From: Streptomyces sp. NRRL F-5122
GTDB lineage: Bacteria; Actinomycetota; Actinomycetes; Streptomycetales; Streptomycetaceae
DNA length: 64,000 nucleotides
Direction: 5' to 3'
Assembly: GCF_001507435.1 (NCBI RefSeq)
Contig: NZ_LMWH01000172.1
Coordinates: forward strand, 62,001-126,000
Below are positions 1 through 64,000 of the stretch, in pieces. The translations under genes were made by a program, and so were the position numbers. Position 1 is the first letter of the stretch, and the number at the start of each line of letters is the position of its first letter. The notes under the pieces were generated by a model. The model ran no database searches and had not been told where the DNA came from. It saw nothing but the letters and a program-made list of their open reading frames with translations.

Positions 1-718
1 GGCGGGCGCCGAAGGCGCTCCTCTGCAGAGCCTCCACGTCCGTGGCCAGGAAGTCGCCCTTGAGCACCGGTATCCCCAGGGCCCGCTGGCCGGGGGCGAG
101 ACCCGCGGCCAGACCGGCCAGTGTGCCGCCGGTGCCGCAGGCGACCGCGACCACGTCGGCCCGGCCACGCAGTTCCTCGCCGAGGACCGCGCAGCCGTGG
201 ACGGCGAGGGAATTGCTGCCGCCCTCCGGCACCACGTAGGCGTCCTGCGCACCCGTCTCCCGCAGGATGTGCGCCAGGACCTCCGGCTCCGCCTTGCGCC
301 GGTACGTCGATCTGTCGACGAAGTGCAGCCGCATGCCGTCGGCGGCGCACCGGGCGAGGGAGGGATTCAATGGACGGTCGGCCAGTTCCTGGCCGCGGAC
401 CACCCCGATGGTGCCCGTCCCCAGCAGTCGGCCCGCGGCGGCCGTCGCCCGCAGATGGTTGGAGTAGGCGCCGCCGAAGGTGAGCAGGTTCCGGCCGGTC
501 GCCGCCCTGAGGTTCGGAGCGAGTTTGCGCCACTTGTTGCCCACGAGGTCCGGGTGGATCAGGTCGTCCCGCTTGAGCAGCAGGCGGACACCGTGCCGCG
601 CGAAGCGCTCGTCCTCGACCTCCTGCAGGGGCGACGGCAGCGACGGGCGCAGCCCCGCCGCCTCGAGCGCTTCGGGATGCGGCACATCGGGGCTGGTCAC
701 CCGGCCATTGTCGGACAC
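1..718 (-). CDS. PLP-dependent ACC deaminase / D-cysteine desulfhydrase family enzyme (C-terminus missing)
   Basis: Reading leftward from GTG at 718, about 239 codons are visible and the gene runs off the left window edge. The protein is a fold-type II pyridoxal-phosphate enzyme. It has the RDDLIHPDLVGNKWRKL segment, whose lysine in GNKxRKL is the expected Schiff-base residue, then GGAYSNHLRATA and a glycine-rich PEGGSNSLAVHG stretch, then CGTGGTLAGL, which is likely phosphate binding. Family members deaminate 1-aminocyclopropane-1-carboxylate or desulfurate D-cysteine; the substrate cannot be decided here. An in-frame TGA at 758-760, the stop of the preceding gene, limits the start to GTG 718 or GTG 700. 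Neither has a good ribosome binding site, so translational coupling to the upstream amidase gene is plausible. Confidence 0.8.
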   Translation of the reverse strand, partial: MSDNGRVTSPDVPHPEALEAAGLRPSLPSPLQEVEDERFARHGVRLLLKRDDLIHPDLVGNKWRKLAPNLRAATGRNLLTFGGAYSNHLRATAAAGRLLGTGTIGVVRGQELADRPLNPSLARCAADGMRLHFVDRSTYRRKAEPEVLAHILRETGAQDAYVVPEGGSNSLAVHGCAVLGEELRGRADVVAVACGTGGTLAGLAAGLAPGQRALGIPVLKGDFLATDVEALQRSAFGAR

Positions 719-757
719 CGGAAGCAGACGGCGCCGCCCGGTGTGCGCCGGCCCGGG

Positions 758-1348
758 TCATTTCAGGCGGTCGCGGATCCGGTCCCTGAGCCATGTCATC
801 GAAAAGCCCCTCGGATCGACCTTGCCCGGCTGCCACTCCAGATGGCCGATCACCGAGCGCTCCGACCAGCCGTGGTGGCGGCAGATCGCCGCGGCCGCCT
901 TCTCGATCGCGTCGAGCTGCGCCGTGGGCCAGGGGTCCTTGCCGTCGCCGAGGTTCTCGCACTCGAAGCCGTAGAAGTGACGGTTGCCGTCGGTGTTCGC
1001 CTCGTTCACCCGGGGCAGCACCTTCTCGGCGACGACCGCGCGCAGCACGTCGTCGTCGCCGAGCCCGGCGTGGTTGGCGCGGCCGTGGCCCACCAGGTGC
1101 ACCGCACCGTCCTTGGTGATCACACCGTGGCACAGCGGTCCCGGCAGCCCCGCCCTTCCGTCGCGGCAGACCGACACGGCCCGTTCGGCGCCCGGGATCG
1201 CGGTGTGGTGGATCACGACACCGTGGACCGGGCCCCAAGGGCCTTGGTGATTGCGGTTGTGGTGCTCCCAGTCGCCGACCTCGACGACGGTGAGGCCCGC
1301 CGCCCTGAGCCGGTCGAGGAGCGTGCCCGCGGTCATGGGTGGGGCCAC
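758..1348 (-). CDS. N-acetylmuramoyl-L-alanine amidase (amidase_2 / PGRP-like)
   Basis: This 196-residue protein has an amidase_2 fold that hydrolyses the MurNAc-L-Ala bond of peptidoglycan. Visible zinc-ligand candidates are the first His of VIHHTA near the start and the His of VIGHLEW, with D in GKVDP as the third-ligand position. GNRHFYGFECEN is the usual core strand. I chose GTG at 1348 because AAGGAGG lies about 5 nt upstream, whereas the next ATG (1336) is too far from that site. No signal peptide is visible, so the enzyme may be cytoplasmic, used in recycling, or phage-derived. It sits 39 nt upstream of the PLP enzyme in the same direction. Confidence 0.85.
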   Translation of the reverse strand: MAPPMTAGTLLDRLRAAGLTVVEVGDWEHHNRNHQGPWGPVHGVVIHHTAIPGAERAVSVCRDGRAGLPGPLCHGVITKDGAVHLVGHGRANHAGLGDDDVLRAVVAEKVLPRVNEANTDGNRHFYGFECENLGDGKDPWPTAQLDAIEKAAAAICRHHGWSERSVIGHLEWQPGKVDPRGFSMTWLRDRIRDRLK

Positions 1349-1671
1349 GGCCGCCTCCTTCGCGCTGCGTGACGGGCGCCGGTCGCGTCCGCCTCGTGGA
1401 GCCGCTTGTACCGGCGGCGGCCCTGCTCGCGCCAGCCGTTCGCACGGTGTGCGAGCCGATCCGGTCAGCACCCGGAATGACGGGGACTGGGCCGCCCGAC
1501 CAGGGAGTTCACGCCCGGTCCCGCACCGGCGCGGCCCTGCCGGGCAGCGGCTCGCCCGTGTGCCCAGGCCGATGATGATCCATTCCCGCTCTTTTGGGTA
1601 ATGGCACGGACACGCTCCGTACTGAAGGCTTGTTCCCGCAGATCACAGCATGATCGGGAGGGGCATTCTCT
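1349..1671. other. Intergenic promoter region between amidase and eshA
   Basis: 323 bp between divergent genes. No convincing coding sequence was found. The last 110 bp before eshA is clearly less GC-rich than its surroundings (for example the TTTTGGGTAATGG stretch near 1593) and probably carries the eshA promoter. GGGAGGGGC near 1655 is the eshA ribosome binding site region. Confidence 0.5.
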
Positions 1672-3078
1672 ATGTCGGTAGGCGAAGAGGTCCGCGCTGA
1701 GGGCAACAAGCCGCAGCAGAGTCTCGGCACCACGGCCGCGCGGAACCTGGCCACCACCACCAAGTCCGCACCACAGATGCAGGAGATCAGCTCACGGTGG
1801 CTGCTGCGCATGCTGCCGTGGGTGGACGTACAGGGTGGTGCGTACCGTGTGAACCGCCGTCTGGCCTACTCGGTGGGCGACGGCCGCGTGACGTTCGTGA
1901 AGACCGGCGACCAGGTCACGGTCATCCCGGCCGAGCTGGGCGAACTGCCCGCGCTGCGCGAGTACGAGGACCTGGAGGTGCTCGGCGAACTCGCCCGGCG
2001 GTGCCAGCAGCGGAGGTTCGCGCCGGGCGACGTGCTCGCCGAGTTCGGCAGCCAGGCGGACGAGGTGTTCCTCCTCGCGCACGGCAGGGTCGAGAAACTC
2101 GGTACGGGACCCTACGGGGACGACGCGGTGCTCGGGGTGCTCGCCGACGGCGCGTACTTCGGCGAGCAGGCACTGCTCGACCCTGACGCCATCTGGGAGT
2201 ACACGGCTCGAGCGGTCACCGCCTGCACGGTGCTCGCGCTGCCGCGCCGGGACGTCGAGCAGATCGCCGAGCGCACCGGATCGCTCCGCGAACACCTCCG
2301 GGAGCAGCGTTCGATCCCCGAGCAGCGCACCAACAAATACGGCGAGAAGGAGATCGACCTCGCCGCGGGCCACAGCGGCGAACCGGACATCCCGCACACC
2401 TTCGTCGACTACGAGGCCGCGCCCCGCGAGTACGAACTGAGCATCGCCCAGACCGTCCTGCGTATCCACACCCGCGTGGCCGACCTCTACAACCAGCCCA
2501 TGAACCAGACCGAGCACCAGTTGCGGCTCACGGTCGAGGCGCTCAAGGAGCGCCAGGAGCACGAGCTGATCAACAACCGCGACTTCGGTCTGCTCCACAA
2601 CTGCGAGTACGACCAGCGGCTGCAGCCGCACGACGGCGTGCCGGGCCCCGACGACCTGGACGAGCTGCTCAGCAGGCGGCGCGGCACCAAGCTGCTCCTC
2701 GCCCACCCGCGCGCGATCTCCGCGTTCGGCAGGGAGCTCAACAAGCGCGGGCTCGTGCCCGAGACCGTCGACCTCGGGGGCAACCGCATCCCCACCTGGC
2801 GGGGGGTGCCGATCTTCCCGTGCAACAAGATCCCGGTGAGCGACGCCCGTACGACCTCGATCATCGCCATGCGTACCGGTGAGGAGGACCAAGGTGTGGT
2901 CGGCCTCAGGCAGTCGGGAATCCCCGACGAGATCGAGCCGAGCCTGTCGGTGCGTTTCATGGGCATCAACGAGCAGGCGATCATCAGCTATCTGGTGACG
3001 GGCTACTACTCGGCCGCCGTTCTCGTTCCCGACGCCCTGGGCGTCCTGGAGAACGTCGAGATCGGCCGTTGGAGGTGA
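1672..3078 (+). CDS. eshA: Family 2B encapsulin shell protein with cyclic-nucleotide-binding domain (EshA)
   Basis: 468 residues. N- and C-terminal portions (about 1-100 and 210-468) resemble the HK97-fold shell of family 2 encapsulins. Residues about 101-205 form an inserted cyclic-nucleotide-binding domain with FGEQALL at 163-169 and R180 in the phosphate-cassette position. The sequence matches Streptomyces EshA, a roughly 52 kDa protein linked in the literature to sporulation septation, cAMP binding and ppGpp/antibiotic effects, later assigned to family 2B encapsulins. The shell is expected to self-assemble into a compartment whose inserted domain may gate or sense a nucleotide. The next gene downstream, a polyprenyl diphosphate synthase, is the typical cargo class for family 2B. 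Assembly and cargo loading here are inferred from homology and context. Confidence 0.9.
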
Positions 3079-3222
3079 CGCCACCCACACCCGGCAGTCC
3101 GTGTCCCCGCCCGTCAGGGCGGGTACACCCTCGGGGTACCACCGGCCGGGCGGCAGCGGAGGCGTCACGTCCGCAGACACTACGAGGCGGTTCCATGGCT
3201 GAGGTCCGCACGGGGAGGTTCC

Positions 3223-4347
3223 ATGGGTGAGTTCCTGACGGAACCGAAGCAGACCCCGACCCTCGGACGGCGCGGCCCGGCAGGCCCGCCGGGCCGGTCC
3301 CGCCCGGTCCCGCGCCGGGCGACACCGTCCGACGGGCACGAGGCCACGGCGATCCTGGACCGCGCACGCGACGTGGTCGACCCGGAGCTGCGCCGGGCCG
3401 TCGACTCGCTGCCCGGTGCGATGCGGCGCATCGCGCGCTACCACTTCGGCTGGGAGCACGCGGACGGCACACCTGCCAACGGCAATGCGGGCAAGGCGAT
3501 ACGGCCCGCGCTCGTGCTCACCGCGGTCCGCGCCCTCGGCGGTCGCGAGGCCGTGGCGGTGGGGGCCGCCGCGGCCGTCGAACTCGTCCACAACTTCACG
3601 CTGCTGCACGACGACGTGATGGACAGGGACGCCACCCGCAGACACCGCCCCACCGTCTGGACGGTGTTCGGCGACGCCGACGCCATCCTCGCCGGGGACG
3701 CACTGCAGGCGCTGGCCCTGGGGATGCTGGCCGAGGACCGGCATCCCGCGGCGGCGGCCGCGGCGGCCCGGCTCGCGGCCTGCGTGGTCGAGCTCTGCGC
3801 CGGTCAGCACGACGACACGGCCATGGAGCGCAGCGACCCCGACGAGGTCACCCTCGGCGAGGTGCTCGACATGGCCGAGGCGAAGACGGGCGCCCTGCTC
3901 GGCTGCGCCTGCGCGGTCGGCGCACTGTACGCCGGCGCGGACGACGAGGACGTCGAGGCGCTGGACGCCTTCGGCCGGGAGGCGGGGCTCGCCTTCCAGC
4001 TCATCGACGACGTGATCGGGATCTGGGGCGACCCCGGCCGCACCGGCAAGCCGGCCGGGGCGGACCTCATGGCCCGCAAGAAGTCGCTGCCCGTGGTCGC
4101 CGCGCTCGCCTCCGGCACCCCGGCGGCGGCCGACCTGGCCGAGCTGTACCGGGGGCCCTACCGGGAGGGGGAATTGGAGCGCACGGTCCTCGCCGTCGAG
4201 CAGGCGGGCGGCCGTGACTGGGCGCAACAGCAGGCGGCCGACCGGATGGGCCGGGCGATGCACGAGCTGTCCCGTGCGATTCCCGATCCCGAGGCTGCGG
4301 GCGGTCTGCTGGCGCTGGCCGAGTTCGTGACCAGGCGCAGCGCCTGA
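3223..4347 (+). CDS. Polyprenyl diphosphate synthase, probable encapsulin cargo
   Basis: 374 residues, trans-isoprenyl diphosphate synthase family. It elongates allylic diphosphates with isopentenyl diphosphate. The first aspartate-rich motif is DDVMD at 130-134, and the second begins at D262-D263 within LIDDVIGIWGD; both magnesium-binding motifs are intact. GKAIRP near 90-95 is the usual substrate-binding lead. The first ~40 residues are a Pro/Gly/Arg-rich low-complexity extension absent from standard synthases. Cargo of family 2 encapsulins carries such disordered N-terminal regions for packaging, which fits the position 144 nt after eshA. ATG 3223 has GGGAGG 4 nt upstream. An earlier ATG at 3195 opens only an 11-codon frame. 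Product chain length cannot be read from the sequence. Confidence 0.88.
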   Translation: MGEFLTEPKQTPTLGRRGPAGPPGRSRPVPRRATPSDGHEATAILDRARDVVDPELRRAVDSLPGAMRRIARYHFGWEHADGTPANGNAGKAIRPALVLTAVRALGGREAVAVGAAAAVELVHNFTLLHDDVMDRDATRRHRPTVWTVFGDADAILAGDALQALALGMLAEDRHPAAAAAAARLAACVVELCAGQHDDTAMERSDPDEVTLGEVLDMAEAKTGALLGCACAVGALYAGADDEDVEALDAFGREAGLAFQLIDDVIGIWGDPGRTGKPAGADLMARKKSLPVVAALASGTPAAADLAELYRGPYREGELERTVLAVEQAGGRDWAQQQAADRMGRAMHELSRAIPDPEAAGGLLALAEFVTRRSA

Positions 4348-4365
4348 CCGCCGGGCCGCAGGGCC

Positions 4366-4419
4366 CCGGAGCCCTGGTGCCGCGCGGATCCTGACCCCGC
4401 GCGGCACCCGTGGCTCCGG
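4366..4419 (+). terminator. Hairpin terminator after polyprenyl synthase
   Basis: Arms CCGGAGCC (4366-4373) and GGCTCCGG (4412-4419) enclose an inner GTGCCGCGCGG/CCGCGCGGCAC pair, giving a long GC-rich stem. No U-tract follows, which is normal for Streptomyces terminators. Confidence 0.7.
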
Positions 4420-4426
4420 ACGGGGC

Positions 4427-4459
4427 GGGCCCCGCACATCCCCATGTCGTGCGGGGCCC
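4427..4459 (+). terminator. Second, tandem hairpin terminator
   Basis: Perfect 11-bp arms GGGCCCCGCAC (4427-4437) and GTGCGGGGCCC (4449-4459) with an 11-nt loop, placed 7 nt after the previous hairpin. Two strong hairpins in a row isolate the eshA operon from the next gene. Confidence 0.75.
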
Positions 4460-4578
4460 GATCCCCTTTCCCGGTGCCCTTCCCCGCCGTCGGCGTGCCC
4501 TCGGCGGCATTGCCCCCACGACGCTCGATATCCTCAACTCCCGTAAGCTCACCGTCGGTTGATGCGAGGGGCAGATAG

Positions 4579-5175
4579 ATGGGCGTGGCGATCCGGGCGG
4601 CGGGCCAGGACGACAGGGAACTGGTCGTCCGGCTGCTGGACGAGGCGTTCCGGGACGATCCGGTCAGCAGCTGGGTCTTTCCGGACGAGGAGCACCGGCG
4701 CACGACGCACCACAGGCTGATGGCCGCGTTCACCGACATCGTGCTCGCCGAGGGGCACATCGACGTGACGGAGGACGGCACGGCGTGCGCGCTGTGGCTG
4801 TCCGTCCCGGCCGGCGACCACTCCGGTGAGGAGGACGGGGACGACGCCGTGCGGTTGCGCGAGGCGGTCGACCCGGAGAACGAGCGGGTCGAACTCATAG
4901 CGCGGCTCATGGCCGAGTCGCATCCCGCGGACCGCGGCCACGAGTACCTGTGGATGATCGGCGTGGCACCGGGAAGCCAGGGCGAGGGCCTGGGCACCGC
5001 GCTCATCCAGCACGTCCTCGACCGCTGCGACCGCGACGGGCTGCCGGCGTATCTGGAGGCGAGCAGCGTCCGCAGCACCAGGCTGTACGAACGGCTCGGG
5101 TTCGCCTTCGAGGGGCCCACCCTGGACCTTCCGGACGGCCTGCGGATGTGGCCGATGTGGCGCGATCCGCGCTGA
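4579..5175 (+). CDS. GNAT-family N-acetyltransferase
   Basis: 198 residues. The acetyl-CoA pyrophosphate loop is visible as GVAPGSQGEGLGTALIQ near residue 135, followed by the usual C-terminal YLEASSVRSTRLYERLGF segment that closes a GNAT fold. The substrate is unknown; the N-terminal half (RDDPVSSWVFPDEEHR) is of the type seen in many uncharacterised actinobacterial GNATs. ATG 4579 is preceded by GAGGGGC. The gene stands alone between terminators and a short intergenic gap. Confidence 0.85.
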   Translation: MGVAIRAAGQDDRELVVRLLDEAFRDDPVSSWVFPDEEHRRTTHHRLMAAFTDIVLAEGHIDVTEDGTACALWLSVPAGDHSGEEDGDDAVRLREAVDPENERVELIARLMAESHPADRGHEYLWMIGVAPGSQGEGLGTALIQHVLDRCDRDGLPAYLEASSVRSTRLYERLGFAFEGPTLDLPDGLRMWPMWRDPR

Positions 5176-5223
5176 TCCGGAGCGCGGGGAGCGCATGTGC
5201 GGTGCCCGCCCTACCCTGAGGAC

Positions 5224-5757
5224 ATGGGCAGCGAGGACAGGGTCTGCCCCGCGTGCGGGCAGCACGTCGCCACGGTGGTACGGCGGCACAAGACGCTCGG
5301 CGCGTTTGTCCCCGTATGGCGCCCCGGCCCCTGCCGGAACCCGCAGTGCGCGGCGTACGTGGCGCCGACGGCCGACGCGTCGTACCGGGCGTCGCCTAGG
5401 GTCGGCGCCATGCACGAACCACTTCTGCACCTCACCGAGCGCTCCTTGTGGGAGGCCGCCCGCGCGAGCGGCAGCTATGAGATGTCGACCCGCGGCCGCA
5501 CCCTCCAGGAGGAGGGCTTCATCCACTGCTCACTGCGCCACCAGGTCCCGGAGGTGGCGCACCGGCTCTACGGGGAGCACGGCGCGTCCGGCGAACTGGT
5601 CCTCCTCGTCATCGATCCGCAGCGTCTGACCGCCCCCGTGCGCTACGAGTCGATGCGACCCGGTGGTGAGGAGTTCCCGCATGTGTACGGGCCGATTCCG
5701 GTGTCCGCAGTGGTGGACGTGGAGGCCTGGGGCAACGGGGAGACGACGGAGGCCTGA
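5224..5757 (+). CDS. Zinc-ribbon segment plus DUF952 domain protein
   Basis: From ATG 5224 the frame is open for 177 codons. Residues 1-50 contain CPACG and CRNPQC pairs, a likely four-cysteine zinc ribbon. From Met63 (ATG at 5410) the sequence is a complete DUF952 domain (LHLTERSLWEAA, EEGFIHCS, HVYGPIP), a small family of unknown biochemical role. Most DUF952 proteins I know begin at the second Met, and TAGGGT lies 7 nt before ATG 5410, which would suit a leaderless transcript. TACCCT lies similarly before ATG 5224. The region therefore encodes either one fused protein or two in-frame products. The GNAT gene ends 48 nt upstream. Confidence 0.7.
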   Translation: MGSEDRVCPACGQHVATVVRRHKTLGAFVPVWRPGPCRNPQCAAYVAPTADASYRASPRVGAMHEPLLHLTERSLWEAARASGSYEMSTRGRTLQEEGFIHCSLRHQVPEVAHRLYGEHGASGELVLLVIDPQRLTAPVRYESMRPGGEEFPHVYGPIPVSAVVDVEAWGNGETTEA

Positions 5758-5821
5758 GCGCGGCGGTGGACGGCGCGTGGTGCGGCCGTCGGGCGATCGG
5801 GTCGCGCAGAGGCCCGGGATG

Positions 5822-6259
5822 TCATGCCGGAGCGGCGCCCGCGGCGACGTCCCGCGCCGCACTCGGACGGCTACGGCGGGGACGCGTCAGCCCCTTGGCC
5901 ACACAGGGCGGTATCGCCGCGAGCTGCTCGTGCGACCGCGACCGGTACGCGCTCGGCGACTCGCCCACCAGCTCCGTGAACCGCGTGCTGAACGATCCCA
6001 GCGAGGTGCATCCCACGGCGAGGCAGACCTCCGTGACGGTCAGATCGCCGCGTCGCAGCAGCGCTTTGGCGCGCTCGATGCGCCGGGTCATGAGGTAGCC
6101 GTACGGGGTCTCCCCGTAGGCCGCGCGGAAGCTGCGCTGGAAGTGCCCCGGTGACATCAGCGCGGTGCGCGCGAGCGCGGCCACGTCCAGCGGTTGCGCG
6201 TACTCACGGTCCATCCGATCGCGCGCCCGTCGTAGCCGGACCAGGTCGTCGATGTCCAC
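5822..6259 (-). CDS. AraC-family transcriptional regulator (DNA-binding domain only)
   Basis: About 145 residues from GTG 6259. Two helix-turn-helix units are clear: LDVAALARTALMSPGHFQRSF, and DLTVTEVCLAVG followed by SLGSFSTRF. A short basic tail follows and there is no separate ligand-binding domain, so this is a stand-alone AraC C-terminal domain. GAGG lies 3 nt before the GTG. It is divergent from the AfsR-like gene (109 nt gap). A Glyoxalase or VOC gene often accompanies such short regulators, but none is present here. Confidence 0.82.
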   Translation of the reverse strand: MDIDDLVRLRRARDRMDREYAQPLDVAALARTALMSPGHFQRSFRAAYGETPYGYLMTRRIERAKALLRRGDLTVTEVCLAVGCTSLGSFSTRFTELVGESPSAYRSRSHEQLAAIPPCVAKGLTRPRRSRPSAARDVAAGAAPA

Positions 6260-6368
6260 GGCCTCAGCATGGCACGCGGCACTGACACCGGCCGGGCTCC
6301 GCGCGCGTCGGCACCCGGCGGCGTCAAGAGCCCGGCAAGATCCACCGGGCACGTTCTAACCTACTCGG

Positions 6369-9300
6369 GTGACCACCGAGCTGACCTTCCTCGCGCGGGT
6401 GTCCCATCGTGGCCGGGAGATCAGCGGGCCCCGGTTGCGCGGGCTGCTCGCACTGCTCGCCGACGAGCCGCGCGCCGGATGCAGCTCGACCCGGCTGGTC
6501 GACGGGCTGTGGCCGGACGAGCAGCCGGCGAACCCGACCAAGGCCCTGCAGGTGCTCGTCTCCCGGGCCCGTTCGCAGCTCGGCGCCGACGTCATCGCCG
6601 CCACCGCCACGGGCTACCGGCTCACCCTGGACGCCGAGGCCGTCGACACCTCCGCCGTGCTGCTCGCCGCCACCCGGGCGGCCCGCGCCGCCCGCGACGG
6701 CGACCATGGTGCCGCCCTCGCGCACGCCGAGGCGGGGCTCCTCCACTGGGACGGCCCGCCCGGCGACGACGGACCCGACGACCCGGTCTCGGCTCTGCGG
6801 GCGGCGCGTGCGACGACGTACACCGCCCTGGTCCGCACGCGGGCTCTGGCCCTCGCCCGCCTCGGCCGGCACGCCGACGCGGTCGAACCCCTCACCGCGT
6901 TCGCATCCGCTCATCCGCGCGACGAGGAGATCCTCGCCGAACTGCTGCGCAGCGAGGCGGCCGGCGCAGGACCGGCCGCCGCGCTGACCCGCTACGACAG
7001 CTACCGCCGGGCGCTGCGGGACGACCTCGGCACCGATCCCGGCCCCGCTCTGCGCTCGGTCCACCAGGAGTTGCTGCGCGACGAGGCGCCGAGCGTGCGC
7101 CGCGGCATCCCGCACGAGCCGAACCCGTTGCTCGGCCGCGCCGACGACATCGCCGCCATGTCCGGGCTGCTGCGCACCTCGCGGGTCGTCTCGATCGTCG
7201 GTGCGGGCGGTCTGGGCAAGACCCGCCTCGCGCAGGCGGTCGGGCGTGAGGCCGAGCAGAAGGCGGTGCACTTCGTGCCCCTCGCGGGCGTCACACGGGA
7301 CGAGGACGTGCTCGCCGAGGTCGCCGCGGCCCTGGGCGTCGGGGAGGTCCTGCATCCGGACCTGCTCGGCGGCATCGCCGGCGCCCTCGGCGCCGGCCCC
7401 GCGCTGCTCGTGCTCGACAACTGCGAACAGGTGGTGCGCGGCGCCGCCGAACTCGTCCGCGGCCTCGTCGCCCTCACTCGTGACCTGCGTGTGCTCACCA
7501 CCAGCCGCGCCCCGCTCGGCCTGAGTTCCGAAGCGGTCCACCTGCTTCCCGAGTTGAGCCTCGCGACCACGGTCGAGCTGTTCGGGCAGCGGGCGCGGGC
7601 GGCCCGGCCGGGCGTCGAGCTCCCGTCCGGCCCCGTCGAGGAGCTGTGCCGCCGCCTCGACGGGCTGCCCCTCGCCGCCGAACTGGCCGCGGCCCGTGTC
7701 CGCGTCCTGTCCGTCCCCGAGATCGTCCGCCGCCTCGACGACCGGTTCGCCCTGTTGCGCGGCGGCGCCCGGGACGCGCCCGAACGGCACCGGACGCTGC
7801 TCGCCGTCGTCGACTGGAGCTGGCACCTCCTCGACGGGACCGGGCAGCGGGCCCTGCGCGCCCTGTCCGTCTTCCCCGACGGATTCACGGCGGAGGCGGC
7901 GGAGCATCTCGTGGGCGGGGCCGAGGTGCTCGAGGACCTCGTCGACCAGTCGCTGCTCAAGGTCGTGGACACGCCGATAGGCGCTCGGTTCCGCATGCTG
8001 GAGACCGTGCGGCAGTTCAGCACCGACCGCCGCGCCGAGGCCGGCGAGGCGGAGCAGGTGACCCGGCAGTTCCTTTCCTGGGCAAGGGAGTTCGGCCTCG
8101 CGCGTCACACGTCCGTGTCCGATGCGGACTCCTTCCTCGACCTCGACCCGGTCCGCGCCGAACAGGACAACCTGCTGCACGCGCTGCGCCTCGCCCTCGC
8201 CCGGGCCGACGCGCCCACGGTGGTGGCGTGCGCCGCGGTGCTCGCCGGACTGTGGAACATAGAGCCCCGCTACACCCGCGTGGCCGCGCTCATCCAGGAG
8301 ACCGGCCACCTGCTGAGCCACTTCCGGCCCGGGCCCGCGCTGGTGGAGGCCACCCGGACCGCCGCCGCGCTGTTCGCCGCCGACCTGTTCCTGCTCCAGG
8401 GCGAGAGCACCCCTGCGCTGCGCTTCGTGACCGTACTGCGCCGTCTGCCGCCCGCTCCGCCGGACACCGTCCCCCGCGCCGTCGCCGCCGTCCTCGCCGA
8501 CGTGCCCGCCGTGCTCGTGCCGGACCGCGGCACGAGCTCGCACACCGCGCCGCAGGCGGCCGCGGTCGCCGAGACCGTCACCGGCTACGTACTCGAGGCG
8601 CGGGGCGACATCGAGGGTGCTCTCGCCGCCGCCGACCGGATGCTCGAAGCCGTCGGGGACGGGAGCCGGCTCGTCGTCCGGCTTCTCGCCCACTCCCGGG
8701 TCAGCGAGCTCAGCCTGAAGCTCGAGCAGGGCGAGCGGGCACGGCACCATCTGCGGGTCGCGCTCCACCTCCAGGAGCGGCTGCTCGGCCCCGGACCCGA
8801 GGAGATCGGGATCCGCTGGGGGCTCGTCATGGCGTCGCTGCTGCTCGGCGAGGTCGACGAGGCCGAGTACTGGCTGCAGTTGTCGATGTCCCCGGACACC
8901 GACGACACCTATGGCCTGGCCACCTTCCAAAGCGGTGTGCGGGCCGAGATCCTGCTCGCCCGCGGCGAGACCGAGGCGGGGCTGCGCATGTGGCGCCGGG
9001 CCGCCGAACCGTCCCCGGTGGCCCAGCGGCCGTTCCCGGACACCGAGCCGCCGGGTCTCGAGGCATGGACCCTGGAAGCCCTGGGCGTCGCGGTCGTCGC
9101 CCACGCCCAGCACGGCCGTCTCGACCGCGTGGCCCATCTCGTCGGCGAACTGCGGCCCAAACTCCGCAGACTGCTGTCCGGTCCGGCCGTCGACCGGCCC
9201 GCGTACGCCGCCCATCTCGCCATCTGCGGGGTGCTGCTCCTCGCGTTCGCCCATGTGCAGCTCGACCGCGGAGCCCCGGCGCAGGCCGCCCGGTCGATCG

Positions 9301-9491
9301 CTCTCGCCGAACGCTGCCGGCTGCTGCGCACCTTCCAGCCGACGATGTCCTCGGTGCGGGTGAAGCAGGCCCTGGCACACGCCGACGGGGCGGCCTACGA
9401 GGACGCCGTGTCCGCGTACGCCGCCCTCGGGCGCGAGGAGTTGAGGACCGAGGCGCTGAGACTGCTCGACGCCGTCGAGACCGCCGGGTGA
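6369..9491 (+). CDS. AfsR/SARP-type STAND transcriptional regulator
   Basis: 1040 residues from GTG 6369. The N-terminus (about 1-100) is an OmpR-like winged helix, with ENPTKALQVLVSRAR-type BTAD lead. A bacterial transcriptional activation domain runs to about 250, ending DLGTDPGPALRSVHQELL. An NB-ARC-like NTPase follows, with Walker A GAGGLGKT at 278-285, LLVLDNCEQ as Walker B and TTSRAPLG as sensor. The C-terminal ~500 residues are helical repeats. Such proteins activate secondary-metabolite or export genes in response to a signal sensed by the repeat region. It converges, with an 18-nt gap, on a DrrAB-like exporter and may control it, though that is inference. The start lacks a ribosome binding site and is probably leaderless. 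Confidence 0.88.
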   Translation: MTTELTFLARVSHRGREISGPRLRGLLALLADEPRAGCSSTRLVDGLWPDEQPANPTKALQVLVSRARSQLGADVIAATATGYRLTLDAEAVDTSAVLLAATRAARAARDGDHGAALAHAEAGLLHWDGPPGDDGPDDPVSALRAARATTYTALVRTRALALARLGRHADAVEPLTAFASAHPRDEEILAELLRSEAAGAGPAAALTRYDSYRRALRDDLGTDPGPALRSVHQELLRDEAPSVRRGIPHEPNPLLGRADDIAAMSGLLRTSRVVSIVGAGGLGKTRLAQAVGREAEQKAVHFVPLAGVTRDEDVLAEVAAALGVGEVLHPDLLGGIAGALGAGPALLVLDNCEQVVRGAAELVRGLVALTRDLRVLTTSRAPLGLSSEAVHLLPELSLATTVELFGQRARAARPGVELPSGPVEELCRRLDGLPLAAELAAARVRVLSVPEIVRRLDDRFALLRGGARDAPERHRTLLAVVDWSWHLLDGTGQRALRALSVFPDGFTAEAAEHLVGGAEVLEDLVDQSLLKVVDTPIGARFRMLETVRQFSTDRRAEAGEAEQVTRQFLSWAREFGLARHTSVSDADSFLDLDPVRAEQDNLLHALRLALARADAPTVVACAAVLAGLWNIEPRYTRVAALIQETGHLLSHFRPGPALVEATRTAAALFAADLFLLQGESTPALRFVTVLRRLPPAPPDTVPRAVAAVLADVPAVLVPDRGTSSHTAPQAAAVAETVTGYVLEARGDIEGALAAADRMLEAVGDGSRLVVRLLAHSRVSELSLKLEQGERARHHLRVALHLQERLLGPGPEEIGIRWGLVMASLLLGEVDEAEYWLQLSMSPDTDDTYGLATFQSGVRAEILLARGETEAGLRMWRRAAEPSPVAQRPFPDTEPPGLEAWTLEALGVAVVAHAQHGRLDRVAHLVGELRPKLRRLLSGPAVDRPAYAAHLAICGVLLLAFAHVQLDRGAPAQAARSIALAERCRLLRTFQPTMSSVRVKQALAHADGAAYEDAVSAYAALGREELRTEALRLLDAVETAG

Positions 9492-9509
9492 CCGCGCCGC
9501 CGAGCCTGC

Positions 9510-10282
9510 TCACCCCTTGTCGTAGGCCGACCGGGCCCGGATGTAGCCGAGGACGGTGAGCCCGAGGCACCACGCGACCGCGATCAGCGCGCTGTTGCCG
9601 ATCTCCGTGCCCATCAGCAGGCCGCGCAGGGTCTCGGTGACCGGGGTGAACGGCTGGTACTCGGCGAACCAGCGCACCGCCGTCGGCATCGAGTCCGTCG
9701 GGACGATCGCGCTGCCGAGGAAGGGCAGGAAGGTGAGCGGTGTGGGTGCGTTGCTCGCCGCCTCCACGGTCCTGGCACGCAGCCCCATGTCGGCCGCCAG
9801 CCAGGTCAGGGCCAGGACGACCAGGGTCAGCAGACCGGCGGTGGCCAGCCACTCCAGGGGCGTGGCGTTCGGCCGGAACCCGGTGAGCAGGGCGGCGCCG
9901 ACGACCAGGACGACGCTGAACAGGGTCTGGACGACACCTCCGAGCACGTGGCCGTTCAGTACGGCCGCGCGGGAGATCGACAGGGTGCGGAACCGGTTGA
10001 CGATGCCCTCGGTCATGTCCGAGCAGACGGACACCGCGACCGAGACCGAGCCGTAGGTGGTGGCCATGAGGATGATGCCGGGCGCCACGTAGTCGACGTA
10101 GTGGCCCTCGGCACCGGGGCCGACGCCGGAGCCGAGCGCGTTGCCGAAGACGTAGACGAACAGCAGCAGCATGACGACGGGGATCGCGACGACAGGGATC
10201 GTCATGGACGGGTAGCGCAGGGCGTGCCTGAGGTTGCGGCGCAGCATGGTCGCCGAGTCGGCGACGGCGTAGGAGAGGGTGC

Positions 10283-10286
<4 letters not shown>
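9510..10286 (-). CDS. ABC-2 type transporter permease (DrrB-like)
   Basis: 258 residues with about six hydrophobic segments, including the MTIPVVAIPVVMLLLFVYVFG and ILMATTYGSVSVAVSV stretches typical of ABC-2 permeases of the daunorubicin-resistance DrrB type. The conserved GIVNRFRTLSISRAAVL loop is present. It overlaps the ATPase gene by 4 nt (ATGA type), so the two are translated together. Expected role: export of a hydrophobic compound. Substrate unknown. Confidence 0.87.
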
Positions 10287-11260
<974 letters not shown>

Positions 11261-11382
11261 GGAGCAGAGCGTGCGGGCGGCCGCCTTCGGCGCGGTTTCA
11301 CGGCGGTTTCACCGGCCGGGAACGGCCGTTCCGTGAGGAATCCGGGGGGCCTACGCGATCCGGACCCTGGGACGATGCGGCC

Positions 11383-12132
11383 ATGGATCCCGACCCTGCG
11401 CACATGCTCACGGCGGCCGTCGACGGGGCGCGCCGCCTGGTCCTGGAGCGCCGGCCGCAGGCCGTCGCCGCCGTGCTCGGTGGCTCGACGGCCGGCGGCC
11501 GGGCGAGCGCGACGAGCGACCTCGACATCGCCGTGCTGCTCGCGGACGGAGACGTCTCACACCGCGAGACGCTCCGCCACGAGGGGCGTCTCGCGGAGGT
11601 GTTCGCCCACACCCGTGCGGGCCTCGCGGAGATCTTCGCGGCGGACCGGGCAAGCCGTCGGGGGACGATGCAGTTCGTCTACGCGGAGTCGGTCCTGCTG
11701 CACGATCCGCACGGGCACGCCGCCGCACTGCGGGCCGAGGCGTGCGCCCAGCTGGAGGCGGGTCCCGATCCGCTGACCGCAGAGGAACGCGACGACGCGC
11801 GCTACCGGCTCACCGATCTGCTGGACGATCTGGCGGATCTCGACAACCGCCATGAGCAACTGGCCGTCGCCGAGCAGGTGCTGAGCACTGCGGCCGGACT
11901 GCTTGCGGGCCATCGCCGCGCCTGGAGCGGTGGCGGGAAGTGGCTCCCGCGCCGTCTGACGGCCGCCGATCCCGTGCTGGGCGGTGCCCTGCTCGAAGCC
12001 CGGCTCACCGTCGCCGAACACGCGGATCCGGCCCCCCTGACGGCGGCGGCGTACGAGGTCCTCGCTCTGGTGGGCGGGCCCTTGCGGGAGGGGTACCACC
12101 GGACGTGGCACGGCGGGGAGAAGCGGGGCTGA
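11383..12132 (+). CDS. Nucleotidyltransferase-domain protein
   Basis: 249 residues from ATG 11383. The pol-beta-type nucleotidyltransferase core is visible as GGSTAGGRASATSDLDIAVLL: the GS pair followed by DxD metal ligands. A helical C-terminal domain follows. Such stand-alone enzymes adenylylate small molecules, tRNA or proteins; no specificity can be given. An earlier in-frame ATG at 11245 would overlap the divergent DrrA start and adds non-conserved sequence, so it was rejected. No HEPN partner gene is adjacent. Confidence 0.78.
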   Translation: MDPDPAHMLTAAVDGARRLVLERRPQAVAAVLGGSTAGGRASATSDLDIAVLLADGDVSHRETLRHEGRLAEVFAHTRAGLAEIFAADRASRRGTMQFVYAESVLLHDPHGHAAALRAEACAQLEAGPDPLTAEERDDARYRLTDLLDDLADLDNRHEQLAVAEQVLSTAAGLLAGHRRAWSGGGKWLPRRLTAADPVLGGALLEARLTVAEHADPAPLTAAAYEVLALVGGPLREGYHRTWHGGEKRG

Positions 12133-12156
12133 GGCGGGCCCGACGGGAACGCGAAA

Positions 12157-12182
12157 GGCCCGGCCGACGAATCGGCCGGGCC
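12157..12182 (-). terminator. Terminator of sodN (and possibly of the convergent nucleotidyltransferase)
   Basis: Perfect 11-bp arms GGCCCGGCCGA (12157-12167) and TCGGCCGGGCC (12172-12182) with a CGAA tetraloop. Read in the sodN direction it is followed by TTTCGC, giving a short U-run. It lies between two convergent genes. Confidence 0.85.
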
Positions 12183-12248
12183 CCTCGAACGCACCGCGGA
12201 CCTGCGAGGGTGCACCGCCCGCCGGTCTTCGGTCAGAAGGACCGGTCA
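12157..12248 (-). ncRNA. Candidate s-SodF-type small RNA from the sodN 3' UTR
   Basis: In S. coelicolor the sodN mRNA 3' UTR is processed to a ~90-nt RNA (s-SodF) that pairs with sodF mRNA and silences the iron enzyme when nickel is available. Here the segment from the sodN stop codon to the end of its terminator hairpin is 92 nt, matching that size and layout. The assignment rests on position, length and terminator only. The complementary sodF leader is outside the window. Confidence 0.55.
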
Positions 12249-12644
12249 TCAGGCCTTCTTGGTCTCCCAGAAGATCTTGTCGATCTGGGCGATGTAGTCC
12301 AGCGCCTTCTGGCCGGTCGCCGGGTCCTTCGACGCCTTGGCGGCCGAGAGGGCCTTCAGGGTGTCGTTGACCAGCTGGTGCAGCTCCGGGTACTTCTCGA
12401 AGTGCGGGGCTTTGAAGTAGTCGCTCCACAGCACCGAAACGTGGTGCTTGGCGAGCTCGGCGCGCTGCTCCTTGATGACGGTGGCGCGAGCCTGGAAGTG
12501 CGGGTCGTCGTTGGCGGCCATCTTTTCCTGTACGGCCTTCACCGACTCCGCCTCGATGCGAGCCTGGGCCGGGTCGTAGACGCCACAGGGCAGGTCGCAG
12601 TGGGCGCTGACCTTGACCGTGGGGGCAAACAGGCGGGAGAGCAT
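12249..12644 (-). CDS. sodN: Nickel superoxide dismutase
   Basis: 131 residues. A 14-residue prosequence (MLSRLFAPTVKVSA) precedes mature HCDLPCGVY. After cleavage His15 becomes the N-terminal nickel ligand along with Cys16 and Cys20, and Tyr23 shapes the active site. The mature length of 117 residues is exactly typical. The enzyme disproportionates superoxide in the cytoplasm as a hexamer of four-helix bundles. GGAAGGA lies 7 nt before the ATG. It is divergent from sodX, whose product is expected to remove the prosequence. In streptomycetes sodN is favoured and sodF shut down by nickel through Nur; no Nur site is asserted here. Confidence 0.97.
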   Translation of the reverse strand: MLSRLFAPTVKVSAHCDLPCGVYDPAQARIEAESVKAVQEKMAANDDPHFQARATVIKEQRAELAKHHVSVLWSDYFKAPHFEKYPELHQLVNDTLKALSAAKASKDPATGQKALDYIAQIDKIFWETKKA

Positions 12645-12789
12645 GAAGCTGTCCTTCCTCGTGATCGTCTTCTCAGGTGGGACATTACTCCGTAGGGGAC
12701 GGCTTTTCGCGAGTGCCCCCGTGGGCTTACGTCAAAAGTCCGGGGTCAGACTGGGACTGGTGGAGGATCGGACCGGGGAGGTGCCGGTG

Positions 12790-13224
12790 ATGCCGGAGCT
12801 GTCGCAGGAGATCGAGCGCACGAGGACCTTGCTGCCGTTCGGGGTGGCCGAGGTGACGGGACCGTCCATGGTGCCCACGCTGCATCACGGGGACCGGCTC
12901 CTCGTCCAGTACGGAGCACGCGTCCGGCCGGGTGACGTGATCGTCCTGCGGCATCCCTTCCAGCAGGACCTGCTGGTCGTCAAGCGCGCGGCACAGCTTC
13001 GCGAGGGCGGCTGGTGGGTGCTCGGGGACAATCCGTACGCGGGCGGGGACAGCACCGACTACGGCGCCGTTCCCGAGGAACTCGTCCTCGGGAAGGTGCG
13101 ACTGCGGTACCGGCCGCTCAAGGCGGGTCAGCGCTCGCTCTTCGCGCTGGCGCGCTGGGCGCTCTCCGCGGCCCGCCCGGTGCTCTCGGACCGGTCGGCC
13201 TCCAGGCGCTTCCGGGCGCGGTAG
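12790..13224 (+). CDS. sodX: Nickel-type superoxide dismutase maturation protease
   Basis: 144 residues, a small S24/S26 signal-peptidase-like protease. The Ser/Lys dyad is Ser26 (VTGPSMVPT) and Lys65 (DLLVVKRAA), followed by the WWVLGDNPYAGGDSTDYG box. It is thought to cut the SodN prosequence so His1 can bind nickel. ATG 12790 is chosen for GGGAGG 8 nt upstream and because family members start MPEL. Frame sequence upstream of it is not conserved-looking. The last 97 nt overlap the convergent CGNR gene. Confidence 0.92.
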   Translation: MPELSQEIERTRTLLPFGVAEVTGPSMVPTLHHGDRLLVQYGARVRPGDVIVLRHPFQQDLLVVKRAAQLREGGWWVLGDNPYAGGDSTDYGAVPEELVLGKVRLRYRPLKAGQRSLFALARWALSAARPVLSDRSASRRFRAR

Positions 13225-13757
13225 GCGGCCACGTTCGCGCGCGTGGCACAGCGGTCCGAGCAGTATCGCCGGGAGCGGTTCGTCGAGGTGTCGAGGTACG
13301 CGTTGCGGCAGGGGGCCGCCTCGCACAGGCCCAGGCGGTCCACGCCGTACGCGGTGAGGTGGAAGGCGAGCCCCATCGCGGCGATCGCCGCATAGCCCGC
13401 GGTGGCGTTCGACGGGTGGTCCGCGAGGTGCATGTGCCACAGCGGGCGGCCGTCGTCGTCCCGGTAGTCGTGCCCGGAGATCTGCGGGCTCACCGGGAAC
13501 TCCAGGAGCAGCGAGTTCAGCAGGTCCACGGCGAGTGTCTCGTCGCCGGAGTCCGCCGCCTCGAAGACCGCGCGGAGCCGGGCCCTGACCGAGCGGAACC
13601 GGGTCACGTCCGCGTCGGTGGCGCGGCGGGCCGCCGACTGGTTGACCCCGAAGAGGTCGCGAACGGCATCCACCGAGGTGAGCGAGTCCTTGCCCCGGGC
13701 CGGCTCCTCGCTGTTCACGAGACGTACGGCGTAGTCCGAGTAATAGGCCAGTTCCAC
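13128..13757 (-). CDS. CGNR zinc-finger protein with ABATE domain
   Basis: 209 residues. The N-terminal ~150 residues form the ABATE-type domain (YSDYAVRLVNSEEP...), and the CGNR zinc finger is CEAAPCRNAYLDTSTNRSRRYCSDRCATRANVAAYRARKR near 145-183. Four cysteines bind zinc, and the motif is proposed to bind DNA, giving a stress-linked transcription factor role. The C-terminal Ser/Ala/Arg tail beyond the finger overlaps the end of sodX on the opposite strand by 97 nt. Confidence 0.85.
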   Translation of the reverse strand: MELAYYSDYAVRLVNSEEPARGKDSLTSVDAVRDLFGVNQSAARRATDADVTRFRSVRARLRAVFEAADSGDETLAVDLLNSLLLEFPVSPQISGHDYRDDDGRPLWHMHLADHPSNATAGYAAIAAMGLAFHLTAYGVDRLGLCEAAPCRNAYLDTSTNRSRRYCSDRCATRANVAAYRARKRLEADRSESTGRAAESAQRASAKSER

Positions 13758-13856
13758 TTGTAGTCCTTACGGAGGCGCTCTATGGTCGTGGGGCGGTCGG
13801 GTAACAGCTGATCGTGCTTCCAGGGTATTACGTGGCGGACGTGGTGGAGGGCGACG

Positions 13857-14621
13857 ATGGCGGACACGGGGACGACGGCGACCGACTGGCGGGCCTGGCA
13901 GCAGAGCTGGGACCGCCAGCAGGAGTGGTACATGCCCGACCGTGAGGAACGCTTCCGGATCATGCTCGACATGGTGGAGGCGTTCGTCGGCACCGAGCCC
14001 CGTGTGCTCGACCTCGCGTGCGGCACGGGCACCATCACCGCCCGGCTGCTCGCCCGGTTCCCCGGGGCCACCAGTACCGGGGTGGACCTCGACCCCGCGC
14101 TGCTCGCCATCGCCCGCGGCACCTTCGAGGGGGACGACCGCGTCACCTTCGTCGAGGCCGACCTCAAGGACCCCGCCTGGCCTACGCTGCTGCCGCACGG
14201 TGCGTACGACGCGGTCCTCACCGCCACGGCCCTCCACTGGCTGCGCACCGGCCCCCTCGAGGCCCTCTACGGTCAGGTGGCGGAACTCGTCCGCTACGGC
14301 GGCGTCTTCATGAACGCCGACCACATGATCGACGACACCACCCCCCGTATCAACGCGGCCGAGCGGACCCAGCGGCACGCCCGCATGGACCGGGCCATGC
14401 GGGAGGGAGCCCTCGACTGGGCGGAGTGGTGGCAACTGGCCGCGAAGGACCCCGCCCTGGCCGCGCCGACCGCGCGCCGCTTCGAGATCTACGGCGCCCA
14501 CGCCGACGGAGAGATGCCCTCCGCCGCCTGGCACGCGCGCGTGCTGCGGGAGAAGGGCTTCGCCGAGGCGCGCCCGGTGTGGCGCTCGCCGTCGGACACC
14601 CTGCTGCTCGCGCTGAAGTAG
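13857..14621 (+). CDS. Class I SAM-dependent methyltransferase
   Basis: 254 residues. The SAM-binding motif I is [11 protein letters not shown] near residue 43-53, with the acidic end of strand 2 at GVDLDPALL and motif IV at [13 protein letters not shown]. This places it in the methyltransferase_25-like group. The substrate is unknown. ATG 13857 follows GGAGGGCGAC. A 99-nt gap separates it from the divergent CGNR gene. Confidence 0.85.
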
Positions 14622-14733
14622 GTCCGGCGTGGCTCGCGCCGAGGTGGGCCGAGCGCGCAACCGGGCGGCGAGGTCGGGCGGTTCCCCGACCGCCGACTGG
14701 CCCGATCCCGTCGGTCACCGCCGCGCAACAGAG

Positions 14734-14770
14734 GTGGGCCCCCACGTCCGTCAAGGACGTGGGGGCCCAC
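14734..14770. terminator. Bidirectional terminator between methyltransferase and amino-acid ABC operon
   Basis: Perfect 16-bp arms at 14734-14749 and 14755-14770 with a 5-nt loop (GTCAA). It lies between convergent genes and ends 10 nt before the stop of the ABC ATPase gene. Confidence 0.9.
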
Positions 14771-14780
14771 TCCCGTTGCT

Positions 14781-15581
14781 CTACAGGACCTTCGACAGGA
14801 AGGACTTGGTCCGGTCGTGCTGCGGGTTCGTCAGCACGTCGCGGGGATGGCCCGCCTCGACCACCACACCGTCGTCCATGAAGACCAGCGAGTCGCCCAC
14901 CTCGCGGGCGAAGCCCATCTCGTGCGTGACGACGATCATCGTCATGCCGTCCTCGGCGAGGTCCCGCATCACGTCGAGCACCTCGCCGACGAGCTCCGGG
15001 TCGAGGGCCGAGGTCGGCTCGTCGAAGAGCATCAGCTTCGGCTCCATCGCCAGCGCGCGGGCGATGGCGACGCGCTGCTGCTGGCCGCCGGAGAGCTGGG
15101 CGGGGTAGTGCCCCTTGCGGTCCCCGAGGCCCACCCGGTCCAGCAGCCGCTCCGCGCGCTCCCGCGCCACGGCCTTGGACTCGCGCCTGACCTGGACCGG
15201 CGCTTCCATGACGTTCTCCAGCGCCGTCATGTGCGGGAACAGGTTGAAGCGCTGGAACACCATGCCGATGTTCCGCCGCTGGGCGGCGACCTCGCTCTCC
15301 TTGAGCTCGTAGAGCTTGTCGCCCCGCTGCCGGTAGCCGACCAGTTCATTGTCGACGTACAGCCGGCCCGCGCTGATCTTCTCCAGGTGGTTGATGCACC
15401 GCAGGAAAGTGGACTTGCCGGAGCCGGACGGGCCGATCAGGCAGAACACCTCACGCGGGTTCACCTCCAGGTCGATGCCCTTGAGGATGTGCGCAAGACC
15501 GAAGGACTTGTGCACCCCCTCGGCCCTGACCATCGGGTGGCCGGTCGTGCTCGGGGCGATGTCCTTGCCGAGACTGCTCAT
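14781..15581 (-). CDS. Polar amino-acid ABC transporter, ATP-binding protein
   Basis: 266 residues. Walker [10 protein letters not shown] at 50-58, signature [15 protein letters not shown], Walker [15 protein letters not shown] and switch VTHEM are all intact. Sequence style is that of GlnQ/GluA ATPases for glutamine, glutamate or related amino acids. ATG 15581 overlaps the permease stop by 4 nt (ATGA). Third gene of the SBP-permease-ATPase operon. Confidence 0.93.
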
Positions 15582-16507
15582 CGGGCCACCTCCGGGCGGC
15601 GGAACGAACCGAACAGGCGGAGGTTCTTCCTCAGGCGCTGCAGCGGTGTCGGCGGCAGGTTGCGCGACGAACCGCGGGCGTACCGGCGTTCGATGTAGTA
15701 CTGGGCGATGCTGAAGACCGTGGTGAGGATCAGGTACCAGATCGAGGCCACGAAGAACATCTCCACGACCGCGAGCGAGGTACTGGAGATGTCCTGGGCC
15801 CGTTTGATGAGCTCGTTGAACTGGACCGCGTAGGCCAGCGACGAGGTCTTCAGCATGTTGATGAACTCGTTGCCCGTCGGCGGCACGATCACCCGCATGG
15901 CCTGCGGGAGGACCACACGCCGCAGCGTCTTGCCCTGGGTCATGCCCAGAGCGTGCGACGCCTCCGTCTGCCCCTCGTCGACCGACTGGATGCCGGCCCG
16001 CACGATCTCGGACATGTAGGCGGCCTCGTTCAGGCCGAGGCCCAGCAGGGCCGCCAGGAACGGGGTCATCACCTGGTTCATCTCGTCCTTGTAGAACCCC
16101 AGGTTGAGGATGGGGAACACGAGCGAGATGTTGTACCAGAGCAGCAGCTGGACCAGGACCGGAGTGCCGCGGAAGAACCACACGTAGAACCAGGCCACGG
16201 TGCTGGTGACCGGGTTCGACGACATCCGCATCACCGCGAGGATCACGCCCAGGACGAGACCCAGCACCATGGCGAGCACGGAGATGTACAGCGTGTGCCA
16301 CACGCCGGACAGGATCGTCCCGTCGGTGAGGTAGTCCGGGATCACGCCATAGTTGATCTTGGCGTTGGAGAAGGCGATCCCGATCAGCACCAGGATGGCG
16401 ATGACCGCCGCACCCGCCACCCAGCGCCCGTAGTGGCGCACCGGGATGGCCTTGATCTGCTCCGGCGGCACCGTCGGCGCCGGAGTCTTGTCGACAGTGT
16501 CAGTCAC
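15578..16507 (-). CDS. Polar amino-acid ABC transporter, permease
   Basis: 309 residues, HisM/GlnP type. A cytoplasmic N-terminus precedes a first membrane segment at about 29-46 and four or five more. The EAA loop is [35 protein letters not shown] single permease gene suggests a homodimeric channel. It lies 29 nt downstream of the binding-protein gene. Confidence 0.92.
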
Positions 16508-16536
16508 GGTGACTGCCCTTCAGTGTTGCGTGACGC

Positions 16537-17499
16537 TCAGGAGCCGCCGTTGATCTTTGCCTCGGTCACCGCACCGTCCGTGACGTTCCACTTCTCGAGG
16601 ATCTTCTGGTACTCGCCGTCCTTGATGATCGCGGCCATGGCCGCCTGGAGCGCGTCGCGCAGCTGAGTGCTCTCCTTGCTGACGCCGATGCCGTAGGGGC
16701 CGGCCTCGATCTGCTCGCCGACGACCTCGAAGTCGTTGCCGCCGCCGGAGGTCTTCGCGTTGTACGCCGCGACGGGGAAGTCGTTCAGGTCGGCGACGGA
16801 CGCACCCTGCTTGAGACGGAGCAGCGCCTCGGGGTCGGTGTCGAAGGTCTGCAGCTTGATGGCCGGCTTGCCGTCCTTCGTACACTTCGTGCTCTGCGCC
16901 TTGGCGATGCCCTCCGACGTGGTGCCCTGCTGGAGGGCCACGACCTTGCCGCAGAGGTCGTCCAGGGACTTGATGCCCTTCGGGTTGCCCTTCTGGACCA
17001 GGATCGAGGTGCCCGCGGTGAAGTAGTCGACGAAGTCGATGCCGTTGCCGACCTTCTTGCCGGTGTCCGAGTCGATTCCGTTCTGGCGGTCCTTGGTGTC
17101 GTTCATCGCGGACATCACCACGTTGAACCGCTTGGCCTGCAGGCCCACGATGAGCTGGGCGAACTTGCCGTTCTGGAACTCGAACTTCACACCCAGCTGC
17201 TTGCCGAGCGCGTCCGCGATGTCGGGGTCGATGCCGACGGCCTTGCCGCCCTCCATGTACTCGACCGGCGGATACGCGATGTCGGAGCCCACCTTGATGA
17301 CGCCCGCGTCCTTGATGTCCTTCGGGAGCTTGGCGGCGAGCGGCGCCGAGGACGTGCCTGCGCTGGAGCTGCTGTCGCTCTTCTTGTCCGTCTGGTCACC
17401 GCAGCCGGCGACCAGCAGGGTGCCCGCGACCGCGAGGGCGCCGACCGCGGCTATCCGCGAGCGCGTGGCGGTCGTACGACGGGTCGAGCTTGCGGTCAT
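16537..17499 (-). CDS. Amino-acid ABC transporter substrate-binding lipoprotein
   Basis: 320 residues. A twin-basic N-terminus and hydrophobic stretch end in lipobox LVAGC (Cys33). A Ser-rich linker follows, then a type II periplasmic-binding fold (GVIKVGSDIAYPPVEYMEGGKAVGIDPDIADALGKQLG). It captures a polar amino acid for the adjacent permease. ATG 17499 has GGAGGAA 6 nt upstream. A longer frame reaching 17808 is open but lacks a signal peptide and was rejected. Confidence 0.93.
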   Translation of the reverse strand: MTASSTRRTTATRSRIAAVGALAVAGTLLVAGCGDQTDKKSDSSSSAGTSSAPLAAKLPKDIKDAGVIKVGSDIAYPPVEYMEGGKAVGIDPDIADALGKQLGVKFEFQNGKFAQLIVGLQAKRFNVVMSAMNDTKDRQNGIDSDTGKKVGNGIDFVDYFTAGTSILVQKGNPKGIKSLDDLCGKVVALQQGTTSEGIAKAQSTKCTKDGKPAIKLQTFDTDPEALLRLKQGASVADLNDFPVAAYNAKTSGGGNDFEVVGEQIEAGPYGIGVSKESTQLRDALQAAMAAIIKDGEYQKILEKWNVTDGAVTEAKINGGS

Positions 17500-18037
17500 G
17501 GTGGCTTCCTCCGGCGAGATGGGTTGTGCCGATGGGTCGACGAGAACACACACCTTTGGGTGTCGCGACCTCGCGTGATTGAGGCATCTTGCCATTCGGT
17601 CTCGCGTATTCAGGGGACTCGCCATGTCAAAATCGGATAACGGGTGAACCCCAGACCGTCGCGAACGGCCGATCACGGCCGGACCTCGTCCGGGAATCCC
17701 TCCTTCCGACCGGAAGATCTTCGGCGCGACCCGGGTTGAGGTTGATCGCACCTCTGCGTGTGCGATCTTGAGGAGGCGTTTTACGAACTTGTCCACATAT
17801 TCCGGCATGAGTCATCTCACCGGCGTGTGACCTTGGTGGTACGGACTCGTCCGGGACACCGTGCGTCCGGTAAGAAGGTTCACTACACCCCTCATCCGGG
17901 GCTCAGGGCGCGTGTGCGGCGCGCTCGTCGCGTGTGCACCCGTACGCATCAGCTCACCTGGGTCGCACGCGGTCCCGCCCACCCCTCAATCAGGAGTGGT
18001 CACCCTCACACCATGAACATCTAAGGGGTACGACACA
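17500..18037. other. 538-bp divergent promoter region (binding protein / malic enzyme)
   Basis: No coding sequence is supported. The part nearest the binding-protein gene contains the imperfect palindrome ACACCTTTGGGTGT at 17550-17563 in its presumed 5' leader. A less GC-rich patch at 17575-17645 probably holds a promoter. AAGGGG 9 nt before GTG 18038 is the malic enzyme ribosome binding site. The length suggests regulation on both sides. Confidence 0.4.
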
Positions 18038-19261
18038 GTGGCAGCGGAGATCGTCAATTCGCGCAGCGACGGCAATACGGACCAGGACGGCGGGGCCGAG
18101 CCCCACGAGTCCTTCGATCCGGCATTCGCGCTGCACCGCGGGGGCAAGATGGCCGTGCGGGCCACCGTCCCGGTCCGCGACAAGGACGACCTGTCCCTCG
18201 CGTACACGCCCGGCGTGGCCCGGGTGTGCACCGCCATCGCGGAGCAGCCGGAGCTGGTCCACGACTACACATGGAAGTCGTCCGTCGTCGCCGTGGTGAC
18301 CGACGGCACGGCGGTCCTCGGTCTCGGCGACATCGGCCCCGAGGCCTCCCTCCCCGTGATGGAGGGCAAGGCGATCCTGTTCAAGCAGTTCGGCGGGGTG
18401 GACGCGGTCCCGATCGCCCTCGACTGCACGGGCGTGGACGAGATCGTCGAGACCGTCGCGCGGCTGGCGCCCTCCTTCGGGGGCGTGAACCTGGAGGACA
18501 TCTCGGCGCCGCGCTGCTTCGAGATCGAGCGCAAGCTCCAGGAGCGGCTGGACATCCCGGTCTTCCATGACGACCAGCACGGCACGGCCGTGGTGACGCT
18601 CGCGGCCCTGCGGAACGCGGCGAAACTGACCGGGCGCTCCGTCGGCGAGCTGCGCGCCGTCATCTCGGGCGCGGGCGCGGCCGGTGTGGCCATCGCGAAG
18701 ATGCTGGTCGAGGCGGGGATCGGGGATGTGGCGGTCGCCGACCGCAAGGGCGTGGTGTCCCCGGACCGGGACGATCTGACCCCGGTCAAGCGGGAGCTCG
18801 CCGGATTCACGAACAAGGCCGGACTGACCGGTTCGCTGGAGCGGGCCCTCGAGGGCGCCGACGTCTTCATCGGCGTCTCCGGCGGCACGGTGGCTGAGGA
18901 GGCCGTGGCCTCGATGGCCGAGGGCGCCTTCGTGTTCGCGATGGCCAACCCGAACCCCGAGGTGCATCCGGACGTGGCGCACAAGTACGCGTCCGTCGTG
19001 GCGACGGGGCGGTCCGACTTCCCGAACCAGATCAACAACGTGCTGGCGTTCCCCGGCATCTTCGCCGGGGCCCTCCAGGTGCGGGCGTCCCGCATCACGG
19101 AGGGGATGAAGATCGCCGCGGCCGAGGCGCTGGCGGCGGTCGTCGGTGACGACGTGGCGGCCGACTACGTGATCCCGTCGCCCTTCGACGAGCGCGTGGC
19201 CCCGGCGGTGACGGCGGCGGTCGCGGCCGCCGCGCGGGCCGAGGGAGTCGCGCGCCGATAG
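18038..19261 (+). CDS. NAD(P)-dependent malic enzyme
   Basis: 407 residues, short bacterial malic enzyme. It oxidatively decarboxylates malate to pyruvate with NAD(P) reduction. Visible landmarks are LAYTPGVARVC, the metal/substrate region IEFNL-equivalent FEIERKLQERLDIPVFHDDQHGTA, the nucleotide-binding ISGAGAAGVAIAKML and ANPNPEVHPDVA. GTG 18038 is preceded by AAGGGG. Cofactor preference cannot be read reliably. Confidence 0.95.
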   Translation: MAAEIVNSRSDGNTDQDGGAEPHESFDPAFALHRGGKMAVRATVPVRDKDDLSLAYTPGVARVCTAIAEQPELVHDYTWKSSVVAVVTDGTAVLGLGDIGPEASLPVMEGKAILFKQFGGVDAVPIALDCTGVDEIVETVARLAPSFGGVNLEDISAPRCFEIERKLQERLDIPVFHDDQHGTAVVTLAALRNAAKLTGRSVGELRAVISGAGAAGVAIAKMLVEAGIGDVAVADRKGVVSPDRDDLTPVKRELAGFTNKAGLTGSLERALEGADVFIGVSGGTVAEEAVASMAEGAFVFAMANPNPEVHPDVAHKYASVVATGRSDFPNQINNVLAFPGIFAGALQVRASRITEGMKIAAAEALAAVVGDDVAADYVIPSPFDERVAPAVTAAVAAAARAEGVARR

Positions 19262-19268
19262 CTCCACG

Positions 19269-19300
19269 GGGTGGGCGGGTGCACCAGGATCCGCCCACCC
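19269..19300 (+). terminator. Terminator after malic enzyme
   Basis: Perfect 10-bp arms GGGTGGGCGG (19269-19278) and CCGCCCACCC (19291-19300), starting 8 nt after the malic enzyme stop. Confidence 0.8.
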
Positions 19301-19419
19301 GCGGGCACGGTCATCCGGTCCGGCCTCTCTGCGGGCCGCTTCCGGCACCTGCCGAGCGGGACACGCGTCACAGCGAGCCCCGGTTCCGTAGGCCCATCCC
19401 GGAGCCTATCGTCAAGGTC

Positions 19420-20385
19420 ATGTTCGCTGCCTACGCCGCCCGCATCGACCGCGACCACCCCCTCACGGGCCTCGAGTTGGGGGAGCGCCCGGCTCCCGGG
19501 CGCACGCCCGGCTGGACGACCGTGAACGTCAAGGCCGCCTCCCTCAACCACCACGACCTCTGGTCTCTTCGGGGCGTCGGTCTCTCCGAGGACAAGCTCC
19601 CGATGATCCTCGGCTGCGACGCGGCCGGTGTGGACGAGGACGGAAACGAGGTCGTCCTGCACTCCGTCATCGGCCAGACGGGCCATGGTGTCGGCCCGGA
19701 CGAGCCCCGCTCGATCCTCACCGAGCGCTACCAGGGCACCTTCGCCGAGCAGGTCTCCGTCCCCACCTGGAACCTGCTGCCGAAGCCCAAGGAGCTCTCC
19801 TTCGAGGAGGCCGCCTGCCTCCCCACCGCGTGGCTGACGGCCTATCGCATGCTGTTCACCAACGCGGGGGTCCGCCCCGGCGACTCCGTCCTCGTCCAGG
19901 GCGCCGGCGGAGGAGTCGCCACCGCCGCGATCGTGCTGGGCAAGGCGGCCGGTCTGCGGATGTTCGCCACCAGCCGTGACGAGGCCAAGCGCAAGCGGGC
20001 CCTGGAACTGGGCGCCGTGGAGGCGCTGGAGTCCGGGGCGCGGCTGCCGCAGCGGGTGGACGCGGTCATCGAGACCGTCGGTGCCGCCACCTGGTCCCAC
20101 TCCATCAAGTCCCTGCGTCCCGGGGGCACCGTCGTCATCTCGGGTGCCACCAGCGGTGACCGCCCCTCCCATGCGGAACTCACCCGCATCTTCTTCCTGG
20201 AGTTGAAGGTCGTCGGCTCCACCATGGGCTCCAAGGACGAACTGGAGGACCTGCTCTCCTTCTGTGCCGCCACCGGGGTGCGTCCCGTCATCGACGAGGT
20301 GCTTCCGCTGGACCGGGCCCGCGAGGGCTTCGAACGACTGGAGTCCGGCAACCAGTTCGGAAAGATCGTGCTGGCCGCGAACTGA
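19420..20385 (+). CDS. Zinc-type MDR alcohol dehydrogenase / quinone oxidoreductase-like protein
   Basis: 321 residues from ATG 19420. A GroES-like N-terminal part (NVKAASLNHHDLWSLRG, LGCDAAGVV-like) and a Rossmann part (VLVQGAGGGVATAAIVLGKAAG near 140) define a medium-chain dehydrogenase. There is no structural four-cysteine zinc lobe, so the zinc-free quinone oxidoreductase/NADPH branch is more likely. The upstream frame open to 19279 lies in the terminator region and was rejected. Confidence 0.87.
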   Translation: MFAAYAARIDRDHPLTGLELGERPAPGRTPGWTTVNVKAASLNHHDLWSLRGVGLSEDKLPMILGCDAAGVDEDGNEVVLHSVIGQTGHGVGPDEPRSILTERYQGTFAEQVSVPTWNLLPKPKELSFEEAACLPTAWLTAYRMLFTNAGVRPGDSVLVQGAGGGVATAAIVLGKAAGLRMFATSRDEAKRKRALELGAVEALESGARLPQRVDAVIETVGAATWSHSIKSLRPGGTVVISGATSGDRPSHAELTRIFFLELKVVGSTMGSKDELEDLLSFCAATGVRPVIDEVLPLDRAREGFERLESGNQFGKIVLAAN

Positions 20386-20409
20386 CCGACGCCCACCTTT
20401 GCCGTCCGC

Positions 20410-20438
20410 GGCGGGTCCGGAATCCTTCCGGGCCCGCC
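20410..20438 (+). terminator. Terminator after MDR oxidoreductase
   Basis: Arms GGCGGGTCCGGAA (20410-20422) and TTCCGGGCCCGCC (20426-20438) with one G-U pair and a 3-nt loop. Confidence 0.8.
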
Positions 20439-20480
20439 GTTCGTGTGTGGTCCCCGCGGCGAGGCCACATCACCCTGCAT

Positions 20481-20524
20481 GTCAACCGGGGTTGACATGC
20501 AGGGTGATGTCAATCTAAGTTGAC
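20481..20524. promoter_or_regulatory. Paired palindromic operator GTCAA-N6-TTGAC x2
   Basis: Two identical-format 16-bp palindromes lie directly before the HTH gene: GTCAA CCGGGG TTGAC at 20481-20496 and GTCAA TCTAAG TTGAC at 20509-20524, centres 28 bp apart. The first is the core of a longer perfect inverted repeat, with 20-bp arms at 20468-20487 and 20490-20509. The two sites cover the -35 and -10 of the promoter at 20492-20521, which is the arrangement of an autorepressor. The obvious candidate binder is the 69-residue HTH protein encoded next. Confidence 0.75.
20492..20521 (+). promoter_or_regulatory. Promoter of HTH-ClpN operon, leaderless
   Basis: TTGACA (20492-20497), 18-bp spacer, TAAGTT (20516-20521). 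The ATG of the HTH gene begins 7 nt after the -10 element, so transcription probably starts at the A of the ATG and the mRNA is leaderless. Confidence 0.65.
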
Positions 20525-20527
20525 ACC

Positions 20528-20737
20528 ATGACCGAAGCAACGGATCTCGCCGAGCGCGCGGGTGACCGCGATCCGCGGATCGGACTGCGGGCCGTGTCCG
20601 CGCTGCGGAGGCTGCTCGAGCAGTTGGAGGCGGTGCAGGTGCGCAGCGCGCGCAATCAGGGGTGGTCGTGGCAGGAGATCGCCGCAGAACTCGGAGTCAG
20701 CAGGCAGGCCGTGCACAAGAAGTACGGGAGGCAGTGA
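20528..20737 (+). CDS. Small helix-turn-helix protein, probable autoregulator
   Basis: 69 residues. The C-terminal third, QGWSWQEIAAELGVSRQAVHKKYGRQ (written here in two parts: WSWQEIAAELGV and SRQAVHKKYG), is a helix-turn-helix at about 46-67. The N-terminal part is a single amphipathic helix that may dimerise. It is preceded by a double palindrome over its own promoter and is coupled to the next gene by a TGATG overlap, so it probably represses its own operon. Family seen widely next to Clp-N domain proteins in actinobacteria. Confidence 0.82.
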   Translation: MTEATDLAERAGDRDPRIGLRAVSALRRLLEQLEAVQVRSARNQGWSWQEIAAELGVSRQAVHKKYGRQ

Positions 20738-21300
20738 TGTTCGAGCGGTTCACCAAGGACGCTCGTGCGGTGGTGATCGGGGCGATCGAGCACGCCGAAC
20801 GGGCGGGCGAGGAACGGGTCGACGAGCCGCATGTGCTGCTCGCCCTTCTCGATCGTGAGGGCAGCCGGGCCGCGTTCGCCCTGGCCGCCCTCGGACTCAC
20901 CGGACAGCGTGAAGCAGTGGTACGGGACCTTGCCGAGGCGCGCCGCCGCGGCGGACTGTCCCGCGCCGACACGGACGCCCTCGCCGGGCTGGGTGTCGAC
21001 GTGGCGGAGATCGTCTCCCGGATCGAGGAGGCGCACGGTGAGGGCGTGCTGGCGGCGGGTCGCCAGGGTGGCGCACGGCGGTCCGGGCGGCGCCCGTTCA
21101 CCCGTGGTGCCAAGGACCTGCTGGCCATGTCCCTGCGCACCGCCCTCGCCCACGACGACCGGCACATCGGTGACGAGCACCTGCTTCTCGCCCTCACCGC
21201 TCGCCCCGGCGTCCCCGCCGAGGTCCTCGCCGACCACGGGGTGACGCATGAGTCTGTCGAGCGCGTGCTGTGGGGGAAGGGGGAGACCAAGGCCGGGTGA
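20737..21300 (+). CDS. Clp N-terminal (double repeat) domain protein
   Basis: 187 residues made of two Clp-N repeats: FERFTKDARAVVIGAIEHAERAGEERVDEPHVLLALL near the start and FTRGAKDLLAMSLRTALAHDDRHIGDEHLLLAL in the C-terminal half. There is no AAA+ domain, so it is not an unfoldase; it may be an adaptor, a decoy for Clp substrates, or a stress sensor. ATG 20737 shares its A with the TGA of the HTH gene, giving tight translational coupling. Confidence 0.85.
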   Translation: MFERFTKDARAVVIGAIEHAERAGEERVDEPHVLLALLDREGSRAAFALAALGLTGQREAVVRDLAEARRRGGLSRADTDALAGLGVDVAEIVSRIEEAHGEGVLAAGRQGGARRSGRRPFTRGAKDLLAMSLRTALAHDDRHIGDEHLLLALTARPGVPAEVLADHGVTHESVERVLWGKGETKAG

Positions 21301-21315
21301 GCCCCTTGACGTCAG

Positions 21316-21348
21316 CACCCGCCCCGTGGAGGTGTCGCGTGGCGGGTG
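21316..21348. terminator. Hairpin between convergent ClpN and PadR genes
   Basis: Arms CACCCGCC (21316-21323) and GGCGGGTG (21341-21348). A weaker stem with a 17-nt loop. Confidence 0.5.
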
Positions 21349-21360
21349 ACCCGGCCGGTC

Positions 21361-21382
21361 GGCGCGGCCGGACGGCCGCGCC
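21361..21382. terminator. Second hairpin between convergent genes
   Basis: Perfect 9-bp arms GGCGCGGCC (21361-21369) and GGCCGCGCC (21374-21382) with a 4-nt loop, 9 nt before the PadR stop codon. Confidence 0.65.
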
Positions 21383-21390
21383 TACTGCCG

Positions 21391-22419
21391 TCAGCTCTTC
21401 CGCGACCGCAGCGTCGCCCCTATGTGGGCCGCCGCCGTCGACAGATGGCGGCGCGCGTCGCGGAGCTGCTCCTCCGTCACTCCGTTGTCGCGGGCCGCGT
21501 CACGGATGTCGTCGCGGAAGCGGTCCAGCAGACGGTCGAGGGCGCGGGCCGGATCGCCCGTGAAGTCCTCGTGCGCCCAGGAGGGTTCGTAGGTGCCGGG
21601 GAAGTCCTCGGGGGTCTTCGAGTACTCCGGCCGGCTCGCCGTCTTCGGCGCGTCCGATGTCCCACCCGGTCGTCCGAATCCGTACTCCTTGCCGAACTCG
21701 CCGAACTCCTTGGCCAGTTCGGTCAGCCCCTCCCGGACGCCGGTCGGCCAGTCGCCGCGCGTGAAGTGGTCCTGCACCTGCTCCTGAACCCGGCGGGCGA
21801 TGCGCTGCACTTCCTCCTGTGCCTGGGCGCGCGCCCGCTCCTGTGCCTCCCTGGCCTGACGGCGGGCCTGCTGGGCGTCCTCGCGGGCCCGCCGGCTCTC
21901 GTCCTTGGCGCGCCGGGCCTGTTCCTTCCACTCCTGCTTGACGCGGCGCATCTCCTCCTTGGCGGCGCGCCATGCCTCCTTCTCGGAGGGACTGCCGTCC
22001 CCGTACGCCCCTGTGTGCTCCCCGGTGCCCCGCCGGGCTTCGGAGACCGCGGCCCGCATCTCACGGCGCAGATCGCCCGCGGCCCCCCGCACGTCGGCGC
22101 GGATCTCGGCGGCCAGCTCCGCGACCGACTCGCGGATCTCCAGCTCAAGGTCGGCCAGTTCATCGCTGCGGTCGGCCAGTTCGGCGCGGCCCGCGTCCGT
22201 GATGGCGTACACCTTTCGGCCGCCCTCGGTGGTGTGTGTGACCAGCCCCTCGGCCTCCAGCTTGGCCAGCCGCGGATAGACGGTGCCGGCGGAGGGTGCG
22301 TAGAGCCCCTGGAAACGCTCCTCCAGCAGCCTTATCACCTCGTATCCGTGGCGCGGGGCCTCGTCGAGGAGCTTCAGCAGATAGAGGCGCAGTCGTCCAT
22401 GGGCGAAGACGGGAGGCAT
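21391..22419 (-). CDS. PadR-family regulator with long charged coiled-coil tail
   Basis: 342 residues. Residues 1-85 are a PadR winged helix (LRLYLLKLLDEAPRHGYEVIRLLEERF, APSAGTVYPRLAKLEAEGLV). The rest is far longer than the usual ~100-residue C-terminal domain. It has predicted helix with Arg/Glu/Ala/Gln repeats from about 95 to 215 (coiled coil), then a Gly/Pro/Ser linker, then a short conserved helix (DPARALDRLLDRFRDDIRDAARDNGVTEEQL). It is encoded 1 nt after the DUF4097 gene, so the two form an operon. Likely a repressor of that operon. Confidence 0.87.
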   Translation of the reverse strand: MPPVFAHGRLRLYLLKLLDEAPRHGYEVIRLLEERFQGLYAPSAGTVYPRLAKLEAEGLVTHTTEGGRKVYAITDAGRAELADRSDELADLELEIRESVAELAAEIRADVRGAAGDLRREMRAAVSEARRGTGEHTGAYGDGSPSEKEAWRAAKEEMRRVKQEWKEQARRAKDESRRAREDAQQARRQAREAQERARAQAQEEVQRIARRVQEQVQDHFTRGDWPTGVREGLTELAKEFGEFGKEYGFGRPGGTSDAPKTASRPEYSKTPEDFPGTYEPSWAHEDFTGDPARALDRLLDRFRDDIRDAARDNGVTEEQLRDARRHLSTAAAHIGATLRSRKS

Positions 22420-22420
22420 G

Positions 22421-23350
22421 TCAGAGCCCCTTCTGCTCGGTCGGTGCGCCGGTCGTGCCCTGGGGGGAACGATCGGACGGGGCGGCGGTGTCGCGGCCGG
22501 CGGCCGCGCCCCGTGGGCCGGGGGCGTTCCATGGCTCGTCCGTCGAGGGCGGGCGGCGGAGCAGGGCGATGGAGCCGGAGACCGTCGTCGCCTTCAGGCG
22601 GCCGCTTCCCCCGCCGAGCCGGCCCGTGATCTTCTTGGCGCCCCACTGGCCGGTCACGCGCAGGTCCTCGAAGGCGTTGGAGACCGTGCCGCTCGCGGTG
22701 TTCGCCTCGACCTCGGCGTCCGCCGGATGGGGGAGCCGGACGGCGATCTCTCCCGAGACATTGGTCAGGCGGGCGTCGGTGGGGCCGCTCGTGGGGTCGA
22801 GGTCCAGGATGATCGAGCCGCTCACGGAGTCGGCCTTGACGAGCGGGCAGGCGCCCTCGATGACGGTCAGGTCGCCGGAGACGGAGTTCAGTCGCAGCTC
22901 CCCGGTGACCCCCTGGGCCTCCACGCTTCCCGACACCGTCGAGGCGCGGACCGGTCCGGACATACCCACGAGTGTCGTGTCGCCCGTGACCCCCTTGACG
23001 TCCGTGCCGCCGTCGACTCCCGAGACCATGGCGTTGGCCCCGACCACGCCCACTTCGACGCGGGTTGACGCCGGAACGGTCAGGGAGACCACCGCACTGC
23101 GGCGCCAGCCCTTGGAGTCCAGCCACTTGAGGAAGCCCTTCCAGGGAAGGTCGTCGTACGCCACGGTGAGGACGCCGTCCTTGTGTGTCACCGTCAGCGG
23201 GGGGCCCTCGATCTCGGAGACCTCCAGGCGCGCGGAACCTTCGTCGGTGCCCACCACGTTCACCGTTCCGTTGACGATGCGCACATGGAGTGCCGTCACG
23301 GGGGCGTCGAAGGTGAGCTTCCTCGGCTCGGCGACGGACCACTCGGACAT
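22421..23350 (-). CDS. DUF4097 (putative adhesin-like beta-repeat) protein
   Basis: 309 residues. After ~20 residues a DUF4097 beta-helix-like repeat region runs to about 270, with recurring VSGSV / VSGDL / VSGEI / ASGTV units roughly 20-22 residues apart. There is no signal peptide or membrane segment, so it is presumably cytoplasmic, perhaps a sensor for the PadR partner. ATG 23350 is chosen for GAGGAGGT 7 nt upstream; an in-frame ATG at 23422 lies inside the promoter. The C-terminal ~40 residues are Pro/Gly/Ala-rich. Confidence 0.85.
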   Translation of the reverse strand: MSEWSVAEPRKLTFDAPVTALHVRIVNGTVNVVGTDEGSARLEVSEIEGPPLTVTHKDGVLTVAYDDLPWKGFLKWLDSKGWRRSAVVSLTVPASTRVEVGVVGANAMVSGVDGGTDVKGVTGDTTLVGMSGPVRASTVSGSVEAQGVTGELRLNSVSGDLTVIEGACPLVKADSVSGSIILDLDPTSGPTDARLTNVSGEIAVRLPHPADAEVEANTASGTVSNAFEDLRVTGQWGAKKITGRLGGGSGRLKATTVSGSIALLRRPPSTDEPWNAPGPRGAAAGRDTAAPSDRSPQGTTGAPTEQKGL

Positions 23351-23425
23351 GGTGCTGACCTCCTCGGCCGTGCGGACACTGCGCACGCGGCGAACGACAC
23401 GCCATATCGCGTCTTGTGTCATTCA

Positions 23426-23453
23426 CGATATATCGCGGACCGGGAAAGTCAAG
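23426..23453 (-). promoter_or_regulatory. Promoter and possible PadR operator of DUF4097-PadR operon
   Basis: On the minus strand TTGACT (23453-23448) and TATCGT (23431-23426) are separated by 16 bp. The palindrome CGATATATCG (23427-23436) overlaps the -10 element. A second ATATCGCG copy at 23404-23411 repeats 23431-23438 with 27-bp spacing. AT-rich palindromes of this kind suit PadR autoregulation, which is an inference. Confidence 0.5.
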
Positions 23454-23534
23454 ACACCCGTTCTGGGGAATCCATGGGGGAAACCGGCGAAACGGTCCGA
23501 ACCGGGCGTGTGTTCGGGTGGTGCGCCCCTCCCG

Positions 23535-23567
23535 GGGCGGGCCTCCTCCGTGGGCGGGCCTCCTCCG
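23535..23567. repeat. Tandem 16-bp GC-rich repeat
   Basis: GGGCGGGCCTCCTCCG occurs at 23535-23550 and 23552-23567 (period 17). Degenerate CTCCGAGGG and CTCCTCCGAAGG copies continue to about 23620. Non-coding, function unknown. Confidence 0.7.
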
Positions 23568-24001
23568 AGGGAGCGCACCTCCGAGGGCGGCACACACCGG
23601 GGGGCTGGCCCTCCTCCGAAGGCGGACACTCCCATCCACCGGGACAGGTCCGGGATCCAGCGGGATCCACCCGAGCGGGAACGAGGCGAGGACGGGCGGG
23701 AAGCCGATGAGCAGGCCCGTGGCAGCGGGGCCTCGGGTCTCCGAAGCCCGCGACGGCGCGTCCGGGGGCGGTGGGTCCCGCGACCGCGAGCGGCAGCGAG
23801 CCGGAGACCCGCGTGACGTCGGCGATCGGCGAGGTCGTCGCGCAGGAAAGGCGCGTGTGACGCCCCGCCGGATCCAGGTGGACGGCGGGCTCGGAAACCG
23901 GGACCGCCGAACCCCGAACGGGCCGGCCTCGGGCCGGGTCGGCCTCTGAACGGGCCGCGGTACCGCTGTTACAGATCGGTCCCTGTCCCGCTCGGCGGAC
24001 G

Positions 24002-24181
24002 CTACTCGTCGTCCTCGTCGTCCAGGCGTGCGAGCCAGGTCGCCAGTCGTTCCACCGGCACCTCGAAGTCGGGGTTGAGATCGACGAACGTACGAAGCTG
24101 CTCGGCGAGCCACTCGAAGGTGATCTCTTCGTCGCCGCGCCGTTTCTCGAGTTCTTCGATGCCGCGGTCGGTGAAGTACAT
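24002..24181 (-). CDS. DUF6104 family small acidic protein
   Basis: 59 residues from ATG 24181: begins MYFTDRGIEELEKRRG and ends in the acidic tail LARLDDEDDE. This short sequence is very highly conserved across streptomycetes, which supports it being a real protein, but no function is known. A longer in-frame start at 24307 would add non-conserved basic sequence. It is divergent from the Trypco1 gene across 168 nt. Confidence 0.85.
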   Translation of the reverse strand: MYFTDRGIEELEKRRGDEEITFEWLAEQLRTFVDLNPDFEVPVERLATWLARLDDEDDE

Positions 24182-24349
24182 CGGTGGTGCTCCGTCGGTT
24201 CGGTAGAGGGGTAGGAGAGGACAAGAAAATGATAGGCGGGAGTGCGGCGGCCCTGCGGGGCGAGCGGGGCTCTCGCGCGACGACCGCCGTGTCGCTAGCC
24301 TGCGCACCGGCAGGCGGGATCACGGGGGCCCGGGGGAACGGGGGATGCC

Positions 24350-24850
24350 ATGGCGGACGAGTCGACGCGGATAGCGCGCATCGAGATGCCGGACGGAACG
24401 CCGGTGTGGGCCCGGATATCGGGGGCCGGGGAGCTCGCGGTGCCGCCCGGTGAGCTGTCGTACACGGACACGGGATTCGCCGACCGCGTGGAGGCGCAGG
24501 TCGAGAGCCTGCACTCCGTCGTGACCAGCGTGGCGCGTTCGCTGGCAGGACCCCTGCGCGCGGTGCGGCCCGACGAGGTCAGTGTCGAGTTCGGGATCGA
24601 GCTGACCGCGAAGGCGGGCAAGGTGGTCGGACTGCTGGCCGACGGCGAGGCCAAGGCGGGCATCACGGTCACCCTCACCTGGCAGGGCGGGCCGCCGGCC
24701 GCCGATCCGTCCGGTGACGCCTCCGGTCCGGGGACCGGCACGCCGGGTGACGCACTGTCCTCCCCGGCCGCCGCCCCGCGCACGGATGCGGCCGGCGGCG
24801 CCCGGGCGCACGGCGGCTCCGCAGCCGCCGGTGCGGGGGGCGGGGCATGA
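24350..24850 (+). CDS. Trypsin-co-occurring domain protein (CU044_2847 / Trypco1-like)
   Basis: 166 residues. The first ~100 residues form a compact beta-rich domain ending EVSVEFGIELTAKAGKVVGLLADGEAKAGITVTLTWQ, the hallmark of the CU044_2847/Trypco1 family found beside trypsin-like proteases in conflict-system operons. The last ~60 residues are Ala/Gly/Ser/Pro low complexity. It overlaps the next gene, a trypsin-VMAP protein, by 4 nt (ATGA), so the two are co-translated. Probable role: partner or substrate presenter for the protease, inferred from context. GGGGG precedes ATG 24350. Confidence 0.8.
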   Translation: MADESTRIARIEMPDGTPVWARISGAGELAVPPGELSYTDTGFADRVEAQVESLHSVVTSVARSLAGPLRAVRPDEVSVEFGIELTAKAGKVVGLLADGEAKAGITVTLTWQGGPPAADPSGDASGPGTGTPGDALSSPAAAPRTDAAGGARAHGGSAAAGAGGGA

Positions 24851-27057
24851 CGGACGAGCACGCCCGGGGCGCATCGAGCGGCCTCGACGCGGCCCGTCGT
24901 GCGCTGCGTGAACTCGTCATGGCCGCGACTGTGCGCATCCATCGCGCGGGGGTCGGGTATGCCATCGAGGAGCCGGGCACGTTCCTCGGCAGCGGCTTCT
25001 TCGTCGCGCCGAACTGGGTGCTGACCTGCGCGCACGTGGCACGGGCCGGGGAGGGGGAGGAGGTGACCGTGGTCTATGAGACGGGTCCGGGACGCGGTGG
25101 CGCCGCGGTCGCCGGGACCGTCGCGGCCACGGTCCCGGAGCACGCGGAGGGCGCCCGGCGCGGCAACTGGCCCGCCCCGGACCTCGCGCTCGTCCAGCTG
25201 CGCGAGCCGGTCGACCACGACTGCGTCTATGTCTCCGAGCGGCCCGCCGCGTACTACGGCGAGGGCCGGGTGTTCTACGCGGGATGGACCGTGATGGACG
25301 GTCGACTCCAGGTCCTGGACGGCCCGCTGTCGGTGCAGGGCACCTTGGGCGGGTGGTCCTCCGGCGTGCAGATGCGGCTCGGCCAGAACGACCTTCCGCC
25401 GGGTGTCTCCGGCGGGCCGGTCATCGACCCGGTACGCGGCGAGGTCATCGGCGTCCTGAAGTCGCGGTCGGACCGCGGAAGCGGCGGCACGTCCACCGGC
25501 ATCGAGCAGTTACGGGCGCTGTCCGTCCCCAGGGACGGGATACGGAGCGAGCACGGCGATCTCTACCAGGCCGTCTTCCACGCCCACGACCGCTACCACA
25601 GGGACCGGCAGCGGCACCCCGACTCCGACCACCTCACCTGGGCCGATGTGCAGAGCGAGCTCCAGGCGCGGCCCGGGCGCGCGCTCAGCCCCGACGAGCG
25701 GATCCAGTTGCTGGGCCGGCTCGCGGACCTGCCGCCCCCGAGCAGCACCCGCAGTCTGCTCGACATCCTGGAGTCCCTGCCCGACCTGCCGGGCGCGATT
25801 CCCCAGCCGGCTCCGCGCGGCTGGCGCGACGGCCTCGGCGCCCTTTACGAGGGGGCTCGCCAGGACGGCGGGCTGGAACTCGTTCTCGACTACGCGATGC
25901 AGGTCATGGCCGCGGACCGTCCCTTCGAGTCGCCCGGCACGGGGGAGGCGGAGCAGGCCCTGTGGGAGTGGGTGCGGCAGAGCTCCGAGGGGCTCGGCCT
26001 GCGATACCGCCGCAGCCTGGCGCAGCGGCGCATCGAACTCCTCCGTCCGCGGCACCCCTCCGGGCCCGCGCCGCTGCCCCAGCCCCGGCCCCGGCACGAT
26101 CCGCCGGACCTCGTGCCCGGGGCCCAGGGCGGCCCGCCGAACGGGCCCGACCTGTCCTCGCACCACGACCCGTCGCGCGGAGGACTGGAGGAGGCGCACG
26201 CCTTCGGCCGTCTGCCCCGCCCGTGCGCTCTGCTCGAACTCGTCCAGCGGGGCTGGGAACCGGACCGCTGCGACTGGCGGATCTCGGTGGCCCGGCCCGA
26301 CGGCGAGGTCGTACGCCTCGACGAGGCGGAGCGGGTGTCGCTGGACGCGTTGCCGGGCCCCCTGGCGCCCCCGCTCGCGGAGGCCTTCCGCCAGTGCGAC
26401 CAGCCCGGTCGGCCCGCCGTGCTCCAGGTGGCGCTGCCCCGCACGCTGCTCGGACTGGCCGTGGACACCTGGCAGTTGAGGGCGGCGGACGCGCCGCTCG
26501 GCGCCGAACGACCCGTCGTGGTGCGCTGCGCCGACCGCGACCGGCTGCTCGACGACTACGGGCCGCCCGAGAAGGATCCGGCCGACGCCGAGGAGGAGCG
26601 CCGGGAGCGGGAGGCCCGCTGGCGGTGGATCCACGCGCACGACGCCCAGCCCGAACTGCTGGACTGCGACGACGGATTGCGGATACCCGTACCGGCGCTG
26701 AGCCGGCTCCGGGGCCTGCCGCACGGCGCGGTGCCGATCTTGTGCCGCTACGGCGACCAGCGTTTCGAGGACGACGGGGTGGCGCTCGCACGCATCGTGC
26801 ACGGCGGCTTCGGCGTGGCGCTGTGGCGACGCTGGCGGGGCCAACGGGACGCCGTGTGCGGCGAGTTCCACCGAGGGGCGGGTGACACGGTGGCCGGCGC
26901 CGGCAGCGCGGAACGGCTTCCGGAGCTGGTGCACGAGTTGCGGGCGGGGCTCCGTGCGGGCCGTGCGGAGACGTACTGGGCCGACGGCATCGCGCTGCTC
27001 TACGACGATCCGCACCGCCCGCTGCCGGGAAGCGACGACCTGCTGGAGGCACCGTGA
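24847..27057 (+). CDS. Trypsin-like protease fused to VMAP-type modules
   Basis: 736 residues. Residues about 20-230 are a trypsin-like domain with intact catalytic triad: His63 (LTCAHV), Asp112 (DLALVQL) and Ser188 (GVSGGPV). There is no signal peptide, so the protease acts in the cytoplasm. From about 280 to 400 is a helical module, then a Pro-rich linker and a C-terminal region (about 440-736: CALLELVQRGWEPDRCDWRISVARPDG ... DDGLRIPVPALSRLRGLPHGAVPILCRY) matching the VMAP C-terminal domain as I know it. VMAP proteins pair with MoxR ATPases and vWA proteins, both encoded next. In such ternary systems this protein is the likely effector. Confidence 0.85.
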   Translation: MTDEHARGASSGLDAARRALRELVMAATVRIHRAGVGYAIEEPGTFLGSGFFVAPNWVLTCAHVARAGEGEEVTVVYETGPGRGGAAVAGTVAATVPEHAEGARRGNWPAPDLALVQLREPVDHDCVYVSERPAAYYGEGRVFYAGWTVMDGRLQVLDGPLSVQGTLGGWSSGVQMRLGQNDLPPGVSGGPVIDPVRGEVIGVLKSRSDRGSGGTSTGIEQLRALSVPRDGIRSEHGDLYQAVFHAHDRYHRDRQRHPDSDHLTWADVQSELQARPGRALSPDERIQLLGRLADLPPPSSTRSLLDILESLPDLPGAIPQPAPRGWRDGLGALYEGARQDGGLELVLDYAMQVMAADRPFESPGTGEAEQALWEWVRQSSEGLGLRYRRSLAQRRIELLRPRHPSGPAPLPQPRPRHDPPDLVPGAQGGPPNGPDLSSHHDPSRGGLEEAHAFGRLPRPCALLELVQRGWEPDRCDWRISVARPDGEVVRLDEAERVSLDALPGPLAPPLAEAFRQCDQPGRPAVLQVALPRTLLGLAVDTWQLRAADAPLGAERPVVVRCADRDRLLDDYGPPEKDPADAEEERREREARWRWIHAHDAQPELLDCDDGLRIPVPALSRLRGLPHGAVPILCRYGDQRFEDDGVALARIVHGGFGVALWRRWRGQRDAVCGEFHRGAGDTVAGAGSAERLPELVHELRAGLRAGRAETYWADGIALLYDDPHRPLPGSDDLLEAP

Positions 27058-27165
27058 AGCGACCGCGCCGAAGGCCGTACCGCGCCCTTACCAGGGCTCC
27101 TGCGGATCGATACGGTGAATCAGGTTCGACGGCTGCCGTGGACGAGTGACGACGAGGACCGGATC

Positions 27166-28194
27166 ATGACCGAATCCAGTGAGTGGCTCATCTACCGGGG
27201 CGCCGGAGAACCGCACGACGGGATCGAGAGGCTGCCCGCCCCTCCGCCGTGGCGGGACTTCACGGGCCGCGATTCGGCTTCGGAGAACGGCGGCGACGGG
27301 TCCGAGGACCGCAGGCTCGGGGCGTACCGGCACCTGGCCGAGCTGCACCGGCCCGGAGCCGAGGAACTGGAGATGATCAATGCGGCGCTGTATCTGCGCC
27401 GCCCCCTGCTCGTCACCGGCAGCCCCGGGGCGGGCAAGAGCACCCTGGCGCACTCCGTCGCCTACGAACTGGGCCTCGGCAACGTCCTGCGCTGGTCCAT
27501 CGTCAGCCGCTCCACGCTCCAGGACGGCCTCTACCACTACGACGCCATCGCCCGGCTCCAGGACGTGCAGATCGCGGCGCAGGGAGGCTTCGGTTCTGCG
27601 GCGGGTTCGCCCGGGGCGGTGGAGAGTATCGGCAGCTATGTCCGTCTCGGACCGCTCGGCACCGCGCTGCTGCCCTCCGACGTGCCGCGTGTGCTGCTGA
27701 TCGACGAGCTGGACAAGAGCGACATCGATCTGCCCAACGACCTGCTGAACGTGCTGGAGGAGGGGGAGTTCGCCATCCCCGAACTGGAGCGCATCGCGGA
27801 CCGGTTGCCCGGCGGTGAGGCGGAGGTGCTCACCGCCGACGGCACCAAGGTGCGGGTGCGTGACGGAAGGGTCCGCTGCCGTGCGTTCCCCTTCGTGGTC
27901 CTGACCAGCAACGGGGAGCGCGACTTCCCGGCTCCGCTGATGCGCCGGTGCATCCATCTGCAGCTCGGCCGTCCCGACCACAAGAGGCTCGCGACGTTCG
28001 TACGGGCCCATCTCGGCGACGAGGCGGCCCGTGCGGGAGACGATCTGATCACCCACTTCCTGGAGCGGTCGCGCAGCGAACTCGTCGCGGCCGACCAGTT
28101 GCTGAACGCGATCTACCTCACCGACGCGGCCGCCCCGCCCAGCCGTGACCGCCTGGCCGACCTGCTCATCCAGCGACTCGACCGGCCGAGGTGA
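27166..28194 (+). CDS. MoxR-family AAA+ ATPase
   Basis: 342 residues from ATG 27166 (GAGGA 7 nt upstream). Walker A GSPGAGKS at 85-92, Walker B VLLIDELD at 176-183, sensor FVVLTSNGERDFPAPLMRR with the arginine pair. MoxR ATPases act with vWA proteins to remodel or switch partner proteins. The vWA gene follows immediately and the trypsin-VMAP gene precedes, completing a MoxR-vWA-VMAP set. An in-frame GTG at 27115 is possible but has no ribosome binding site. Confidence 0.92.
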   Translation: MTESSEWLIYRGAGEPHDGIERLPAPPPWRDFTGRDSASENGGDGSEDRRLGAYRHLAELHRPGAEELEMINAALYLRRPLLVTGSPGAGKSTLAHSVAYELGLGNVLRWSIVSRSTLQDGLYHYDAIARLQDVQIAAQGGFGSAAGSPGAVESIGSYVRLGPLGTALLPSDVPRVLLIDELDKSDIDLPNDLLNVLEEGEFAIPELERIADRLPGGEAEVLTADGTKVRVRDGRVRCRAFPFVVLTSNGERDFPAPLMRRCIHLQLGRPDHKRLATFVRAHLGDEAARAGDDLITHFLERSRSELVAADQLLNAIYLTDAAAPPSRDRLADLLIQRLDRPR

Positions 28195-28199
28195 CGCCG

Positions 28200-31100
28200 A
28201 TGCCCGACGCGACGGCGCGCCACGGTCCCGTCCGCCCCGGCGAAGGCCCCGGCGCCGGGGACCCCGTCCCGCCCGCCCGCGATCCGATCGCCGAACTCGT
28301 GGCCGGACTGAGGGAGGCGGGTCTCGATCCCGACGGCGAGCAACTGTGCGACGTCCTGTGGCTGGCGCGCTGGACGCGCCCGGCGGGGTCCGATGAGGCG
28401 GTGTCCCCGCTGCCCGACCGCTCCGGCCCGCAGGAGGCCGGGCGCAGCGAGCCGCAGCCGGGCGCGGCACCGGTCGCGGACGCGCCCGCCGCGGACCCGG
28501 CACCTCCCGGGCCGTTGCCGCACGAGCCGGAGGGCGACCGGCGTGTCGCGCTGTACACGGTTCCCCAGCACGGCGGGGAGCGCTTACGGGGGCGGGGGCG
28601 GGCCACGGCGCTGCCCGTGGGCGTTCCCGTGGCGCCCGTGTTTCCCGCCCCGCTCGAACTCCAGCGCGCATTACGCCCGTTGCAGGGCTACCGCAGTGCC
28701 GCTCCGCCCCGGCGGTCCGTGCTCGACGAGACGGCCACGGCGGAACGGAGCGCCCGGGCCGGCGGTCTGGTGCTCCCGGTCTTCCGTGCGGTGACCCGGG
28801 CCGACGCACGACTCCAGCTGGTGATGGACGCCTCGTCGTCGATGCGGGTGTGGGACCGGATGTTCGCCGAACTGGAGCAGGTCTTCAGCCGGCTGGGGGC
28901 CTTCTGGGACATCCAGGTCAGCCATCTGCACGAGGGTCCGGACGGCGAGCCCGCGGTGAGCCGCAGTCCCGATCCGCACGCCGCGCCGCTGCACTCGGCC
29001 GACCGGCTGAGCGATCCGACGGGCCGCCGCATCACGCTGCTGGTCAGCGACTGCGCGGGTCCGCTGTGGCGCAGCGGCCACGCCCACCGGCTGCTGCACC
29101 AGCTGTCCCGGCAGGCCCCGGTCGCGGTGCTCCAGCCGCTGCCGCAACGCATGTGGAACCGCACCCGGCTGCCCGTCACCTACGGCGAGTTGACCCGCGG
29201 CGAGACACTGGGCGGCGCCACCGCGCTGCGCGTGCGCACCCCCGGGGGCCTGTCGCCCGAGGCCCGGCGGGGCGCCCTCCCGGTGCCGGTGCTGCCGCCC
29301 GAGCCGGTGGCACTCGGCGCCTGGGCGAGGCTGCTGTCCGGGGCTGGCGCGGGTCCGGTCGCCGGGGCCGTGGGCTGGGTGCGTGCCGATCAGCCGGCGG
29401 CACCCGCGGCGCGCCCCGGCCGCCGTCCCTCCGCTCTGGAACTGGTCAGCCGCTTCCGCTCCACCGCCTCCCCGGCCGCGGGCCGGCTCGCCGTCTACCT
29501 CGCCGCGGCACCGCTGTGCCTGCCGGTGATGCAGCTGGTGCAGCGGACCATGCTGCCCGACTCCGGGCCGTCCGAACTGGCCGAGGTCCTGCTCAGCGGG
29601 CTGCTCTCACGTGCCAAGGAGGACTACGGCGGCGACGGTGTGCAGTGGTACGAGTTCGCGCCCGGAGTGCAGGAGTCGCTGCTGTCGCCGCTCGGCCGGG
29701 ACGAGGCAATGCTGGTGCTCAAGCACTGCTCCGAGTACATCGAACAGCGCTTCGGCAAGGGCGGCCCCAACTTCCCGGCCCTCGCCCTCGCGCAACTGGG
29801 CGACGGCGGCACGGGCCGCCCCTACGCGGCCGACACCGCCTACCCGGAGGAGAACGGGGACAACGGCGGCGCGACCCTCGTGCCCCAGCCCTTCGCCGAG
29901 GTGGCCGCCCGTGTCCTCGAGCGCTTCATGCCGCTGCCGAACGATCTGGCCCTCTACGGCAGGCGGGGCGGCCCGGGCCGGGCCGCGGAGCGTCCGACGC
30001 ACTCGGCCGTCGTCCGCGCCCGGGCACTGGTCGGGCAGTTCGACCGGGAGGGCATGGTGCAGGACCTCATCGACGCCGTGCAGCTGCTGAGAGGGGCCAC
30101 GGAGCACGAGCCGAGCATCGGCACCGACCCCGAACTGTGGGCCGAGTACGCGCACTGCACGCTGCGGCTGTGGGAAGTGCTGGGCGGGGCCGAACTGCTG
30201 CGCGAGGCGGAGACGGCCGCGGAGCGAGCGGTGAGTCATCCCCGTGCCCTGCGTGAACGGGCCGTGCTCGCCCGGGTGCTGCGGGCCGCCGCCACCGACC
30301 GCCGGCGCCGCGGGGACCCGCACGGCGCACTCGAACTCCTGCGCCGCGCGGACCGGGAGTACGCCGTGGCCTGCGCGGCGCCCGAGCTGGACGAGAAGCA
30401 GGCCCTCAGGCTCACCCTGGAGCGCGTCGGGGGACTGGAGTCGCAGTGGCGGCTCGGTGGCGACAGCGCACTGCTGCAGGGTGCGGTGGGCATGCTCGAG
30501 GCGTTCGCGGACGCATGGCCCGACCGCCGCCGACGGCCGCCCGAACTGCCGCTCGCCCACGGCCGGATCCTGCTGCACCTGTCGGGTGCAACCGCCGATC
30601 CCGAGCAGGGCCGCCTCTACGCCGAACAGGGCGCGCAGTCGCTGCGCAGCGCACTGGAGAACGTCCCCGAGGCCGACGGCGGGCCCGCGCGGAGCCCGCG
30701 TGACCGGGTCCGCGTCCTGCTCGACCTGGTGGACGCACTGCTCAGGTCCGGTGGCGACCTGGACGACGCCCAGGCCCGCGTCGACGAGGCGCTGGGCCTC
30801 ACCCGGGAGCAGGGCCTGCGCGCCTCCCTCCTGGTGCGCGGCGGACGCATCAGGGACGCCCGCTACGCCGAGACCGGAGACCCGCGCGAACTCCTCCGGG
30901 CCGCGGACCACTTCGCGCAGGCGGCCCAGCGCATGCCGCGGGACGCGCCCACGCACGCCGACGTGCTCGCCGAGTGGGGCGAGGTCCTGCTGCGCCGAGC
31001 GGCGCTGGAGACCGGTTCCCGGTCCCTGGAGCCGTTGTCCCGGGCGATCCGGGTGCTGCGGGACTGCCGCGCGGAGACCCCGGCGGGCAGTCCGCACCTC

Positions 31101-31580
31101 GGGCACCGCCTGCTGCTCCTGGGCCGGGCGCTGATGCTCCGCTACCGGGCACGAGGCGATCGGGTCGATCTGCGGGAGGCCGAGCACCTCTTCGGGCTCG
31201 CGGCGGCGGAGGCGGACGATCCGCTGCTGGCCGCCCGCTGCTGGCTGGAGGCGGGGCAGGTGCAGTTCGAGGCGTACCAGAGCCTCGGGCGTCCCTCGCG
31301 TCTGGACGAGGCCGTCGACGCGTTCCGGGCTGCCTCGGACGCGGCCAGGGCGGCGGAGGAGGACGCGGAAACGGACCGCCGGCGTCATGAGGCCGTCGAA
31401 CTGGGGGCGCAGGCGCGCCACTGGCGGGGTATGTCCTACGAGGCGGCCGCTCGTCCGCGCGCGGCCCGTGAGGCGTACCGGGCCGCGCGGGCGGAGTGGT
31501 CGAGGCTGCCGGAGGACCACGTGGGTTCGGGCGAACCGACGGCACGGCAGACCGCCCAGCGTTTGGCGGAGTTGGAGTGA
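28200..31580 (+). CDS. vWA (SAV_2336-N-like) protein with long helical-repeat tail
   Basis: 1126 residues. After a Pro/Ala-rich N-terminus, residues about 190-370 form a von Willebrand A domain with MIDAS motif D210-A-S-S-S214 and a TYGELTRGETLGGATALRV segment. A conserved middle region (about 400-570) is followed by roughly 500 residues of Arg/Ala/Leu-rich helices of TPR type. The N-terminal half corresponds to the SAV_2336 N-terminal family. It is the vWA member of the MoxR-vWA-VMAP triad; the repeats may recognise the trigger or the peptide encoded next. Starts are ATG 28200 (GAGG 8 nt upstream, preferred) or GTG 28191, which overlaps the MoxR stop. Confidence 0.87.
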   Translation: MPDATARHGPVRPGEGPGAGDPVPPARDPIAELVAGLREAGLDPDGEQLCDVLWLARWTRPAGSDEAVSPLPDRSGPQEAGRSEPQPGAAPVADAPAADPAPPGPLPHEPEGDRRVALYTVPQHGGERLRGRGRATALPVGVPVAPVFPAPLELQRALRPLQGYRSAAPPRRSVLDETATAERSARAGGLVLPVFRAVTRADARLQLVMDASSSMRVWDRMFAELEQVFSRLGAFWDIQVSHLHEGPDGEPAVSRSPDPHAAPLHSADRLSDPTGRRITLLVSDCAGPLWRSGHAHRLLHQLSRQAPVAVLQPLPQRMWNRTRLPVTYGELTRGETLGGATALRVRTPGGLSPEARRGALPVPVLPPEPVALGAWARLLSGAGAGPVAGAVGWVRADQPAAPAARPGRRPSALELVSRFRSTASPAAGRLAVYLAAAPLCLPVMQLVQRTMLPDSGPSELAEVLLSGLLSRAKEDYGGDGVQWYEFAPGVQESLLSPLGRDEAMLVLKHCSEYIEQRFGKGGPNFPALALAQLGDGGTGRPYAADTAYPEENGDNGGATLVPQPFAEVAARVLERFMPLPNDLALYGRRGGPGRAAERPTHSAVVRARALVGQFDREGMVQDLIDAVQLLRGATEHEPSIGTDPELWAEYAHCTLRLWEVLGGAELLREAETAAERAVSHPRALRERAVLARVLRAAATDRRRRGDPHGALELLRRADREYAVACAAPELDEKQALRLTLERVGGLESQWRLGGDSALLQGAVGMLEAFADAWPDRRRRPPELPLAHGRILLHLSGATADPEQGRLYAEQGAQSLRSALENVPEADGGPARSPRDRVRVLLDLVDALLRSGGDLDDAQARVDEALGLTREQGLRASLLVRGGRIRDARYAETGDPRELLRAADHFAQAAQRMPRDAPTHADVLAEWGEVLLRRAALETGSRSLEPLSRAIRVLRDCRAETPAGSPHLGHRLLLLGRALMLRYRARGDRVDLREAEHLFGLAAAEADDPLLAARCWLEAGQVQFEAYQSLGRPSRLDEAVDAFRAASDAARAAEEDAETDRRRHEAVELGAQARHWRGMSYEAAARPRAAREAYRAARAEWSRLPEDHVGSGEPTARQTAQRLAELE

Positions 31581-31606
31581 GCGGGGCGAGCGGAGAGGGA
31601 CGGACC

Positions 31607-31816
31607 ATGGAGGCAAGGGACGAGGCGGCAGCCGAGGTGCCGGAGGCGGGAGAGCCGACGGCGCAGACGCCGGAGCCGCTGCCGGATCTGCTGGAGCTGG
31701 ACCTGGACGAGCTGAGGACGCTTCGCCATCCGGTGCTGACCGAGGTGCTGGACGAACTGCGGGAGCGGGCGGCGCAGCCCAGCGAGATGCTGTGGGGGTT
31801 CAACAGCGCGTTCTAA
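31607..31816 (+). CDS. fxsA: FxSxx-COOH cyclophane RiPP precursor peptide
   Basis: 69 residues. An acidic leader with a Leu-rich amphipathic helix (LPDLLELDLDELRTLRHPVLTEVLDELRER split: residues 25-53) ends in core SEMLWGFNSAF. The last five residues F65-N-S67-A-F69 fit FxSxx-COOH exactly, the C-terminal signature of FxsA precursors. In this class a radical SAM enzyme joins the Phe ring to the third residue of F-x-S, forming a three-residue cyclophane. Trp63 and Phe69 are further aromatic candidates. GGAGAGGG lies 7 nt before ATG 31607. It follows the vWA gene by 26 nt and precedes the maturase fxsB, so it links the two halves of the locus. Confidence 0.93.
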   Translation: MEARDEAAAEVPEAGEPTAQTPEPLPDLLELDLDELRTLRHPVLTEVLDELRERAAQPSEMLWGFNSAF

Positions 31817-32001
31817 GGGGCGGAGACGTGGCGGCCATCAGAAGCGTTTGTCGAATACGGCCATGACCCACCAGTTTCAGTCGAATTCCATCGCAAGGCG
31901 TTTGTCCCAACCCGTGTACAGGCATGTGCTCCCACACGGGTAGGGGGTCGTGCCATGGAAGTGCCCCCGGAGTGAGAGCCGTACGGCATGGGGGTGCTGG
32001 T
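31817..32001 (+). promoter_or_regulatory. fxsA-fxsB gap with low-GC patch, direct repeats and hairpin
   Basis: The strongest dip in GC of this locus lies at about 31838-31910. GCGTTTGTC occurs at 31844-31852 and 31898-31906, and GTCGAAT occurs twice between them. CCCGTGT/ACACGGG arms at about 31911-31917 and 31935-31941 can form a hairpin just before fxsB. It may be a secondary promoter for the modifying enzymes or an attenuator that lets precursor exceed enzyme. Confidence 0.45.
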
Positions 32002-33195
32002 GTGTCGCCGGATGCCGGAACTTTTCGGGCACGTGTGCCCTTCCGGCAGTTCATCGTGAAGGTCAACGGCCGCTGCAATCTCGCCTGCCGCTACTGCTAC
32101 CTGTACGAGGGACCCGACCGCACCTGGCGCGACCGCCCGGCCGCCGCGGCTCCCGAGGTCCTGGACCGCACCGCGCACCGCATCGCCGAGCACGCCTGCG
32201 CCCACGGTCTGACGGCGGTCTCACTGGTCCTGCACGGCGGTGAACCGCTGCTCGCGGGTGCCGAGACCCTGGTCCGCTTCACCGACCTCGTACGAAGCCG
32301 CGTCCCGGCCGGCTGCACCGTCCACCCCGTCGTGCAGACCAACGCCACCCTCCTGACGGAGCGACGGGCGGCCGCACTGGCCCGGAGCGGCATCCGCATC
32401 GGTATCAGCCTCGACGGGGGCCTCGCGGCCCACAACGCTTCGCGCGTCGACCACTCGGGGCACCCCTCGTGGCCCGCCGCCTCGCGCGGAGCGCGTCTGG
32501 TCGCGGACCGGTTCCCGCAGGCGTACGCCGGCATCCTCACGGTGGTGGACCCGGCACTGGACCCGCTGGAGACGTACGAGTCCCTGCTCACCCTGCACCC
32601 GCCGGCCCTGGACCTGCTGCTGCCGCACGGCAACTGGTCCACCCCGCCGCCGCATCTGGACGGCTCGGGCGCGCCCTACGGGGACTGGCTGTGCACCGTC
32701 TTCGACCGCTGGTGGGGCGCCGGGCGGCGGGAGATGCGGGTGCGGCTCTTCGAGGAGTGCCTGGCACTGCTGCTGGGGATGCCGGCCGCCACGGAGTCGC
32801 TCGGCCTCGCACCGTTCGACGCGGTGGTGGTGGAGACGGACGGCTCCATCGAGCAGGTGGACTCGCTGAAGTCGGCGTACGAGGGTGCAGCGCGAACCGG
32901 TCTGGACGTCTTCCGCCACGATTTCGAGAAGGCCCTGTGCCATCCCGGCGTGGCGGCCCGGCAGGCGGGCGCGGCCGCACTCGCGGCGCAGTGCCGGGCC
33001 TGCCCCCTGCTCACCGTCTGCGGCGGCGGCCACTACGCCCACCGCTACCGAGCCGGCAACGGCTTCGTCAACCCGTCCGTGTACTGCGCCGACCTGCAGC
33101 GATTCATTCGCCATGTGGCCGGGCGGCTCCTCGACACGGCAGCGGCACCCCGGGCTCCCGTCCCCGCCGTCCCATGCGAAGGGAGCACCCCGTGA
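32002..33195 (+). CDS. fxsB: FxsB-type cyclophane-forming radical SAM/SPASM peptide maturase
   Basis: About 397 residues from GTG 32002. The radical SAM cluster motif is C25-N-L-A-C29-R-Y-C32, followed by LVLHGGEPLLAG and GISLDGG. The C-terminal SPASM-like region has CRACPLLTVCGGGHYAHRY and a later NPSVYC, ligands for auxiliary iron-sulfur clusters. It should form a carbon-carbon crosslink in the FNS motif of FxsA. Several FxsB proteins carry a C-terminal inactivated metallohydrolase extension; here the maturase stops early and an intact HExxH protein is encoded separately, overlapping by 4 nt (GTGA). Start choice is uncertain: GTG 31972 and ATG 31924 are also in frame. Confidence 0.92.
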   Translation: MSPDAGTFRARVPFRQFIVKVNGRCNLACRYCYLYEGPDRTWRDRPAAAAPEVLDRTAHRIAEHACAHGLTAVSLVLHGGEPLLAGAETLVRFTDLVRSRVPAGCTVHPVVQTNATLLTERRAAALARSGIRIGISLDGGLAAHNASRVDHSGHPSWPAASRGARLVADRFPQAYAGILTVVDPALDPLETYESLLTLHPPALDLLLPHGNWSTPPPHLDGSGAPYGDWLCTVFDRWWGAGRREMRVRLFEECLALLLGMPAATESLGLAPFDAVVVETDGSIEQVDSLKSAYEGAARTGLDVFRHDFEKALCHPGVAARQAGAAALAAQCRACPLLTVCGGGHYAHRYRAGNGFVNPSVYCADLQRFIRHVAGRLLDTAAAPRAPVPAVPCEGSTP

Positions 33196-34706
33196 TCCTT
33201 CCGGAGGTCTCCGACCAGGCCCTTGCGGAACTAGGCCGTACCGAGGGCGGCCCCGACACGCTCGCACACCTGGTACGCGACCAGGACACCCGGCGACTGC
33301 TGGTGCTGCGTGCGGTGCTCGACGCCGTGGACGGCGCCGACGAGGCGGTCTGCCCGGCCGCTATGCGGGCGCGGGTGCGTGAGGACTGGGCGCTGCTGGT
33401 GGAGTCGGACCGGGTGGGTCCGGCGGGAGGGCGGACGGCCGCCGCAAGCGGGGCGGAACACACGCAGGGCCCGGCGACCCGTCCGCACGACCCGGTCGGC
33501 CCCCGCCGCTCTCCGGCCCGGGACCGGCTTCTGTATCCGCTCCTGGGCCCCTGGGCCAAACGCTGCCTGAGCGGCCTGAACGCGGAGAACGGAGCCTCGG
33601 CTCAGGAGCGTGCCCGGGAACTGGCGCAGGACCTTGCCCACTTCAGCGCCGTCGCCGCCGTGGCCGCGGCGCGCGCCGGTCTCTCCTTCACCGCCCGGCT
33701 GACGGCCCAGGACGGGGTCCTCACACTGCCTTCGCTCGGGGAGCTGCACACGGTGGCCAGCGGCGAGGCGGTCGTGGACGTCGTCTGCGGACACGGTCGC
33801 CTGACCATGCGTCAGCCCGACGCCACGGACATCGTGGTGTATCCCGAGAGGGGGGTCGGCGCATGGTCGGGGTCACCCGCGTGGACCCCCGCGTATGCGT
33901 TGCCGGGGCTGGTGGAGGGCGCCGAGCCCATGCCCATGGACGATCTCGACCCGTACCGCACCGTACGGGACGGCCCGCGCCACGAGACGATGAGCGGTCC
34001 GGTGACGCTGGACGAGGCCGAGCGCAAGCGATGGGTGCAGGCCTGGGCGGGGACGGCCGAGGCCTTGCGGCCGGCAGGAGAGGGCCGCCTCGCCGAGGCG
34101 GTCGCCCTGCTGCGGTGCCTGGTCCCGCTGGCCGTCCCGCCCGGCGGTGCCCCCGGCAACCGGAGCAGCGGCAGTTGCAGCGCCACCAGGCGAGAGGCGT
34201 TCGGTGCCCTCCTCAGCAGCACCCCGCACACGCCGGCGTTGTTCGCGGCCACGCTGGTGCACGAGTTGAACCACGCGAAGCTGGCGGCCTTGAGCGACAT
34301 GGCGACACTCCATCGGGCCGGTCCGCAGGAGAGGTACTTCGCCCCTTGGCGGCCGGACCCCCGGCCGTTCGACGGCCTGTTGCAGGGCGCCTATTCGCAT
34401 CTCGCCCTCGCCGACTTCCATCAGCGCGTCGCACTGGCCGCCACGAACGCGGCCGACGGCGAAGCGGCGTGGACTCTGCACGCTCGCTATCACGCGCAGG
34501 TCGGAGCGGCTCTGCCGGCACTCGTGGCGACGTCCGAGCTCACCTCCGTGGGACGGCGGTTCGTCGACGGGATGGTCGCGACGTACGAACGGATGACCGA
34601 TCAGCCGGCGCCGCACCGCCTCGTCGCCCGGGCGGAGGCGTACATCCGCGCCGCACGCGACCTCTGGGTGCAGCGGCACGGTCCCGGGCTTTCCTCGACT
34701 GAATGA
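33192..34706 (+). CDS. HExxH-domain peptide-modifying enzyme (probable Fe/2-oxoglutarate peptide beta-hydroxylase)
   Basis: 504 residues from GTG 33192, overlapping the fxsB stop. Motif H357-E-L-N-H361 is intact, with a nearby SHLALADFH segment (about 400-408) offering a third metal ligand. NCBI-style annotations describe this family as the HEXXH motif domain found with FxsB maturases; recent work on relatives assigns iron/2-oxoglutarate-dependent beta-hydroxylation of RiPP residues rather than proteolysis. The first ~200 residues have no recognised fold and may bind the leader. Substrate is most likely FxsA. Direct proof of activity is lacking. Confidence 0.8.
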   Translation: MILPEVSDQALAELGRTEGGPDTLAHLVRDQDTRRLLVLRAVLDAVDGADEAVCPAAMRARVREDWALLVESDRVGPAGGRTAAASGAEHTQGPATRPHDPVGPRRSPARDRLLYPLLGPWAKRCLSGLNAENGASAQERARELAQDLAHFSAVAAVAAARAGLSFTARLTAQDGVLTLPSLGELHTVASGEAVVDVVCGHGRLTMRQPDATDIVVYPERGVGAWSGSPAWTPAYALPGLVEGAEPMPMDDLDPYRTVRDGPRHETMSGPVTLDEAERKRWVQAWAGTAEALRPAGEGRLAEAVALLRCLVPLAVPPGGAPGNRSSGSCSATRREAFGALLSSTPHTPALFAATLVHELNHAKLAALSDMATLHRAGPQERYFAPWRPDPRPFDGLLQGAYSHLALADFHQRVALAATNAADGEAAWTLHARYHAQVGAALPALVATSELTSVGRRFVDGMVATYERMTDQPAPHRLVARAEAYIRAARDLWVQRHGPGLSSTE

Positions 34707-34859
34707 GTGAAGGTCCGACCGTCCGAGGGTCTCTTGCGCGAAGATCAGCGCGACACACTACGAACCGAAGCGATCGTTGTCGGTTGCAGCCAGCGGCCTA
34801 TCGGAGTACGGCGCCTAGGTTCTAGGATTTTTCGGGATGACGCGCAGGGAGGCCGCTGC

Positions 34860-37832
34860 ATGTCTGGAGCTCGTACGGTCACGATCAGCTTCGCCGGGTT
34901 CAACCGGGCCTGGGCGGCCTGGATCGGTGACCGACTCGAGCGTCGCGGTCTCCGGGTCGTCTACCTGCGCTGGGACTCCCCGGCCGAGGTCCCCCTCGAG
35001 GACTGCCTGCGCGACCTGAAGCTCGCCGAGGGCCGCATCCTCATGGTCGTCAGCGAGTGGTACTTCCAGCTGGGCCCACGCACCTACGAAGAGTGGAACG
35101 CGGCCCTCCGTAACGTCGTGGCCCCTGATCCCTCCCGCTTCGCGGCTGTCTCGGTCACCACGAGTCCGGTGCCCACGGCCACCGCAGTTCTCTCCGCCGC
35201 CGACCTGACCAACACAGGTGCAGACGAGGCTGAGCGCCGCCTGCTGGAGCGTCTGGACCTGCCTGTCGATCCGCTGCCCGAATCCGCGAACAGCACCCGG
35301 CGCGGGCCGCGCTTCCCCGCGGCCATGCCCGAGGTGTGGGGCGGTGTCCCTCGTCGCAACACGCGCTTCACCGGCCGGGAGTCGCTGCTCAACGACGCCT
35401 ACCACCTCCTGCAGAGCGCCGACGCCGGCGCGGGCGTGGTGGCCCTGCACGGCATGTCGGGCGTGGGGAAGACACAGCTCGCCGCCGAGTACGTGTACCG
35501 GTTCGGCTCCGAGTACGACGTGGTGTGGTGGGTCAACGCGGAGAAGAGGGTCAGCTACCGCCGCTATCTCGCCGAGCTGGCCCCGAAGTTGGGCCTTGCC
35601 ACGGGCCAGGAGTACGGCGAGCGTCTGCGGGCCGTCCGCGACTCGTTGCGGCGAGGCGATCCGTACGCCCGCTGGTTGCTGGTCCTGGACGGAGCGGACG
35701 AACCGGACCAGATCTGGGACCTCGTGCCGACCGGCCCGGGACATGTGCTGATCACCTCACGGAACCCGGAGTGGACCGAGCACAACAGCAAGCTGCTGGA
35801 AGTGCCCGTGTACGAGCGCTACGAGTCCGTGGCGTTCATCCGCCGCCGCGCGCCGCGGCTCAGTGATGCCGAGGCCGACCAGCTCGCCGAGGCACTGGAG
35901 GACCTTCCGCTGCTGCTGGACCAGACGGCCGGCTGGCTCAACGACTCGGATCTGTCGGTCGACGACTACATCGCCCTTCTGGAGGGCGGCATCGACCAGG
36001 ACGTGGTCAAGGTGTCCGCCGACTTCCCGCTCGCCTTCCAGACGGCGTGGTCGATACTGCTGAACAAACTGAGGGAGACGGTCCCGGAGTCCGTGGACCT
36101 GCTCCGCCTGTGCACGTTCTTCGCGCCCGGCTTCATCCCCGTACGTCTCCTCAAGGAGATGCCGCACGACGAACTGCCCGAGCAGGTCGCCGGGTTGCTC
36201 AACGACCCGCTCCTGTGGAACAAGGCGATCAACCAACTGCGCCAGTACTCTGTGGTCCGCCTGGAGTCCCACGACACGACCTCCGACGACGCGGCGGCCT
36301 CCGGCGAGTCGTTGTATCTGCACCGCATGGTGCACCAGATCGTCGGCAAGGACATGCCAGCAGAGGACCACAAGGAGTTCATCGAGGTGGTACGCCAGGC
36401 ACTGGCTTCAGCGGATCCCCGCAGGCCGACGGACCCGGATCTGTGGCCCGTGTACGCGGAGATCGTCCCGCATCTGAAGTACGCGGACGTGCTCAACAGC
36501 ACCGATCCCAACATTCAGCGTCTGGTGTTCAACTGCCTTCGCTACATGTTCTTCTCGGGCGAGTACGCGGCGGGCATCAAACTCGGGGAGCGGGCCCTGG
36601 AGACCTGGCGGTCCCTGCTGGGAGAGACGCACCCGCGGATCTGGGAACTGACCTACCACTACGCCAACCTGCTGCGCAGCGTCGGTGAATACGGGCGTAC
36701 GGAGGCGATCGAGCGCGCCGCTGTCGAGCATTTGAGGGAGGAACGAGGGCCGCAGGACCTGGAACACCTCCGGGCGGCCGGAGGCCTGGCCGCCGACCTG
36801 CGTGGCCTGGGTCGCTACGACGAGGCACTCGAACTGTCCCAATCGCTGCTGGCCGCCTATCGCGAGCTCCTGGGCGAGCAGGACTCCCGCACCCTCAACG
36901 CTCAGAACAACGTCGCTGCGACGCTCGTCCTGCTCGGCCGCTTCGAAGAGGCCCTGGAGGTGGACCGCCGGACGATGGAGGCGCGGCGGGCGCTGCTGAG
37001 GGCCCGGCATCCGTGGACTCTCTATTCGGAGACGTCCTACGCCCTCGACCTGCGTCTTCTGGGTCGCTATGCGGACGCCGAGTCGGTCCAGACAAAAAAC
37101 GTGCGTGAGCTGGTCCTGGTGCTGGGCGCGAACAACCCCTACACGTTGAAGGGCCGGCACAACCTCGCCTTCTGCCACTACCGCAGCGGGGACCACGAGT
37201 CGGCGGGGAGGCTCTTCGCCGATGTGCTGGAGCGGTCGGAGCGGGTGCTGGGCGAGACGAACCCGGACACGCTCCGCTACGCCACGAGTCAGAGCTGCTT
37301 CATCCGCGAACACGGCGACATCGACCAGGCCCGCGAACTCAGCGAGACCACGGTCGCCCGCTACGAGGTGATGCTCGCCGAGGGCCATCCTTTTGTCGCG
37401 GGAGCCCGTGTCAACCACGCTCTCATCCTGCGCAGTGTGGGCGAGCGGGACCATGCCTACGCCCTGGGCGAGCAGGCGTTGACGGACATGACCGCGGCCG
37501 TGGGGGAGCGCCACCCCTGGACCCTTGGTTGCGCCATCAACGCCTCGGCCCTGCGCAGTCTTGTCGGGGACCCGGAGTCGGCCGCCGAACTGAGCAAGTC
37601 GACCGCCGCCCTGGCCACCGAGGTGCTCGGCCGGACACACCCGCTGACACTGTCCGCCCGCATCGCCCAGGCCGCCGATCTCCGTTCGCTGCGGGACCGT
37701 CAGCAGGCCGAGAAACTGGAGCAGGAGGCGTTGTCGGACTTTGTGGCGACGCTCGGTCCGCAGCACGTCCACACGGTCTCGGCCCGTAGGCGCAACCGCC
37801 CGTTCTGGGATTTCGAACCCCAGACAGTGTGA
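34860..37832 (+). CDS. fxsT: TIR-like / NB-ARC / TPR protein of the FxSxx system
   Basis: 990 residues from ATG 34860 (GGGAGG 7 nt upstream). Residues 1-130 are TIR-like: TVTISFAGFNRAWAAWIGDRLERRG, then LMVVSEWYFQLGPRTYEEWNAAL. An NB-ARC NTPase follows with P-loop GMSGVGKT at 198-205, WLLVLDGADEP and HVLITSRNP. From about 530 to the end are tetratricopeptide repeats of the LGETHPRTL type (LGETHP, LGEQDS, LGETNP, VGERHP, LGRTHP recur at ~42-residue spacing). This is the STAND architecture of immune or signalling switches, and matches the tetratricopeptide protein of FxSxx loci. It has its own 153-nt upstream gap, so a separate promoter is possible. Confidence 0.88.
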   Translation: MSGARTVTISFAGFNRAWAAWIGDRLERRGLRVVYLRWDSPAEVPLEDCLRDLKLAEGRILMVVSEWYFQLGPRTYEEWNAALRNVVAPDPSRFAAVSVTTSPVPTATAVLSAADLTNTGADEAERRLLERLDLPVDPLPESANSTRRGPRFPAAMPEVWGGVPRRNTRFTGRESLLNDAYHLLQSADAGAGVVALHGMSGVGKTQLAAEYVYRFGSEYDVVWWVNAEKRVSYRRYLAELAPKLGLATGQEYGERLRAVRDSLRRGDPYARWLLVLDGADEPDQIWDLVPTGPGHVLITSRNPEWTEHNSKLLEVPVYERYESVAFIRRRAPRLSDAEADQLAEALEDLPLLLDQTAGWLNDSDLSVDDYIALLEGGIDQDVVKVSADFPLAFQTAWSILLNKLRETVPESVDLLRLCTFFAPGFIPVRLLKEMPHDELPEQVAGLLNDPLLWNKAINQLRQYSVVRLESHDTTSDDAAASGESLYLHRMVHQIVGKDMPAEDHKEFIEVVRQALASADPRRPTDPDLWPVYAEIVPHLKYADVLNSTDPNIQRLVFNCLRYMFFSGEYAAGIKLGERALETWRSLLGETHPRIWELTYHYANLLRSVGEYGRTEAIERAAVEHLREERGPQDLEHLRAAGGLAADLRGLGRYDEALELSQSLLAAYRELLGEQDSRTLNAQNNVAATLVLLGRFEEALEVDRRTMEARRALLRARHPWTLYSETSYALDLRLLGRYADAESVQTKNVRELVLVLGANNPYTLKGRHNLAFCHYRSGDHESAGRLFADVLERSERVLGETNPDTLRYATSQSCFIREHGDIDQARELSETTVARYEVMLAEGHPFVAGARVNHALILRSVGERDHAYALGEQALTDMTAAVGERHPWTLGCAINASALRSLVGDPESAAELSKSTAALATEVLGRTHPLTLSARIAQAADLRSLRDRQQAEKLEQEALSDFVATLGPQHVHTVSARRRNRPFWDFEPQTV

Positions 37833-37950
37833 CCGGTCGGAGCCTTCCCCGGCGCGCATCCCGCGTGCGGGGGAAGAGCCCGGTCCTCTCGGCCCGCAGA
37901 GACTTCGAGCCCCGGACAACCTGAACCCCGCGACCGGTCCGGTATGACGA

Positions 37951-37989
37951 AGGGCCCGGTCCCGGGGAGTGATCCCGGGGCCGGGCCCT
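37951..37989. terminator. Strong hairpin terminator between fxsT and kgd
   Basis: 16-bp arms at 37951-37966 and 37974-37989 with a single G-U pair and a 7-nt loop, between convergent genes; likely stops both. Confidence 0.88.
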
Positions 37990-38017
37990 GTCGTCAGTCC
38001 GAGGCGTGCTCAGTGGC

Positions 38018-41000
38018 TCACGCCTCGAAGACCTCGCGTACCAGCTGCTCCTGCTCGGCCTGGTGGCGCTTGGCCGAGCCCACGGCGGGGGACGAGCTGT
38101 GCGGGCGCGAGATGCGGCGCAGGCGCTCGCCGGCGGGGATGTCCGCGCCGACCGCCAGGTCGAGGTGGTCGATGAGGTTCAGGGCGATGAACGGCCAGGC
38201 GCCCTGGTTCGCCGGCTCCTCCTGGACCCACAGGTACTTCTCGGTGTTCGGGTACTTCTTGATCTCGGCCTGGAGCTCGGCACCCGGCAGGGGGTACAGG
38301 CGCTCGAGGCGGATGATCGCCGTGTCCGTCACACCGCGCTTCTGACGCTCCGCCTCGAGGTCGTAGTAGACCTTGCCCGAGGTGAAAACGACCTTGCGGA
38401 CCGCGGCCGGGTCGACCGAGCTGTCGCCGATGACCGGGCGGAAGTGGCCCGACGTGAACTCCTCCGCCTTCGACGCGGCGGCCTTGAGGCGCAGCATCGA
38501 CTTCGGGGTGAAGACCACCAGCGGCTTGTGGTGCGGGTTGTGCACCTGCCACCGCAGGAGGTGGAAGTAGTTCGAGGGCAGGGTCGGCATCGCGACCGTC
38601 ATGTTGTTCTGAGCGCAGAGCTGCAGGAACCGCTCCGGGCGGGCCGAGGAGTGGTCCGGGCCCTGGCCCTCGTAGCCGTGGGGGAGCAGGAGCGTGACGC
38701 CCGACGTCTGGCCCCACTTCTGCTCCGCGGCCGAGATGTACTCGTCGACGACGCTCTGGGCGCCGTTGACGAAGTCGCCGAACTGCGCCTCCCACATCAC
38801 GAGCGCGTTCGGGCGGGCGAGCGAGTAGCCGTACTCGAAGCCCATGACCGCGTACTCGGACAGGAGGGAGTCGTAGACGTTGTAGCGCGCCTGGTCCTCC
38901 GACAGGTACTGCAGCGGGGTGTAGTCCTCGCCCGTCGCGCGGTCGATCAGTACCGCGTGGCGCTGGCCGAAGGTGCCGCGGCGGGAGTCCTGGCCGGAGA
39001 GGCGGACCGGCGTGCCCTCGAGGAGCAGCGAGCCGATGGCCAGGGTCTCGCCCATGCCCCAGTCGATCGTGCCGTCCTCGACCATGGCCGCCCGGCGCTG
39101 CAGCTGCGGCAGCAGACGAGGGTGGACGGTGAAGTGATCGGGGATGTTGACCTGGGACTCGGCGATGCGCTTGACGACCTCGGCGGACACGGCCGTGTCG
39201 ACCTGCACCGGGAAGCCGTCCTGCGGCTCCTGCGACGGGGCCGCGGCCGGCTGCGAGGTGGCCTCGCGGACCTCGGTGAAGACCTTCTCGAGCTGCCCCT
39301 GGTAGTCCTGCAGCGCCTGTTCGGCCTCTTCCAGCGTGATGTCGCCCCGGCCGATCAGCGACTCGGTGTACAGCTTGCGCACCGAGCGCTTCTTGTCGAT
39401 CAGGTCGTACATCAGCGGCTGGGTGAACGCCGGGTTGTCCGACTCGTTGTGCCCGCGGCGGCGGTAGCAGATGAGGTCGATCACCACGTCCTTGTTGAAC
39501 GCCTGGCGGAACTCGAAGGCCAGACGCGCGACGCGCACGACCGCCTCCGGGTCGTCGCCGTTCACGTGGAAGATCGGGGCCTCGATCATGCGGGCCACGT
39601 CCGTCGCGTACATGGACGAGCGGGAGGACTCGGGGGCCGCGGTGAAGCCGACCTGGTTGTTGATGACGATGTGGACCGTGCCGCCCGTGCGGTAGCCGCG
39701 CAGCTGCGACATGTTCAGGGTCTCGGCCACCACGCCCTGGCCCGCGAAGGCCGCGTCGCCGTGGATGGCCACCGGCAGGACCGTGAAGTCCGTGCCGCCC
39801 TTGTTGATGATGTCCTGCTTGGCCCGGGTGATGCCCTCGATGACCGGGTCGACCGTCTCCAGGTGGGACGGGTTGGCGGCGAGGGAGACCTTGATCTGCT
39901 CGCCGTCCAGGCCGGTGAAGGTGCCCTGGGCGCCCAGGTGGTACTTCACGTCGCCGGAGCCGTGCATCGACTTCGGGTCGAGGTTGCCCTCGAACTCGCG
40001 GAAGATCTGGGCGTAGGACTTGCCGACGATGTTCGCGAGGACGTTCAGGCGGCCGCGGTGGGCCATGCCGATGACGACCTCGTCCAGACGGGACTCGGCC
40101 GCGCTGTCGATCACCGCGTCGAGCAGCGGGATGACCGATTCGCCGCCCTCCAGGGAGAAGCGCTTCTGGCCGACGTACTTGGTCTGCAGGAAGGTCTCGA
40201 AGGCCTCCGCCGCGTTCAGGCGGCGCAGGATGCGCAGCTGCTCCTCGCGCTCCGGCTTGGTGTGCGGGCGCTCCACACGGTCCTGGATCCACTTGCGCTG
40301 CTTGGGGTCCTGGATGTGCATGTACTCGATGCCGGTGGTGCGGCAGTACGAGTCGCGCAGCACGCCGAGGATGTCGCGCAGCTTCATCATCGACTTGCCG
40401 GCGAAGCCGCCGACGGCGAACTCGCGCTCCAGGTCCCACAGGGTGAGGCCGTGCTCGACGATGTCCAGGTCGGGGTGCTTGCGCTGGCGGTACTCCAGCG
40501 GGTCGGTGTCGGCCATGACGTGGCCGCGGACCCGGTAGGAGTGGATCAGCTCGAAGACGCGGGCGGCCTTGGTGACGTCGTCGTCGTGCGAGGCGTCGAT
40601 GTCCTTGAGCCAGCGGACCGGCTCGTAGGGGATGCGCAGGGCCTCGAAGATCTCGTCGAAGAAGCCGTTCTCGCCGAGCAGCAGGTTGGCGACGACGCGC
40701 AGGAACTCGCCGGAGGCGGCGCCCTGGATCACCCGGTGGTCGTAGGTCGACGTGAGCGTCATGACCTTGGAGACGCCGAGCTTGTTCAGGGTGTCCTGGG
40801 AGGTGCCCTGGAATTCCGCCGGGTAGTCCATGGAGCCGACACCCATGATCACCGACTGGCCGGGCATCAGGCGCGGCACGGAGTGGACCGTGCCGAGGCC
40901 GCCGGGGTTGGTGAGCGAGACCGTGACGCCGGAGAAGTCCTCCATCGTCAGCTTGCCGTCGCGGGCGCGGCGGACGATGTCCTCGTAGGCCTGCCAGAAC

Positions 41001-41815
41001 TCGAAGAAGTTCAGGGTCTCGGCCTTCTTGATCGCCGCGACGACGAGCTGGCGGTCGCCGTTCGGCTTGACCAGGTCGATGGCGAGGCCGAGGTTGACGT
41101 GCTCCGGCTTGACGAGGGTCGGCTTGCCGTCCTTCTCCGCGAAGGACCAGTTCATCGACGGCATGGCCTTGATGGCCTGGACCATCGCGTAGCCGATCAG
41201 GTGCGTGAAGGAGATCTTCCCGCCCCGGGCGCGCTTGAGGTGGTTGTTGATGACGATGCGGTTGTCGAAGAGCAGCTTCACCGGGACCGCGCGCACGGAC
41301 GTGGCCGTGGGCATCTCCAGCGACGCGCTCATGTTCTTCGCGACGGCGGCGGAGGGGCCGCGCAGGGTCACCAGCTCGGGACCCTCGGGCGCCTGCGCCA
41401 CAGGCTCGTCCTTCTTCGGCTTGACGGCCGCCGCGGCGGGCTTCGCGGCGGCGGGAGCCGCCGGCTTCGCCGGGGCGGGCGCGACGGCCGGCTGCGCGGG
41501 CGCGGCGGCCGGAGCGGCCGGGGCCTGCGGCGCAGCCGGCGCGGCAGCCGGCGCGGCAGGCGCGGCCTGGGTGGCCGTGGTGGTGCCCGCGGCCCCCGCG
41601 GCCGCGGTACCCGCCGTAGCCGTGGAGGCGGCCGCCCCCGGCTTGTAGTCGGCGAAGAAGTCCCACCAGGCACGGTCTACCGAATTCGGGTCCTGGAGGT
41701 ACTGCTGATAGATCTCGTCGACGAGCCACTCGTTGGGACCGAACGCAGCAGCGGGGTTCTTCCCGGCTTGGTCGTCGGTCGAGATGCTCGAGTTACTGGG
41801 GGACTGTGGCGACAC
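38018..41815 (-). CDS. kgd: Multifunctional 2-oxoglutarate decarboxylase/dehydrogenase E1 fused to E2 succinyltransferase domain
   Basis: About 1265 residues from GTG 41815. The N-terminal ~40 residues ([27 protein letters not shown]) are the E1 entry helix. An Ala/Pro-rich flexible linker (~55-125) leads to an E2-type acyltransferase domain with [14 protein letters not shown], then the thiamine-dependent E1o dehydrogenase ([30 protein letters not shown]). This is the actinobacterial all-in-one form lacking a lipoyl domain. It converts 2-oxoglutarate to succinate semialdehyde or, with E2p and Lpd, to succinyl-CoA in the TCA cycle. ATG 41842 is possible, but the SPQSPSNSS start with GAAGAGGG upstream is typical. 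Confidence 0.96.
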
Positions 41816-42097
41816 GGCGGCAACCGCCCTCTTCCGCTTCACATGGTGATTGGACAGCGGGAATAAAGGCTACGCCTCCCCGGCCGTGAAGGTCAGGTCG
41901 AGCCGGTTCATCGTCGCGTAAGTCACATCGGAAAGCGTGTTTCGGCGCTGCAATTGGCGGGAAACAAGCGGGGTTCCGGTTAGACGCGGGTGCGACGACC
42001 CCGGCCCGGCGCGGGGCATGCGCGGGCCTGTGCCTGATCACACGTGTCCATCAACGGAGACGGACATGGATCTTGGCGCTCCGCGTCGAACTTTACG

Positions 42098-43204
42098 TCA
42101 ACTTGGGGAAGAGGTCTCTCCCGGAAGGGTGATCTGGATCCGGCAGCCCCGAGAGGATTCGGCCACGCCGATCCGGCCGCCGTGCAGATCCACCGCCCAG
42201 CGCGCGATGGCGAGGCCCAAACCCGTGCCGCCGTCGCTGCCCGGCCCGTGCGGCCGGCTCACCGCACCGCGGTTGAAGCGCTCGAAGACCCGGTGCCACT
42301 CCGACCGCGGTATGCCGGGCCCTTCGTCCAGTACCTCGAGCTCGAGCGACTCGGGCTGCGGTCCGCGCCGGGCCTTCACCGTGACCCGGCCGTGCGGCGG
42401 GCTGTGCTTGACCGCGTTGTCGATCAGGTTGGCGACGACCTGGTGGATGCGCTCCGGGTCGGCGTGCGCGGTCAGCTCCGGCGGGGAGACGTCGAGGTGC
42501 AGATGGACGTCCGTCCTCGTGTGGCTGCCGGAGCCCGAGCCGATGCCCGCGCGCGCGGAGGACACCATCTGGGCCTCCTTGAGGACGCCGGACAGATACG
42601 GCCAGACCTCGAAGCGGCGCTTCTTCAGCGGGACCACGCCGTTGTCCAGACGGGAGAGGTCCAGCAGCGTCTCCACCAGGCGCCCGAGCCGCTCCGTCTG
42701 CCTCAGCGCCGTGCGCATCGTCTCCGGATCGGCGGCCGATATGCCGTCCACGATGTTCTCCAGGACCGCGCGCAGACCCGCGATGGGCGTGCGCAGCTCG
42801 TGCGAGACATTCGCCACGAGTTCCTTGCGCTGACGGTCCTGGGCCTCCAGCTCGTCGGCCATCAGGTTGATCGTGTGGGCCAGGTCGCCCAGCTCGTCCC
42901 GGCGGGTGTCGCGCACCCGGCGGGTGTAGTCCCCGTTCGAGATGGACCGGGCCACGGTGTTCATCTCGTCCAGCGGAGCGGTGAGCGAATGGGCCACGAA
43001 CTGGGTGATCAGAAGTGTGGCGATCATCGAGAACACCGTGATGAAACGCAGCTCGGTCTCGGTGCGCACCGCGATCATCAACAGACCCGTGGTGATCAGT
43101 ACCGAGATCACGACCAGCGCGCCCAGCTTGGTCTTGATCGAGAACGGACGTACGCCGCCCCAGGGCTCCCCGGGGCCTCTTCGTGACGCCGGCCCGCCGC
43201 TCAT
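42098..43204 (-). CDS. Sensor histidine kinase with HAMP domain
   Basis: 368 residues. Two membrane segments (about 27-46 and 53-72) are separated by only a few residues, so there is essentially no extracellular sensor. A HAMP domain (about 72-125), HisKA with phosphoacceptor His135 (NVSHELRTP) and HATPase_c (LIDNAVKHS, DEGPGI, GGTGLGLAIARW) follow. ATG 43204 overlaps the response-regulator stop (ATGA). The input is probably membrane-internal or through a partner protein. Confidence 0.93.
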   Translation of the reverse strand: MSGGPASRRGPGEPWGGVRPFSIKTKLGALVVISVLITTGLLMIAVRTETELRFITVFSMIATLLITQFVAHSLTAPLDEMNTVARSISNGDYTRRVRDTRRDELGDLAHTINLMADELEAQDRQRKELVANVSHELRTPIAGLRAVLENIVDGISAADPETMRTALRQTERLGRLVETLLDLSRLDNGVVPLKKRRFEVWPYLSGVLKEAQMVSSARAGIGSGSGSHTRTDVHLHLDVSPPELTAHADPERIHQVVANLIDNAVKHSPPHGRVTVKARRGPQPESLELEVLDEGPGIPRSEWHRVFERFNRGAVSRPHGPGSDGGTGLGLAIARWAVDLHGGRIGVAESSRGCRIQITLPGETSSPS

Positions 43205-43938
43205 GGCGTGGGGGTCTCCAGCGCGTAGCCGACACCGTGGACGGTACGGATGCGCTCCGCGCCGATCTTCCGGCGCAGGGCCTTGATGTGGCTGTCCACG
43301 GTGCGGGTGCCGGACGCGTCGGCCCAGTCCCACACCTCGGCGAGCAGCTGCTCGCGCGAGAGCACGGCGCGCGGCGTGTTCGCCAGGCACACGAGCAGGT
43401 CGAACTCGGTCGGCGTGAGGTGGACGTCCTCGCTGCGCACCCGGACCCGCCGCTGAGCGTGGTCGATCTCCAGTTCGCCGAGGCGCAGGATGCCGCTGCG
43501 CGGTGTGGTGGCCGCCAGCGCGGCCCGCTCGACCCTGCGCAGCAGGACGTGCACGCGCGCCGCCAGCTCACGCATCGAGAACGGCTTGGTCATGTAGTCG
43601 TCGGCGCCGACGCCGAGCCCGACCAGCATGTCCGTCTCGTCGTCGCGCGCGGTGAGCATCAGGACCGGCACCGGGCGCTGCGCCTGCACTCGACGGCACA
43701 CCTCCAGGCCGTCGAAGCCCGGCAGCATGATGTCGAGGATCAGCAGGTCGGGCTGCCATGCCTCGGCCGTGTCGACCGCCGCCGGGCCGTCGCCGGCGGT
43801 TTGCACGAGGAATCCCTCGGCGCGCAAGCGGGCGGCGATGGCGTCGACGATCGTAGGGTCGTCCTCGACCACCAGAACCCGGCGCTGAGCGCCCGGGTTC
43901 GCCGTCGTGCCGTTGTGCGAGGTGTGTGTCTGCTCCAT
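43201..43938 (-). CDS. OmpR-family response regulator
   Basis: 245 residues. Receiver domain with acidic pair E25-D26-D27, phosphoacceptor Asp69 (LLILDIMLPGFDG) and TKPF lysine. C-terminal winged helix (LTPTEFDLLVCLA, RTVDSHIKALRRKIG, VHGVGYALE). Cotranscribed with, and expected to be phosphorylated by, the adjacent kinase. The first ~18 residues are a non-conserved extension. Confidence 0.94.
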   Translation of the reverse strand: MEQTHTSHNGTTANPGAQRRVLVVEDDPTIVDAIAARLRAEGFLVQTAGDGPAAVDTAEAWQPDLLILDIMLPGFDGLEVCRRVQAQRPVPVLMLTARDDETDMLVGLGVGADDYMTKPFSMRELAARVHVLLRRVERAALAATTPRSGILRLGELEIDHAQRRVRVRSEDVHLTPTEFDLLVCLANTPRAVLSREQLLAEVWDWADASGTRTVDSHIKALRRKIGAERIRTVHGVGYALETPTP

Positions 43939-44050
43939 CGCCCGCCCCTGGGGTTGCTTTCCGGAATCCGTGGGGTGATCCCATGACTGCGTTTGACGCT
44001 TGAATGATCCGCGTCAGGGATGCAGCGTACGGGGAGTTACCGCCGGTCGG

Positions 44051-44743
44051 CTATCCAGGTCTGACAGCGATATGCACGACGTCGGGAACGCCCCGGGCAA
44101 CCCGGACCTCTTCGGTACGCACCCGCTGGAACCCGGCATTCCAGAGGGATCCTTCAAATTCCGGAGAGGGTTGCGCCGACCATACCGCGAGCACCCCGCC
44201 GGGCCTCAACAGCCGTGCGCAGCCTGCCAGTCCGGCGGCCGAGTACAGGCCGTGATTGTCCTCGGTGACCGTCCAGTCGGGGCCGTTGTCGATGTCGAGG
44301 CACAGGGCGTCGTACGTGTCCGATGTCTCATCGACGTAAGCAAGCAGGTCGGCCTCGACGATGCGGGTGCGCGGATCGGCGAGCGCCTTCTCGGTCAGCG
44401 CGGACAGCGGGCCGTCGAGATGCCAGTCGATGACGGCGCGCTCCCGTTCGACGACGGTGATCGCTCCCCAGCGCGGGTCCGCCGCGGCGTGTGCGAGCGA
44501 GAAGCCGACGCCGAGTCCGCCGATCAGCACACGCGGTCCGGGGCGGCCGTCCAGCGCGCCGTACGCGGCGTCGACGAGCAGCCGTTCCGAGCGCCCGTCG
44601 GAGGTGTCCATGAGGAAGCAGCCGTTGGCGATGATCTGCAGCAGTTCGCCGTGGCGCCGCAGCACGACCTCGCCGTGCGGACCCTCGCGCCGGTCCAGGA
44701 CTTCCGGGGTGTCGTGGGTGTCGTACGAATGCATGAGCCACAT
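44051..44743 (-). CDS. Spermidine-synthase-like protein
   Basis: 230 residues from ATG 44743 (or ATG 44734). A Rossmann methyltransferase-like fold with VLIGGLGVGFSLAHA as the nucleotide-binding glycine motif and ITVVERERAVIDWH as the acidic strand-2 end. DALCLDIDNGPDW takes the place of the aminopropyltransferase catalytic DxxDP region, with altered residues, so polyamine synthesis is unlikely. Upstream in-frame starts (e.g. ATG 44941) would add ~66 low-complexity residues. Confidence 0.8.
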   Translation of the reverse strand: MWLMHSYDTHDTPEVLDRREGPHGEVVLRRHGELLQIIANGCFLMDTSDGRSERLLVDAAYGALDGRPGPRVLIGGLGVGFSLAHAAADPRWGAITVVERERAVIDWHLDGPLSALTEKALADPRTRIVEADLLAYVDETSDTYDALCLDIDNGPDWTVTEDNHGLYSAAGLAGCARLLRPGGVLAVWSAQPSPEFEGSLWNAGFQRVRTEEVRVARGVPDVVHIAVRPG

Positions 44744-44995
44744 TCTGGTGACCCGCGGCGGCGCGGACGACGGGTTTTCGGGGAGCGGCACGCCGGAAGA
44801 GGGCGGACGGGCCGGTCGCCGCGACGCCGCGGGGGCGCCGGACACGTCCGCAGCGGTCGAACGCCCGTTTGTGCGCTCGCCCCGGATGTGCGAATCGCGT
44901 GGGAAGTCGCTGAGAATCGCGTCGCGTGCGGCGTCGGTCATGGACAGCGGCCCGTGGGGCGCCAAGGGTGGTGTGCGACGGAAGGAGCCCGCACC

Positions 44996-45832
44996 TTGGA
45001 ACCCACGGTCTCGCCGGCTGACGTCCCGGCCACGGCCCCGGGGACGGGTGCGCCGCTTCTGGAGGGCATGCCGCGCCAGCGTACGGCGCGGCCGCGCGGC
45101 GCCGTGACCTGGCCCGCGCCGAGTGCCGATCCCACGGCGGGCCCGCGCCCCCTGCTGCTCCTGCCGACGCCGACGGGCACGCCCTTCACCTTCGGATACG
45201 CCGCCGTCCTGCTGGGGACGTCGCTGTTCGCCGAGTACGCCGACCCGTCGCTGGTCCACTCCCTTTATCAGCACTCCAGCACCGACGTCGCCCATCTGGT
45301 GCGGGCGCCGGTGCCGGTGCTGGTGGCGAGCGCGCTGTGGATCGCGGGCGGGCTGACCTCGTCGTACGCGCTCGTCTTCCTCCTGGTGCTGACGGCGCTG
45401 GAGCGGCGCACCGGCGGAATGTGCACGGCGGCCGTCTTTCTGATCGGCCATGTGCTCGCCACGCTCGCGACCGAGATCCCGGTCGGTCTGACGGTGCTCG
45501 CGGGTGGCCTGCCCGACAGCTCCCTGCACCGGCTCGACTACGGCATCAGCTTCGGTGTCGCCGCGAGCCTCGGCGCACTGACGGGACTGCTCGGGCCGTG
45601 GCCGCGGTGGACGGTGCTCGTCGTGTCCGGCGCGGTGGTGCTCCACGATCTGGCCGCGTTCGCGGACCCGCTGAGCGACTGGGGCCATCTGCTGGCGCTG
45701 GCCGTCGGCATCGCGATCTGGCCGGCCGTACGCCGAAGGGCCCGGGGCCGGTCCCTCCGAGGCGGCGGCCGGGTGGGCACGGTCACCGCCCCCGCCGTGC
45801 GCGGTCAGGATCCGGGCGGCGTCCACACATAG
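44996..45832 (+). CDS. Rhomboid-like integral membrane protein
   Basis: 278 residues from TTG 44996, chosen because AAGGAG lies 8 nt upstream. About five or six hydrophobic helices follow a Pro/Ala-rich cytoplasmic lead (FTFGYAAVLLGTSLFAEYA, VPVLVASALWIAGGL, LVFLLVLTALERRTG, AVFLIGHVLATLATE, YGISFGVAASLGALTGLLG, HLLALAVGIAIW). It resembles the rhomboid-like family; a GxSG catalytic serine is not evident, so it is likely a non-proteolytic relative. The 3' end overlaps the convergent GNAT gene by 28 nt. Confidence 0.8.
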   Translation: MEPTVSPADVPATAPGTGAPLLEGMPRQRTARPRGAVTWPAPSADPTAGPRPLLLLPTPTGTPFTFGYAAVLLGTSLFAEYADPSLVHSLYQHSSTDVAHLVRAPVPVLVASALWIAGGLTSSYALVFLLVLTALERRTGGMCTAAVFLIGHVLATLATEIPVGLTVLAGGLPDSSLHRLDYGISFGVAASLGALTGLLGPWPRWTVLVVSGAVVLHDLAAFADPLSDWGHLLALAVGIAIWPAVRRRARGRSLRGGGRVGTVTAPAVRGQDPGGVHT

Positions 45833-46599
45833 GGCGTCGTGGTGGTCACCGCACGGAAGCCCAGACGGAGCAGGACGGGGGCGCTGTCGTCGGAAGCGTC
45901 GACATGGAGGTAGCGCACGCCCCGGTCGGCGGCGAGGCGGGCGCGGACCGCGACGAGGGCACGGTAGATGCCCTTGCCCCGCCAGTCGGCCAGCGTCGAG
46001 CCGCCCCACAGACCGGCGAACTCCGTTCCGCGGCGGAAGACGAGCCAGGCCGCCGAGACGACCTCCCCGTCCGCCTCCGCCACATGGATCGCGATCTCGT
46101 CGGGGGCGGCCGCGACCCGCCCGATCAGATCGTCCGCGAGCCGGCTCCAGTCCTCGCCCCAGACGGCCGACTTCATCGCGGCGATGCGCCGCATGTCCGT
46201 GTCGGCTGTGACCCGCCGCACTGCGACGCCCCGTGGGAGGGCGGGCTGCCGCGCGGCCATCTCCTCGGTGCGTCCGATGAGCACCGTCTCCCGGTCCTCG
46301 GGCACGAACCCCGCGGCGCACAGCCGGTCGACGAGGTCGGCCGGGATGTCGTGCCCGCGCGTCTTCCACTCCAGCGCCTCGCCGCGCCCGGCGAAGTAGT
46401 CGCGTTGCCGGGCGATCAGCCGGTCCAGCTCCGCCCCGCGCACCTCGAGGTCGCGCGGCCCGCTGACCAGGCCCCGATGCTGACCGACGATCCGCAGCAG
46501 CGGTCCGTCGTGCTCGTGGACGACACCCACCACAGGGGTGGGCGGGGCGCCGCGCATCTGGTCGTCGTACGCGGCGAGCAGCATCTCCGTGTCTGTCAC
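45805..46599 (-). CDS. GNAT-family N-acetyltransferase (two-part)
   Basis: 264 residues from GTG 46599. The C-terminal half is a GNAT domain (VVSAAWLVFRRGTEFAGLWGGSTLADWRGKGIYRALVAVRARLA) with the acetyl-CoA loop WRGKGIYRAL. The N-terminal half looks like a degenerate GNAT-like or accessory domain. Substrate unknown. Confidence 0.83.
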   Translation of the reverse strand: MTDTEMLLAAYDDQMRGAPPTPVVGVVHEHDGPLLRIVGQHRGLVSGPRDLEVRGAELDRLIARQRDYFAGRGEALEWKTRGHDIPADLVDRLCAAGFVPEDRETVLIGRTEEMAARQPALPRGVAVRRVTADTDMRRIAAMKSAVWGEDWSRLADDLIGRVAAAPDEIAIHVAEADGEVVSAAWLVFRRGTEFAGLWGGSTLADWRGKGIYRALVAVRARLAADRGVRYLHVDASDDSAPVLLRLGFRAVTTTTPYVWTPPGS

Positions 46600-46922
46600 G
46601 GGGAGGCCGTAAGGCGGGCCGAGGGTGCCGGGGCAACTGCTTGCCGTCTCGGGAACGTCCGCGGGTGACCGGGCGGCCCGGCGGCGGTCGTGTGAGGCCC
46701 CGAGGGCCGGGAAGCCCTGTCGCCCCCCGGGCGTTGCAGCGGAGGGACGCCGCCGCGGACAGCGAACGCCCGGGGCCGTGGCCGGTGTGCCGCACCCCCG
46801 TCGACGTGCCGTTCACGGAGTCGGCAGACGCGATCGCTCACAGCGAACGCCTTCGGGGGAACAATCGGATCCTCTCGAGCATTGAGTCCGCATAGCTCAA
46901 CTTGACTGCCGAAGGGGAGATC
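46600..46922. other. 323-bp upstream region of lon
   Basis: No gene is supported. It holds the HAIR operator at 46881-46901. A 12-bp direct repeat ACAGCGAACGCC occurs at 46759-46770 and 46840-46851 (81 bp apart). The last 80 bp are the least GC-rich and should contain the lon promoter. Confidence 0.5.
46881..46901. promoter_or_regulatory. HAIR operator (HspR) upstream of lon
   Basis: ATTGAGT-CCGCATA-GCTCAAC at 46881-46901 matches the HAIR consensus CTTGAGT-N7-ACTCAAG in spacing and in 11 of 14 arm positions. It ends 21 nt before the lon ATG. lon of S. lividans is, from memory, an HspR target, so heat-shock derepression is expected here. Confidence 0.82.
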
Positions 46923-49340
46923 ATGGCTTCGACGTCCACACCGCTCACCCTGCCCGTGTTGCCGCTCGACGGTGAGGTCGTGCTGCCCGGGATGGTGGTT
47001 CCGCTGGACCTGAGCGATTCCGAGGTACGCGCGGCCGTGGAGGCCGCGCAGGCCGCTGCCCGGTCCGAGCCCGGGAAGCCCAGGGTCCTGCTGGTGCCGC
47101 GCATCGACGGGACGTACGCGAACACCGGTGTGCTCGGCACCGTCGAGCAGGTCGGCCGGCTGGCCGACGGTGACCCGGGCGCACTGATCCGCGGCCGCGG
47201 CCGTGTGAGGATCGGCGCCGGAACCACCGGCCCGGGCGGGGCGCTGTGGGTCGAGGGGACGCGGATCGACGAGAACGCGCCCGACCCGCTGCCGGGACAT
47301 GCGACCGAACTGATCAAGGAATACAAGGCCCTTGCCACGACCTGGCTGAAGAAGCGTGGCGCCTGGCAGGTCGTGGACCGTGTCGAGGCGATCGACGACG
47401 TCTCAGCGCTCGCCGACAACTCGGGCTACTCGCCCTTCCTGACCGTCGAACAGAAGGTGGAGCTGCTGGAGACCGTCGACCCGGTCGCCCGGCTGAAGCT
47501 CGCCGTACAGCAACTTCGCGACCACCTCGCCGAACAGGATGTCGCGGAGTCCATCGCCAAGGACGTCCAGGAGGGCGTCGACAAGCAGCAGCGCGAGTTC
47601 CTGCTGCGCCGCCAGCTGGAGGCCGTGCGCAAGGAGCTGCGCGAACTCAACGGCGAGGCCGGGGAAGGCGAGGAGACCGACGACTACCGGGCCCGTGTCG
47701 AGGCCGCCGACCTGCCGGAGAAGGTCCGTGAGGCCGCTCTGAAGGAGGTCGACAAGCTGGAGCGGTCGAGCGACCAGTCGCCCGAGGGGTCGTGGATCCG
47801 GACCTGGCTGGACACCGTGCTCGAACTGCCGTGGAACGAGCGCACCGAGGACGAGTACGACATCCGCGGCGCAAAGACCGTCCTGGACGCCGAGCACGCG
47901 GGCCTGGAGGACGTGAAGGAGCGCATCACCGAGTACCTGGCGGTGCGCAAGCGGCGCGCCGACCGGGGTCTGGGAGTCGTCGGCGGACGGCGCGGAGGCG
48001 CCGTTCTCGCCCTCGTCGGTCCGCCCGGTGTGGGCAAGACGAGCCTCGGCGAGTCGGTCGCGCACGCCATGGGGCGCAAGTTCGTGCGGGTCGCGCTCGG
48101 CGGCGTGCGCGACGAGGCGGAGATCCGCGGTCACCGGCGCACCTATGTGGGCGCCCTGCCGGGCCGCATCGTGCGCGCCATCAAGGAGGCCGGTTCGATG
48201 AACCCGGTCGTCCTGCTCGACGAGATCGACAAGGTGGGCTCGGACTTCCGGGGCGACCCGGCCGCCGCTCTGCTCGAGGTCCTGGACCCCGCGCAGAACC
48301 ACACCTTCCGCGACCACTACCTCGAGGTCGAACTCGACCTGTCCGACGTGGTGTTCCTCGCGACGGCGAATGTCCTCGAAGCCATCCCGGAGGCCCTGCT
48401 CGACCGTATGGAGCTGGTCCGCCTGGACGGCTACACCGAGGACGAGAAGGTCGTGATCGCCCGCGACCACCTGCTCCCGCGCCAGCTGGAGCGGGCGGGT
48501 CTGCACAAGGACGAGGTCACGCTCGACGAGGGCGCCCTGCGCAAGCTCGCCGGCGAGTACACCAGGGAGGCGGGCGTCCGTAACCTGGAGCGCTCGATCG
48601 CCCGACTGCTGCGCAAGGTCGCGGCCCGGCACGAACTGGACGAGACGGAACTCCCGCTCACCGTCCGGGACGAGGACCTGCGTGCCCTGATCGGGCGTCC
48701 GCACCACGTGCCCGAGTCCGCCCAGGACCCGGCCGAGCGGCGGACGGCCGTCCCCGGTGTGGCGACCGGACTCGCGGTCACCGGCGCCGGCGGAGACGTC
48801 CTGTACGTGGAGGCGTCGCTCGCCGACCCGGAGACGGGCGCGGCGGGCCTGACCCTGACCGGTCAGCTCGGCGACGTGATGAAGGAGTCGGCGCAGATCG
48901 CGCTGAGCTTCCTGCGCTCCCACGGCGCCGAACTGGAACTGCCGGTCGGCGATCTGAAGGACCGGGGTGTGCACATCCACTTCCCGGCGGGCGCGGTCCC
49001 CAAGGACGGCCCGAGCGCGGGCGTCACGATGACGACCGCACTGGCCTCGCTGCTGTCCGGCCGCCTGGTGCGTACGGACGTGGCGATGACCGGCGAGGTC
49101 TCGCTGACCGGCCGTGTGCTGCCCATCGGCGGGGTGAAGCAGAAGCTGCTCGCCGCGCACCGGGCCGGGGTGAGCACCGTCGTCATCCCCAAGCGCAACG
49201 AGCCCGACCTGGACGACGTCCCGGCCGAGGTGCTGGAGAAGCTGGACGTCCATGCCGTCACCGACGTCCGCCAGGTGCTGGAGCTGGCGCTCGCGCCGGC
49301 CACCAACGGCGCTGCGCCGGAGGTGCCGGTGGCGGCGTGA
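46923..49340 (+). CDS. lon: ATP-dependent Lon protease
   Basis: 805 residues. LON substrate-binding N-domain (about 5-200), coiled-coil linker, AAA+ with Walker A GPPGVGKTS from 366 and Walker B VVLLDEIDK, and the C-terminal S16 protease with Ser698 (KDGPSAGVTM) and Lys739 (GGVKQKLL). It degrades misfolded and regulatory proteins in the cytoplasm. ATG 46923 has AAGGGGAG close upstream. A HAIR site suggests HspR control. The last codons are part of a 17-bp direct repeat that continues past the stop. Confidence 0.97.
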   Translation: MASTSTPLTLPVLPLDGEVVLPGMVVPLDLSDSEVRAAVEAAQAAARSEPGKPRVLLVPRIDGTYANTGVLGTVEQVGRLADGDPGALIRGRGRVRIGAGTTGPGGALWVEGTRIDENAPDPLPGHATELIKEYKALATTWLKKRGAWQVVDRVEAIDDVSALADNSGYSPFLTVEQKVELLETVDPVARLKLAVQQLRDHLAEQDVAESIAKDVQEGVDKQQREFLLRRQLEAVRKELRELNGEAGEGEETDDYRARVEAADLPEKVREAALKEVDKLERSSDQSPEGSWIRTWLDTVLELPWNERTEDEYDIRGAKTVLDAEHAGLEDVKERITEYLAVRKRRADRGLGVVGGRRGGAVLALVGPPGVGKTSLGESVAHAMGRKFVRVALGGVRDEAEIRGHRRTYVGALPGRIVRAIKEAGSMNPVVLLDEIDKVGSDFRGDPAAALLEVLDPAQNHTFRDHYLEVELDLSDVVFLATANVLEAIPEALLDRMELVRLDGYTEDEKVVIARDHLLPRQLERAGLHKDEVTLDEGALRKLAGEYTREAGVRNLERSIARLLRKVAARHELDETELPLTVRDEDLRALIGRPHHVPESAQDPAERRTAVPGVATGLAVTGAGGDVLYVEASLADPETGAAGLTLTGQLGDVMKESAQIALSFLRSHGAELELPVGDLKDRGVHIHFPAGAVPKDGPSAGVTMTTALASLLSGRLVRTDVAMTGEVSLTGRVLPIGGVKQKLLAAHRAGVSTVVIPKRNEPDLDDVPAEVLEKLDVHAVTDVRQVLELALAPATNGAAPEVPVAA

Positions 49341-49368
49341 CGCCGCGGACTCCGGTGGCGGCGTGACG
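49326..49368 (+). repeat. 17-bp direct repeat spanning the lon stop codon
   Basis: CCGGTGGCGGCGTGACG occurs at 49326-49342, including the lon TGA, and again at 49352-49368. The second copy is non-coding. It looks like a recent short duplication; no function is apparent. Confidence 0.75.
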
Positions 49369-49385
49369 GACGCCATCGGACGACG

Positions 49386-49422
49386 CGAAGGCCCGGGTCC
49401 CGTGCGGGAGTCCGGGCCTTCG
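49386..49422. terminator. Bidirectional terminator between lon and GH25 gene
   Basis: Perfect 11-bp arms CGAAGGCCCGG (49386-49396) and CCGGGCCTTCG (49412-49422) with a 15-nt loop. Convergent genes flank it. Confidence 0.82.
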
Positions 49423-49438
49423 CCGTGCCGTGGGGGAC

Positions 49439-50257
49439 TCAGCCGTTGGCGAGCGCCTGCACCCGGTCCAGGGCCCCGTTGAACTTGTCGTGGTCCCCGA
49501 CCGTCGGGCCGGACGAGGTGTACTGCCACATCGTGTAGTAGCCCCAGCCGGCCGGGAGCGTGCCCGGGGCGGAGGCGTACCGCGCGATCCACAGCGGGTT
49601 GGCGGCGGCGAAGCCGCCGTAGTTGCCGGTGCACTGCGTCCACCAGCTGGTGGCCGTGTAGATGACGGCGTCCCGGCCGGTGCGCGCCTTGTAGGTGTTC
49701 AGGAAGTCGGCGATCCAGCTGACCATCGCGCTCGCCGACTTGCCGTAGCAGGCGTCGCCGTACGGGTTCCACTCGATGTCGAGCGTGCCCGGCAGCGTCC
49801 TGCCGTCCCGTGACCAGCCGCCGCCGTGGTCGACGAAGTAGTTGGCCTGGGTGGCGCCGCTCGTGGTGTCCGGGGTGGCGAAGTGGTAGGCGCCGCGGAT
49901 CATGCCGACGCCGTACGAACCGTTGTACTGCTGGGCGAAGTAGGGGTTCGTGTAGTACGTCCCTTCCGTCGCCTTCGTGTAGGCCCAGCGGACGCCGCTG
50001 CTCCACAGCGTCGACCAGGCGACATTGCCCTGGTAGCCCGAGACGTCCACGCCTTCGGTCTGGGCGGCGGCGGCGCTGCGGGAGGCGCTGCCCCCGCCGT
50101 CGTGCGCCAGGACGCCCATACCCATGTGCGCGGTGCCACGGGCGGGTGTGCCGGCCTCGGCCGGCTGGGTGAACATCAGGGAGAACGCGGCGAGCAGGAG
50201 TCCGGCCGCGAACAGGCGGCGCGGGCGTCGGACCGATCCGGATCTGTGCACGAGCAT
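49439..50257 (-). CDS. Secreted GH25 muramidase (lysozyme)
   Basis: 272 residues from ATG 50257 (GGAGG 6 nt upstream). The N-terminus is a Sec signal peptide: RRPRR charged start, hydrophobic AAGLLLAAFSLMF, cleavage near QPAEA-G. The rest is a GH25 catalytic domain beginning EGVDVSGYQGNVAW, with catalytic DIE in GTLDIEWNPY and the closing WQYTSSGPTVGDHDKFNGAL. It cleaves the MurNAc-GlcNAc bond in peptidoglycan outside the cell. No wall-binding repeats are attached. Confidence 0.93.
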   Translation of the reverse strand: MLVHRSGSVRRPRRLFAAGLLLAAFSLMFTQPAEAGTPARGTAHMGMGVLAHDGGGSASRSAAAAQTEGVDVSGYQGNVAWSTLWSSGVRWAYTKATEGTYYTNPYFAQQYNGSYGVGMIRGAYHFATPDTTSGATQANYFVDHGGGWSRDGRTLPGTLDIEWNPYGDACYGKSASAMVSWIADFLNTYKARTGRDAVIYTATSWWTQCTGNYGGFAAANPLWIARYASAPGTLPAGWGYYTMWQYTSSGPTVGDHDKFNGALDRVQALANG

Positions 50258-50535
50258 GACGTGCCTCCGAAAGGCTCGGTGGAGCTCGGTGGGGGATGCG
50301 CTCGGGCATGCCCTGTGCCGGGGAGTGCGGGGCCGCGGGGCGTCGTCGGCCCGTCGGCGGTGGCGTGGGCATGCCAGGAAGGATCTGGTATGGAAGCTAC
50401 GCATGCGGGCGCCGGGCTGGGAAGGGGGGCGGAGGACGCCGTTGGTCTACGCCTGCGAAATACTGACGGAGCTGCGGCAATGGCGACGTTTGGCAGAAAC
50501 TTTCAGGAACGGGAAACCGGGGCAGGGGAGCTGAC

Positions 50536-51042
50536 GTGCACGAGCGCGGAAACGGTGAGGGACGTCCGGTCGAACCCGGTGCGTCGGGAAGCGGTGTGGA
50601 CCACACCGGTGCGGACCGGGAGTTCCTCTCCCTGGAGCGCGAACTCACGGTGTTCCTGCGGCGGGCCCGGGCCAACCAGGGCGAGATGGCCCGCGAGGTG
50701 CACCCGGACCTCGAGCCCGCGGCGTACGGCCTCCTGGTCCGTCTGGACGAGTACGGCCGGCAGCGCGCGACGGAGCTCGCGGCCTATATCGGCGTGGGCA
50801 AGGCCACCATGTCCCGTCAGCTGCGGGCCCTGGAGGAACTGGGCCTGGTCGCCCGTGAGCCGGACCCGGCGGACGGCCGGGCGTGGCTGGTCCACCTCAC
50901 CGAGGAGGGACGCAGCCGTGTCGGCAACGTGCGCGACGCCCGCCGTGCGCGGTACGTGCGGGAGCTGTCCCACTGGGACCGGCGCGAGGTGGCGGAACTG
51001 GCCCGTCTGCTCAACCAGTTGAACCGGAGCATGGAGAAGTAG
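50536..51042 (+). CDS. MarR-family transcriptional regulator
   Basis: 168 residues from GTG 50536 (GGGGAG 5 nt upstream). Winged helix with RATELAAYIGVGKATMSRQLRALEELGLVAREPDPADGRAWLVHLTEEG is standard MarR. The first ~25 residues are Gly-rich and not conserved. No obvious target gene is adjacent; the divergent GH25 gene and its 278-bp upstream region are one possibility. Confidence 0.9.
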   Translation: MHERGNGEGRPVEPGASGSGVDHTGADREFLSLERELTVFLRRARANQGEMAREVHPDLEPAAYGLLVRLDEYGRQRATELAAYIGVGKATMSRQLRALEELGLVAREPDPADGRAWLVHLTEEGRSRVGNVRDARRARYVRELSHWDRREVAELARLLNQLNRSMEK

Positions 51043-51060
51043 CCCGCGGGGCGGCGTCCC

Positions 51061-51849
51061 TCACAGCTCCACGTGCACCACCGTCGCGTCGTCGTGCGTC
51101 TTGCTGCGGCCCAGATACGCCCGCTCCTCGCGATCGCCGGCCTCCAGCGCCCGTACGCGCTCCACGAGTCCCGCCGCCCCCTCCCTGCGCACCAGCGCCA
51201 GCAGATCGGTCCAGTCGCCCCGGCGGAACTTCTCCGTCCAGCGGGTCGCGCCGTCGGTGAGGGCCGTGAGGGCGCGCACCGCCGTGCGCGGCAGTTCGCC
51301 GGTGACCGCGCGGGCCGCCACCGACGGGTCCGCCGCCGCGGTGAAGAAGCCCCCCTCCTTGTTGCGGACCGTGGCGTCCGCGATCGCCTCCGTCGCCAGA
51401 CTGCCGCGCGGGACCCGGGCCAGCCGGTCGTCCAGCAGGCCGGTGACCGTGCCGTCGGTCGTCTCGGCCAGAAGTGCCGAGTCGGAGAGGACCAGATACT
51501 CCACCGCGGACGCGGACCAGCGGGCGAGGACCACGGTTGCCTGAGGGGTGCGCGGGTGAGAAAGGTCACAGGTGGCCGCGTGGGAGTCGGCGGTGCGCCG
51601 GATCGCGTGGGAAAGGATCTCGGTCAGCGTCAGATCCCGGCGGGAAACGGACAGTTCGGTCAGTGCGCCGCCGAGTCGTGAGCAGAACCAGGGGACGGAA
51701 TGGAGACAGCCGTCGTCGCCCTGTGGAGGGGTGACCCCGTCGAGAACGACCAGTGCACCGCCCTGACCGGACGCCGGTAGCGCGAGTGCGGCGAAGTCCT
51801 CGTTGGAGCGGGCCGGATCGCCGGGCTCGGAAATGAGGTCGGTACGCAT
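51061..51849 (-). CDS. PP2C-type protein phosphatase
   Basis: 262 residues from ATG 51849. Metal-site motifs of the PPM family are visible: SNEDFAAL early, VVLDGVTP, SDSALL in the middle, and C-terminal SKTHDDATVVHV. Sensor or membrane domains are absent, so it is a cytoplasmic Ser/Thr phosphatase. It is convergent with MarR and divergent from the conservon; a link to conservon signalling is only positional. Confidence 0.83.
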   Translation of the reverse strand: MRTDLISEPGDPARSNEDFAALALPASGQGGALVVLDGVTPPQGDDGCLHSVPWFCSRLGGALTELSVSRRDLTLTEILSHAIRRTADSHAATCDLSHPRTPQATVVLARWSASAVEYLVLSDSALLAETTDGTVTGLLDDRLARVPRGSLATEAIADATVRNKEGGFFTAAADPSVAARAVTGELPRTAVRALTALTDGATRWTEKFRRGDWTDLLALVRREGAAGLVERVRALEAGDREERAYLGRSKTHDDATVVHVEL

Positions 51850-52208
51850 TCGGCCAGTCTGCACGAGCCCTTCACAAGGTCCACAGGGGGCTGGCAACGG
51901 TTGCCGAATCGGTGCGACCGACCAGGTCAGGCGCCTGGTTTGGCATGGAATGATCGGCTCCGGTGAAGCGTGGTGGCGAATATTGCCAAAGTGAGCCGCC
52001 GACGTCCAACCGGCCCGCCGGGGAGATCCTCTGCGGGGGCGCGAGGAACTTGCCCGCCAACTCGTCGCCGATGTTCACTCCTTCGGGTGGCGGGTCAGGC
52101 GAAGCAGGACCTCTGTCCACCGGCACTGGGAGGGTCGGAAGCCGTCGTACCGGGTCGACGCCCCAGCTGACGGGCCGTCACCCGAGCCCATGGGTAAACG
52201 AGTCAGGA
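51850..52208. other. 359-bp upstream region of the conservon
   Basis: No separate gene is supported. A frame open from 51963 is continuous with cvnA but looks non-coding in composition. The segment at 51900-51990 (with GTTTGGCATGGAATGATCGG) is less GC-rich and is the best place for the cvn promoter. Confidence 0.45.
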
Positions 52209-55136
52209 ATGCGAGCACCGGTGCAGAAGAAGCGGCCTCGGCGCACAGGCAGGCAGACGACCCCCGAACGGGACACCTCGTCCGACTCCACGGGCAGCGG
52301 CCGTCCCGCCCATGTGCGCAATCGGCTTATCGTCGCGGTGGCCGTGGTGGCCGCCGCGATCGCGGCGGCCGGGGCGCCCAGCGTCATCGGCGCGTCCGGC
52401 CGGCTCAACGACGCCCAGAATCTGGTGACGCTCGCCGAGCAGACGCAGGACGCCCTCACGCTGGCCCATTCGCTGGCCGACGAGCGCGACGGGGTCACCA
52501 CGTGGGTGGCCGCCGGACGGCCCAAGTCCGGGGCGCCCGAGGAACAGCAGAGCACCCGGGTCGACCGGGAGATCGAGGATCTGCGGGCCGACCCGGACAT
52601 TCCGGTGGCGCTCCGCAAGGACCTCGACGACGTGGGCGCCGTGCGGCGGTCGGCGCTCGTCGGGAAGAGCAGCGCGCTCGACGCGCACCAGGCGTACTCC
52701 GCGGCCATCACGGAGCTGCACGCCCTCGCCGAGCAGCTGGCCGAGAAGATGTCGTCCCACGGGGGCTCCGGCGCCTACGCACTCGCCCGGCTCGACAGCG
52801 CCGTGCAGCAGTCCGCCGCGGCCCGGGGCCTGCTGGTCGCGGCCCTGAACATCCCGCGCACCACCCAGACGGTCATCGACCCGATCACGGGTCTGCCGAC
52901 CACCACGACGAGTTCCTCGGACGCCGACACCAAGCAGCGGGACGCCCTCACGGCCGCCGCCCAGCAGGCCGCCGTCCGCTCCGACGCCGGCGTCGCCGAC
53001 TTCCACGACAACGGGACCGAGAAGGCCCGGAACTCCTACGACTCCACGGTCACCGGCCCCGAGGTCACCTCCGCCGAGAAGTACCTCAAGGCGCTCACCG
53101 ACCAGCCCACCCTCTCCGACGGCGACCTCGGTTTCAGCGCAAAGAAGGTCGAGGCGGCCCTGTCCGCCCGCGTCGACCTGATGCGCGGCGTCGAGTCCTC
53201 GCTGTACGAGAACCGCAGCAAGGACCTCGCCCAGCTGCGCGACGACGCCGTCACCGTGCTGGAGATCCGTATCGCGCTGCTCGGCGCGCTCATGCTCGTA
53301 GCCGTCGGTATCGCCACGGCCATGGCCCGCAGCCTCACCCGGCCCCTGGCGGTCCTGCGCATCGGCTCGGCCAGGGTGGCCGCGGACCCGGCCGCCGAGG
53401 AGCCGGTGAAGTTCACCGGGCGCAACGACGAGTTCGCCCAGGTCGTCCGCTCGGTCAACGCCCTGCACGCGCACGCCGTCGCCCTCCAGGAGCGTCTGAC
53501 CACCCTGGAGTCCGACCGCAAGCACCTGGTCGGCCAGCGGCAGAGCATGGCCGACGAACGCTCCAAGCTGCGCACCGAGCTCACCGAGGCCTCCGCCCAC
53601 CTCGAGCAGGTCCGGCACAGCATCCACGGCACCTTCGTCAATCTCGCCCTGCGCACCCTCGGCCTGGTCGAGCGGCAGCTCACGGTCATCGAGGGGCTGG
53701 AGGAGCGCGAGCAGGACCCCGAGCGGCTCTCCACGCTCTTCAAGCTCGACCACTTCGCCACGGTGATGCGGCGCCACAGCGAGAACCTCCTCGTCCTGGC
53801 CGGCACCGAGCACGTCCAGCAGCACGCCGGGCCCGTGCCGCTCGTGGACGTCGTGCGCGCCGCCGTCAGCGAGATCGAGCGCTACGAGCGGGTCCGGATC
53901 GCCGCGCTCCCGCCGCACGCGCACATCGCGGGGTTCGCCGCCGACGACCTCTCGCACCTGGTCGCCGAGCTCCTGGAGAACGCCACCTCGTTCTCGCCGC
54001 CCGACGTCCCTGTCGAGGTCTCCGGCTGGCTCCTGGAGAGCGGCGAGGTGATGCTCTCCGTCCAGGACGAGGGCATCGGCATGAGCGGCGAGCGGATGAG
54101 CCGGCTCAACGAGCGGCTCGCCGAATTCGAGCCGGACGACGCCTACGACCAGGAGGGCGGGGAGGGCGGCCTCGGGCTCGGCCTGTACGTGGTGGCCCGC
54201 CTCGCCCACCGGCACGGCGTCCGCGTCCGGCTGCGCGAGCAGAAGCAGGGCGGTGTCGCGGCGGTCGTCGTCCTGCCCAAGCCCCTGCTGGCCGCGGCCC
54301 CGGCGGCCGCGGTGCCCGTCGCGGGCCCCGCGACGGCGGGCGCGCACAACACGTCCCTGCCCGGCGCCGACGCCGAAGCCAACTCGAACGTCCTCAGCAG
54401 CCGTGCGCGGATGACGGTCCGGGATCCCGAAGGGGACGAGGACCCGCTGATCGCCGCGGCGGAACAGGCCGTGCGCGAGCGCGAGGAGAGCCCCCTCGCC
54501 CAGGAGCCCGCACGGGACCGGCAGGCGCTGCCGCGGCGCGGCGCCGGCGCGGCGGAGGAGCCCGCGCAGGAGGCCGGATCCGTACCGGAGGCCGAGCCCG
54601 CGTGGAAGCCCGCCTCGAGCGCGCCCGAGCCGTTCGCGGAGACCGGCCCGGAGACCACGATGGAGCTGCTGCTCCCCTCGCCCAGGGGGGACGAACCGGT
54701 GTCCGGCCCCACCGCAGGCATCCCGGCCCAGGCTTCGGCCGACCCGTACGCCATAGGGCCCGACGCCCATGCCCGCGCCGGCGACGAGGGCGAGCCTCGG
54801 CACGCTCCGGCACCGCAGGAGTCCCAGGAGCCGCAGGACGATCCCGAGGCGACGCGGGTCACGGCCAAGGGCCTTCCCAAGCGCACCCCGAAGATCTCCG
54901 CCCCCGCACCGGCCGCGCGGCAGCGGGCCGGCGGTGTGGACGCCGAGGCGCTGCGCCGCAGGCTCGGCGGTTTCCACCGCGGCGCCAAGGAGGGCTACCG
55001 CCACAGCGAGGCGGAGGCCTCCGAGAGGACCGGCGAGACGAGGGAACCGGTGCAACGGCCCACGCACACGGCTGAACCCGGCACGGCACAGGACGTAGAA
55101 GCATCGGGGGGCACCGTCGAGGAGGCAAGCAGTTGA
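52209..55136 (+). CDS. cvnA: Conservon sensor histidine kinase CvnA (nitrate-sensor-like)
   Basis: 975 residues from ATG 52209. Membrane segments at about 40-60 and 355-378 flank a ~290-residue extracellular NIT-type helical sensor. Next come a HAMP-like segment, a coiled linker, and HATPase_c with N-box ENATSFS near 588 and GGLGLGLYVVARLAHRHG. The usual HisKA phosphoacceptor His box is replaced by a conserved SIHGTFVNLALRTLGLVERQL helix, as in other CvnA proteins. The last ~280 residues are Pro/Ala/Glu-rich and disordered, ending in a basic patch. CvnA is thought to act at the membrane as head of a G-protein-like complex with CvnB, CvnC and CvnD. Confidence 0.92.
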   Translation: MRAPVQKKRPRRTGRQTTPERDTSSDSTGSGRPAHVRNRLIVAVAVVAAAIAAAGAPSVIGASGRLNDAQNLVTLAEQTQDALTLAHSLADERDGVTTWVAAGRPKSGAPEEQQSTRVDREIEDLRADPDIPVALRKDLDDVGAVRRSALVGKSSALDAHQAYSAAITELHALAEQLAEKMSSHGGSGAYALARLDSAVQQSAAARGLLVAALNIPRTTQTVIDPITGLPTTTTSSSDADTKQRDALTAAAQQAAVRSDAGVADFHDNGTEKARNSYDSTVTGPEVTSAEKYLKALTDQPTLSDGDLGFSAKKVEAALSARVDLMRGVESSLYENRSKDLAQLRDDAVTVLEIRIALLGALMLVAVGIATAMARSLTRPLAVLRIGSARVAADPAAEEPVKFTGRNDEFAQVVRSVNALHAHAVALQERLTTLESDRKHLVGQRQSMADERSKLRTELTEASAHLEQVRHSIHGTFVNLALRTLGLVERQLTVIEGLEEREQDPERLSTLFKLDHFATVMRRHSENLLVLAGTEHVQQHAGPVPLVDVVRAAVSEIERYERVRIAALPPHAHIAGFAADDLSHLVAELLENATSFSPPDVPVEVSGWLLESGEVMLSVQDEGIGMSGERMSRLNERLAEFEPDDAYDQEGGEGGLGLGLYVVARLAHRHGVRVRLREQKQGGVAAVVVLPKPLLAAAPAAAVPVAGPATAGAHNTSLPGADAEANSNVLSSRARMTVRDPEGDEDPLIAAAEQAVREREESPLAQEPARDRQALPRRGAGAAEEPAQEAGSVPEAEPAWKPASSAPEPFAETGPETTMELLLPSPRGDEPVSGPTAGIPAQASADPYAIGPDAHARAGDEGEPRHAPAPQESQEPQDDPEATRVTAKGLPKRTPKISAPAPAARQRAGGVDAEALRRRLGGFHRGAKEGYRHSEAEASERTGETREPVQRPTHTAEPGTAQDVEASGGTVEEASS

Positions 55137-55636
55137 CCGCGCCCAGTACCTTCGGACTGAGCAGTGAGGCACGCAACCTGCACTGGCTGCTGACGAACCT
55201 CGTCGAGGAGGTGCCGGGGCTGCTGTCGGTCGCGGTGGTCTCCTCCGACGGACTGCTCCTGCTCTCCTCCGACCCCGGCCGGAACGAGCAGGCCCGCACG
55301 GCGCGGGAGGGCAGGCCCAGCGGCCCCAAGGGGTCCTCGGCCGACCTCGCCACCGTCGTGTCCGGCGTCGGCAGCCTCACCATCGGCGCCGCGAAGCTGA
55401 TGGACTTCGGCGGCGTCAAGCACACGATGGTCGCGATGGACGAGGGCAGCCTGTTCGTCATGTCGATCAGCGACGGTTCGCTGCTCGGCGTGCACGGCTC
55501 CGCGGACTGCGACATGAGCGTGGTGGCCTACCACATGGCGCTCTTCGTGGGCCGTGCCGGACACGTCCTGACCCCCGAACTCCGCAGCGAGCTGCGCAAG
55601 TCCTTCGAGGCCGAGTCGGCAGGGAGCGCACGATGA
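55133..55636 (+). CDS. cvnB: Roadblock/LC7 protein CvnB
   Basis: 167 residues. TTG start at 55133 overlaps the cvnA stop (TTGA) with GAGGAGG 7 nt upstream. A roadblock/LC7 domain (LHWLLTNLVEEVPGLLSVAVVSSDGLLLLSS, KLMDFGGVKHTMVAMDEGSLFVMSI) is present, resembling the MglB-type GTPase-activating partner. Expected to bind the CvnD GTPase. Confidence 0.93.
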   Translation: MTAPSTFGLSSEARNLHWLLTNLVEEVPGLLSVAVVSSDGLLLLSSDPGRNEQARTAREGRPSGPKGSSADLATVVSGVGSLTIGAAKLMDFGGVKHTMVAMDEGSLFVMSISDGSLLGVHGSADCDMSVVAYHMALFVGRAGHVLTPELRSELRKSFEAESAGSAR

Positions 55637-56037
55637 GCAGCACACCGAAGAAGCTTCCCGTGCGCGGCGGCGACCGCAAACCGGCCCGGGTGCGGCCCTA
55701 TTCGCTGACCGGCGGACGCACCCGTTTCGGGCACGTCCTGCTCGTCGAGACCTTCGTCGCCGCGTTGGACGCCCCGGAGGAACGGCGTGAACTGACCAAT
55801 GGTTCACTGACCAGCCGGGTGATGCCCGAGATGCGGGCCATCGTCGAACTCTGCCGCCGCATGCGTACGGTGGCGGAGATCGCGGCGCTGCTGAAGATGC
55901 CGCTGGGGGTGGTCCGCGTGCTCCTCAGCGATCTCGCGGACCAGGGAAAGATCCGTGTGTACGGAACCGGTCACGGCCCCGGACAGCCTGACCGCGCTCT
56001 GCTGGAAAGGGTGCTGAGTGGACTCCGTCGTCTCTGA
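55633..56037 (+). CDS. cvnC: DUF742 protein CvnC
   Basis: 134 residues, ATG 55633 overlapping cvnB by 4 nt. DUF742 fold with a winged-helix look (VRPYSLTGGRTRF, RMRTVAEIAALLKMPLGVVRVLLSDLADQGKIRVY). Third conservon subunit. It may connect the complex to DNA or other targets, but this is not established here. Confidence 0.93.
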   Translation: MSSTPKKLPVRGGDRKPARVRPYSLTGGRTRFGHVLLVETFVAALDAPEERRELTNGSLTSRVMPEMRAIVELCRRMRTVAEIAALLKMPLGVVRVLLSDLADQGKIRVYGTGHGPGQPDRALLERVLSGLRRL

Positions 56038-56665
56038 CGCCTCCCCGGGCGTCTCCCCGCTCCTCGACGACGAGGAGCAACTGCAGGCCTGGCAGACGGA
56101 CCGCACCCGCGCTCCGATCGCCACGAAGATCGTGGTGGCCGGCGGCTTCGGCGTCGGCAAGACCACCCTGGTGAGCACCGTCTCGGAGATCACACCTCTG
56201 CAGACGGAGGCGCTGATGACCGAGGCGAGTGAGGAGACCGACGACCTCACCGACACGCCCGAGAAGCTCACCACCACGGTGGCGATGGACTTCGGCCGCA
56301 TCACGCTCGACGACGACCTGGTGCTCTACCTCTTCGGCACGCCGGGCCAGCAGCGGTTCTGGTTCATGTGGGACGACCTGGTGCGCGGTGCGATCGGTGC
56401 GGTGGTCCTGGCGGACACCCGGCGGCTCGCCGACTGCTTCCCGGCTCTGGACTACTTCGAGAGCAGCGGCCTGCCCTACATGGTGGCGGTCAACCATTTC
56501 GACGGCAGCGAGCGGTTCGAGCCGGAGGACGTCCGTGAGGCGCTGACGATCCCCGCACGCATACCTGTCATGATCATGGACGCGCGCCGCCGGATCTCGG
56601 TGATCGAGACCCTCCTGGCCCTCGTCGGCCACGCGCTCGACGTCACCCCCGAGCAGCCCCGATAG
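56018..56665 (+). CDS. cvnD: Ras-like GTP-binding protein CvnD
   Basis: 215 residues, GTG 56018 overlapping cvnC by 20 nt (GGAAAGG 7 nt upstream). P-loop GGFGVGKTT at 42-50, switch II LFGTPGQQRFWFMWDD with a Ras-like DxxG replaced by GTPGQ, and guanine motif VNHFD in place of NKxD. It is a small GTPase of the MglA-like/conservon type. Confidence 0.93.
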   Translation: MDSVVSDASPGVSPLLDDEEQLQAWQTDRTRAPIATKIVVAGGFGVGKTTLVSTVSEITPLQTEALMTEASEETDDLTDTPEKLTTTVAMDFGRITLDDDLVLYLFGTPGQQRFWFMWDDLVRGAIGAVVLADTRRLADCFPALDYFESSGLPYMVAVNHFDGSERFEPEDVREALTIPARIPVMIMDARRRISVIETLLALVGHALDVTPEQPR

Positions 56666-56678
56666 GAGCACCACCCGC

Positions 56679-57914
56679 ATGCGGAAGATACTCGTCGTCG
56701 GAGCCGGCCAGTCCGGACTCCAGCTCGCCCTCGGCCTCCAGTCGCACGGGTACGAGGTCACCCTGATGTCCAACCGGACCGCGGACGAGATCCGCTCCGG
56801 CCGGGTCATGTCGACGCAGTGCATGTTCCACACGGCTCTGCAGCACGAGCGCGATCTCCAGCTGAACTTCTGGGAGAACCAGGCCCCGAAGATCGAGGGG
56901 CTCGGCGTGTCCGTGGCCGGGCCGGAGTCGCAGCGCGTGATCGACTGGGTCGGCAGGCTCGACGGGTACGCCCAGTCCGTCGACCAGCGTGTGAAGATGG
57001 CCGGCTGGATGGAGATTTTCGCGCAGCGCGGCGGTCAGCTGGTCATCCACGGCGCAGCGGTCTCCGACCTCGACTACTTCTCGCGCACCTACGACCTGGT
57101 GCTGGTGTCGGCCGGCAAGGGCGAGCTGGTGTCGATGTTCGGCCGTGACGCCTCCCGTTCGCCGTACAGCGAGCCGCAGCGGGCCCTCGCGGTCGCGTAT
57201 GTGCACGGTCTCGGCCCCCGTCCGGAGCACCCGGACTACGACGCGGTCCGCTGCAACCTCGTGCCGGGCGTCGGCGAGCTCTTCGTGATGCCGACCCTGA
57301 CGAACTCCGGCCGTGCGGACATCCTGTTCTGGGAGGGCATTCCCGGTGGCCCGCTGGACGTCTTCAACGGCGTCAAGGACCCGTCGGAGCACCTGTCCCT
57401 GACCCTGGAGCTGATGGAACGCTTCACACCGTGGGAGTACGCGCGGGCCACCAAGGTGGAGCTGACCGACGCGAACGGCACGCTCTCGGGCCGTTACGCG
57501 CCCACCGTGCGCAACCCGATCGGCCGGCTGCCCGGCGGCGGACTGGTCCTGGGCGTGGCCGACGTCGTCGTGGCGAACGACCCCATCACGGGCCAGGGCT
57601 CCAACTCGGCGTCCAAGTGCGCCGCCGCCTACCTCGCCTCCATCCTCGAGCACGGGGACAAGGAGTTCGACGAGTCCTGGATGCAGCAGACCTTCGACCG
57701 CTACTGGGACACGGCCCAGCACGTGACCAAGTGGACCAACGCGATGCTCGGCGTGCCGCCGGAGCACGTCCTCAACCTGATCGGCGCCGCGGGCACCCTG
57801 CCGCCGGTCGCCGACCGCTTCGCGAACGGCTTCAACAACCCGGCCGACTTCGAGAACTTCTTCTACGACCCGGAGAAGACGGGGGCGTACCTGGCCTCGG
57901 TCGCGGGAGCCTGA
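56679..57914 (+). CDS. Styrene/indole monooxygenase-family flavoprotein
   Basis: 411 residues. FAD-binding GAGQSGLQLALG at 8-19 begins a two-component flavin monooxygenase of the StyA/SMO type, and GVADVVVANDPITGQGSNSASKCA is the second FAD motif. StyA-like enzymes epoxidise styrene or oxidise indole with reduced flavin from a separate reductase; none is encoded here. It follows cvnD by 13 nt and so belongs to the conservon operon, like the oxidases and P450s attached to some other conservons. The natural substrate is unknown. Confidence 0.87.
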   Translation: MRKILVVGAGQSGLQLALGLQSHGYEVTLMSNRTADEIRSGRVMSTQCMFHTALQHERDLQLNFWENQAPKIEGLGVSVAGPESQRVIDWVGRLDGYAQSVDQRVKMAGWMEIFAQRGGQLVIHGAAVSDLDYFSRTYDLVLVSAGKGELVSMFGRDASRSPYSEPQRALAVAYVHGLGPRPEHPDYDAVRCNLVPGVGELFVMPTLTNSGRADILFWEGIPGGPLDVFNGVKDPSEHLSLTLELMERFTPWEYARATKVELTDANGTLSGRYAPTVRNPIGRLPGGGLVLGVADVVVANDPITGQGSNSASKCAAAYLASILEHGDKEFDESWMQQTFDRYWDTAQHVTKWTNAMLGVPPEHVLNLIGAAGTLPPVADRFANGFNNPADFENFFYDPEKTGAYLASVAGA

Positions 57915-57923
57915 CGGGCTTGT

Positions 57924-57946
57924 GACCGGCGGTTCGACCGCCGGTC
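57924..57946 (+). terminator. Terminator of the conservon operon
   Basis: Perfect 10-bp arms GACCGGCGGT (57924-57933) and ACCGCCGGTC (57937-57946), 3-nt loop, followed by GTTGTTC. Confidence 0.85.
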
Positions 57947-57981
57947 GTTGTTCACGCCGGTCGCCCTCGGACGGCCCGGAG

Positions 57982-58009
57982 ACGGCCCCGGCTCTGTCGC
58001 CGGGGCCGT
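57982..58009. terminator. Second hairpin downstream of the conservon
   Basis: Perfect 11-bp arms ACGGCCCCGGC (57982-57992) and GCCGGGGCCGT (57999-58009) with a 6-nt loop. Confidence 0.7.
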
Positions 58010-58192
58010 CGGCGTTCCACCGGAGCCGGTTCCTCGATGCGAACGGGCGGGGAGGCCGCCGAGGTCTGCTCGGCTTGTCACCGTGGCCTTGGCGTGCTTC
58101 CCGTCGGCTGCGGTCTCTGCGGTCGCGCTCAGCCCGCGAGGCGCCCCGACGGGCGGGGTCTGGATCCGTCGCACCCGGAGCGCCGACGGTCA

Positions 58193-58630
58193 CTACTGCA
58201 TTGTCAGGTTTCCGAGCAGACCCGCGATGAGGAAGCCCGCTCCGAAGATCGCAAAACTGACCACGGTCATCACGGCGAGCCGGGCACGGCCGACCCGCGG
58301 TTCCATGTGGTGCGCACGGCCGGTGGGCGGCGCCGTGGCCCCGTCGTAGGGGGCTCGTTCTGCGGAACCGTTCGCACCGCGGCCGGGCATGGGAGTTCGC
58401 CGAGCGAGCGCGGGCGGGTCTTGCCGGTGGCCGCCGAGCGTGGCGCCGGCGAGGGCGAGTGCCGCGACCTGGGGGACCGGGCCGGTGTCGCTCCGGACCG
58501 TCATCATGCCGTGTTTGAGACCGTGGTCGACCAGCCACCAGTTCATCGGCAGCGCGACGAGGAACCCCGTGCACAGGGCGATGGACATCACGAACCAGAA
58601 CCTTGGGCCGGTCGGGTGCGTGGCGGCCAT
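58193..58630 (-). CDS. Two-helix membrane protein, DUF4396/DUF2798-like
   Basis: 145 residues. Hydrophobic helices at about 11-33 (FWFVMSIALCTGFLVALPMNWWLVDHGLKHGMM) and 119-141 (AVMTVVSFAIFGAGFLIAGLLG) flank a hydrophilic Pro/Gly loop. The NWWLV-x-GLKHGM motif resembles DUF4396-type membrane proteins. No ribosome binding site is seen for ATG 58630, so the start is uncertain. Confidence 0.65.
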   Translation of the reverse strand: MAATHPTGPRFWFVMSIALCTGFLVALPMNWWLVDHGLKHGMMTVRSDTGPVPQVAALALAGATLGGHRQDPPALARRTPMPGRGANGSAERAPYDGATAPPTGRAHHMEPRVGRARLAVMTVVSFAIFGAGFLIAGLLGNLTMQ

Positions 58631-58663
58631 GTCGTGTGTCAGCCACGGAACCTTGCCCGAAGG

Positions 58664-59557
58664 TCACCCCTCCTTCGCCGGATCGATTCCGTACAGTCCC
58701 GTGGCGGCGACGGCCCGCTTCACCGTGCATGGTTCCTGTTCATCGGCCGGGGCCGTCCACAGGGGTATCAGCCGGGCCGACGTGGGTGAGGAGTCCATGC
58801 GCAGGTACTGGCAGGCACCGTTGATCCGCAGGGCGAGGACGTGGACGCCGTCGCCGGCGGCCGTGCCGGACACCACGTTGACGGCGTCCCCGGCCGCGAC
58901 CAGGTGCTTGTCCTTCAGGAAGTCCAGGGCGCCCTGCGGGGTGTGTGCATATCCCGAGGTCGCCGTCTGCCGGTACGCGTTGGGGCCGGTGGGCTGCCGG
59001 GTGAGGAGCACGCCCATCTGCGCCGCGAGGCTGCCGGGCCTGCCGTCGGTCCGCGTGGCCGGGCAGGACGTGACGGACTGCTTCACGCTGTACGTGCCGA
59101 CACCGAAGGTGTAGCGGTAGCAGCGGACCGGATAGGCGTTCGCGGCGACGGTCCCCGAGCTCGGGGGGAACAGTCCCAACATCACCTCTGCCGTGTGGAC
59201 GGCGCCGCCGGGCCCGCCCTGCGCCGTGCCGGCGCTCAGCAGCGCTCCGCCGTGCGTCTCGACCTGGGCGACGAGCGTGCCCTCGGTGAACTGCCCCCCG
59301 TAGGTACCGCCCCCCGAGTAGAAGCCGGCGTTCAGGTCCCCGCGCAGGTCCTCGGCGAGTCCGGCGGCCTGGGCGTCGACGGCGGAGGTGTCCGGGGCGG
59401 TGGTCCTCTGGAAGAGCAGCGTGCCGGCCACCCCCGTGGCACAGGCGACGAGCGCGGTCACCGAGAACAGCAGCACCCGCGATGCGATGCCGCGCCCCCG
59501 AGTCTGTCCGGAGCCGGGCCGTTGGTCGTGCTGACGCTCCGTGGCGTGCGTCGTCAT
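58664..59557 (-). CDS. Membrane-anchored hypothetical protein
   Basis: 297 residues from ATG 59557 (GGGGGAGA 4 nt upstream). A 24-residue cytoplasmic lead precedes one membrane helix (SRVLLFSVTALVACATGVAGTLLF), and the remainder is an extracytoplasmic domain with five Cys (RCYRYTFGVGTY, TSCPATRTDG, CQYLRMD, EPCTVKRA). No family was recognised. It follows a broken NlpC/P60 gene on the same strand. Confidence 0.72.
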   Translation of the reverse strand: MTTHATERQHDQRPGSGQTRGRGIASRVLLFSVTALVACATGVAGTLLFQRTTAPDTSAVDAQAAGLAEDLRGDLNAGFYSGGGTYGGQFTEGTLVAQVETHGGALLSAGTAQGGPGGAVHTAEVMLGLFPPSSGTVAANAYPVRCYRYTFGVGTYSVKQSVTSCPATRTDGRPGSLAAQMGVLLTRQPTGPNAYRQTATSGYAHTPQGALDFLKDKHLVAAGDAVNVVSGTAAGDGVHVLALRINGACQYLRMDSSPTSARLIPLWTAPADEQEPCTVKRAVAATGLYGIDPAKEG

Positions 59558-59698
59558 GTCTTCTCCCCCTGCCGGCAGGGCGTTTACTGGATGCGCCGCT
59601 GCCGCCGCATACTGCCAGCCGCCCCGATCCGCCGTGTCGTTCGGGGTGCGTAGGCGCCGCACTCCGGCGCTGCCGCCGCGCCCCGGCGGCCAGGAGGG

Positions 59699-60607
59699 CT
59701 ACCCGGCGGCGGCCGCCGGCACGGCGAAACAGCCGGCGTCGGAGCCGTCCGCGGCGCCGGGTCGCGGTGCCCGCACCACCCTGCCGTTGCCGAGGTACAT
59801 GGCCACACGCGTGGCTTCGGGGAAGTAGACCATCAGGATCCCCCGGCCGCAGCCGGTTCAGCGGCACCTGGGGCAGTTGGCCCCACCGGCCGCCTACGGC
59901 ATCGCGGCGACTCCGGGCGCGCCGAGGGACCCGGAGGACACGAACGTGTCCTGCGCGGCGGCGGTCTGGCTCTTCTCGAACGCGGACAGCGCGGCCAGTT
60001 CTTCGGGGGTGAGGGCGGACAGCAGTTTCTCGACGTCCCTCAGCTGCCGCTCGACGTCGTCCCGCGCCTCCTTCTGCCGGTCGGCGAGGGTGAGCTGGTC
60101 GTCGAGGGCCTTGCGTGCCCGACGGGCCTGCGCGTCGGCCTGCTGCTCGGTGCCGACCAGCCTCTGCACGCTCTCGGCCCGCTCACGCGCCAACTGCCCG
60201 ATCACATGGCCCTCGTCCAGTGCGTGCTGCGGATCGCGGGCGAGCAGCAGGCGTACGTACGCGGAGATGTGCGTGCTGCTCTGGTACTGCTGCCGGGCGA
60301 GACGGCCGACTTCGCCGCGACTGGCCTGCAGGGCGAGTCTGGTCCTGGCGAGTTCCCCGTCCAGCCGCTCGACCTCGTCCTGCTGCTTTTTCAGCTTCTC
60401 GGTCGTGGCGTTGTAGACCTCGGTGGCCTGCTCGGTCTCCCGGTAGTGCTTCTGAAGTTCCGTCAGCAGCTCGGAGAGCGGGCGGGGGCCCGGCTGCGCC
60501 GCCGGAGTGGTGCCGGGGTCGGGAGCGGCCACCGAGGGCGCGGGCGCGAGCACGGCCGAGACGGTCACCGCCGCCGTACACGCCAGGCGCAGCAACCTTC
60601 CTGACAT
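59699..60607 (-). pseudogene. NlpC/P60 (C40) endopeptidase, deleted and frameshifted
   Basis: ATG 60607 has a near-perfect GGAGGTGATGAA ribosome binding site. A signal peptide (LACTAAVTVSAVLAPAPSVAA) and a ~160-residue coiled coil are intact for 237 codons to TAG at 59894, ending SSGSLGAPGVAAMP. In intact homologues this coiled coil leads into an NlpC/P60 domain. Here the domain N-terminal part including catalytic Cys (DCSG) is missing. The C-terminal remnant resumes in another frame (WGQLPQVPLNRLRPGD, from 59885). It shifts frame once more after RPGD and continues LMVYFPEATRVAMYLGNG to TAG at 59699. The family catalytic His in ATHVAMY is Arg. The gene therefore makes at most a secreted coiled-coil fragment. 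Confidence 0.85.
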
Positions 60608-60709
60608 TTCATCACCTCCGCTGCGGAGATGGTCCTTCCACCTCGCACCGGCAGCATCGGGCGCCCGCAGCCCGGGCGCCCGCCGGGTGGTCGGTTCGGC
60701 GCAGGGAGG

Positions 60710-61024
60710 TCACTCGTCGGCGGTGTCCGGGCCACCGTCCGGCGTGGCGTCTGGCGTCCGACGCGGCTTGGACCACGGCCACCGAAGGCCATCCCGGCTT
60801 CGGCCCTCGGGCCGGTACTCGTACTTCCAGCCCTGGTGGAGGCCGAGTCTGCTGCTCCGGCCCGCTTCCACGCGCCGGTAGACGAGCACGGTCGGCGGGC
60901 CGCCGGCCGCGTCCGGGACCGGGACGCGATACCACTTCGGCGGGTGGCCCGTCGGGCCGAGGAGGACCGGCAGCACGCGCCCGTCCAGGGGGCCGCCCAC
61001 GAACGGGGTGTCTTGGCTCTTCAC
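60710..61024 (-). CDS. Small hypothetical protein
   Basis: 104 residues from GTG 61024. Recognisable actinobacterial pattern FVGGPLDGRVLPVLLG ... YRVPV ... YRRV, with a basic tail rich in Arg/Asp/Pro. No domain function known. It lies 102 nt upstream of the broken C40 gene on the same strand and 61 nt after the TetR frame. Confidence 0.65.
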   Translation of the reverse strand: MKSQDTPFVGGPLDGRVLPVLLGPTGHPPKWYRVPVPDAAGGPPTVLVYRRVEAGRSSRLGLHQGWKYEYRPEGRSRDGLRWPWSKPRRTPDATPDGGPDTADE

Positions 61025-61085
61025 GACACCAGTGTCCTCTTCGGGCGGGCCGGCGCAGGTGCGGGTCCCGGCGCGGGAGGCCGTG

Positions 61086-61770
61086 TCACAGCAGGTGGCC
61101 AGCGTCGCCGACCACGGACAGAACGCGTCTGAGCAGGGCGCCGATCGGTCCGTCGGCACTCTCCAGGGCCAGTGCGCCGCGCACCACGGCGGCGGTCTGC
61201 GGATCGCGTCCGGCGCCGGCCACCAGGCATGCCACGAACTGCTCCACGAGCCAGTCCCGCAGTTCGTCCACCGGTGGCTGCTTGTCCTCGTCGAGCCAGA
61301 TCAGGGAGGCGGCCTCCACTGCGGTGATCCACGTCCGCACGGCTGAGGATGTGCTCGGCGGCGGCCCGCCGTACCCCGTCGACGATGGCGGTGGTGCGGG
61401 ACGTCTCGACCACGCTGCCGCCCTGGAGCAGCGCGCTGAACCCGGCGTCGTGCTGGTCGACGAAGGCGAGGTAACGGTCGAGGGCGCGGCCGAGGCGCCG
61501 GGTCAGCGGTCCCTCCGGGGGCTCGGCGAAGCACTGCTCGAGCTCCTCGGCCGCGGAGCGGAGCGCGGCCTCGTACAGCTGCTGCTTGCCGCCGGGGAAG
61601 TAGCGGTACACGAGCGGGCGCGAGACCCCGGCCGCCTCGGCCACGTCGTCCAGTGAGACCTCTTCGGGCGCGCGCTGCGCGAACAGGGACAGCGCGGCGC
61701 CGAGCAGCTGGCTTCGCCGCTCCTCGACGCTGAGCCGACGGTACGCGCGGGTGGGGGCCTCGGAGGTCAT
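61086..61770 (-). pseudogene. TetR-family regulator interrupted by a frameshift
   Basis: From ATG 61770 the first ~143 codons encode a normal TetR N-terminus (RRSQLLGAALSLFAQ, VSLDDVAEAAGVSRPLVYRYFPGGKQQLYEAAL) and part of the ligand domain up to AAAEHILS. Around 61341-61350 the reading must change frame to continue the conserved C-terminus RTWITAVEAASLIWLDEDKQPPVDELRDWLVEQFVACLVA ending at 61086. The combined ~227 residues is the normal TetR length. In the uncorrected frame the protein instead runs to 61021 with an Arg-rich nonsense tail. It is either a one-base indel mutation or a sequencing error. It probably controlled the adjacent AurF-like gene. Confidence 0.85.
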
Positions 61771-61873
61771 GTGGGGCAGCGTAACCGCGTTGTCGTACAA
61801 AACGGCGGGGCGAGCCCGTCCCGCGGCCGGGGCGGCCTGCACGGCCGGCCCCCGGAACCCCACGGGTCCGTCC

Positions 61874-62803
61874 TCAGGCCAGCAGCCCCGAGGACCGCCA
61901 CAGCCGCCGCCCGACGCCCCGCAGCACGCCGATGTCGTCGAGGAAGTCCGTCAGCCTCTTCGCACCCGTCTGCATGACCTCCCGCCGGTGGCCGCTCGCC
62001 CTGACCTGGGCGGCCGCCTCCTGCTTGTCCAGGCCGACGTTCGTGTAGACCTCGGGGTTCACGAACGCCACCGAGAAGACGCGTGCGAACTCACCGGAGG
62101 TGATCCGGGTGAACTCCTGCGACCACCGCGGGGCGGTCAGCATCTGGCGGCGCAGTTCCTCGCGCGCGTACCGGACGTGCCGGGCCTCCTCGACCACGTG
62201 GATGCGGGTGACCCCGCGGATCAACGACTGCACCCGCTCGTCGGGGAAGGTCAGCCGCTGCATCCAGTCGAGGACCTCCTCGCCCAGGAGGGTCGCCGTG
62301 AAGGAACCGGGTGTCGTCGAGATCGTCTTGAAGAGGCGGCCGAGGTTCTGGTGCACCCGGCTCACCGGGTACCAGGGTGTCCCGCCGTGCGCGATCAGCC
62401 GGGCGAACATCTTCGAGTGCCGGCACTCGTCCTCGATCTCGGTCAGCGCGTAGCGCACATGCGAACTGGTCGCCGCCTTGTCGTAGATGTGCCGGACCAG
62501 CAGCTGCATCAGGATGAGCTCGAACCAGATGCCGAGCGAGGCGAGCGAGGCCGCCTCGTGCTGGGAGAGCAGGATCCGCTGCTCCTCGCTCATCCGCTTC
62601 CACAGCGGCGTGTCGTACAGCGACACCAGCTCCGGCGGCCAGAACCACTTGCCCGCCTCGAAGGGCGCGTCCCAGTCCAGTTCCTTGTCCGGATCGAAGG
62701 AGTGCTTGGCGGAGGAGGCGAGCAATCGCTCGGCCACCTGCTCCCGGTCCTTGAGCAGTCCGAGCGCGTCGCGCAGCACCTCGGCCTCGGTCACGGTCGT
62801 CAT
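61874..62803 (-). CDS. AurF-like di-iron oxygenase
   Basis: 309 residues from ATG 62803. Di-iron ligand motifs are EIEDECRHSKMF near 125 and VVEEARHVRYA near 210, with earlier Glu in LLSQHEAASL, the arrangement of p-aminobenzoate N-oxygenase AurF-family proteins. The reaction is unknown; arylamine oxidation is one family activity. It is divergent from a second di-iron ferritin-like gene across 136 nt and 103 nt from the broken TetR. Confidence 0.87.
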   Translation of the reverse strand: MTTVTEAEVLRDALGLLKDREQVAERLLASSAKHSFDPDKELDWDAPFEAGKWFWPPELVSLYDTPLWKRMSEEQRILLSQHEAASLASLGIWFELILMQLLVRHIYDKAATSSHVRYALTEIEDECRHSKMFARLIAHGGTPWYPVSRVHQNLGRLFKTISTTPGSFTATLLGEEVLDWMQRLTFPDERVQSLIRGVTRIHVVEEARHVRYAREELRRQMLTAPRWSQEFTRITSGEFARVFSVAFVNPEVYTNVGLDKQEAAAQVRASGHRREVMQTGAKRLTDFLDDIGVLRGVGRRLWRSSGLLA

Positions 62804-62939
62804 CGCTGTCCCCACCACCTCGTCGCACGGGCCGCTGTTACCGGCGGTCACGTCTTATGAGACTGCTTGTCAGCAAGGACGTCAATCCCCTGTGCGCCAC
62901 TTGTTGACGGAGCGTCTACCACGTGTGAGCGTGAACTGT

Positions 62940-64000
62940 ATGTCGACGCATGAGCTGTACGCCAAGGAACCGGGAGAAACCCTCTGGCAGGTGCCCGCGA
63001 GCGGTGCGGCGCGGTTCAGCTGGGAGTACGACGAGGGGCGTGATCGGCTGCTCGCCCTGTACCAGAAGGGCAAGGACAAGCAGTGGGACGGGCAGAAGCG
63101 GATCGACTGGGATCTGGAGGTCGACCCGTACGACCCGCTCGGCACCCCTGACGAGGCGGTGACCCTCTACGGCACGCCGTACTGGGCGAGGATGACCGAC
63201 AGCGACAAGGGCGAGCTGCGCAAGCACTACGCCTCCTGGCAGTTCAGCCAGTTCCTGCACGGCGAGCAGGGCGCGATGGTCTGCGCGGCGCGGATCGTGG
63301 AGTCCGTCCCTGATCTGGACGCGAAGTTCTACTCCGCGACCCAGACGATGGACGAGGCGCGGCACGCGGAGATCTACGGCCGCTTCCTGCACGAGAAGAT
63401 CGGGATGGTCTACCCGATCAACGACAACCTCCAGTCCCTGCTCGGCGACACCCTCAGGGACAGCCGCTGGGACATGCCGTACCTGGGTATGCAGGTGCTC
63501 ATCGAGGGCCTGGCGCTGGCGGCCTTCGGCATGATCCGCGACACCACGGACAAGCCGCTGCCGAAGCAGATCCTGGCGTACATCATGCAGGACGAGGCCC
63601 GGCACGTGGCATTCGGCCGCATGGCCCTGCGCGACTACTACAAGCAGCTCACCGACGCCGAACTGCGCGAACGCGAGGAGTTCGTCATCGAGGGCTGCTA
63701 CCTGATGCGCGACCGGTTGCGCGGTGTGGAGGTGCTGGAGAACTTCGGCATCCCGAAGGCGGAGGCGGAGGAGTTCAGCGAGAACTCCGAATTCCTGCGC
63801 CTGTTCCGCCAGTTGCTCTTCAGCCGCATCGTGCCCTGCGTCAAGGACATCGGTCTGTGGGGCAAGCGCCTTCAGCAGGCCTACGTGGACATGGGCGTCT
63901 TCGAGATGGGCGACTCCAATCTCGACCTGCTGATGGCCCAGGACGAGGAGATCGCCGAGAAGCTCGACGCGGAGCGTTTCGCGGTGGAGGAGCGGGAACG
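62940..64000 (+). CDS. Ferritin-like di-iron protein (C-terminus beyond window)
   Basis: At least 353 residues from ATG 62940, cut by the right edge. Two ExxH half-sites are clear: TMDEARHAEIYGRFLHEKIG near 140 and MQDEARHVAFGRMALRDYYKQL near 220, with a preceding FLHGEQGAMV Glu. This is the fold of large ferritin-like oxidases in actinobacteria with no settled reaction. There is no ribosome binding site; GTG 62925 is an alternative start, or the mRNA is leaderless. Together with the divergent AurF-like gene it forms a di-iron pair. Confidence 0.87.
   Translation, partial: MSTHELYAKEPGETLWQVPASGAARFSWEYDEGRDRLLALYQKGKDKQWDGQKRIDWDLEVDPYDPLGTPDEAVTLYGTPYWARMTDSDKGELRKHYASWQFSQFLHGEQGAMVCAARIVESVPDLDAKFYSATQTMDEARHAEIYGRFLHEKIGMVYPINDNLQSLLGDTLRDSRWDMPYLGMQVLIEGLALAAFGMIRDTTDKPLPKQILAYIMQDEARHVAFGRMALRDYYKQLTDAELREREEFVIEGCYLMRDRLRGVEVLENFGIPKAEAEEFSENSEFLRLFRQLLFSRIVPCVKDIGLWGKRLQQAYVDMGVFEMGDSNLDLLMAQDEEIAEKLDAERFAVEERE

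Follow-up and report, generated by a model that had tools for sequence, protein, structure and literature searches.

The eight genes at positions 24350-37832 of the window (by which we mean the whole 64-kb stretch of DNA analysed) make up an operon that is an FxSxx-type VMAP ternary system, a type already published, and the steady partner of its peptide enzymes is the STAND-TPR protein, more than the protease. We establish here its genes and motifs, its joint inheritance, and the association between peptide and STAND. From the sequences, and with a confidence a little below an even chance, we suggest that this is an intracellular conflict operon, probably anti-phage, in which the peptide would belong functionally to the TIR-NB-ARC-TPR protein. 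New here are the chromosomal slot next to kgd that houses the operon, the enzyme variants of the operon, and a split in the putative catalytic glutamate of the TIR domain.

Gene content and order of the operon

All eight ORFs are co-directional on the + strand, in the order Trypco1, HtrA-like protease-VMAP-C, MoxR, SAV_2336-type vWA, FxsA, FxsB, aKG-HExxH, and TIR-NB-ARC-TPR. By their coordinates, the junctions Trypco1/VMAP and MoxR/vWA are 4-nt overlaps, as is FxsB/HExxH given a start at GTG 33192. The spacing is 57 nt between VMAP and MoxR, 26 nt between vWA and FxsA, 107 nt between FxsA and FxsB, and 0 nt (GTG 34707) or about 150 nt (ATG 34860) between HExxH and the TIR gene. The original prediction had named eight such genes as carrying every VMAP/MoxR/vWA and peptide part, along with the protease triad, the vWA MIDAS, HExxH, and an FxsA ending in FNSAF; coordinates and family matches bear out the first point, and all the named residues are present.

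The first gene (24350-24850, 166 aa), to which the original prediction gave no name, encodes Trypco1 (trypsin-co-occurring domain 1; PF19493 69.1 bits, NF041216 70.4 bits). Its low-confidence AF2 model (pLDDT 69) gave no PDB match at E<=0.001. The trypsin-type VMAP that it accompanies (24847-27057, 736 aa) has an HtrA-like serine protease domain, a helical middle, and VMAP-C (in Pfam, Trypsin_2 PF13365 at 54.5 bits and VMAP-C PF20028 at 133.8 bits, cut-off 27). Motif and fold comparison agree on an N-terminal HtrA-type protease fold with His-Asp-Ser, which in the sequence are H63, D112, and S188; fusion to VMAP-C sets it apart from HtrA/DegS-type serine proteases. A sequence search of the PDB returned no match for the VMAP protein, and its fold match lists were filled by the protease domain. 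The MoxR-type AAA+ ATPase (27115-28194) matches the general AAA_5/AAA models just over their cut-offs, and has Walker A at 102 and Walker B at 194. The vWA protein (28191-31580; NF041121 SAV_2336_NTERM 513.6 bits, cut-off 200) has a MIDAS DxSxS as DASSS at residue 213 and a long C-terminal region; sequence profiles gave it no Pfam match, TPRs included, and no fused STAND. VMAP, MoxR, and vWA thus stand in the strict 5'-3' order of a VMAP ternary system.

The FxsA precursor (31607-31816, 69 aa; TIGR04268 FxSxx-COOH 48.3 bits, cut-off 28) has a leader LPDLLELDLDELRTLRHPVL... and a core ...LWGFNSAF at its C-terminal end. FxsB (31924-33195, start codon uncertain; TIGR04269 425.8 bits, cut-off 370) is a radical SAM/SPASM peptide maturase whose PDB match is 9gm3 'ChlB radical SAM domain' (E 2e-72). 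It falls in the family of cyclophane-forming maturases, and a cross-link in the FxsA core is predicted. The next protein (33192-34706, 504 aa; TIGR04267 158.1 bits, cut-off 40) has its HExxH motif as HELNH at residue 357 and aligns with PDB 22nu across HExxH and PWRxDxRPFxGxxQGxYxH. The last gene (34707-37832, starting at GTG 34707 or ATG 34860) encodes the TIR - NB-ARC (AP-ATPase/STAND) - TPR protein (NF040586 FxSxx_TPR 864.5 bits, cut-off 300), which also matches TIR_2, NB-ARC, and TPR in Pfam and has Walker A at 249. Hence, the precursor, the rSAM-SPASM enzyme, the HExxH enzyme, and a separate downstream TIR-AP-ATPase-TPR are all over their profile cut-offs. PADLOC models gave weak generic matches on the operon and nothing specific.

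This content and order are those of the FxSxx-linked VMAP system in Kaur et al. 2020 (eLife 9:e52696, PMC7159879), where VMAP-MoxR-vWA are followed by an FxSxx precursor, rSAM-SPASM, and an HExxH enzyme, with TIR-AP-ATPase-TPR as a gene of its own further downstream, and where Trypco1 is a usual neighbour of trypsin-VMAP. The N-terminal WLIYRG (residue 24) and PPWRDF (44) of our MoxR are a loose match, by eye, to the WxhapG and PsWRxa given there as MoxR motifs of VMAP ternary systems. That the coupling of peptide and VMAP genes is unreported is not supported, since that paper describes it, separate TIR gene included. No structural difference from the published system was found, although the vWA C-terminus, which has only TPRs in the published FxSxx subtype, had no Pfam match here that would confirm them. 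Among the matches listed in searches of the open-licence literature, no paper other than Kaur et al. 2020 tied FxSxx peptides to VMAP or STAND.

The reading of the HExxH gene has changed since. Kaur et al. 2020 (PMC7159879) take it as a zinc metallopeptidase that releases the peptide, and propose that the peptide, once modified, is set free to act as a toxin or as an alarm, strengthening the response or alerting hyphae nearby. The cores lie at the C-terminus or close to it in the precursors examined, like those of peptides that are cut free. However, TIGR04267, the family of the supposed peptidase, is now named aKG-HExxH-type peptide beta-hydroxylase, the gene is absent in 8 of the 30 named loci reaching that far, and profile searches found no transporter by family among the eight genes. 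A released toxin or alarm is, on this evidence, unlikely.

Peptide enzymes travel with the STAND protein

Used as an anchor in 296 genomes of the phylum, TIGR04268 matched in 8 genomes only, 6 of them over cut-off; being a 44-residue model, with 23 candidates scored per genome, it is insensitive, and FxsB and VMAP-C were therefore taken as anchors instead. In the neighbourhood survey, the set is kept in 25 of 25 FxsB loci of the window type whose flanks were long enough to be scored, which excludes a chance adjacency: the predicted coupling of the peptide genes with the VMAP set is conserved.

Among 60 VMAP regions (raw counts throughout, uncorrected for descent), peptide enzymes and STAND are both present in 24, both absent in 36, and never found one without the other. 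The fused protease behaves differently, as it occurs in 15 of the 24 regions with peptide and in 31 of the 36 without. A special link between protease and peptide by presence was rejected on these counts. Put the other way, the neighbourhood is free of peptide enzymes for 31 of the 46 fused protease-VMAPs, and 9 of the 24 peptide-VMAP regions lack the fused protease (they have EAD2, VMAP-M0, and VMAP-C), 7 of them lacking a protease anywhere in the region.

FxsB loci of other kinds show the same preference: of 60, 54 have the STAND, 4 the VMAP set, and 3 the VMAP protease. This total comprises 40 hand-picked loci, all without VMAP, MoxR, vWA, and VMAP-type protease and 36 with the STAND, and 20 further loci from several actinobacterial families, 18 with the STAND (each at E 1e-105 or better), 4 with a VMAP-type set, 16 without any VMAP/MoxR/vWA/protease match, and 17 without a VMAP-type protease. 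The STAND was not found at 4 and 2 of these loci, respectively, in the DNA available (4 kb only for L110).

The peptide-STAND pair recurs in at least three arrangements: with a separate TIR-STAND, with a STAND fused to vWA, and in a VMAP-free form. The STAND-vWA fusion was seen at 9 loci (the one checked, L152, matches NF040586 at 585.8 bits), for which the leader pattern found no precursors. The VMAP-free FxsA-FxsBH-FxSxx_TPR system (TIGR04268/TIGR04269/NF040586) is present in the same genome as the operon (L211, G000:C253). It shares with the operon an FNSAL-type core, FxsB, an HExxH domain, and a STAND-TPR, but differs in that FxsB and HExxH are fused in most cases, its FxsA leader does not resemble that of the window type, the putative catalytic glutamate is missing from its TIR, and there is no VMAP, MoxR, vWA, or VMAP-type protease. 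In the operon this glutamate is E129, as numbered from GTG 34707, and its putative catalytic role is assigned by motif. The position is kept in 63 of 67 STAND proteins beside a VMAP and in 0 of 42 elsewhere (raw counts), so TIR activity may be limited to the VMAP-coupled form.

The original prediction also proposed that, as an inhibitor or guard, the modified peptide keeps the protease in check until a trigger is sensed by the vWA or TPR protein. Peptide and protease are indeed co-inherited within the clade (partial r 0.78): both are present in 18 of the 18 filled kgd slots (see below) with a VMAP inside the region examined, and they are found together again, with the STAND, in another arrangement (L104, L109, and L115). 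Yet the many peptide-free protease-VMAPs, the peptide regions without the fused protease or any other, and the absence of a VMAP-type protease from nearly all other FxsB loci disfavour such a role, which we regard as very improbable. The peptide as a guard or signal linked to the TPR protein, the prediction's other option, is still a candidate.

Two observations restrict how these data can be used. Among trypsin-VMAPs, the presence of the peptide has a Fitch count of 2 changes; this part is one clade, and the 24 of 24 regions are thus not 24 independent events. Mirror-tree correlation shows that the cassette is inherited jointly and that no single pair stands out, since the partial r with the STAND is 0.89 for FxsB, 0.90 for MoxR and vWA, 0.87 for VMAP-C, and 0.80 for the protease. 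Hence, it was left out of the choice between mechanisms.

The protease pocket

Six positions ahead of the catalytic Ser, at what is presumably trypsin position 189, the residue is acidic in 34 of 47 FxsB-linked VMAP proteases and in 2 of 31 peptide-free ones, a count in which L279 gave no motif in the scan used, though other scans gave Asp, and the residue of L262, read from a disrupted gene, carries no meaning. This could mean that FxsA is processed by the VMAP protease, and that a cut after an Arg just ahead of the core frees or inactivates the peptide on trigger. FxsA leaders do have an Arg shortly ahead of the core, and with HExxH reassigned as a hydroxylase no other peptidase is recognised in the operon. 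Nevertheless, the acidic residue is largely a clade feature, also found in the sister L180 and the peptide-free L171. It is acidic in 0 of 5 HExxH-only loci, is Arg in 5 FxsB-only loci, and is V/W/Q in 7 FxsB+HExxH loci, and the FxsA of loci without such a protease also have an Arg close to the core. For these reasons processing by the protease is kept as a rival only, and a rather improbable one.

A possible mechanism

The reading in which the peptide works with the STAND protein is favoured by the both-or-neither pattern of the VMAP regions, by the STAND beside most other FxsB loci, by the recurrence of the pair across arrangements, by a TIR glutamate kept only beside VMAP, and by the lack of a transporter family. 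It is weakened by the protease and peptide staying together within the clade and being joined again at L104, L109, and L115, by the few FxsB loci without a STAND and a correlation that singles out no pair, by the single-clade origin of the trypsin-VMAP association, by the unspecific PADLOC result, and by a glutamate assignment made by motif. Under the peptide-STAND reading, the core at the C-terminal end of FxsA would receive a cyclophane from FxsB and a hydroxyl group from the HExxH enzyme. The TPR/NB-ARC protein would then bind the finished peptide, which would set its resting or triggered state. Protease-VMAP, MoxR, and vWA would form a separate threshold module that senses the invader and, once triggered, may alter the peptide or the STAND by proteolysis or remodelling, whereupon the STAND would oligomerise and its TIR would consume NAD+ or make a signal. 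The STAND is the first peptide partner to test, because the peptide enzymes follow it, and not the protease, through several arrangements. If a bacterial NLR-like receptor had a ribosomal modified peptide as its ligand, this would be a new mode of control for such receptors.

A chromosomal slot for the operon

The operon is housed in one slot that runs from DUF4097 to kgd and is filled in 19 of 40 genomes (raw count). Its left border consists of a PadR regulator (21394-22419, - strand) and a DUF4097 protein (22424-23422, - strand), both identified with Pfam and conserved at relatives, and its right border is kgd, a 2-oxoglutarate decarboxylase/dehydrogenase (38018-41842, - strand; E1_dh, 2-oxoacid_dh, OxoGdeHyase_C). 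The peptide enzymes differ among related operons, which have FxsB+HExxH, FxsB only, or HExxH only. The sections of Kaur et al. 2020 (PMC7159879) examined here do not mention the kgd slot, the TIR glutamate split, or HExxH-only and FxsB-only variants with a separate TIR-STAND.

A bolder and doubtful extension would treat what occupies the DUF4097-kgd slot in Streptomycetaceae as alleles of a single NLR-like immune locus. The cyclophane or hydroxylated peptide would be the obligate ligand of the TIR-STAND, and the TIR would be enzymatically active only under a protease-VMAP switch. The peptide chemistry (FxsB+HExxH, FxsB-only YxD, HExxH-only) would be swapped between alleles, possibly against phage inhibitors. 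The slot is fixed and occurs both empty and filled, the latter in three enzyme variants, which provides natural controls. The kgd gene also adjoins the operon in relatives, where it is 82-95% identical.

The FxSxx-type VMAP operon of the window

The operon (24350..37832, forward strand) encodes a trypsin co-occurring domain (Trypco1) protein, an HtrA-like protease-VMAP-C fusion, MoxR, a SAV_2336-type vWA protein, the FxSxx precursor FxsA, the radical SAM/SPASM maturase FxsB, an aKG-HExxH enzyme (HExxH) and a TIR-NB-ARC-TPR protein (STAND; FxSxx_TPR, NF040586). Three junctions are 4-nt overlaps, and 26 nt separate the vWA and FxsA genes. Seven of the eight proteins passed the cut-off of a specific curated family in profile searches, the exception being MoxR, which matches only the general AAA and AAA_5 models. 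These results confirm the eight-gene operon of the original prediction, with the protease triad, MIDAS, Walker motifs, HExxH and FxsA tail at the positions it gave. Among the matches listed, the nearest named relatives at the locus are Streptomyces. Profile searches of the 10.16 Mb genome identified one FxsA over the cut-off and one VMAP-C. Elsewhere the genome encodes another FxsB, of the fused kind (G000:C253, locus L211); this FxsBH locus has its own STAND-TPR protein (13048-17028 of L211), which additionally bears a MinD/ParA-like AAA_31 domain.

The coupling of peptide and VMAP is already in print. Passages of Kaur et al. 2020 (PMC7159879) report a peptide-processing set in about 20% of actinobacterial VMAP systems, and describe an FxSxx type with an additional rSAM-SPASM gene, TPRs alone in the vWA protein and the TIR-AP-ATPase as a separate gene downstream. 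The window operon is of this type. The same source treats HExxH as a metallopeptidase, a reading that, judging from sequence, appears to have aged. In NCBIfam the family bears the name aKG-HExxH-type peptide beta-hydroxylase; a fused rSAM-HExxH protein is described as hydroxylating Asp and His, with a preinstalled cyclophane required (PMC12636437); and the alignment of the window enzyme with PDB 22nu spans the HExxH and a PWRxDxRPFxGxxQGxYxH stretch.

Conservation of the gene set

With an alignment of window-type FxsB as query, we scanned the species genomes of GTDB; there were 284 matching relatives, and the best 79 loci among them were retained. The window-type set comprises 32 loci (L072-L100, L118, L119, L149; FxsB at least 56% identical). 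As the original prediction anticipated, FxsB relatives keep the adjacency: VMAP with protease, MoxR and vWA stand in unchanged order in 25 of the 32, and the other seven, which reach a contig or region end, still show some or all of the vWA gene. STAND is present in all 30 loci that extend far enough (L074 and L077 do not), including the rearranged L088, where it precedes FxsA. A precursor with the LPD...DL...H-x-x-L leader, judged by eye, occurs in 32/32. HExxH is absent from L088, L090, L092, L093, L094, L097, L098 and L100, where the FxsA cores are YxD-like (YYEDGP, SYDDAP, AYFADAP, FYDDSP); cores at loci with HExxH include WGFNSAF, WGWNNSF and NAFDSG.

The 20 next-best loci (L101-L117, L120-L122), from several actinobacterial families and with FxsB 37-54% identical, are organised unlike the window, and 18 have STAND, each at E 1e-105 or better. 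In four of them (L102, L104, L109, L115) the vWA/MoxR set is reversed and its vWA is fused to STAND; the last three of these, but not L102, also have Trypco1 and a VMAP-type protease. In these three, FxsB-HExxH stands opposite the reversed vWA-STAND/MoxR set, a second layout joining peptide enzymes, STAND and protease. The gene set is absent at L123, L124-L148 and L150, which are partial or distant FxsB-like matches.

A fixed slot next to kgd

The operon is flanked by PadR and DUF4097 genes on the left (21394-23422) and by kgd on the right (38018-41842). Within the DNA examined, at least one border gene is found at 27 of the 32 window-type loci and both at 15; none was seen at L074, L077, L088, L096 or L099. 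We also surveyed 40 kgd-anchored regions, from 101 genomes with kgd located. The operon occupies 19, always with STAND and a peptide enzyme (FxsB and HExxH in 14, FxsB only in four, HExxH only in one). VMAP is seen in 18 of these; in L267 its position lies beyond the edge of the region examined. Twenty regions have DUF4097 near kgd and no operon gene, save a Trypco1-like match in L287, and L266 lacks both the operon and the left border genes. The DUF4097-kgd gap measures 12.1-15.8 kb in filled slots (17 measured) and 371 to 6364 bp in operon-less ones (<700 bp in ten).

Slot contents vary. Slot-type operons with HExxH and no FxsB occur at L177, L182, L195, L205 and L290; the precursors compared, those of the first four, retain the leader and have a W-containing core without FxS. 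In L259 and L285, DUF4097 and kgd are separated by some 5-6 kb of DNA with other content. In L267 the stretch from operon to kgd contains a Trypco1-like ORF and another TIR-STAND gene (14658-18383), and a second Trypco1 match lies downstream of the operon in L073, L085, L087, L089 and L149. The L262 copy, with VMAP and vWA matches spread over overlapping frames, looks broken or mis-sequenced. L171, a filled slot next to kgd, has the VMAP-protease/MoxR/vWA set and lacks the peptide enzymes: it is a natural peptide-free allele. Its vWA protein also has TIR-like and protease-like matches.

A tree built from protease plus VMAP-C, for the fused cases alone, places every peptide-linked VMAP in a single clade with L171, and L180 as its sister. 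Hence, in the present sample, the coupling arose about once, with one loss, and counts within the clade are not independent. Among 60 VMAP regions, a slot border gene is seen exactly in the 15 peptide loci with a fused protease and in L171. Across 22 loci, the kgd-corrected distances of VMAP-C, protease, MoxR, vWA, FxsB and STAND correlate (partial r 0.78-0.95; each p 0.001, 999 permutations), so the cassette is passed on as one unit; no pair is outstanding.

The peptide enzymes accompany STAND rather than the protease

The 60 VMAP regions are about every second of the best 124 VMAP-C matches listed for 247 family genomes. STAND (E<1e-100) occurs with FxsB and/or HExxH in 24, neither occurs in 36, and no region is mixed (Fisher 3e-17, kinship ignored). 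The 36 include three that end early at contig ends (L178, L190 and L207, the last resembling the peptide clade) and four with weaker STAND-like matches (2e-29 to 1e-45). The VMAP-fused protease is found in 15/24 peptide regions versus 31/36 peptide-free ones (p 0.06), and any VMAP-type protease in 17/24 versus 35/36 (p 0.005). Nine peptide loci lack the fused protease (L151-L153, L157, L160, L166, L168, L181, L197); they have a HExxH gene nearby, a VMAP of EAD2, VMAP-M0 and VMAP-C, and STAND fused to vWA; a leader-pattern search found no precursor at them. EAD2 could recruit a separate protease, and one lies close by in L157 and L197 only.

We compared 40 FxsB loci of other kinds, hand-picked among matches listed best-first, outside which the lower-scoring window type falls. 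STAND is present at 36 (35 of them with E<1e-100) and missing from L232, L239, L241 and L243; VMAP-C, VMAP-type protease, MoxR and vWA are present at none. FxsA next to fused-kind FxsB has a leader different from the window type. STAND thus tracks the peptide enzymes in both samples and the protease does not, so the peptide's steady partner is the STAND-TPR protein. The pairing is already given, qualitatively, in the NCBI family name FxSxx_TPR and, in the passages cited, by Kaur et al. 2020 (PMC7159879); the counts setting peptide apart from protease are new.

These counts disfavour the mechanism first proposed, in which the modified peptide restrains the protease; as an inhibitor the peptide is the least supported of the alternatives. 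Our best reading is that peptide and STAND would form a sensing or effector pair, over which VMAP-MoxR-vWA and the protease would be laid as a threshold switch in the window-type clade. A rival is the proposal of Kaur et al. 2020 (PMC7159879), in the passages cited, that the modified peptide is a toxin or signal.

Catalytic residues

The putative catalytic Glu of the TIR domain, assigned by TIR motif in the alignment, is present in 63 of 67 VMAP-side STAND proteins and in 0 of 42 without VMAP (some genomes counted twice). The exceptions (L093, L097, L100, L257) are all FxsB-only. New and usable are this TIR Glu split, the constant position of the slot, the enzyme sets that can be exchanged within it and the association of peptide with STAND against protease.

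The VMAP AF2 model is good (pTM 0.85), and structure comparison finds the protease domain HtrA-like. Among 90 aligned fused proteases, H63 is kept in 90 and D112 in 89. S188 deviates in six: five are alignment faults, since a motif scan finds G-x-S-G-G intact, and the sixth is the disrupted L262 gene. Another rival to the switch reading makes the VMAP protease the FxsA peptidase. An acidic residue six before the catalytic Ser, found at 34/47 FxsB loci, 0/5 HExxH-only and 2/31 peptide-free loci, suggests a preference for Arg/Lys, though it mostly follows the tree.
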